From IMG/VR virus record IMGVR_UViG_3300010412_000077, positions 1 through 24,406 of that record: a stretch of 24,406 nucleotides of DNA. One strand, written 5' to 3'. The translations under genes were made by a program, and so were the position numbers. Origin of the DNA: a virus. Positions 1 through 24,406 of the stretch are shown here, one piece after another; positions within the stretch are counted from its first letter, which is position 1, and every line of letters begins with the position of its first letter. The notes beneath the pieces are model-generated. The model saw nothing but the letters and a program-made list of their open reading frames with translations. It did not search any database and was not told where the DNA came from.

Positions 1-3000
1 ACCGTTGCGGACGTATCTGCCGCCCCCCCCACCTCGGATGCGTGTAATATTCAGAGCGCACATCGTTTAACGGAGTAACCGACCTGTCAAATCTTTCGAG
101 CATGTCGATGACTTCTTGGTCAAAGATCACCCAGTTCCGCTCTCCGGAGGTTTCACCGATGTAAGTGCTTCCGGTGTATCCAGCCATATTCAGAGAGCGC
201 GATGCCGCTTCCGCCCCCCATGTATTGACGGGATTCATCTTGTGGCGCATTGGCGCAGAGACATCGGTAAGCATTTCTTTCAGGAATAGCGGCAAGTTCT
301 CCTGCCTGTACTCCACTGGCATGGTATCTGGCTCGTCAAAATATGCTTCCTGTACTGCCCTCAGATTCTGACCAATTCGCTTGAACATGCCTTCGAGCTG
401 CACGCGCAATTCATTGCCGCGCATATACACACCCTTGCCAGCGTGCATATTATTTTTTGCAGAATCTGTCTCCCAAGTCAGATTCCTGATGAGCATATCG
501 ATATAGCGTTCTTCGCCACGGGAACCTGACAGGGTGTCCCTGATCAGATGTTGTGGAATCTCATCCCTGATCGTTTCCAGCAAGGAGATCAGACGCTGCA
601 ATGCCTCATACCCGAATTGGTCTGAAGCCACCTCTTCTTCAAGATCAAGATAATGGGCGTCTGGCAGATTCAACTTGTAGATATATCCCGGGGTTCCGGA
701 AATATCCTTGTTAAGCTCCCGCCTGTGAATCTGCGTGCCAAGACTGATTTCGTTGGCTATTGAGTCATAACTTTCATTACCTATGGCTTCCAGTACTGTG
801 TCGCTATTCAGTGCTTGCCATGTAGTAAGAGAATTGACACTGCCATTATCGCCAACAGATTCGTTGATAATCCGCTCAGCTATCGGCACAAGATAGTCCC
901 TGACTTTGGTCAGAAACTTGACGTAATCATTTGTCTCATTCATCGCACGCAAGAATGCTTGCGTGATATCTTCCCTTACTCCTTCATAGATATCCTTGTT
1001 GCGCCATTTTGCTGGCACAGCATATTCAAACATATCTGACCCTTTCTTCTCCCAGTCCTTGCCGAAACTTCTGGTCAGATATAAATCAGTCCTGCTGTTC
1101 ATCAGCCATTCTTCGACTGTGCCAAGCTCCGCTGTTTTTGTGACGAGGTCTCTGATCTTTGGACTAAACAATGCCACTATCAGCGCCTTGTTTCTTGAGC
1201 CTTGCCTTTCAATCTCTCCATATATACTGGAATTAAAAGAAAAACTGCTCCACTTAACAGAACTTTTGTCCATGCCGATACGGCCATGAACTTGCTGGAA
1301 GGCGGACTGCATTATCTTGTAGAACTGCGTCCCGAGCCACCAGCTATCCCCATCCAATTCCAGAATGTTCTTGCGAATAAACATATGCGTCCATAGATCA
1401 TCTTGGCTGAGTCTTTCTGCCATGGACGATGTTTCCGGATCAATCTCTTGATCGATATTCTCTTCTAGTTTTTGTCTGCTATGTTCGATATCTGTTTCGG
1501 CACCATCCATCGCTGGCTCAGACTCAAACAGCAACGCTTCAATTGTTCTTACCAGCTCATTCGCACTGATGGTTCCGGCCCGGAAGTTTGCCGCAGCTCT
1601 TTGCAAGGACAGCTTCCGCTGATCCATTGCCATGATTGTCACAGTAACGAACTCTTCCAGTTTGTTTCTTGATTCAAGCTCCTTCTTGGTTGATTTGCGA
1701 GCTTCGGTATCAGACATGAGGGACGACTCATTAAGCTGCCAAATGATCTCAAGATCAACGTCAGTTGGATTTTCTATTCCAACTGCTTTGGCGGTATCCT
1801 CACGTGTCTCCCTAGAAAAATCCCTGAAAAGCAACTTTCTGATTACATCTCTGTCACGCAACCAATCTGGATATATCTCATCTATCCAGTCCGAAATCTT
1901 TAGCGATACAACAGATGGATCGCCTTTTGCTTTGTTTCTTAATTCAACTCCAAGTTTTCTGGAATGCCCTATTGCTGTGACAAAAATCGCTAATTCTTCA
2001 CTTCCAGCTCTAATAGTCTGTGCAGACTCTCCGGAACGCTGGCGCATCCGTGCGTACCAGTCTGCAATGCCAACCCGACTGGTTGAGTAGATGCCCCAAC
2101 CCTTAATGATCGCGCCCTCGCCTGTGCCGACAGCACTTAGCAAGAACTTGTTATGATTAGATGGAGACCCATGCCATGCCATCATCTCTGGGATATCCAG
2201 AGGACTGGCGCGTTTGCCCAGATATTCTCCAGTCTGCGGGTTATAGATATTGCCCGTAGCTTGTCCAATCAGACTGGTGGCATTCTGCGCGGCTTTCCTT
2301 GCCGCAGGCAGGTTTCCAGCCAGCAACGCATTGGTCATATCCAGAAGGTTCTGCTGGATTGGATTGGTGCGCGGATGCTCCGCGTAGGCTTTAGTGATTG
2401 CATCAACAACATGCGGTATGGCCTTCTTGTCACCCTCCATGTGTTGCAGCAATTCATTAACGTACCCGGGATAGTCCGGATTAGTTGAAGACAAGACCCT
2501 GCGAACCTTCTCCATGATGTATCCGGGGTCACCGATCATGTCGTAACCACTGAACTGGATAGCCGCCTTGGACGCTTCTCGCGTTGCATCTCCTGCTGCT
2601 TCAATTAGCCCACGGAATGCGCCACCTCTTCGACCCCACTCTTGATTATGGACAAGCTTTTCTGGCACAGCCCACTGGGCGTTATATGCCTGATCCTCGG
2701 CTACAGTATCGACAACCTCGCTTTGCATATTTGAATCATTAGCAACCTCTACCAACTGCTGTAGCCGTGGCTTGATGGCTTCTATCTTTTGCGGTTCACG
2801 TTGCGCCTGCTGAATAATGGACGACACCGCTTCCTTGATAGGATTGTTCTGGACCCTCTCAGGAGGGTTGCCCTGAATACTCTCCATAAGGTCTTGTCGA
2901 GAATGTATTCCAATACGGGCAAACAGGTCCGGGCGTTCATCAAACCCATCGATCAGCTCAGTACGAAATCTGTCCATGCGGGCTTCGTACTTGTCATCAG

Positions 3001-4057
3001 TCTGCCCCATGGCCTTCCACAGCTCGTATTCATCATTCTGCTGTTTGACACCATGTATGGTCGATCCAACTGTCTTGATGAAGGTGCTTTCGACGTCACT
3101 CAGTCCATCAAAAAGCAGATTCTGCTTTCTTGTGGGATCAAACTTTGGATCAAGGGCCTGCACTGCAAGTCTGTCAGCAAGAAAGTTATTGAACATTTTT
3201 TCTTGCTGTCTGTGATAGATCGGTTCTACAACATGATTCTTGACTGCCCCGGCGCCAGCACCTGCAACGGAACCCACCATTCCGCCAATAATGGCGCTAT
3301 CCACACCAACATCTATTAATTCCCTGATGCTGAATCCGCGATCAGGATGTATCAATGCCCTGTCGTATGCATACTGTGCAATACCGTTAGTCAGCTCCTG
3401 AAAGCTTTCCATACTGGCAGCTGTTCCAGCCTGCTTTGCAACAGACCCGACGCCTTCTCTTATGTATTTGACAGGCAGATATTCGCTGCCAGCCTCAAGG
3501 ACAGACATAACCGTAGCATCACGGTGGGCAATCATAGGCGATGCGCCTTCGGCCAGCCGCTCCCCAAAAATACTACCGTAGACTTGAGCGCCCATGGCAG
3601 CGATGCCGATTCCGGGCGAGATCACTGATCCTGCAATGGTCGGGGCCATCTGCATCAATGCATTGGCGGCATTGGACAGCAACCAAGAAAACCCTCTTTC
3701 CCCTAAAGGTTTTGCCCTGATCTGGTTCTCGTACTTTTCAAACAGGGGCATTAATTCATATTTAACGCGGTTTAGTTTATCTTGCTTCTCCTTATCAGAG
3801 ATTTCCTTTAATTGATCTTCAGTGACGTATTCGCTGTACTGTCGTGACGTATCAGAAAAGTTAGCCAGTGATTCCTGAATACCAATCCACGATTTTCCGA
3901 ACTGTGCAGGTTGTGTCAGCCATGCGTTACGAAGACTTGGCAAGATGTTTTTGACATCTTTTTCAAGATCGTAATCCGATGGCATTGCATCTGGCATGTC
4001 CCATGCGATCTCTTCCGGCTGATCGCTGTACCCGGGAATGCCATATTTATTAGTCAT
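1..4057 (-). CDS. Giant ejection/polyvalent protein with ADP-ribosyltransferase-like motifs (partial, C-terminus off window)
   Basis: An open frame of 1,352 codons runs from ATG at 4057 to the left edge without a stop. It was read by hand, with the frame checked at residues 100, 628, 1009, 1125 and 1308. Residues 1-120 are charged. Residues 122-165 and 246-272 are Gly/Ala-rich hydrophobic stretches that could insert in a membrane. Residues 280-620 are mainly helical and charged. At 628-668 lies WHGSP...GTGEG...GWGIYSTS...ADWY, the N-terminal signature of ART-PolyVal ADP-ribosyltransferase domains, with candidate NAD-binding H629 and Y657. Further parts of that signature occur only much later: YIYKLNLPDAHYLD near 1125-1138 and GYTGSTYIGETSGERNWVIFD ending near residue 1313. 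It follows the coiled-coil gene after one nucleotide, with a weak ribosome site, and sits in the P22 gp16 position. I infer an injected virion protein with a host-modifying domain. The fold and position are fairly sure; the activity is unproven. Confidence 0.85.
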   Translation of the reverse strand, partial: MTNKYGIPGYSDQPEEIAWDMPDAMPSDYDLEKDVKNILPSLRNAWLTQPAQFGKSWIGIQESLANFSDTSRQYSEYVTEDQLKEISDKEKQDKLNRVKYELMPLFEKYENQIRAKPLGERGFSWLLSNAANALMQMAPTIAGSVISPGIGIAAMGAQVYGSIFGERLAEGASPMIAHRDATVMSVLEAGSEYLPVKYIREGVGSVAKQAGTAASMESFQELTNGIAQYAYDRALIHPDRGFSIRELIDVGVDSAIIGGMVGSVAGAGAGAVKNHVVEPIYHRQQEKMFNNFLADRLAVQALDPKFDPTRKQNLLFDGLSDVESTFIKTVGSTIHGVKQQNDEYELWKAMGQTDDKYEARMDRFRTELIDGFDERPDLFARIGIHSRQDLMESIQGNPPERVQNNPIKEAVSSIIQQAQREPQKIEAIKPRLQQLVEVANDSNMQSEVVDTVAEDQAYNAQWAVPEKLVHNQEWGRRGGAFRGLIEAAGDATREASKAAIQFSGYDMIGDPGYIMEKVRRVLSSTNPDYPGYVNELLQHMEGDKKAIPHVVDAITKAYAEHPRTNPIQQNLLDMTNALLAGNLPAARKAAQNATSLIGQATGNIYNPQTGEYLGKRASPLDIPEMMAWHGSPSNHNKFLLSAVGTGEGAIIKGWGIYSTSRVGIADWYARMRQRSGESAQTIRAGSEELAIFVTAIGHSRKLGVELRNKAKGDPSVVSLKISDWIDEIYPDWLRDRDVIRKLLFRDFSRETREDTAKAVGIENPTDVDLEIIWQLNESSLMSDTEARKSTKKELESRNKLEEFVTVTIMAMDQRKLSLQRAAANFRAGTISANELVRTIEALLFESEPAMDGAETDIEHSRQKLEENIDQEIDPETSSMAERLSQDDLWTHMFIRKNILELDGDSWWLGTQFYKIMQSAFQQVHGRIGMDKSSVKWSSFSFNSSIYGEIERQGSRNKALIVALFSPKIRDLVTKTAELGTVEEWLMNSRTDLYLTRSFGKDWEKKGSDMFEYAVPAKWRNKDIYEGVREDITQAFLRAMNETNDYVKFLTKVRDYLVPIAERIINESVGDNGSVNSLTTWQALNSDTVLEAIGNESYDSIANEISLGTQIHRRELNKDISGTPGYIYKLNLPDAHYLDLEEEVASDQFGYEALQRLISLLETIRDEIPQHLIRDTLSGSRGEERYIDMLIRNLTWETDSAKNNMHAGKGVYMRGNELRVQLEGMFKRIGQNLRAVQEAYFDEPDTMPVEYRQENLPLFLKEMLTDVSAPMRHKMNPVNTWGAEAASRSLNMAGYTGSTYIGETSGERNWVIFDQEVIDMLERFDRSVTPLNDVRSEYYTHPRWGGRQIRPQR

Positions 4058-4058
4058 G

Positions 4059-5312
4059 CTACGGACTCACGTTAAATTGCTTGAGCAGCCAATCTGCCTG
4101 TACGTCTATTGGTCTTCCTGATGGTTCTGGTTCTGGTTTTGGTTCAACCTTTTTGGGCGGTGTTGCCCCAATGTAAGCAGAATCCCAAGGGCCGGGGGTG
4201 TCTGGCTCTTTCGTATCAATCATTCTGCTGTACTCGGCCTGTTGGGCTGGCGTCATTGGCTTTCCGGTCTTTTTCAACCATGAAAGGAAAGCCATCCGGT
4301 TTCCGCCATTCATCTTCTCCATTTGTGAAAGCACTTCACCGACCTTGGGTGCGTCACCGAACTCGGTCATTGTCTTAAACAGCGCCCTGAAGTCCGAATT
4401 AAACCTGCTATGTTCCTTGTACAGCATCGCTGCATCAGCGGATGAAATACTGCCCGATGCAATCTCTTCCGAGAAATACGATCTGGAATTGCGTTCTGAT
4501 TCGGTTCCTGTCTTGGCATCTGCAGTCAATTGCTGGCGAAACAGCCCTTCCATATCCATAGCACGCCTGAACAGGTCCGCTCGCTTTGACGGGTCTGGCT
4601 CAGCATTCGCCAGCTCCAGTAACCTTTGAGATTCCTTGAATGCGCCATCCCCTTTGGAGATGTCGTACTGGTTTTTTCTCAGGCTTACTGCATTGGCAGC
4701 AATAGCCTTTTCTGCTTCAGGCCCCCACTCATCCGGATATCCTGCAGACTTCCATGCGCCGCGCCCAAACATCCTGTCGTAGTTCTGCTTGGCCATCGCA
4801 TAAGCTGCAGGCTTGTCTTCCGAGTTCTGAACACCGTCCACAATCTTCATGGCGGTATCTACCTTTTGGGCTTCTGCCTGTATCTGTTTCTGAGCATTGT
4901 TCAATTGGTCACCGATGACCTTCGCCCCAAGGTCTGGGAACCTTGTTGCGGCCTTCTGTAACCCTTCGGTGTCCATGGAGAACTCAAACGCACCCTGTCT
5001 GGCTTGACTATTGACCTGTTGCTGGGCGCTCTGTATTTGAAGCTGCCTTGCTTTTGCGGCATCGATCAACTCTTGAGGCAAGTTCGCAAGCTTCATCTGG
5101 TTGATCTTGGTTTCGATCTGGGCGTTTTCGATGGCCAATTCCTGAGACTTCTTCTGCAACTCAAGCATGGCTGGCTCATATTTGGCCCGAAGCTGGGCAG
5201 ACTTTAATTCCTCTTGCTTCAGGTTATAAGCCTGCTTCATCGCCATGCCTTCTATAAAAGAGCCAATGGGATTGCCCTGCTTTACTGCCCCAGCAATGTC
5301 GTAATAAGCCAT
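4059..5312 (-). CDS. Coiled-coil internal virion/DNA-ejection protein
   Basis: A 417-aa protein starting at ATG 5312, with AGGAG about 6 nt upstream and 9 nt after the previous stop. The N-terminus (MAYYDIAGAVKQGNPIG) is followed by a long, Gln/Ala/Lys-rich helical region, about residues 25-150, with few helix breakers and heptad-like hydrophobics. The rest is also mostly helical and hydrophilic, ending in a Pro/Glu/Lys stretch (about 375-398) and a short tail. It has no signal peptide or clear membrane segment. Composition, length and position between the Gly-rich protein and the giant protein match the middle ejection protein (gp20 place) of P22-like phages. Sequence identity to gp20 cannot be claimed. 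It probably helps form the injected channel; the function is inferred from position and composition. Confidence 0.85.
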   Translation of the reverse strand: MAYYDIAGAVKQGNPIGSFIEGMAMKQAYNLKQEELKSAQLRAKYEPAMLELQKKSQELAIENAQIETKINQMKLANLPQELIDAAKARQLQIQSAQQQVNSQARQGAFEFSMDTEGLQKAATRFPDLGAKVIGDQLNNAQKQIQAEAQKVDTAMKIVDGVQNSEDKPAAYAMAKQNYDRMFGRGAWKSAGYPDEWGPEAEKAIAANAVSLRKNQYDISKGDGAFKESQRLLELANAEPDPSKRADLFRRAMDMEGLFRQQLTADAKTGTESERNSRSYFSEEIASGSISSADAAMLYKEHSRFNSDFRALFKTMTEFGDAPKVGEVLSQMEKMNGGNRMAFLSWLKKTGKPMTPAQQAEYSRMIDTKEPDTPGPWDSAYIGATPPKKVEPKPEPEPSGRPIDVQADWLLKQFNVSP

Positions 5313-5321
5313 GTGCTTCTC

Positions 5322-7118
5322 CTATCCGCCCATTCCCCAGCCATACATTCTGGTGAGGTTATCCCAGCTGTTGGCATTGATAGCCCCACCAGCCATGTAA
5401 GCACTGGCAGAGGTTGCGCCTGCGCCGCCTATGGCATTGGCTCCAGCCTGACCGTAACCGCTTTGGGTTGCCGCAGAAGTATTGGAACTGGACCCGCCGT
5501 ATCCGGCAATCATGCCCAATCTGTCAAAGATTTTGCCGTATTCATTGGAAGCATAGTCCTGTCCCCACGAGGTAATGGCCTTGAGCGCACCACCAGATAA
5601 GGCGCCACCTCTGGCCGCTGCGCCCCGTTCGATCATCCTCTGGCCCTCGTCCATCCTGAACTGATAGCCCGGATCGGTCTTCCAGTCATACATTGGAGCT
5701 TCAGACAGAATGTTCGGGATGGTGTCCACCGTATAGGGATTGCCCGGGGTACCAGTTCCGCCAGCATTGCCTTGACCGGGAGCCGTGTTCCCGAGAGTGG
5801 TGTTCACCGACCCCTGATTCCCGAAGAAGGTATTCATTACCCCGCCAAAAGGCGGTGGGTTCTGGCTCGGAACCATGCCATTAGCGTATCCGTCGGCTGG
5901 CTGAGTTGGGCCTCCGGGCTGATATGTCGGATTTAGTCCAGTAAATGCAGTATTCCATAGTCCGGAACCAAAGGTTCCCCCTGTAATATGCGGCGTCACA
6001 CCCGGGACAGACTTGCCCTTGGCCATCGCCATGGCGGCACCCTTTGGACCGGGGATCACTGTACCGCTGGTTCCGGGCGGAAGAATTGAAGGCTGTTCAT
6101 AACGGACAACCCTGCCATCATCGAATTCAACAGTTTCTGGTTCGATCTCTGCAACAGAATGCAGCCCGGGAAGCCTTGGGAAATGACCGCCTTCGGCATT
6201 GGTTGAACCACCAAACACACTTTTTAGCCAGCCAATCAACCCGCCGCTTCCGGTAGATGCTGGGGTAGCAGGCGCTGCAAATAATGAGTTGTAATTTGCG
6301 AAATTCCCTAGACCTTCGCCTATACCCGGAGTTGGTGCGCCAAAGTTCTGCAGCCCAGAATTGATCCCGCCGAAATTATTGACCCCGCCGATACCAATAT
6401 TAGGCATTATGCTTCCGGCCCCAGCGAATCCGCCAAGTCCGCCATCTACCCCAATAGATGGAGTTGGCGCTCCCGGTAATGTATTTCCGGAAAGATTTCC
6501 CATTGATCCAGAAGACCCTTGAGTATTGAGCAAACCACCAAGATTTGCCCCAACATCCCAAGGCATGCCAATCGCAGTGCCTATAACACCGCCTATCTCA
6601 TCTCCCCACTGGAATCCAGAGTCTGACCAACTGTTTGCAGGGTCATAGGGTGTTCCTGCAAATGGATCAAACATGGATGATCCTTGCGGCGTGTTGCCAG
6701 CCATTGGGGTAATGCCGGGACGATACGAAGTATCTACAGTACCTATTGCGCCACCTGCGCCGGGACCGGCACCACCGGGATTGTATCCTTCGTTTCCACT
6801 TCTAGCGCCACCTCCGGGCGGACCATTTCCACCAGAAGGCTGATCTGGCTGATAAGCAAAGTTACTGGCAAAGCGGGGAAGCCCCATCATATCCATCATG
6901 CCAGCCAAGGCTGTATATCCAGCTTGCTGATAGGGCGCAGTTGCTGATCTGCCCATAGCTCTGGACTCATCCAGATAGGCCAATTGCATTGCCGTAGATT
7001 CAGCTATGGCGTTGTTGGCGGCGCCTACAGCATCATCAGCCTGATCTGCTGCCCGCTGGTTACCCAAATAACCAAATACATAAGGGGCTGCTTCTCTAAT
7101 ATATTGCCATGCGCTCAT
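5322..7118 (-). CDS. Gly-rich ejection-type virion protein (P22 gp7 position)
   Basis: A 598-aa protein. ATG 7118 was chosen because it makes a 4-nt ATGA overlap with the stop of the previous gene; an upstream TTG at 7229 would add 37 unsupported residues. Residues 1-85 are Ala-rich and helical (MSAWQYIREAAPYVFGYLGN, many small residues). Residues 90-330 are Gly/Pro/Asn-rich low complexity. A short ordered patch near PRLPGLHSVAEIEPETVEFD is followed by more Gly/Pro-rich sequence. Residues 481-534 are the conserved part (DPGYQF, EGQ, AAARGGALSG, GQDYASNEYG), a block I know from many phage proteins annotated as DNA-transfer or tail-assembly proteins. A Gly/Ala/Ser tail ends the protein. It probably belongs to the set expelled with the DNA. 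Family membership is well supported; the precise role is inferred. Confidence 0.88.
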   Translation of the reverse strand: MSAWQYIREAAPYVFGYLGNQRAADQADDAVGAANNAIAESTAMQLAYLDESRAMGRSATAPYQQAGYTALAGMMDMMGLPRFASNFAYQPDQPSGGNGPPGGGARSGNEGYNPGGAGPGAGGAIGTVDTSYRPGITPMAGNTPQGSSMFDPFAGTPYDPANSWSDSGFQWGDEIGGVIGTAIGMPWDVGANLGGLLNTQGSSGSMGNLSGNTLPGAPTPSIGVDGGLGGFAGAGSIMPNIGIGGVNNFGGINSGLQNFGAPTPGIGEGLGNFANYNSLFAAPATPASTGSGGLIGWLKSVFGGSTNAEGGHFPRLPGLHSVAEIEPETVEFDDGRVVRYEQPSILPPGTSGTVIPGPKGAAMAMAKGKSVPGVTPHITGGTFGSGLWNTAFTGLNPTYQPGGPTQPADGYANGMVPSQNPPPFGGVMNTFFGNQGSVNTTLGNTAPGQGNAGGTGTPGNPYTVDTIPNILSEAPMYDWKTDPGYQFRMDEGQRMIERGAAARGGALSGGALKAITSWGQDYASNEYGKIFDRLGMIAGYGGSSSNTSAATQSGYGQAGANAIGGAGATSASAYMAGGAINANSWDNLTRMYGWGMGG

Positions 7119-7453
7119 GTGATCACCGTTCCTGATGCGTGAACAGTAAGGGCCGAAGCTGAGCTTGCGACCATCTGTATGGTATCCCCTGCCGTGAGAA
7201 CCAGACCTTCCAGCTCTGCGGCAAGCCATGTCTCATTCGGGGTAATATTCTGCGCGTCAATTGCCATGTTGGAATTGCCCGCAGACCCTCCGTTCTCTAC
7301 GAGATAAACTGTCAAAGTTCTTGTGGAGGTATCGGTGTTGCAAACCACCAGCCTCCTTAGAACAACCGTCGTCTTGGATGCCACCGTGTAATAGGTAGTC
7401 GTTGAGTTGGCTACCTGTACGGGGTCAAGCAGTCTTGTGATAGCTACCGTCAT
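7115..7453 (-). CDS. Small beta-rich phage virion protein
   Basis: A 112-aa protein from ATG 7453, which overlaps the preceding stop in ATGA; its own stop overlaps the next start in the same way. The whole sequence alternates beta-strand patterns (YYTVASKTTVVLRRLVVCNTDTS, TLTVYLV, GLVLTAGDTIQMVASSASAL), and the layout of 'NTDTSTRTLTVYLVENGG' followed by 'LTAGDTIQ' is common to small structural proteins of many tailed phages. It is probably a single beta-sandwich subunit of the tail or neck exterior. No enzymatic residues are evident. The coupling to the fibre-like gene upstream suggests the two act together. Confidence 0.8.
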   Translation of the reverse strand: MTVAITRLLDPVQVANSTTTYYTVASKTTVVLRRLVVCNTDTSTRTLTVYLVENGGSAGNSNMAIDAQNITPNETWLAAELEGLVLTAGDTIQMVASSASALTVHASGTVIT

Positions 7454-8160
7454 TTCTCGTACAACGCTACTGAACCGAGCGAATCGCTCTGGTAGTGGAT
7501 GTCAAATTCCAGAAGGCGAGCATCGGCGCCATAGGTATCTGCAGCATCACCGCCGATTCTGGATAGCTTCCAGACAACGAGGCACGAGATATCGTATGCG
7601 CTCATGTCTATCGTCCCAAAACTTGATATCAAGACCTTGTTAGCAGTATCTGTATCAGGCGTTCCGGCTACGGCAGATGTCGTGCTAAGCGTGGTTCCAT
7701 AAGCCATGGTCGCAGTATCGCCGTTGTTGACGATCTCGTAATCCAGTTGCCAGTACACATTTCCTGATGCAGAGGTTGTTTTCTGCCAATGCACATGGGG
7801 AGATATGTCTGTGCCTTGCTTCCATGCATGAGGCATCTGGGCGATTCCCGCCAAGGTTTCTGTTCCGGCTGCGGCAAATAACCACAGACCCGTTGTGGAC
7901 TCCAGATCAGGATCAGTCACAGCCCCGGGCGGATTGATACCCTGAGAGGGAAAACGCAGGTCATCCCATCTGCTATACAGGCGCTTGTGGTTGTCTGCTG
8001 ACAAGGCTGAATCCGGACTGAGATTTGCCAGATCGCGCAAAGCGATCTCGTCTGCCGACTCAATATACAGGGCAAGCTCTTGCATGAAACGCGACCAGTC
8101 ATGCTGGTTCTCAGGCATGGCCTGTAGTCGCGGATTGGTGAGGAATCTAGGGTTCGCCAT
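7450..8160 (-). CDS. Tail/head fibre-like protein with 'PHVHW' beta domain
   Basis: A 236-aa protein. ATG 8160 is preferred, with GAGG just upstream; a TTG at 8172 would add four residues. The gene starts inside the 3' end of the gp10-like gene (14-nt overlap). Residues 1-65 are helical (NQHDWSRFMQELALYIESAD). The remainder is a beta domain with WDDLRFP, a GLWLF segment, then MPHAWKQGTDISPHVHWQ and NVYWQLDYEI. The 'PH.WK.GTDI.PHVHW' block is a recognisable motif of phage structural proteins often found beside fibre genes. I infer a tail-tip or fibre-associated virion protein. It sits where P22 has its needle gene 26 but is not a long helical needle. Confidence 0.82.
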   Translation of the reverse strand: MANPRFLTNPRLQAMPENQHDWSRFMQELALYIESADEIALRDLANLSPDSALSADNHKRLYSRWDDLRFPSQGINPPGAVTDPDLESTTGLWLFAAAGTETLAGIAQMPHAWKQGTDISPHVHWQKTTSASGNVYWQLDYEIVNNGDTATMAYGTTLSTTSAVAGTPDTDTANKVLISSFGTIDMSAYDISCLVVWKLSRIGGDAADTYGADARLLEFDIHYQSDSLGSVALYEK

Positions 8161-9571
8161 ACTGCCTCGCAATCATGCCCTTGATAACGACCTTGATAGG
8201 TCCGTATATCTTCAGCCGGAAGGCCCAGATACGACCCTCCCCGAGCTTTCTCCACACGGCACGAAGGGTGTATTCGCCTATCTTGCCGATGGACTTCTTG
8301 ATCTCATTGGACCACGTATGACCGCCGTCCTTTGACCATGACAGGTAGGCATCGGTATCAGTGCTGTCAGTCAGGCCAACGCCCTCTTCCAGATCAATCT
8401 GTACCGACTTGAGCCTTATCCTCCGCTCCTCGTCAGAGATGTTCCCTATCTGACGCACCCGGGGAATCACACCCCCATTCATGGTATATACAGAGTTGCT
8501 CAGCTGATAAATCAGGCCATTGCTCATGTCGCCAAGCAGGTGCTTGCCGCATGCGAAGGCATGGCAATTATAACGCTCCCTGTTCGGGAACACATTAGAA
8601 ATAATATGCGCCCTCTCATGCCATATCTGGGTGGCGGCATCATAGGCCCAGACAGCCTTGGCAGTCGGGAAGTTCAGGACATAGAACTCGTGTCCCTCAA
8701 GCTGATAGGTATAGGCCCATGCATCAGAGACCGTGCTGTATTGCTGAATCTGGTAAGCCATCTCTGGCGAAGAAATAATCTTGGGCGCGTAGCCCTGCCC
8801 TGCTTGTGCCACTAGACACTGACCTCGGTTGTTTCTGGTGAGCCAGACCACCGTATTGTCGAACAATTGAGGGGAGAAAGTGGCTACGCACCCATGATGG
8901 GTAAATCCGCCTTGGAATCTCTGAAAGGTATTGTTGGCGTCTCCGGAGTTGTACCAGACCTCGCTGGTATCCTCGCCAAACAGCCAGACCTGCCGCTTGT
9001 CGCATAGCACTGTCATGAGTCTGTCAGGACCGCCTTCTGCCGTAGCAAAGTCCAGTCCGTCTATAGTGCCACCGGCATACAGATTGGTGATCCAGAACCG
9101 TCCTGAACCTTTTTCTGCATAGATAAAGTACCCGTCAATGAAGTCCACCCGATCCGTTGAGGTGAAGTCAGCATCGAGAATCTGGGTGAATGTCCCGCCC
9201 GTGCTGCTGTATATCCAGCCTTGTGAGCCATCCACCACCATGATCTCATTACCAACGCCCGGGCCGTTGTGAGCCATGGAGACCCGTCCTGACGAGGTAT
9301 TCAGGGTGCCTCTGCTGGTTACTGTCCCTGTGGAAGATATCTCCAAGAACTTGCTGCCAACTACGGCATATACAACATTCTGCCCGTAGGCAATAATTCC
9401 CCTGACCTCACCGCCATGGGCGGAACAGTCTGCAAACTGGGTGCATCCCGGGGTGCCAACTAAGGCGCCTTCAGCATGACTCGCCGGATCAAAGTACAGA
9501 TTTATACAGCGTTCAGGAGAGACCGAGGACGATCTTCCTGTATACGATCCGCCGATCATGGGGATTTTCAT
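8147..9571 (-). CDS. P22 gp10-like tail hub / packaged-DNA stabilisation protein
   Basis: A 474-aa protein from ATG 9571, overlapping the gp4-like stop by 4 nt (ATGA), which suggests translational coupling. The N-terminus MKIPMIGGSYTGRSS with ERCINLYFDP is the typical opening of P22 gp10-like proteins. The bulk is a beta-propeller-like series (VVYAVVGSKFLEI, MVVDGSQGWIY, VDFIDGYFIYAEKGSGRFWI, VWLFGEDTSEVWYN, DNTVVWLTRNNRG), and the C-terminus (LRAVWRKLGEGRIWAFRLKI) is the usual closing strand block. In P22, gp10 hexamers bind below gp4 and close the tail tube after packaging. The order gp4 then gp10 is conserved here. Length is as expected for the family, and there is no sign of damage. Confidence 0.94.
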   Translation of the reverse strand: MKIPMIGGSYTGRSSSVSPERCINLYFDPASHAEGALVGTPGCTQFADCSAHGGEVRGIIAYGQNVVYAVVGSKFLEISSTGTVTSRGTLNTSSGRVSMAHNGPGVGNEIMVVDGSQGWIYSSTGGTFTQILDADFTSTDRVDFIDGYFIYAEKGSGRFWITNLYAGGTIDGLDFATAEGGPDRLMTVLCDKRQVWLFGEDTSEVWYNSGDANNTFQRFQGGFTHHGCVATFSPQLFDNTVVWLTRNNRGQCLVAQAGQGYAPKIISSPEMAYQIQQYSTVSDAWAYTYQLEGHEFYVLNFPTAKAVWAYDAATQIWHERAHIISNVFPNRERYNCHAFACGKHLLGDMSNGLIYQLSNSVYTMNGGVIPRVRQIGNISDEERRIRLKSVQIDLEEGVGLTDSTDTDAYLSWSKDGGHTWSNEIKKSIGKIGEYTLRAVWRKLGEGRIWAFRLKIYGPIKVVIKGMIARQYGEP

Positions 9572-10509
9572 CGACCTCTGACCTCTGCTTCAATGCGGAA
9601 CGATGCATTCTCCACATCGTAATCCAGCATGTCATTGAGAAGGGCCTTTGCCTTGGCTTCTGTCGCCAGCCTATCCTGAAGAGGTAACCCATATTCCCAC
9701 GAAAGCTCTGCCGCCAGCCCCCAGACGATGGTATTTGCCCACTCTGGAGGAAACTCCGGATTATCTGCACCCGTGTCAAAATCATCCGGAAGGTTTTCCG
9801 TAATCAGTACCAGTTTGTCATCGTAAAGGTTGCTGACTGGCCACACGTACAGCGTTCCGTTAGTCAGGGTAGGTTGATACCAGATTTGGTTGATTCGCCC
9901 CGTAGCGGCCTTTCTGGAAAGCCTCCTGTACTCTTTTTCTCCGATCAGGTCTATTTCTGTATCGGTAGCCAAAGTATCCCGTCTGTGGGCATAAATAATT
10001 TTCTGGGGTCTTGGAGATTTGGTTGTGTAGGCATAGACATTACGACCAGCTGTAGCAGCTGATGCCACCCCGGTAGTCAATGTGATCTGTGTAGCGGAAT
10101 CTACCGATGAGATGGTATCCCAGTGAAGAGATAGGTCATCTAGTTTGATTCCAATATTATCAGCAGCAGTCATACCTGTCGTAGACAAAACGGTAAGCGT
10201 CGTTCCGCTTGCTGCAATATCTAGCGCAACCGCAGTCTCCACATAAGACGCCGTAAAATGATCGCCGCTTGGGCCAAGAGAATAGTTTTGCGAGGTGCCA
10301 TCCAGAAATAGCGTGCAAGTCTGACGTAGCCAAATATCTATACCCTGTCCAACCCACCCCTTGATCATTAGATTCAAGGCACGGGAAGCATCCTGCGTAT
10401 CAGCGCCAGACGCCGGTTCCCCGGCATCGAACTCACCGATCTTGCGCAATGCAGCATCGATGATTTCATTTCTGGTAACGGTGAAGTCTTTTGATCCTGA
10501 TGTAGCCAT
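9568..10509 (-). CDS. P22 gp4-like head-to-tail adaptor (packaged-DNA stabilisation) protein
   Basis: A 313-aa protein. ATG 10509 overlaps the upstream TAA by one base (TAATG) and is preferred over a TTG at 10527. Residues 10-70 carry the gp4 hallmark: RNEIIDAALRKIGEFDAGEP, ADTQDASRALNLMIKGW and GIDIWLRQT. Residues about 165-313 (PRPQKIIYA, the EKEYRRLSRKAATGR region, WYQPTLTNGTLYVWP, ENLPDDFD, PPEWANTIVWGLAAELSWEYGLP) continue the fold, ending in helices with a RGR tail. Residues 88-163 are an extra beta-rich insertion that P22 gp4 is not known to have but that occurs in many gp4 relatives. gp4 attaches to the portal after packaging and prepares the neck for gp10. Confidence 0.94.
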   Translation of the reverse strand: MATSGSKDFTVTRNEIIDAALRKIGEFDAGEPASGADTQDASRALNLMIKGWVGQGIDIWLRQTCTLFLDGTSQNYSLGPSGDHFTASYVETAVALDIAASGTTLTVLSTTGMTAADNIGIKLDDLSLHWDTISSVDSATQITLTTGVASAATAGRNVYAYTTKSPRPQKIIYAHRRDTLATDTEIDLIGEKEYRRLSRKAATGRINQIWYQPTLTNGTLYVWPVSNLYDDKLVLITENLPDDFDTGADNPEFPPEWANTIVWGLAAELSWEYGLPLQDRLATEAKAKALLNDMLDYDVENASFRIEAEVRGR

Positions 10510-11921
10510 TAGTGTGTCGCCAGCCAAAGGTTGAAAGAGTTTCTACGACGCAGAATTTCTCCTGCGTTGAAAGAACCATAAACTGCGGTTCCCTGATTTA
10601 CTGCTATCTCAGCGCCTGTTAGCTCAACGTCAACATCTACAACAGTCGATGTGCCTGACGCTGTTACTGTACCAGATTGCGCAATAATTGACGCGCCTGT
10701 TATCGCAATTTTCGTACCGCCAGAAAACGCAACAGAGCCTTGTTGCGCTGCAATAACTGCGCCATATAGAAGACTTACGGCATCTCCGTTTGTCTGGATC
10801 GTAAGCTCGCCATGATGCGCAGCAGCTTCTGCTCCTGTAACTGAAGCAGTCTGAACATCTGCAGCAGCAACTGCTCCTGACTGAGCTGACGAGGATGCTC
10901 CTGTAAGAGCAAACCTCGCTTTTCCTGTAACAGTAGTTGACCCAGCTTGAGCGGCTGATTCTGCTCCATCAATATAGATAACGACTGTTGATCCGAGCAT
11001 TTCTGTGGCGCCAGAATTGATCTGCGCACCAGTAATCTCGAATGCCGTATCTACAACGGTTGTATTCTTTCCGGTAAATGCGCCATATAGCGAGGCTAGA
11101 CCTACCGGACCAAGGTCCGAGAAAGCTGTTCTTTGTATTCCTTTTCCGGTGAAAACAGTATAGACACCAGATAAGCCAATAGGGCCAAGATCAGAAAAGG
11201 TGTCTTTACCAGTACCTGCTGTTACACCAACCGTAACAGAAGCCGCTTCTCCAGCTGTTTCTGCACCAGTTACTGCTGCTTGGGTTCCAATCGTAAGAGT
11301 AACTGTGCCTGCGTCGGAAGCTATCTGCGCCCCTGTAATCGCAAACTCAATGTTTGCCCCAGCACCATGGTCGAAAGACGAATACGGCCCTACAGGAAGG
11401 CCCAATGGGGACAAATCGCTATATGCTGGCTTGGCTGCTTCGCCTATTCCAGCAGCAGTTCCATATTCCGCTGCAGCTTCCGCGCCAGTTAGCGTTGCAG
11501 AAACACCAAAAGAAATTGTCACGTTCCCGGCTTGTGCGGCAGTCGCTACGCCGGTTGGTTGCGGGATACTGGTTCCTCCAGCAACAACAGCATCTGTTTG
11601 AACATTTACTTGATCGCCAGTAATGGCGAATATGGCATTACCGACAACAGTGAAAGCGCCAGAATCAGCGCCAATCTCTGCGCCGGTTACAGAAGCAATT
11701 GTTGGCGTAACCTTGTTCCAGTCTGGATATGGCGCCAACGGTAACGCGACAGGCGAAAGATCGGAGTAATTCGCCTTGATGACTTGGAAGTCAACTGCAA
11801 GAGTACCGGCAGCAGCGGTGGCTTCTGCGCCAGTTAAAGATGCCGTTACGCCTACATGCCTAAGATCAGCATATAATCCAGAAGGCAGACCAGCAGGCGA
11901 CAGGTCTGAATAATTTGCCAC
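10509..11921 (-). CDS. Repeat protein with TGA/GxV and YSDLSP motifs; putative virion exterior protein
   Basis: A 470-aa protein from GTG 11921 (no ATG fits; GGGGG lies about 4 nt upstream), 22 nt after the preceding stop. It is almost wholly repetitive. About twelve copies of a beta-type unit, 'TGAxxxxxxGxxxV' (for example LTGAEATAAAGTLAV, ITGAQIASDAGTVTL, VTGAEAAAHHGELTI), lie near residues 30, 79, 122, 146, 196, 218, 297, 318, 340, 362, 408 and 435. Five copies of 'YSDLSPxGLPxxxY' begin at 4, 52, 167, 242 and 267, the last two reading FSDLGP. Ala, Gly, Thr and Val dominate and there is no Cys. The C-terminus (RRRNSFNLWLATH) is different and basic/aromatic. Similar TGA-type repeats are common in phage proteins of unknown function. 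I infer an extended beta-solenoid or fibrous element just upstream of the neck genes. Confidence 0.82.
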   Translation of the reverse strand: MANYSDLSPAGLPSGLYADLRHVGVTASLTGAEATAAAGTLAVDFQVIKANYSDLSPVALPLAPYPDWNKVTPTIASVTGAEIGADSGAFTVVGNAIFAITGDQVNVQTDAVVAGGTSIPQPTGVATAAQAGNVTISFGVSATLTGAEAAAEYGTAAGIGEAAKPAYSDLSPLGLPVGPYSSFDHGAGANIEFAITGAQIASDAGTVTLTIGTQAAVTGAETAGEAASVTVGVTAGTGKDTFSDLGPIGLSGVYTVFTGKGIQRTAFSDLGPVGLASLYGAFTGKNTTVVDTAFEITGAQINSGATEMLGSTVVIYIDGAESAAQAGSTTVTGKARFALTGASSSAQSGAVAAADVQTASVTGAEAAAHHGELTIQTNGDAVSLLYGAVIAAQQGSVAFSGGTKIAITGASIIAQSGTVTASGTSTVVDVDVELTGAEIAVNQGTAVYGSFNAGEILRRRNSFNLWLATH

Positions 11922-11943
11922 CGCTACCCCCGATAGGCCGCTC

Positions 11944-12543
11944 CTAGACGACTATAAATAAATCGCCGTCAGACGGGGCTTCAGTCAATGCATCGAACGT
12001 AAACACAAACTCACTATAGGTCGCGTCCCATGAGTAGTCTGTGATGCTGGTTCCCTGTCCATACAATGCATCACTTGGGTCATGGAAGAATATCTTCCTT
12101 CCAATGAAGTGGTCTGCAGTGGTCTCTGTATGCGAGGCAGGATACAACGCTGTTGCCTGAAGTGTAGTGGTAGACGACGCTACATTGCCGGTATTCACTT
12201 CCATTTGAAGCATGGATCGTGAGCCGAGCAACTGGCCGGACTTGATGGTATTCAGGATAATGCACTGGTCCTCTACCGCTTTCGTCGCGGAATCCACCAC
12301 CTGAATAACAATTCTCGTTCCAGAGGTTTCTGCAGCCGTCACGGCAAGAGACCAGAATGCAGCACCAGTTACACCTATTGCAATGGTGTTGGTGCATTGT
12401 GTCAATGTGCCGCCATCAATAGAACGTTTTGCATCAGCTGCAGCTGGTGTCCAGTCTGCTGCTACCGCAAAGTCCTGACTGCCAGCTTTGATCATCGGGA
12501 AGTAGATCGTCTGAGCAGTCCCATAAATTACATCTATTTCCAT
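11944..12543 (-). CDS. Fibre-associated beta-rich virion protein
   Basis: A 199-aa protein from ATG 12543, one base after the upstream stop. Residues 1-100 follow a pattern frequent in phage fibre and baseplate-adjacent proteins: a polarising start, ADWTPAAADAKRSIDGG, AFWSLAVTAAETSGTRIVIQ, then TKAVEDQCIIL. Residues 110-199 form a second beta region (TTTLQATALYP, HFIGRKIFFHDPSDALYGQG, ITDYSWDATYSEFVFTFDAL, PSDGDLFIVV). No catalytic residues are obvious. It lies between the beta-helix and the TGA-repeat protein, and the near-zero spacing suggests they are made together. A structural linker or adsorption subunit is the best guess; the exact role is unknown. Confidence 0.8.
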   Translation of the reverse strand: MEIDVIYGTAQTIYFPMIKAGSQDFAVAADWTPAAADAKRSIDGGTLTQCTNTIAIGVTGAAFWSLAVTAAETSGTRIVIQVVDSATKAVEDQCIILNTIKSGQLLGSRSMLQMEVNTGNVASSTTTLQATALYPASHTETTADHFIGRKIFFHDPSDALYGQGTSITDYSWDATYSEFVFTFDALTEAPSDGDLFIVV

Positions 12544-12544
12544 T

Positions 12545-13573
12545 TCAGGTTCCTCTTCCTATGCCTCGGGCAATACCGCGCCCGATGCCTGTGAAATCCA
12601 CTGTTGTGATGCTAGTGCCGCCCACGTATTCAAATGCTCCTATGCTCGGAGGATTTGCCCGCGCGGTTCCGATTATGTCTGTGGCTGGGGTGCCGGTTGC
12701 CGTTCCTGTGCCATCCAGACCACCAGAAGCAGCCGGGGTATAGTCCCCGCCAGCGTAGTTATTAAAGTCTGCCGTGGTAATTTGCTGATAATTCGTAGCG
12801 CCAGAATATGCGGCCAACGCCCCGGCGTTTGAGTCCTCCGTCCAACTGGCTCCGGCGTCTTCAGAGTATTCAACCCCAGTGGTTGCCGTTGCACCAATGA
12901 CCACATTATTTTTTACCGTCCATCCGGAATCGTTTGCCCCGTTTTGGATGCCTACTGCAAACGTATTTTCAACTCCAAGAATCGTATTGTTTAGATATTT
13001 TATCCCGGTGTGATAACCGCCTGCTGTGCCGGTAACATATCCCGTGCTTGTTGTGTCGTTTTGGTGTAATACGCAATTTTCCACCGTCCCGTTAACAAAC
13101 GGCGCTATTACCTTGCTGCCAGCCCTTGCAAGTATCGCCCGCAGGGTCACATTATTTTTATTGGCTTTAACCCCATAAACCTCTTGTGAACCGTTTGCCG
13201 TGTTCCATACGATAAGCCCCTCAAATATGCTATACGTTGGGCCAAGATTTTGTATTATGTATGCGTATGTGCCACCAGAGTTACAACGCCACCCAGCGCC
13301 CACCGTAGAATCTACTCCATCGTGTTCCTCTCCGGGCCACGGCTTGTAATGGACATAATGCGTAGAATCAGTTGTCCACGCGCCTTGCCCGATATTAAGA
13401 TTGGTGGTAGACGTTGTTACAAGACCCTTGATGTAAACAGTGTGTATCCCCTCTGCCGTCAGGTCGCGCACCTCCGCAGTTTCCCATGCAGATAGCGTAT
13501 TATATGGTGAGGAAATAGAACCATCACCACCGCCCGCAGCATCAAAGTCTATATATACAGTTGTGTCTGCCAT
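12545..13573 (-). CDS. Right-handed beta-helix (pectate-lyase-like) putative receptor-binding protein
   Basis: A 342-aa protein whose ATG directly abuts the previous stop (TAAATG). The start is typical of phage and bacterial beta-helix proteins: TTVYIDFDAAGGGDGSISSP then YNTLSAWE. Successive rungs follow: THYVHYKPWPGEEHDG, YAYIIQNLGPTYSIFEGLIV, YGVKANKNNVTLRAILARAG, NGTVENCVLHQND, TGIKYLNNTILGVENTFAVGI and WTVKNNVVIGATA. The C-terminus leaves the helix (GSPATD-like loop, NPPSIGAFEYVGG) and ends in a Gly/Arg repeat, GIGRGIARGIGRGT. Such folds bind or cleave polysaccharide in tailspikes. The sequence shows no clear catalytic set, so binding rather than cleavage is equally possible. A tailspike or fibre role is inferred. 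Confidence 0.85.
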   Translation of the reverse strand: MADTTVYIDFDAAGGGDGSISSPYNTLSAWETAEVRDLTAEGIHTVYIKGLVTTSTTNLNIGQGAWTTDSTHYVHYKPWPGEEHDGVDSTVGAGWRCNSGGTYAYIIQNLGPTYSIFEGLIVWNTANGSQEVYGVKANKNNVTLRAILARAGSKVIAPFVNGTVENCVLHQNDTTSTGYVTGTAGGYHTGIKYLNNTILGVENTFAVGIQNGANDSGWTVKNNVVIGATATTGVEYSEDAGASWTEDSNAGALAAYSGATNYQQITTADFNNYAGGDYTPAASGGLDGTGTATGTPATDIIGTARANPPSIGAFEYVGGTSITTVDFTGIGRGIARGIGRGT

Positions 13574-14650
13574 TTATGGTGGACTCCAGTCTGATGGTTT
13601 GTACATATAGACGCTTTCGCTAATAGCGTTAACGCCTATGAAAACGTCATACTCTGCGGCATAGGCAAAGCGCCCGTTGATGCCTTCTGGTGTTCCCGGT
13701 GTCGGGGTCACGCCTCCGGGTGATCGCGTAGACCACGAATCAGTGGTGGGATTGTAAATGTACAGCGTTGAGCCGCCCTCCCACGCCACGTATTCATCAC
13801 GCACGGAATCGTAATCGTATCCGGGAGATTTACTCGTTGGCGCACCGGATGTCGAGAGACGCAGCGTTGTTGTCCAGTTTCCAATCGTATAGCCCTGATG
13901 TGTATTCCATTCGAAACCGTTACCCTTCCATATCATTCGATTGCGTAAAGTATCTAGCAGCATCGAGCCGTATCCCTTCTCGCCCCTTGATCCATAATCG
14001 GTCTTGGTGTCTGTTATTGGATCGTAACTATGCAGACTTGGCACCACTGTTCCGTGGCCCTCCGCTATATAGAAAACCTGATCTGTCGGATGCCATATCG
14101 CGCTGCCACTGTGATCGTCACCGGCAGAAGCATTTAGCGCCGTCCATGTATCTGTGGCCGGATTCCAGCCTTGGTAAGTTGTGAGTGGTGTTCCGCCTCG
14201 ACCAAGCCTGTATAGATTGCCGTTAAGAGGGCAATAACCAAGATGGTCATAAGTATGCTGGGCCTTTGGCGCACCGTCTGGATACCACCCGTTTACCTGT
14301 GTGGTTCTGGATAGCAAAGTGGGCGCATTCATGCGCCGCCATACGTTGTTAGCTAGACTGAACGCATACCACTCGTTTCCGTCGTAATCATCGTGACCAC
14401 CACCAGTAACATATAGGTCATGCGTATCAACAGAATAAACGCCGCCACACCAAGGCAGCATTATGCTTTCTATATTTGTGGGCCAAAGAGCGCCGCCAGT
14501 CGTCGGTGGGTTTGCCACATAATCCCACGCCACGGATTCAAGTGTATTCGTACCAATGGCGGTCCATTGGCCAGCAGTGGCGTTTTGGATGTGCGAAGGG
14601 TATCCAGCAACCGAAGGGACGGTAAATGCGTTGCTAGTTACTGTGGTCAT
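13574..14650 (-). CDS. Kelch-like beta-propeller protein
   Basis: A 358-aa protein from ATG 14650, 7 nt after the previous stop. It repeats a propeller-blade pattern: YSVDTHDLYVTGGGHDDYDG with NEWYAFSLANNVWRRM (residues 72-106), NLYRLGRGG...WNPATDTWTAL, QVFYIAEGHG...HSYDPITDTKTDYGS, RNRMIWKGNGFEW and EYVAWEGGSTLYIYNPTTDSW. The 'GGGHxDYxGN' and 'YNPTTDSW' elements are typical kelch/galactose-oxidase-type motifs. No copper-site residues of galactose oxidase can be assigned, and there is no signal peptide, as expected for a virion protein. It is coupled to the beta-helix gene downstream and the 742-aa gene upstream. I infer a carbohydrate- or surface-binding exterior subunit. Confidence 0.85.
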   Translation of the reverse strand: MTTVTSNAFTVPSVAGYPSHIQNATAGQWTAIGTNTLESVAWDYVANPPTTGGALWPTNIESIMLPWCGGVYSVDTHDLYVTGGGHDDYDGNEWYAFSLANNVWRRMNAPTLLSRTTQVNGWYPDGAPKAQHTYDHLGYCPLNGNLYRLGRGGTPLTTYQGWNPATDTWTALNASAGDDHSGSAIWHPTDQVFYIAEGHGTVVPSLHSYDPITDTKTDYGSRGEKGYGSMLLDTLRNRMIWKGNGFEWNTHQGYTIGNWTTTLRLSTSGAPTSKSPGYDYDSVRDEYVAWEGGSTLYIYNPTTDSWSTRSPGGVTPTPGTPEGINGRFAYAAEYDVFIGVNAISESVYMYKPSDWSPP

Positions 14651-14657
14651 GCCAACG

Positions 14658-16886
14658 CTACCCCCTCTTTACCGTTGACCAAACAGGGGCCGCGTCAAAG
14701 TCCGCAGTCGTGAATCCACCTATTATTCGGTTATATTCAGTGTCTGTTAGATACCCAGCGTCCCTCGCAGCACATACTGCGGCACGAAGGTTTGCACCAT
14801 AGTACGTCGCTATACTCGCAACATTCGCATCATTAAATGATCCACTAAGGCTGCAGCTTACAGGACCATATACATTTGACGCATACGTTGCCCAATCAGC
14901 AACATAAGTTCCAGTACTGCCGTCCCCGGGGTTTGTTCCGTGGCTGCCTTGCACACCATATTGCCAGCACCATGTCGTGTCAGAGCCGTAACTTGTTATC
15001 CCCCTGATCCACTGGGCCAGCCAAAGTAAAACCGCTGATGTGTTTGTCCCGCCAAGCTCCAATTCCGACAACCTGAAAGCCACGGCAAGATAGAAATACT
15101 GCATAAACGCAGCATTTTGGGCCGGATAATCGTAATCATCCAACCACCCGAAGATGTTATCCCAAGCACCAGTCACATACTGACTGTAAATATAATTAAT
15201 AGTGTCCGTGCAGCAAGTGTCAAAGTAGGTAGTCATAACGTGCGAATCTGGACTAATAAATGCCGCCCTCATCACATCGCGCAACCCCCACGCCTGAGAC
15301 CTCTTTTGAGCGCCTTCTGGCATCAGCGCCATGTCAGTTGCAAATCTGGCGTATTGCGCCCCAGTCTCGCCCTCTGCGGAGAGTATGCTGTTATTCCCCC
15401 AATACCAGATAGTTTCAAGGAAGTAATACTTTCCTGTAAGCAAATAAGCAAGATATCCATTGGCGGGTTTGTGGCTTGACTTACTTGTGGTGTCAGCCTT
15501 TGTCCCCGTCCCAACCTTCAAAACAGTTGGCGTCCAGCCCCTGTCATCTGCTGTTGGATATGTCTGTCTATTGACTGGATATCCGGTAGCGGAATCCTTG
15601 TAATGAATAGACCTGTGATTCGCTGCCTTGGCGTTACATATCACCGCCGCAACAGCATCAGAAGGGAAGCCATTACGAATGGCCGAAACATCCCACTCTG
15701 GGAGTGGCCCAATCTGCTTATGATAGCCAGTTGAACCGTAATCAACCCTATGATCGCCAAGCTCGTAAGGAGCAATAGTCTGCGTGTAACCGTCTATTAG
15801 AGTCTGGGGAACAGCGCCGGACTTATATTGCTCAATAGCCTTTGTGGAATACAAGTAGGATGTACTGTGTGCAACATGGACGCCCGGATCGCTTACCCAG
15901 TAAGTCTCCATGAATCTTGTGTTGTGGTAAATCGTTTGACTTGCACTGTAAACCTGTGTCCCTGCCAGAGTAAATGTGCAAGTCGTGGCAGATGTGGTGT
16001 TGGCATTTGCGGACAATGCCTCTGCGTTTTCTATAACAAAATCGACAGACAAGGCCCCATTGCTATAGTAGCGGCAATGGAAAAATCCATATACAGTCCC
16101 GCTAATCTGCCCTCCAACAATGCGCTCAATGCAATATGGGCCGTCCTGCCACGCAATTTTCCCCGGAGCCGCAGGTGTCCCAGCAAGCAGGGTCGCGGCA
16201 TTTATGCTTCCAGTGACCCCACCGGAGAGCGTGATCGTGGTCGTGCCGAGCGCCGAGATTAACGCAGCCTCGGTCAGCGAGGTAGCGGACGGGTCTGCTA
16301 TCAAGTGCAAGTCGTGAGAACCAGCAGACGAGAACACACCGGAGAATATCCCGAACTTCAGCGACCCATCGGACCACGTGGCCTTCTTTGTGACCTGAAT
16401 ATTTTCGTCGGTGACATTAAGAGTGTAACCGGCAGGCACATCACCCTTTGCGAAGGCATGGCCAAATGTGGCTGCACCAGTTCCGGTGACAGTAATGCTG
16501 GCTATGGCTGTGCCATAGTCCGCCTCCATCGTTATTCCAGTCTGCTGCGTGGTGCCGTAGGTCAAAATTCCAGTAACTGAATCATACGACGCATCACCAG
16601 TAAGTCCTACTGCCCGTGTAACTGAAACCAATCCCAGTGGATCGTCAAGATACTGCAGCATATTGTGCGAAGTACCAGCAGGAAGCGTTGCTGGTATTGT
16701 ATTCCACCCAACTCCAAACACTGTCGCGGTTCCGGCGCGCCCCAGCAATCCTGTCCCAGTTAATATCGCCGTGCCATGCGGCATTGTTACTGTTCCAGAT
16801 TGGGCATATATCGCAGCAGTCGGTATATCGAACTGAGCCGATGTCGGTGTGTAATCATGAAAGATTGTTACATCCGATCTGACCAT
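14658..16886 (-). CDS. Large putative polysaccharide-acting virion protein (RIFT-like plus alpha/alpha-toroid-like)
   Basis: A 742-aa protein from ATG 16886, 2 nt after the preceding stop. Residues 20-58 (AAIYAQSGTVTMPHGTAILTG) resemble the repeats of the 470-aa protein downstream. Residues 138-190 carry FGHAFAKGDVPAGYTLNV, KKATWSDGSLKFGIFSGVF and SAGSHDL. This 'F..GDVP.G......K.TW.DGS.K' pattern is one I associate with RIFT-barrel proteins related to rhamnogalacturonan lyases. Residues about 470-720 are helical and aromatic-rich (NGYLAYLLTGKYYFLETIWY, RSQAWGLRDVMRAAF, NAAFMQYFYLAVAFRLSEL), consistent with a toroid as in polysaccharide lyases. Catalytic residues cannot be assigned. I infer a depolymerase or glycan-binding spike; the enzyme class is uncertain. 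Confidence 0.82.
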   Translation of the reverse strand: MVRSDVTIFHDYTPTSAQFDIPTAAIYAQSGTVTMPHGTAILTGTGLLGRAGTATVFGVGWNTIPATLPAGTSHNMLQYLDDPLGLVSVTRAVGLTGDASYDSVTGILTYGTTQQTGITMEADYGTAIASITVTGTGAATFGHAFAKGDVPAGYTLNVTDENIQVTKKATWSDGSLKFGIFSGVFSSAGSHDLHLIADPSATSLTEAALISALGTTTITLSGGVTGSINAATLLAGTPAAPGKIAWQDGPYCIERIVGGQISGTVYGFFHCRYYSNGALSVDFVIENAEALSANANTTSATTCTFTLAGTQVYSASQTIYHNTRFMETYWVSDPGVHVAHSTSYLYSTKAIEQYKSGAVPQTLIDGYTQTIAPYELGDHRVDYGSTGYHKQIGPLPEWDVSAIRNGFPSDAVAAVICNAKAANHRSIHYKDSATGYPVNRQTYPTADDRGWTPTVLKVGTGTKADTTSKSSHKPANGYLAYLLTGKYYFLETIWYWGNNSILSAEGETGAQYARFATDMALMPEGAQKRSQAWGLRDVMRAAFISPDSHVMTTYFDTCCTDTINYIYSQYVTGAWDNIFGWLDDYDYPAQNAAFMQYFYLAVAFRLSELELGGTNTSAVLLWLAQWIRGITSYGSDTTWCWQYGVQGSHGTNPGDGSTGTYVADWATYASNVYGPVSCSLSGSFNDANVASIATYYGANLRAAVCAARDAGYLTDTEYNRIIGGFTTADFDAAPVWSTVKRG

Positions 16887-16888
16887 TA

Positions 16889-17149
16889 CTATCCAGCTTG
16901 TCCTCTGAATAATCCGGGCGTTAGAGTAAATTTAACATCAAGGTTTTCAAGAAAAGGTTCGCCCTTGACCTGATTACCATGCGAATCCTGCCATCCAATC
17001 TTAAACTCATGGCCATCTGTCATTCGTATGATGAGCCAAATACCATCCTTGTATGCAGCCTCAACCCTTCTGCCCTGAAGGTGAGAAGTAATCCACCCCG
17101 GAGTGCCGAATGTCTCAAGCTGCTTAATTGATCCAGTAGAACGAGTCAT
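16889..17149 (-). CDS. Small protein of unknown function
   Basis: An 86-aa protein from ATG 17149, overlapping the sulfotransferase-like gene by 26 nt. It has a short helical start (MTRSTGSIKQLETFGTPGWI) and a compact beta-type middle (GRRVEAAYKDGIWLIIRMTDGHEFKIGW) that looks like a three-strand SH3- or WD-like patch, then a charged stretch and TLTPGLF. I do not recognise a family. Coding is supported by the conserved operon spacing, a normal amino-acid composition, and the absence of a better frame. It stands just before the 742-aa protein and may be a folding helper or a virion adaptor, but this is only a positional guess. Confidence 0.7.
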   Translation of the reverse strand: MTRSTGSIKQLETFGTPGWITSHLQGRRVEAAYKDGIWLIIRMTDGHEFKIGWQDSHGNQVKGEPFLENLDVKFTLTPGLFRGQAG

Positions 17150-17576
17150 AATATCTCCGAAACCACTCCATATTTCCCGGCAACCTGATCCAATCCATTA
17201 GGACCTTGATCTCAGGAAGATCGGGTATCTCTTTTCTTGCGTAGATTTCTCTGTAGGGACTGCGACCAAATGCGCCTTCCCTGATAGGTAGGTTCTCAAC
17301 TTTTACAATCATGGGGCTATGCGTCATGCAGTACTCAATGCATACGTCCCAGAAAGCAAATTCTTCAAATTCAGTGCGATCTGTCTGCCGTGAACGCCAC
17401 GTAAGAGTTACAGCAAGCGGATCGCGTATCGGAACCACGCAGTCTCCCACCTGATTCCAGATGTCTTCTGCCTTTCCTCCGTTATGCTCTGGAGGATAGA
17501 AATGCCAGAATCCCGCAGCAGGATATAACGCACGTAACGTGTGCGTTCCTGAATGCGGAACACTGGCAATAAACAT
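17124..17576 (-). CDS. Sulfotransferase-like P-loop protein (short)
   Basis: A 150-aa protein whose ATG overlaps the previous TAA by one base (TAATG). The N-terminus FIASVPHSGTHTLRAL resembles the 5'-phosphosulfate-binding loop of sulfotransferases (usual form PxSGTT), with P7, S9, G10 and T11 in place. VVPIRDPLAVTLTWRSR at 48-63 resembles the 3'-phosphate-binding segment (RDP followed by S/R). The C-terminal half has helices rich in Trp/Tyr (MEWFRRYYDSFYWI). True PAPS sulfotransferases are usually 250-300 aa, so this one lacks much of the acceptor-binding part or is a minimal version. The usual Lys of the loop is His here (H8). It might modify a glycan, a virion protein or a host compound, or be catalytically inactive. 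The fold assignment is moderately sure; the activity is not. Confidence 0.78.
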   Translation of the reverse strand: MFIASVPHSGTHTLRALYPAAGFWHFYPPEHNGGKAEDIWNQVGDCVVPIRDPLAVTLTWRSRQTDRTEFEEFAFWDVCIEYCMTHSPMIVKVENLPIREGAFGRSPYREIYARKEIPDLPEIKVLMDWIRLPGNMEWFRRYYDSFYWIN

Positions 17577-18019
17577 TACGCCAGCCTGATGATCGACGTA
17601 TTGTATGCAGGGGCAGGGAATTGGACAGTAAAGTCACCAGTAGACGATGATTTATTTTCGCCAAAGTCTCCGACATACACGCTGGCATTGGATTTGCTCG
17701 TATTGTAGATCAGGCACCCACGAGCTGTGATGGTCGATGAACTCCATGTCTCATTCACAAAATCTACATGCGCAACATGATTCGTTGTATCAACTGCTGG
17801 TTGGGCACTCTCTAGCGTCAATGTATTTCCAGCCGTTGTATAGCCACCGCCTGAAGCTACCTCACTAGAGGTTGTATAAGCAGTTGTTCCGTAACCCATG
17901 CTTGCTGTATCTACATACAACGCAATCTTGTATGTATCGGGAGTTGCCCCGAAATCATGACCAGTTCCGTCAAGAAGGTCTACCCTGAAACTATCTGTCA
18001 GACAGGTAGTAATTGCCAT
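17576..18019 (-). CDS. Small beta-rich phage structural protein
   Basis: A 147-aa protein from ATG 18019 with AGGAG about 6 nt upstream, 9 nt after the previous stop. The pattern TYKIALYVDTASMGYGTTAY, TSSEVASGGGYTTAGNTL, AHVDFVNETWSSSTITARGC, LIYNTSKSNASVYVGDFG, then GDFTVQFPAP and a closing IIRLA is a well-spread family of small phage proteins usually annotated as hypothetical or virion structural. It is nearly all beta with no catalytic signature. The tight pairing with the 127-aa gene suggests both are parts of the same decoration or fibre-base assembly. Confidence 0.82.
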   Translation of the reverse strand: MAITTCLTDSFRVDLLDGTGHDFGATPDTYKIALYVDTASMGYGTTAYTTSSEVASGGGYTTAGNTLTLESAQPAVDTTNHVAHVDFVNETWSSSTITARGCLIYNTSKSNASVYVGDFGENKSSSTGDFTVQFPAPAYNTSIIRLA

Positions 18020-18028
18020 ATTGCTCTC

Positions 18029-18412
18029 CTATGTTTTCCTGAAATGAAGCACTATATGGCCACCACCAGCTGCGGTGTAACCGATAGAAGTCCAGTTCAC
18101 ATCACCAGTAGCGCCAGTGCCAGCGTTGTTTTTGATACCGCCGAACTCTCGGTAATCCTGACAATCACTTCCTGACAACTCAAGGATGCTCACATCAGAT
18201 GTGGCGTCCCAGAGAAGTACGACACTGAAGCCATCCAACGCCCATGCTGCCTTGACTAATGTCAGGCCATTGACGCCAATGGCTGTATCGATTGCTGAGA
18301 CATCAACCAGCGTACCTGCTGCCGTGTCTCCAGTCGTTCCATCGATGACGTACTTGACGACAAGGTTCCGTGGGCCGTTATTGATGATCTGCTGGGTGGC
18401 TGTTGCCGCCAT
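18029..18412 (-). CDS. Small beta-rich virion-type protein
   Basis: A 127-aa protein from ATG 18412. The start is decided by an unusually complete Shine-Dalgarno sequence. The protein begins MAATATQQIINNGPRNLVVK and continues with beta strands (DGFSVVLLWDATSDVSILEL, VNWTSIGYTAAGGGHIVLHF). 'NGPRNLVVKYVI' and 'G.HIVLHFRK' are patterns seen in small proteins near capsid and fibre genes of many phages. No function has been established that I can name. The strong ribosome site suggests a high copy number, which fits a decoration or fibre subunit. Confidence 0.8.
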   Translation of the reverse strand: MAATATQQIINNGPRNLVVKYVIDGTTGDTAAGTLVDVSAIDTAIGVNGLTLVKAAWALDGFSVVLLWDATSDVSILELSGSDCQDYREFGGIKNNAGTGATGDVNWTSIGYTAAGGGHIVLHFRKT

Positions 18413-18413
18413 G

Positions 18414-18424
18414 GATCACCTCCT
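18414..18424 (-). promoter_or_regulatory. Extended Shine-Dalgarno site
   Basis: The minus strand reads AGGAGGTGATC here, one base before the ATG at 18412. It is an 11-nt match to the complement of the bacterial 16S 3' end and overlaps the stop codon (TAG) of the lectin-like gene. The core AGGAGG lies about 6 nt from the start. It fixes the start of the 127-aa gene and predicts strong initiation. Confidence 0.75.
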
Positions 18425-19178
18425 ATCGCTGTACTGCGAAACGAAAGTAATCGACATGAACAACGTCTGCAGTTGTTGCATGGCCAGCCAGCATTCCAAT
18501 GAACGGAGCAAGAGCCAGATCATCCGGAACCTGCGCCTCTGTCAGCGAAGAAGCCACCTGAGTGCCATCAACGTATGCCCTGACGCAGCCATCACCAAGA
18601 GTGCTCGCTCCGTTGAATGACAGCGCCAGCGTGTGCCAAGTGTTGTCAGACAAGGTAGCAGCAGTCGTGTTGGTGTTGGTCTCGGTAACAGTACCGCCGT
18701 TGTTCTTGTCGTAGGTCAGTTGGCAAACCGCCGTATCCAGAAGACCGAAAGAAATATAATCAGTGGTAGTGGTGGTCCAGATGTCTTCTGGATTGGTGGT
18801 TGCGGTCAGATCAGACAGGCCAAACTGGAACGTCATGGCAGACACATCTTCAATCTTGACCCGAACTTCCATGAAGAACTTCTTGCCATTCAAATGGACA
18901 CACTTGGGCAGATAGACTGCCACGCCCTCGTTGTCCGCGTCAGAGTCGAGCAGCAACTGTCCGCCGATAAGACCGGCATTGGTCGCTGTACATCCGACAT
19001 CGATGATTGCAGCAGACCACCCAGCGGGGACGTTTGTTGCAACAGGACCAGTGAAGTCATCAAAGAACGACACCCATTCCTTCGACGGGAACATTCCCAT
19101 GCCGCGACGGTAGGGAAACGTCAAATCCTTGCCGTGTACGATACTCTCGGCAACCGAGAAAGCATTATTCTTGGACAT
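18423..19178 (-). CDS. LamG/concanavalin-like lectin-fold protein
   Basis: A 251-aa protein. ATG 19178 is preferred because GGAGGG sits 7 nt upstream; a TTG at 19193 would place that site inside the gene. After a short N-terminus (MSKNNAFSVAESIVHGKDLT), residues 36-250 show a jelly-roll lectin pattern: WVSFFDDFTGP, GQLLLDSDADNEGVAVYLP, GKKFFMEVRVKIEDVSAMTF, QFGLSDL, DNTWHTLALSFNG, GCVRAYVDGTQVAS and VVHVDYFRFAVQR. The 'D..WHTLALSF......V.AYVDG' element is the classical LamG/ConA core. It is the first gene after the coat hairpin. I infer a capsid-decorating or fibre protein that may bind glycans. Confidence 0.88.
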   Translation of the reverse strand: MSKNNAFSVAESIVHGKDLTFPYRRGMGMFPSKEWVSFFDDFTGPVATNVPAGWSAAIIDVGCTATNAGLIGGQLLLDSDADNEGVAVYLPKCVHLNGKKFFMEVRVKIEDVSAMTFQFGLSDLTATTNPEDIWTTTTTDYISFGLLDTAVCQLTYDKNNGGTVTETNTNTTAATLSDNTWHTLALSFNGASTLGDGCVRAYVDGTQVASSLTEAQVPDDLALAPFIGMLAGHATTADVVHVDYFRFAVQR

Positions 19179-19211
19179 TAATAAACCCTCCAACAGTCAT
19201 ATCAAAGTCGA

Positions 19212-19231
19212 AAGGGGGCCGAAGCCCCCTT
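19212..19231 (-). terminator. Terminator-like hairpin after the coat gene
   Basis: On the minus strand an 8-bp stem (AAGGGGGC with GCCCCCTT) closes a TTCG tetraloop, followed by TTTCGACTTT. It begins 12 nt past the coat stop and lies in the largest gap of the window. The U tract is short and broken, so it may act as a partial terminator, or as a 3'-end stabiliser of the coat mRNA. No promoter is visible in the 33 nt between the hairpin and the lectin-like start, so readthrough would be needed for the genes downstream. Confidence 0.7.
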
Positions 19232-19243
19232 CCTTTTCCGGTC

Positions 19244-20152
19244 TTAGGCGCCCGGAGAGCCGTACAGTCCACGCGGATCGGTCCAGCCAACACTAAAGCG
19301 CATGTATCCTTTCGCCTTGGCGTTGTCAGTATCGAAATCTGAGTCCTTGGTGAACTCCACAGCTTCACGATTGAACCACCGCAACCCGCTGGGTGCATTG
19401 GTCCTGACGAACCATGCATCCGCATCAGTGAAGTAGTGATTTACGTGAACCGTCGGAATCACACCACGAGAACGCAGTGCGTTGACAGCATTGTTTGCCG
19501 TGTCATTCTGAAGCGTTGACTTCAGGATTCGCTCGGCCTCAAAGACCAGCTGTGGCGGAACAAGCAAGGCAGTGGGTCGCAGGGAGATTTTCATTCCCTT
19601 GCTATTCGTCGCCTGCATGATTTGCACCGCGATATCTTCCAGAGAAGCCTCGGAAAGATCAGCTGCGGTAGACAGTTCATTGCTGAACGTGCCACCGTTT
19701 GCCATCGTGTGCGCCGTTGACAACAGTTCCAGCCCGTCTGCTCCGACGTAGCTGTTGCTGAATGCACGGTTGTACACGTTGGCGCCTACGTTCTCCCGGG
19801 TCTGTGCCATGGAGAATGCCAGAGCCGCTGCGCGGTTCATGGACACTTCCTTGTACAGATTGTCTGCCAGCTCTTCGCGGGTCACGATGTAACCCAGTGC
19901 ATACGCTACGTGCGTATAGCGGGCCACATTTCCCTGCGAGTTGCCGTCATAGACGACGGGAGAACCCTGCGCCTTGATCGGAGCCAGACCGAATGAGGTG
20001 TGTTCAACCTCTTCCTCGTAAGCTTTCGAGGAACCGACAACATCAAACAGCTTGTCGTACTCAGTCTCATGCTCGTCGTACTTCGCGCCGAACCACTTGT
20101 ATACCCCGGGCCACAGTGCTTTGGGGTGATTGCCAGTTGTAATGACTGCCAT
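19244..20152 (-). CDS. Major capsid (coat) protein, Mu gpT-like HK97-type
   Basis: A 302-aa protein from ATG 20152 with AAGGGGG about 8 nt upstream, 12 nt after the previous stop. Recognisable coat features include the N-terminal KALWPGVYKWFGAKYDEHET with YDKLFDVVGSSKAYEEEVE, the E-loop-like GLAPIKAQGSPVVYDGNSQG, the central helix VTREELADNLYKEVSMNRAA with ALAFSMAQTRE, and then the A-domain segment SLRPTALLVPPQLVFEAERI followed by IPTVHVNHYFTDADAWFV. It follows scaffold and head genes and precedes a hairpin, the usual signs of the most heavily expressed gene. It resembles the Mu-like major head subunit (gpT) family, which has the HK97 fold, rather than P22 coat. No protease gene is visible in the window, so maturation cleavage cannot be judged. 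Confidence 0.93.
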   Translation of the reverse strand: MAVITTGNHPKALWPGVYKWFGAKYDEHETEYDKLFDVVGSSKAYEEEVEHTSFGLAPIKAQGSPVVYDGNSQGNVARYTHVAYALGYIVTREELADNLYKEVSMNRAAALAFSMAQTRENVGANVYNRAFSNSYVGADGLELLSTAHTMANGGTFSNELSTAADLSEASLEDIAVQIMQATNSKGMKISLRPTALLVPPQLVFEAERILKSTLQNDTANNAVNALRSRGVIPTVHVNHYFTDADAWFVRTNAPSGLRWFNREAVEFTKDSDFDTDNAKAKGYMRFSVGWTDPRGLYGSPGA

Positions 20153-20164
20153 GGTAATTCCCCC

Positions 20165-20725
20165 TTAGACCGCAGTACCGTCACCGCGCCAGCCAGACTC
20201 GTTGATACGAACTAACACATTGGCGTTGGTATCAACAGAGTTGTCAGGCTCGGGAGACAGTCCGAGGATAATGAGTCCAGCACCCGTGCCGATGTCGGAA
20301 CTGTCAAGTTCCATGGCACTGATGCCCGTGGAGGTGCTGCCGGAGCCTACCGTGAAATCGGCTTTATTGCCGACATCAGTAATTGCGAAGGCGCCGTCAC
20401 ACTGAATCTTGAAGATCACATCAAGAGCCGGTACGACATAGCAGCGGCGAAGGGTTGAGGCTTTCCTGTACTGCACCGACAGATCAGACGGATCGGGCGC
20501 AAAGCCCACCACCACACCGTAGACTTCGTCACCAGCTGCGCACTGCGCTACGGACGGGGCATGCCCGTCTGCAGAAGCCGTGCCAGACAATTTGACTGCA
20601 TCTCCGATGAACGTGGCTGTACCGTCTGCTGCGAGCAGCACGCACTCAATGGTCGCCCCGTTAAACGGACTGCCGTCAAGCATCTTGACGGGAACAAATC
20701 CGAAGGGGCCATCAACATTGGCCAT
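20165..20725 (-). CDS. Small beta-rich head protein upstream of coat
   Basis: A 186-aa protein from ATG 20725 with AGGTGA 6 nt upstream, 4 nt after the previous stop. The opening MANVDGPFGFVPVKMLDGSP and the later GDEVYGVVVGFAPDPSDLSV and QYRKAST blocks are very typical of a protein family found immediately before the coat gene in many podo- and siphovirus-like phages. The NVLVRINESGW ending is also family-like. It is largely beta with two Cys. It probably decorates or stabilises the capsid. The family is recognised by pattern and place; the function is inferred. Confidence 0.85.
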   Translation of the reverse strand: MANVDGPFGFVPVKMLDGSPFNGATIECVLLAADGTATFIGDAVKLSGTASADGHAPSVAQCAAGDEVYGVVVGFAPDPSDLSVQYRKASTLRRCYVVPALDVIFKIQCDGAFAITDVGNKADFTVGSGSTSTGISAMELDSSDIGTGAGLIILGLSPEPDNSVDTNANVLVRINESGWRGDGTAV

Positions 20726-20729
20726 GATT

Positions 20730-21158
20730 TCACCTGTTTCGTTTCAAAGAGACTTCGCCGTATGCGTTTTCTACGGCTTGGCCTCCAGCTTGTCCTCGGG
20801 TGATCGCTTCATCAGTGGCCCGATTAACCTCTTCCTTGGCTGCTTGGTCTTCGTCGTACCATTCTCGCGGTATTCTCATTAATACGGCACGCTTTCCTGC
20901 GCCGCTTTCGTGCTTGCCTACCACGAGGCTGGTTGCAGAACCAAGGTCGGTGTTCCCGGTTGTCACATCTGGATCACCCACCGTTGTGTCTCCTTTGGAG
21001 ACTGTCTCCCATCCACCTTTCTTTGCCGCCTCGATTCGACCCGGATCATCGTTAATCCATCGATACTCAAAATTCGGGTCTTTATCTTCATCCGGCACAT
21101 GCAACCTTCTACGGTTGCCGGAAAACGGGATACGCTGTCTTCGCTGTACTTTTGCCAT
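20730..21158 (-). CDS. Small charged phage head-module protein (unknown function)
   Basis: A 142-aa protein. ATG 21158 is chosen because AGGTGAG lies 7 nt upstream; a GTG at 21170 falls inside that ribosome site. The N-terminus is strongly basic (MAKVQRRQRIPFSGNRRRLH), then FEYRWINDDPGRIEAAKKGG and WETVS appear, a pattern common in phages between scaffold and coat. The middle is Gly/Thr-rich and the C-terminus is helical. No enzyme motif is visible. It may be a minor head or assembly protein. The gene is tightly packed between the scaffold and the beta-rich head protein. Confidence 0.82.
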   Translation of the reverse strand: MAKVQRRQRIPFSGNRRRLHVPDEDKDPNFEYRWINDDPGRIEAAKKGGWETVSKGDTTVGDPDVTTGNTDLGSATSLVVGKHESGAGKRAVLMRIPREWYDEDQAAKEEVNRATDEAITRGQAGGQAVENAYGEVSLKRNR

Positions 21159-21170
21159 GGTTCTGCTCAC

Positions 21171-22034
21171 CTATTCCCATTCATACAGATTGACGTACTC
21201 TTCCTTGGTGAAGTCGGGCATGGACTTCTTGAATGTCGCATATTCCTTCTTCGCCTCCGCAGGCAAGTCGTCAAAACTGCGTTTACGTGACGGGCGTGGG
21301 TTGCCTCGCCTCGCGCCTTCTACCGCCGAAGGCTGGCTTGCTCTTGGGTTTCCGAATTTCTCTGGCATGCGCTCACGGACTGTCTCCGCGAGCTTGTCCA
21401 AAAAAGCCTTACCGCTCAGGTTCGGATTTTGTTGCTTCAGCCGTGGACTTAATCCGTCCGCGAATGCCTGTAAATCCGGGTCCTTCACGTACCATTCGTT
21501 GTCGGCCATCCAGTTGGAAATCTCCATCTGGGCCTTATCGCTCAATACGTGTTCAGCTTCTCTGTTCGCTTGATCGTCTTCATTGCGAAGACGGTTGATC
21601 TCTTGTTCCGCCGCCACGGCTGCTGCGCCGTCGGCATTGGAAATCGCCTCTTCCCGTTCCTTTTCCAGCTGGCGAAGCGCCTTCTGGCGCTCTTCCCGCT
21701 CCCGGGCTATGGCTTTCTCTGCGAACTTGCGGAACTGCTGGGTGCCATCGCGTATGGATGAGACCGACTGCTTCAGTTCCTCTAGCTGCTCTTTCAGACG
21801 CCGGTTCTCGGCGTTGACGATGGGCAGGACGCGCCTGCCGTTCTCTACAAACTCTTCTGCAGAAATGAAGCCGTGCTTCGGAGGTTCTCCCCGCCACTCG
21901 GCCTCTGGCACCCAACCCATGTCCCGGGCAATCTGCTCGGTACTGACAACGGTCTCGGTATCCGCAGTCGGGTTTACTATCTCTGTGCCTAAATCTACAT
22001 CAACTTCAGGCTCATTAGCAACATTCTCGTTCAT
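21171..22034 (-). CDS. Capsid scaffolding protein
   Basis: A 287-aa protein from ATG 22034, with a 4-nt ATGA overlap with the GroES-like gene. The N-terminus is acidic. ARDMGWVPEAEWRGEPP with FISAEEFVENGR (about 34-67) is a hallmark of scaffold proteins of this phage group. Residues 72-165 form a highly charged, Glu/Arg/Lys/Gln-rich coiled coil. The basic part around 240-255 (ARRGNPRPSRKRS) and the C-terminal FKKSMPDFTKEEYVNLYEWE probably contact coat protein. It guides prohead assembly and then leaves or is degraded. Position before coat supports this strongly. Confidence 0.9.
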   Translation of the reverse strand: MNENVANEPEVDVDLGTEIVNPTADTETVVSTEQIARDMGWVPEAEWRGEPPKHGFISAEEFVENGRRVLPIVNAENRRLKEQLEELKQSVSSIRDGTQQFRKFAEKAIAREREERQKALRQLEKEREEAISNADGAAAVAAEQEINRLRNEDDQANREAEHVLSDKAQMEISNWMADNEWYVKDPDLQAFADGLSPRLKQQNPNLSGKAFLDKLAETVRERMPEKFGNPRASQPSAVEGARRGNPRPSRKRSFDDLPAEAKKEYATFKKSMPDFTKEEYVNLYEWE

Positions 22035-22396
22035 CGCTGCGCTCCCAAGCTCTTGCGTGCGTGCAGGTCGCCCATCGATACATTGTCAGTAATTACCGCA
22101 ACAATGTCAGTATCGTTCAGGATTCTGTACTCCACGCCGTCTTCTCCGGTCACCATCAACCCGCCATACTTGGCATACATGACACGGTCTCCCGGGTCGG
22201 CAAATGGCTCTTTAAAATCAGTCCAAGCATCCGGTCCTACGGCCACCAGAACGCCCGCCACAGACGCCTGCTGATGCTTTTCCTTGATGGTGTCTGGGAT
22301 ATGAATCAATGAATCCTTGTTCTTTTCATCAATGATATCCGGCCTCACCAGTACCCTCTCCCCCTTCGGGGTTATCCCTGACAGATTCTTGCTCAT
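22031..22396 (-). CDS. Phage-encoded GroES-like co-chaperonin
   Basis: A 121-aa protein from ATG 22396 with GGAGAG 7 nt upstream. It shows the GroES (Cpn10) core: PKGERVLVRPD (residues 10-20), a mobile-loop region DSLIHIPDTIKEKHQQ (28-43), VAGVLVAVGPD, DPGDRVMYAKYGG and the closing YRILNDTDIVAVI. GroES caps the GroEL chamber; T4 gp31 and relatives replace it to fold large coat proteins. Position beside the scaffold suggests the same use for coat or another virion protein. The usual loop motif GGIVLP reads SLIHIP here. The start overlaps the upstream gene by 66-68 nt, with no better internal start. It has a short C-terminal extension beyond the GroES end. Confidence 0.92.
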   Translation of the reverse strand: MSKNLSGITPKGERVLVRPDIIDEKNKDSLIHIPDTIKEKHQQASVAGVLVAVGPDAWTDFKEPFADPGDRVMYAKYGGLMVTGEDGVEYRILNDTDIVAVITDNVSMGDLHARKSLGAQR

Positions 22397-22640
22397 CTTT
22401 GCTCTCCGGTGTTTCCAGTAAACTCATCTCTCCTGTCTTCAGGAACTCTGCAATTGTGTCCAGTTCTGCTTCTGCTCCCATAAGATAGGCTCGTTGCTCT
22501 TGCGTTTTGACAGGCTCGCCCCACAGGTATAGGTCTCCACGATTATGGTAGGCAGTGTCAAGCCTACGCTCAATCATGGTCCTGACAAACCGAGTGATCG
22601 GGGATTCCAGCCACTCTTCCATTGCTCGTTTATCCGCCAT
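22329..22640 (-). CDS. Small helical protein between portal and GroES-like gene
   Basis: A 103-aa protein from ATG 22640, overlapping the portal stop by 11 nt, and overlapping the GroES-like start by 68 nt. It is helical and charged (MADKRAMEEWLESPITRFVR, KTQEQRAYLMGAEAELDTIA), with a disordered acidic Gly/Glu tail (DNPEGGEGTGEAGYH) that is encoded in the overlapped part. Similar small proteins follow portals in many phages; the function is unknown. Coding is supported by operon spacing and by the coherent N-terminal helices. Confidence 0.75.
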   Translation of the reverse strand: MADKRAMEEWLESPITRFVRTMIERRLDTAYHNRGDLYLWGEPVKTQEQRAYLMGAEAELDTIAEFLKTGEMSLLETPESKDEQESVRDNPEGGEGTGEAGYH

Positions 22641-24406
22641 TTGATGGTCCTCTCTTTGCTGCTATCTCTTTCTGCGCCTCAATCTGCTCGCGCTTGACCG
22701 ACTGGTCCTCCATGGTTTCCATATGCTCAAGCACACGCTCCATGCCTTGCCGCTTGTCGGATACGGCCTTGAGCATCAATTCCATTCTCTGGATGTCCAT
22801 ATTGCCGCCCTCGGCCTTGGCCTTGGCCAGCAGGTAGAGCGTATTGGCCTCCATCTCGGCCAGCTGTCCTTGGGCAAGATGGGCCTTGATCTGTGTATTC
22901 ATGCGGTCATTGGCGATCCGATCCCGTGAATCCAGCGCCCGACGCTGCTCTTCGGCGATCTTGACTTCAATTTCCGGGTTGGGCTTGGGCGGGTATTTCA
23001 GGCTTCCGTCCGGATTTAATGGGAAGAGCTTGTCTACATCTGTGATGTCCATGGCCTCCAGCAGCTTCAGTTCCACCTGAACGGGGTCATAGCCGGGGAT
23101 CATGGTGGCCCGCTCTGCCACAAACATGTTTTTGCGGATATTGGTCTCTGCCATGATGGAATTGGGGTCTGCAGCAGGTCGGATCGACCCGTCATCTATC
23201 ATCTGGTAGTACTTTCTCAGGACGGTCAGGTCTTCGCCACCGGTACGGATCACATCCGATTCGGGCATGTATTTGCGGTTCAGGCGGTACAGGAGCCTGA
23301 ATTCCTCGCCCATGGACCGATACATGCGCTTGAAGATGCCCACAAAGACCTTCATGCCCTGTTCCATCATCTGCTGGGCGTTGTAGGCCGGGGTGTTCTG
23401 GCCCGGGTTGTCGCCGGTCATTATGTCGGTGACCGAGGAAATGCGCTCTCCGTAGGTCACCAGAAGGCCCAGAAGCTGGAAAAGGACGGGGGAGGGGGAG
23501 TTTACCGGGAGGGGGACAATCGATTCTTTGAGGGTGCCACCGGCCACATTGACCCGTTTCCACTCAAATGGCTGGAAGCGCATTGTACCACCCTGCATCC
23601 TCGCGCCACGACCAATGAACCCCGAATTACCATTTTGAAGCGTTCCTGAATCGATCAGCTGATTGATCAGGGTATTCACTGATTCGTTAATGGGTCCGAG
23701 CAATGCGCCCCAGCCAAGGTCATAAAAACCACCATCCGGCGAGGGAACAAATCCGTATTTAACGAAATGCTGTGTCGGGACGATCTCGGCAAAGCGCCCT
23801 GCTGAATCCCGTTCAATTCGCTCCCAGCGGGCAGCAATGCGTAGAACCTTGCCGGATGATTTATCGACGGTAACGATATACGGTTCAGGGTAATCGTCGT
23901 CGTCAAGGTCCAAAAAGCAGTGTTGCTCAAGAATCAGTCTTGGGCCTTCTCCGACGGGTGGTTCGAGCTTGGTGCGCTCGTCCGAATCCAGTGCCTCGGG
24001 GCGCTCGGCCTCGCCCAAATCCTGCTCAAGATAGTACTGTTTGCGCATGCGGGAGGTGACTTCCCGGTCCCAGATACGGAATCGGTGGGTCATTCTGTCC
24101 GCATCCGTCATGGAAGTGGTCCAGTAATTGATCACAAGGTCTTGGGGTAAAACCAGCTGGGCGCGGTTGTGGCCTGCAACGGGATCAAAAAAGGTCTTCT
24201 TGAAGCAGGTGCCGACAATGGACAGGCAGGTGGTCAGCTTGTCGTGTTCCTCTTCCCAGCCGAGGTCTTCATCCAGAACCTGATAGGACATGTGGGCAGA
24301 AATGCACTCTGCAGCCTTGCGCTTTGTGCCATCCGGGTCGGGGCCTCTGGCCTTGCAACGGACGATTTCCGGGGGTTTGATCAGGGCGGGATAGGCCCGG
24401 GAGGCG
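22630..24406 (-). CDS. Portal protein (N-terminus off the window)
   Basis: The frame stays open to the right edge, giving 592 codons to the stop at 22630; the first visible residues are ASRAYPALIKPPEIVRCKAR. An internal Met at 24291 is not the start. Recognisable are SYQVLDEDLGWEEEHDKL, LSIVGTCFKKTFFDPVAG, WRLEQHCFLDLDDDDYPEPY-type wing strands, GWGALLGPINESVNTLINQL with IDSGTLQNG, the channel region RVNVAGGTLKESIVPLP with SSVTDIMTGDNPGQNTPAYN, and a long Gln/Glu/Met-rich helical C-terminus (about residues 480-590). This is the P22-type 'long portal' pattern found in podoviruses. It forms the dodecameric DNA channel to which terminase and then gp4 bind. Confidence 0.93.
   Translation of the reverse strand, partial: ASRAYPALIKPPEIVRCKARGPDPDGTKRKAAECISAHMSYQVLDEDLGWEEEHDKLTTCLSIVGTCFKKTFFDPVAGHNRAQLVLPQDLVINYWTTSMTDADRMTHRFRIWDREVTSRMRKQYYLEQDLGEAERPEALDSDERTKLEPPVGEGPRLILEQHCFLDLDDDDYPEPYIVTVDKSSGKVLRIAARWERIERDSAGRFAEIVPTQHFVKYGFVPSPDGGFYDLGWGALLGPINESVNTLINQLIDSGTLQNGNSGFIGRGARMQGGTMRFQPFEWKRVNVAGGTLKESIVPLPVNSPSPVLFQLLGLLVTYGERISSVTDIMTGDNPGQNTPAYNAQQMMEQGMKVFVGIFKRMYRSMGEEFRLLYRLNRKYMPESDVIRTGGEDLTVLRKYYQMIDDGSIRPAADPNSIMAETNIRKNMFVAERATMIPGYDPVQVELKLLEAMDITDVDKLFPLNPDGSLKYPPKPNPEIEVKIAEEQRRALDSRDRIANDRMNTQIKAHLAQGQLAEMEANTLYLLAKAKAEGGNMDIQRMELMLKAVSDKRQGMERVLEHMETMEDQSVKREQIEAQKEIAAKRGPSNGG

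What the first reader, a model, noticed from the sequence alone, without database searches (positions are those of the whole stretch)
113..2176. ADP-ribosyltransferase motifs split by a ~450-residue insertion in a giant ejection protein
Seen: residues 628-668 carry WHGSP...GTGEG...GWGIYSTS, and the matching later elements (YIYKLNLPDAHYLD, then GETSGERNWVIFD) appear only near 1125 and 1313. In the ART-PolyVal domains I know, the first gap is a few tens of residues. Here roughly 450 residues (about bases 690-2050), charged and helical, separate them. Inference: a second domain is inserted in the ART fold, or the later motifs belong to another copy. Either would be an unusual injected effector.
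Basis: partly seen in the sequence, partly recalled or inferred. Interest (0 to 1): 0.72.

Follow-up and report, generated by a model that had tools for sequence, protein, structure and literature searches.

The report
Phage ejection-protein ADP-ribosyltransferase with long insert
A phage protein probably injected with the DNA contains one ADP-ribosyltransferase domain that is interrupted, at a place where its relatives already carry a shorter helical loop, by an unusually long stretch of about 450 mostly helical residues, making it an extreme variant of a known kind of phage effector.

Summary
The open frame from 4057 to the contig edge (1,352 aa, no stop) carries ADP-ribosyltransferase (ART) motifs at residues 624-673 and 1281-1318. 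Profiles built from 120 IMG/VR relatives hit both pieces separately (E 7e-20 and 4e-10), in family order, with only one copy of each. The middle motif (1124-1138) is in the right place, but its score does not exceed chance. AlphaFold2 with 75 relatives puts confident ART strands in both halves. Single solved ART chains (cyanophage A4 ejectosome protein, tankyrase, diphtheria toxin catalytic domain) align across both. So this is one ART split by an insert, not two copies.

In 106 relatives the first gap is 23-220 residues (median 100), and in an ordinary relative it is predicted helical. Here it is about 465, the longest of all sampled. It is therefore an extreme expansion of a known variable loop. 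The insert has no detectable relatives in any collection searched and is 76% helical in a low-confidence model, so whether it is a separate functional domain is open. Best reading: an ART-PolyVal-type effector domain in a podovirus ejection protein.

The parts
2..4057 (-). Large protein P0001, 1,352 aa, cut by the contig edge (no stop codon), follows the ejection genes
   Evidence: codon usage comparable along the frame
3302..3844 (-). Residues 72-252, similar to the N-terminal part of the giant 'DNA methylase/DarB-like' protein in the syntenic position of Vibrio phage VvAW1
   Evidence: tblastn 27.9% identity, E 2e-4
2039..2188 (-). ART first half, residues 624-673: WHGSP (H629), GTGEGA, GWGIY (Y657), Y668
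   Evidence: profile hit E 6.7e-20; family conservation; strands 625-631 and 656-659 in the model
698..2035 (-). Long insert, residues 675-1120, mostly helical, no detectable relatives
   Evidence: length compared with relatives; model; negative searches
638..688 (-). ART middle strand, residues 1124-1140, GYIYKLNLPDAHYLDLE
   Evidence: position, alignment and predicted strand; profile score not above shuffles
104..217 (-). ART last part, residues 1281-1318: AASRSLNMAGYTGSTYIGETSGERNWVIFD
   Evidence: profile hit E 4.1e-10; specificity; strands 1296-1300 and 1307-1311
5322..7229 (-). DNA ejection protein of the same module
   Evidence: phrog_598 'DNA ejection', E 1.2e-16
7450..8172 (-). Probable small DNA-transfer (gp7-like) protein, by position only
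   Evidence: synteny with Phage DSL-LC05 and VvAW1; no profile hit
8147..9571 (-). P22 gp10-like head-closure / DNA stabilization protein
   Evidence: phrog_578, E 5.3e-115; 44% identical to Rhodoferax phage P26218

Best explanation
The protein is a large ejection protein of a podovirus-like phage. It carries a single ADP-ribosyltransferase domain of the polyvalent-protein (ART-PolyVal, PARP/diphtheria-like) type. The domain starts at residue 624 and ends near 1330. Between the helix after the second strand (Y657 to Y668) and the third strand (1125) lies a segment of about 450 residues, predicted mostly helical. It is an extreme expansion of a loop that in relatives is 23-220 residues long and, in the one modelled, helical. 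Likely action (inferred): the protein is packaged in the head, leaves with the DNA, and its ART moves ADP-ribose from NAD onto host molecules early in infection, as T4 Alt does. The insert would sit at the edge of the fold and could help select targets, regulate access to the NAD site, or help pack or unfold the protein for passage.
For: Both halves match family profiles in the right order and once each. All residues invariant in 75 aligned relatives are kept: G644, G646, E647, G648, G653, W654, G655, Y657, Y668, G1293, G1296; H629 (72 of 75) and N1308 (the majority residue) are kept too. AlphaFold2 gives pLDDT about 80-96 over the core strands of both halves. Single ART chains align from model residue about 25 to 731: 9k3a_B Z 11.0 (184 residues, rmsd 4.9), tankyrase Z about 9 (about 120 residues), 1dtp Z 8.3 (121 residues, rmsd 3.0), MbcT Z 7.8. 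A normal relative (L054, pLDDT 80.8) folds the same way and has four helices at the insertion point. The ejection setting rests on phrog_598 next door and synteny with VvAW1. An ART-fold domain occurs in a solved phage pre-ejectosome chain; the matching stretch of Anabaena phage A-4L ORF27L, taken here as the same phage, carries YHGT and GTYFS.
Against: The model was given relatives that span both halves, so their packing is homology-guided rather than independent evidence; a run with unpaired halves failed at the alignment step. pTM is only 0.48 and most of the insert is below pLDDT 50. The Pfam ART-PolyVal model does not reach its cut-off (14.9 against 31.2 bits). Position 650, Gln in 73 of 75 relatives, is Ile here, and position 1139, Trp in 66 of 75, is Leu. 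Packaging, injection and enzyme activity are untested.
Confidence: 0.83

Rival explanations
1. The insert is a separate domain with its own function (target recognition, autoinhibition or a second effector activity) placed inside the ART fold.
For: Its length is more than twice that of any sampled first gap; two helical islands reach moderate confidence (819-838 and 1019-1069); its G+C is lower than its flanks (44.5% against 50-55%).
Against: No sequence relative, no profile hit and only weak helical matches of short stretches; an ordinary relative has a shorter helical segment at the same place, so simple growth of the loop explains it.
Confidence: 0.3
2. The two parts belong to two ART copies, each missing its other half.
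For: Polyvalent proteins can hold several ARTs, up to 12 (PMC5512222), and 4 proteins in this sample have two clear first motifs. The gene is cut by the contig edge.
Against: Only one first motif and one last motif are found, in order; there is no DNA repeat in the gene; both parts fill one fold in the model.
Confidence: 0.05
3. The ART is degenerate and serves only as a structural part of the ejectosome.
For: Two near-invariant family positions differ (Ile650 for Gln, Leu1139 for Trp) and the common YLD aspartate is Gly1301.
Against: H629, Y657 and all invariant glycines are kept; relatives L025 and L119 also have YIGD in place of YLDG, and here E1302 takes that acidic place.
Confidence: 0.15
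4. The long gap is an assembly chimera or sequencing error.
For: Single metagenomic contig without a second copy.
Against: The frame is open throughout, with codon usage comparable to that of the flanks in the coding frame.
Confidence: 0.04

Closest known systems
ART-PolyVal family (PF18760; H-Y-D ARTs of polyvalent proteins, Iyer et al. 2017, PMC5512222)
   Same: Motif order, conserved H and Y, position in large phage proteins delivered with DNA; 90 of 99 sampled relatives match PF18760 at E <= 0.01
   Different: First gap about 465 residues against 23-220 in sampled relatives; itself below the Pfam cut-off
Cyanophage A4 pre-ejectosome protein (PDB 9k3a chain B; taken here as Anabaena phage A-4L ORF27L)
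   Same: Ejection protein of a podovirus with an ART fold; Z 11.0 across both halves; has YHGT and GTYFS
   Different: Does not match the sequence profiles built here; short loop between the motifs
Giant DarB-like/DNA methylase protein of Vibrio phage VvAW1
   Same: Same gene position after P22-like ejection genes; residues 72-252 are similar
   Different: No ART motif found in the stretch held
Phage T4 Alt
   Same: Model for an ART packaged in the head and injected (PMC5512222)
   Different: Belongs to the R-S-E clade, not the H-Y clade

Membership tests
ART-PolyVal / Tox-ART-HYD2 type | Histidine on strand 1 | tested here: met
   H629, aligned with H in 72 of 75 relatives; strand 625-631
ART-PolyVal / Tox-ART-HYD2 type | Tyrosine on strand 2 | tested here: met
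   Y657, invariant; strand 656-659
ART-PolyVal / Tox-ART-HYD2 type | Aspartate on strand 5 | tested here: inconclusive
   D1313 is kept, E1302 stands near the usual YLD aspartate, which is G1301; which one is meant could not be settled
ART-PolyVal / Tox-ART-HYD2 type | Both halves form one ART fold | tested here: met
   Single ART chains align across both halves; the model was homology-guided
ART-PolyVal / Tox-ART-HYD2 type | Pfam PF18760 curated score | tested here: not met
   First half alone 14.9 bits against 31.2; an ordinary relative, L054, also falls short with 19.3, so the score does not separate members in this clade
ART-PolyVal / Tox-ART-HYD2 type | NAD-dependent ADP-ribosyl transfer | not testable with these tools
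   Needs an assay
Polyvalent protein | Two or more unrelated domains, at least one enzymatic, in one polypeptide | tested here: inconclusive
   One ART and an N-terminal part shared with VvAW1; no other Pfam domain; gene cut by the contig edge
Podovirus ejection protein | Encoded in the ejection gene block | tested here: met
   Follows phrog_598 and a P22 gp10-like gene; syntenic with VvAW1
Podovirus ejection protein | Packaged in the virion and ejected | not testable with these tools
   Needs virion mass spectrometry

The most novel reading that the evidence does not exclude
The 450-residue insert is an undescribed helical domain nested in an injected ART that chooses its target or keeps it switched off until the protein has passed into the host.
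Probability: 0.22. Interest if true: 0.5.

Novelty: new variant of a known kind. Interest (0 to 1): 0.33.

Why it matters
ARTs are described as the commonest protein-modifying domains of polyvalent phage proteins (PMC5512222), and a solved pre-ejectosome chain has the ART fold. The measured length range shows that one loop of this fold tolerates growth from tens to hundreds of residues. That loop is a natural place to look for what sets target choice, and profile searches that expect a compact domain will miss members like this one.

Tried and rejected
No close relatives of the protein or insert were found in viral contigs, genome contigs, phage records, plasmids (only weak ART-half matches) or PDB sequences, and none among the fetched loci for the insert. 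PF18760 against the whole window gave nothing, which is uninformative because the controls did not ring either. Eighty loci with related gp10 genes hold no ART motif and only one frame of 1,000 aa. A first gap figure of 482 (L069) came from a weak extra motif and was dropped; the cleaned maximum for first motif to last motif is 380 in 118 cases, against 608 here. A fold with unpaired halves was prepared but the alignment put the C fragments on the N half, so it was not run. Foldseek alone against PDB gave no significant hit for the large model; the one-domain relative gave 9k3a_B with E 5.5e-3, probability 1.00. The alternative of two ART copies was rejected.

Full report
What was checked. The frame from 4057 to 2 on the minus strand reads 1,352 residues without a stop and is cut by the contig edge. 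The window is an IMG/VR virus record of 24,406 bases.

Are the motifs real? A DNA pattern for GTGEGA...GWG[hydrophobic]Y returned 120 viral loci. From these, without the window sequence, I built three short profiles: first half (HG..GTGEGA..GWGLY), middle strand (G.LY.V...LLDWD) and last part (AAS..L..AGI.GIKYLDG...YNYVIFD). The first hits residues 624-673 with E 6.7e-20 and the last hits 1281-1318 with E 4.1e-10. The last profile is specific: of some 15,200 frames without the first motif only one other scores above 6 bits. The middle motif at 1124 is the best site in the protein, but a third of shuffles do as well, so it rests on its position and on predicted strands.

How unusual is the gap? 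In relatives, the distance from GWGxY to the middle strand has a median of 100 and a range of 23-220 (106 cases). From first to last motif the median is 157 and the largest value 380 (118 cases). Here the numbers are about 465 and 608. Other relatives are interrupted elsewhere: L009 and L211 have extra sequence between the YLD and NFV elements.

One fold or two? AlphaFold2 on residues 600-1352 with 75 relatives gave mean pLDDT 60 and pTM 0.48. The ART strands 625-631, 656-659, 1125-1131, 1296-1300 and 1307-1311 lie in blocks of about 80-96. VIA-align matched single ART chains across both halves: cyanophage A4 pre-ejectosome chain B with Z 11.0, tankyrases about 9, diphtheria toxin catalytic domain 8.3, MbcT 7.8. 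These Z values are moderate, but the top rows are consistently ARTs. Because the alignment paired the halves, this is homology modelling in effect and not an independent test. A control model of an ordinary relative, L054 (pLDDT 80.8, pTM 0.74), shows the same strand order and four helices (87-152) between the tyrosine helix and the third strand; it gives the same matches. The insert therefore occupies a place where at least this normal member already has a helical segment.

What is the insert? It is 76% helix in a model that is mostly below pLDDT 50, 30% charged, and slightly lower in G+C than its flanks. Nothing related was found in any collection or library. That absence is weak evidence, because the contig searches need exact peptide matches and the insert was not folded alone.

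Setting. Upstream genes encode an SU10-like portal and adaptor, a Mu gpT-like capsid protein, a P22 gp10-like head-closure protein and a phrog_598 DNA-ejection protein. The large protein comes last in this module, as does the giant protein of Vibrio phage VvAW1, to which residues 72-252 are similar (E 2e-4). An ejection role is therefore likely, and the published model for such ARTs is modification of host proteins after injection, as with T4 Alt (PMC5512222). An ART fold in a solved pre-ejectosome chain agrees with this; the A-4L sequence at the matching residues has the H and Y motifs. I equate A4 with Anabaena phage A-4L from the name and the matching residue range; the structure paper was not held.

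Verdict. One ART of the polyvalent-protein type, split by a record-length helical insert, in a probable ejection protein. It is a new variant of a known kind. Shown: the motifs, their order, the lengths. Predicted: the single fold. Inferred: packaging, injection, catalysis and any role of the insert.

Noticed in passing
window 2-4057: The 1,352-residue protein contains no cysteine at all.
   Followed up: no
L009 and L211: ART relatives with extra sequence between the YLD and NFV elements, so the fold is interrupted at more than one place in the family.
   Followed up: partly
L215:20116-25269 (Anabaena phage A-4L ORF27L): Annotated 'tail protein' carries YHGT and GTYFS in residues 1424-1450; PDB 9k3a chain B over 1418-1606 has an ART fold.
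   Followed up: partly
window 22630-24405, 19244-20152, 9568-10527, 8147-9571: Mixed morphogenesis module: SU10-like portal and adaptor, Mu gpT-like capsid protein, P22 gp10-like head closure.
   Followed up: no
window 13574-14650, 14658-16886, 18423-19193: Possible receptor or sugar-binding genes: Kelch motif, rhamnogalacturonate-lyase-like N-terminal barrel, laminin G/polysaccharide-lyase-like domain.
   Followed up: no
L124: Divergent relative with GTGEGAAYRGWGIYTT and no last motif in the stretch held.
   Followed up: no

Follow-up and report, generated by a model that had tools for sequence, protein, structure and literature searches.

What do ten genes do between the coat gene and the gene for the gp4-like head-tail adaptor of a short-tailed phage, at a place where P22 has one small ORF (orf69) and 232 bp? 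The question is raised by a 24,406-base IMG/VR virus record, here called the window, which is a contig fragment truncated at its left end. A preliminary description had placed the block at 10509-19178 and proposed that it is a cassette for glycan recognition on the exterior of the capsid or tail. Our preferred reading, with a probability of about 0.68, is that the interval is a hypervariable island, set within the late structural operon of a P22-type short-tailed phage and holding genes for the virion exterior and for host recognition; virion incorporation, glycan binding and exchange by recombination are the elements of this reading that we infer. A literature search of partial coverage returned no paper on this coat-gp4 island.

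Layout of the block and its borders

Every late gene of the window lies on the minus strand, in the order portal, a small ORF, a GroES-like gene, a scaffold-like gene, two more head genes, coat, the block, gp4, gp10, two small genes and the ejection-type proteins. A P22-type connector module is present, with the gp4 and gp10 homologues ordered after the coat gene as in P22, and the preliminary comparison with P22, where gene 4 follows coat shortly, is correct because the P22 interval is as short as given above. The genes that border the block are:

19244..20152, minus strand: major coat protein, a Mu gpT-like head protein (phrog_371 “major head protein”, 2e-13); the island's left border in transcription order
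9568..10509, minus strand: gp4-like head-tail adaptor (phrog_637 Ad3 2.6e-5 and SU10_adaptor 3.8e-6, both weak); the right border
8147..9571, minus strand: gp10-like head-closure protein (phrog_578 Hc3, 5.3e-115)

The gp4-like adaptor contains an inserted beta domain at about residues 85-160. As first described, ten minus-strand ORFs fill 19178-10509 between the coat end at 19244 and gp4, and their starts are coupled: spacing between ORFs is -26 to +22 nt, no feature divides the block, and the ATG start of gp4 at 10509 shares one base with the stop codon of the gene before it. Only nine of the ten proteins had been named; missing was the product of the 86-aa ORF at 17149-16889.

Two other accounts of the layout were considered and rejected. 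Separate transcription of the block was discarded since no promoter-like excess was found across it and there was no sign of a separate transcript. Transposition or site-specific insertion was discarded since the block is without flanking direct repeats and without a tRNA or Rfam match.

The coat-gp4 interval among relatives

To compare this interval across phages, we scanned IMG/VR with the coat protein and obtained 80 loci with 54-74% identity. When all window proteins were mapped onto these loci, the order of the head genes was the same throughout, followed by gp4 and gp10. Both borders of the interval were available in 61 loci (the window, 58 IMG/VR loci and two annotated phage genomes). 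The distance from coat to gp4 ranged from 57 to 8738 bp with a median of 1677, and the window's was the longest, as compared to medians of 24-79 bp at the other junctions of the head module. A distance of at least 600 bp was seen at the coat-gp4 junction in 53/61 loci, at the gp4-gp10 junction in 12/53, and at other junctions in 0 to 6 of 59-80. The window's interval was still the longest among the 51 loci left after removal of near-identical ones, with the flanks fetched extending 10 kb at most so that longer intervals could have been missed. Intervals of similar length occur in L063, L077 (locus numbers are ours) and the complete genome MW202796. Judged by sequence and gene order, these comparisons show that the head module is conserved except at the coat-gp4 interval, where it varies.

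The contents of the interval vary along with its length, and range among relatives from no genes at all to entire sets of tail fibres. In the closest sister locus, L093, the coat protein is 70%, lamG 77% and gp4 56% identical to those of the window, and the interval holds two copies of b127 and one 262-aa gene, without the eight-gene stretch that follows b127 in the window. Neither tblastn nor clustering found a homologue of rift, kelch, helix, b199 or TGArep in the coat-matched loci. Homologues of b147 and sulfo occur singly, in other combinations, inside the coat-gp4 interval of other loci. The suggestion that the ten genes might swap as a unit was therefore rejected, as lamG and b127 are recurrent and b147 and sulfo appear in mixed combinations. 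The opposite outcome, all ten genes being conserved as core genes in relatives, was not seen either.

Gene order within the interval

The interval ORFs, 242 in total, were called with a simple script and clustered by similarity. The first slot after coat is taken by a beta-repeat family of ~320 aa in 19 loci, by the lamG family in 8, and by one of the small beta families 4 or 5 in 11. Of the 51 non-redundant intervals, 24 contain a b127 homologue, and 23 of these 24 loci also carry the ~320-aa or lamG family (families 2/3; p 7e-8, shared ancestry uncorrected). A zinc-ribbon family of 78-180 aa provides the last gene before gp4 in 17 loci. In their minimal form the intervals read lamG-b127-gp4 (L053) or lamG-b127-zinc ribbon-gp4 (L021, L055). 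Taken together, the clustering shows, at the level of gene families, an interval that opens with a coat-companion gene, often continues with a jelly-roll gene and often closes with a zinc-ribbon gene, with extra genes mainly in between.

The order in the window is lamG-b127-b147-sulfo-s86-rift-kelch-helix-b199-TGArep-gp4, and the first of the extra genes, b147, begins 9 nt after b127. By the same family assignments, the window's block is made up of two recurrent coat companions (lamG and b127) and eight extra genes (18019-10509) that are mostly unique cargo.

The coat companions lamG and b127

18423..19178, minus strand: lamG, ConA/L-type-lectin-fold protein and first gene after coat (Laminin_G_3, 8.9e-7)
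18029..18412, minus strand: b127, single jelly-roll protein and recurrent second gene (model pLDDT 88)

The lamG protein scored 29.6 bits against a Pfam cut-off of 27.6, and its model (pLDDT 75) has an L-type lectin fold with Z 18 to ERGIC-53 and legume lectins. In a scan that used the lamG alignment only, and not the coat protein, 50 loci were recovered; coat was upstream in 38/50, within 500 bp in 36 of those, and the loci where lamG follows coat include many without detectable gp4 or gp10. We consider lamG likely to be a capsid-exterior lectin or decoration protein and a putative glycan binder.

For b127, the best structural matches of the model were the C-terminal jelly roll of the STIV turret (Z 8.8), Ena fibres (7.9), the HFTV1 turret (7.3) and the cement proteins of KHP40 (7.1), KHP30 (6.3) and Pam1 (6.3), along with unrelated jelly rolls (PHM, CBM29). 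The likeness to cements and turrets is a lead, because Z values of 6.3-7.3 over about 95 residues are within the range of a common arrangement and b127 matched no cement protein in sequence. Foldseek alone placed cupins on top at a TM of about 0.4, and it was set aside as a basis for the claim. The cyanophage Pam1 strengthens the lead: it encodes a gp10 homologue with a detectable relationship to that of the window, and its head genes are ordered capsid, cement, adaptor and gp10-like needle head. The b127 gene has the position of cement genes, between the capsid and adaptor genes, in 24/51 intervals as in the Pam1 order. Model and position together make it likely that b127 is a capsid cement or turret-type protein. 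The cement proteins of Pam1 and KHP30 occupy three-fold positions on the capsid (PMC9698820). Pam1 is like the window in head-gene order and, as far as the b127 model tells, perhaps in jelly-roll fold; on the other hand, it carries no cargo beside a single cement gene, whose product is without detectable sequence similarity to b127.

The cargo genes

17576..18019, minus strand: b147, phrog_644 family (6.6e-14 over residues 1-138, most of its length)
17124..17576, minus strand: sulfo, small P-loop-like protein with sulfotransferase-like motifs only, resembling an L038 protein
16889..17149, minus strand: s86, short coupled 86-aa ORF, no relatives found
14658..16886, minus strand: rift, RIFT-barrel and presumed alpha-toroid protein (PcRGLX_1st, 2.5e-4)
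13574..14650, minus strand: kelch, beta-propeller protein (Kelch_6, 1.1e-5)
12545..13573, minus strand: helix, right-handed beta-helix-like protein with a choice-of-anchor-Q-like C-terminus and a short GIGRG repeat tail (NF041518 0.033, sub-threshold)
11944..12543, minus strand: b199, beta-rich protein, no family match
10509..11921, minus strand: TGArep, repeat protein with a basic C-terminus, five [FY]SDL.P..L motifs and TGA...GTVTV repeats

The names that these proteins had been given fared unequally. LamG and kelch exceed the Pfam cut-offs, RIFT falls just under, the sulfotransferase label has motifs behind it and no profile, and the beta-helix label is weak.

Two of the cargo genes have relatives at the same place in other loci. 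Homologues of b147 are found in the coat-gp4 interval of L019 and L077; elsewhere, phrog_644 is directly after the capsid gene in the satellite MiniFlayer and some genes after it in phiCbK. The sulfo protein is 40% identical over 67 aa to the L038 protein, also encoded just before gp4, with which it has the motifs SVPH[ST]GT.TL and RDP in common. As it had no match in Pfam, NCBIfam or the PDB, “sulfotransferase” was rejected as a firm name.

The rift protein scored 21.2 bits for PcRGLX_1st, just below the cut-off of 22.1, and a phage homologue, gp39 of EBPR siphovirus 1, passes at 23.3 bits (5.6e-5). The two proteins are 25% identical over 341 aa. The resemblance to exo-rhamnogalacturonan lyases makes rift a candidate glycan-active or glycan-binding protein. 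The kelch protein reached 25.7 bits for Kelch_6 against a cut-off of 25.3 and matched a KLHL3 chain at 1.2e-6. The beta-helix label of helix comes from sequence style and the weak choice-of-anchor-Q tail; a similar tail is found in a 570-aa interval protein of L008 (E 0.002). TGArep weakly matches phrog_11541 (1.7e-3), and L083 encodes a protein that joins comparable repeats to a b127-type domain. TGArep is a candidate fibre or linker.

Scans sensitive to close relatives only found none of rift in IMG/VR or GTDB contigs, none of kelch in phages or IMG/VR, and none of TGArep in IMG/VR. In 50,697 phage records there was no match to kelch, helix, TGArep or sulfo, and no block protein of the window matched a named tail-fibre or receptor-binding family. 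Because five cargo proteins are without detectable relatives among these viruses, their suggested role rests on fold type and place.

What the island may do

The intervals of relatives carry several kinds of genes. Tail-fibre or tail matches were obtained in L033, L068 and L072, and virion-protein matches also among L033, L065, L068 and L072; the L065 interval encodes a pectate-lyase-type tailspike and that of L072 a tail-assembly DUF4376 protein. In the complete genome MW202796, about 7.5 kb between coat and adaptor hold several genes annotated as tail fibres, and a K1-lyase C-terminal domain is encoded there as well. Lectin domains occur in some intervals. Sugar-modifying genes are present in L040 (GT41-like, hexapeptide and WbuX N-acetyl sugar amidotransferase), methyltransferases in L010 and L012, and a polysaccharide deacetylase in L063. 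Several intervals contain homing-type HNH or endonuclease VII genes, and that of L063 has them at either end. What stands of the proposed recognition cassette is thus a variable accessory region between structural genes, with tail fibres, a tailspike and lectin domains in the intervals of relatives; that it is a single cassette does not stand. The further suggestion that several adsorption proteins are made at once is putative and fits the operon layout.

In the island that we propose, lamG and b127 would lie on the outer face of the capsid, and the eight genes from b147 to TGArep would be a lineage-specific, mostly beta-structured set that builds head fibres or tail-side appendages able to bind or trim host surface glycans. 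The tight coupling would have the cargo made in step with coat and gp4. Recombination would add and remove genes singly or in small groups, perhaps aided by homing endonucleases in some relatives, and the capsid-cement position seen in Pam1 may have served the island as its point of entry. In line with this reading, GC3 drops from 0.53-0.64 in coat, lamG and b127 to 0.33-0.50 in the cargo, an argument that is weak because gp4 itself is low (0.478).

A competing explanation, which we regard as unlikely, is that the extra genes are the main receptor-binding tail apparatus (tailspike or side fibres), with none on the capsid and with lamG and b127 as tail parts too. It would account for the fibres or tailspikes in the same interval of L065, L072, L033 and MW202796, and no other tailspike was seen in the window; however, the window is cut at its left end and a tailspike may sit beyond, lamG follows coat in 38/50 independent loci, many of them without detectable gp4 or gp10, and capsid cements and turrets are among the nearest folds of b127.

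We give still less credence to cargo that stays outside virions, that is, auxiliary genes late in the operon whose products change the surface or metabolism of the infected host by superinfection exclusion or glycan remodelling. The glycosyltransferase-41-like, N-acetyl sugar amidotransferase, methyltransferase and polysaccharide-deacetylase genes in relatives' intervals agree with this, as do the glycosyltransferases of the pelagimyophage island (PMC7029224), but the window's own cargo is mostly beta-structured and adhesin-like, and the look of a small-substrate enzyme is limited to the weakly labelled sulfo.

Equally doubtful is a more elaborate version in which the virion displays, rather than ordinary tail adhesins, a multi-protein glycan-handling coat on its capsid (lectin, jelly roll, propeller, beta-helix, RIFT/toroid lyase-like enzyme and repeat-protein linker), with a phage-made modifying enzyme acting on the virion's own glycans.

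Very improbable is an assembly artefact that joined an unrelated stretch between b127 and gp4: five genes are without relatives and GC3 is lower across the stretch, whereas the coupled spacing at both junctions, the b147 and sulfo homologues in the same interval of other contigs and the comparably long intervals of L063, L077 and the complete genome MW202796 all speak against it.

Comparison with known systems

The host-recognition island favored here is of a known kind. In the host recognition cluster of pelagimyophages, tail fibres and glycosyltransferases lie between structural genes (PMC7029224), and the likeness of the pelagimyophage and cyanomyophage clusters to the window is that hypervariable genes stand between conserved structural genes. 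In contrast, those clusters belong to T4-like phages and measure 34-45 kb, whereas the interval in these P22-type podoviruses reaches about 9 kb, sits between coat and gp4 and opens with recurrent coat companions. Hoc of T4, pb10 of T5 and the phi29 head fibres are glycan-binding capsid decoration proteins (PMC7602432). They are accessory capsid proteins, mostly beta-rich and proposed to bind surface carbohydrates, as we propose for the window, which differs in having other folds, in grouping several larger proteins with a lectin and a jelly roll at a single locus, and in being known from genes alone.

Two resemblances are more distant. The adsorption module of the satellite MiniFlayer (PMC10690885) consists of a capsid gene, a phrog_644 protein, a LamG-bearing giant protein, a tail fibre and an adaptor; it is from an unrelated satellite of a Streptomyces phage and has only the b147 family in common with the window. 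In EBPR siphovirus 1, the RIFT/toroid protein adjoins a fibronectin-type “glycosyl hydrolase” gene in the late region (gp39-gp40), but unlike in the window this pair is located between the terminase and head genes of a siphovirus. The island of the window is a known kind that is unusually large here, and it differs in its podovirus setting, its coat-gp4 position and its two-part build.

Our reading suggests that widespread, mostly uncultured short-tailed phages may swap their outer equipment at one defined position behind the coat gene. That position would offer a simple read-out from metagenomes for candidate host-recognition and capsid-display proteins, and the lamG type, the b127 type and the ~320-aa first-slot family are recurrent enough to test as parts of the capsid.

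Head genes and connector genes

The Mu gpT-like coat gene of the window (19244-20152) is combined with P22-type gp4 and gp10 (head-tail adaptor-like and head-closure-like genes; 8147-10509), a mosaic that is common to the entire group of relatives. The head module also includes a co-chaperonin gene, kept in 60 of the 82 loci of the first-fetched set:

22396-22031, minus strand, GroES-like co-chaperonin gene

Five relatives (L025, L052, L055, L061, and L066) have an interruption of approximately 1-1.5 kb in gp10, close to residue 320.

Cargo of the coat-gp4 interval

The variable interval between coat and gp4 encodes a beta-helix protein in relative L019 (13885-15228) with an apparent N-terminal Sec signal peptide (MSLIKPLALAVSIALSAPAFA). 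The beta-helix-like protein of the window (12545-13573) differs in that it has no such Sec-like start. Repeat proteins also occur within the intervals of L071 (12291-14174), L077 (13201-13971), and L019 (15666-17147), and two of these three have short basic C-termini. They resemble the repeat protein of the window (10509-11921) in style but not in sequence. In L063, the first and last genes of the interval (6410-7081 and 14434-14844) are mutually related and of the endonuclease VII/HNH type, placed as though they were brackets around the cargo.

An inserted domain in gp4

The window gp4 (10509-9568) carries an inserted beta domain at about residues 85-160, which is missing from gp4 of L041, L067, L071, and L072. 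In L040 and L080, on the other hand, the zinc-ribbon gene directly preceding gp4 is fused to a segment resembling this insert (28% identity over 101 aa, E = 1e-8; 27% over 66 aa, E = 3e-6). Judging from these sequence comparisons, the beta domain seems to shuttle between adjacent genes, gp4 and the zinc-ribbon gene preceding it.
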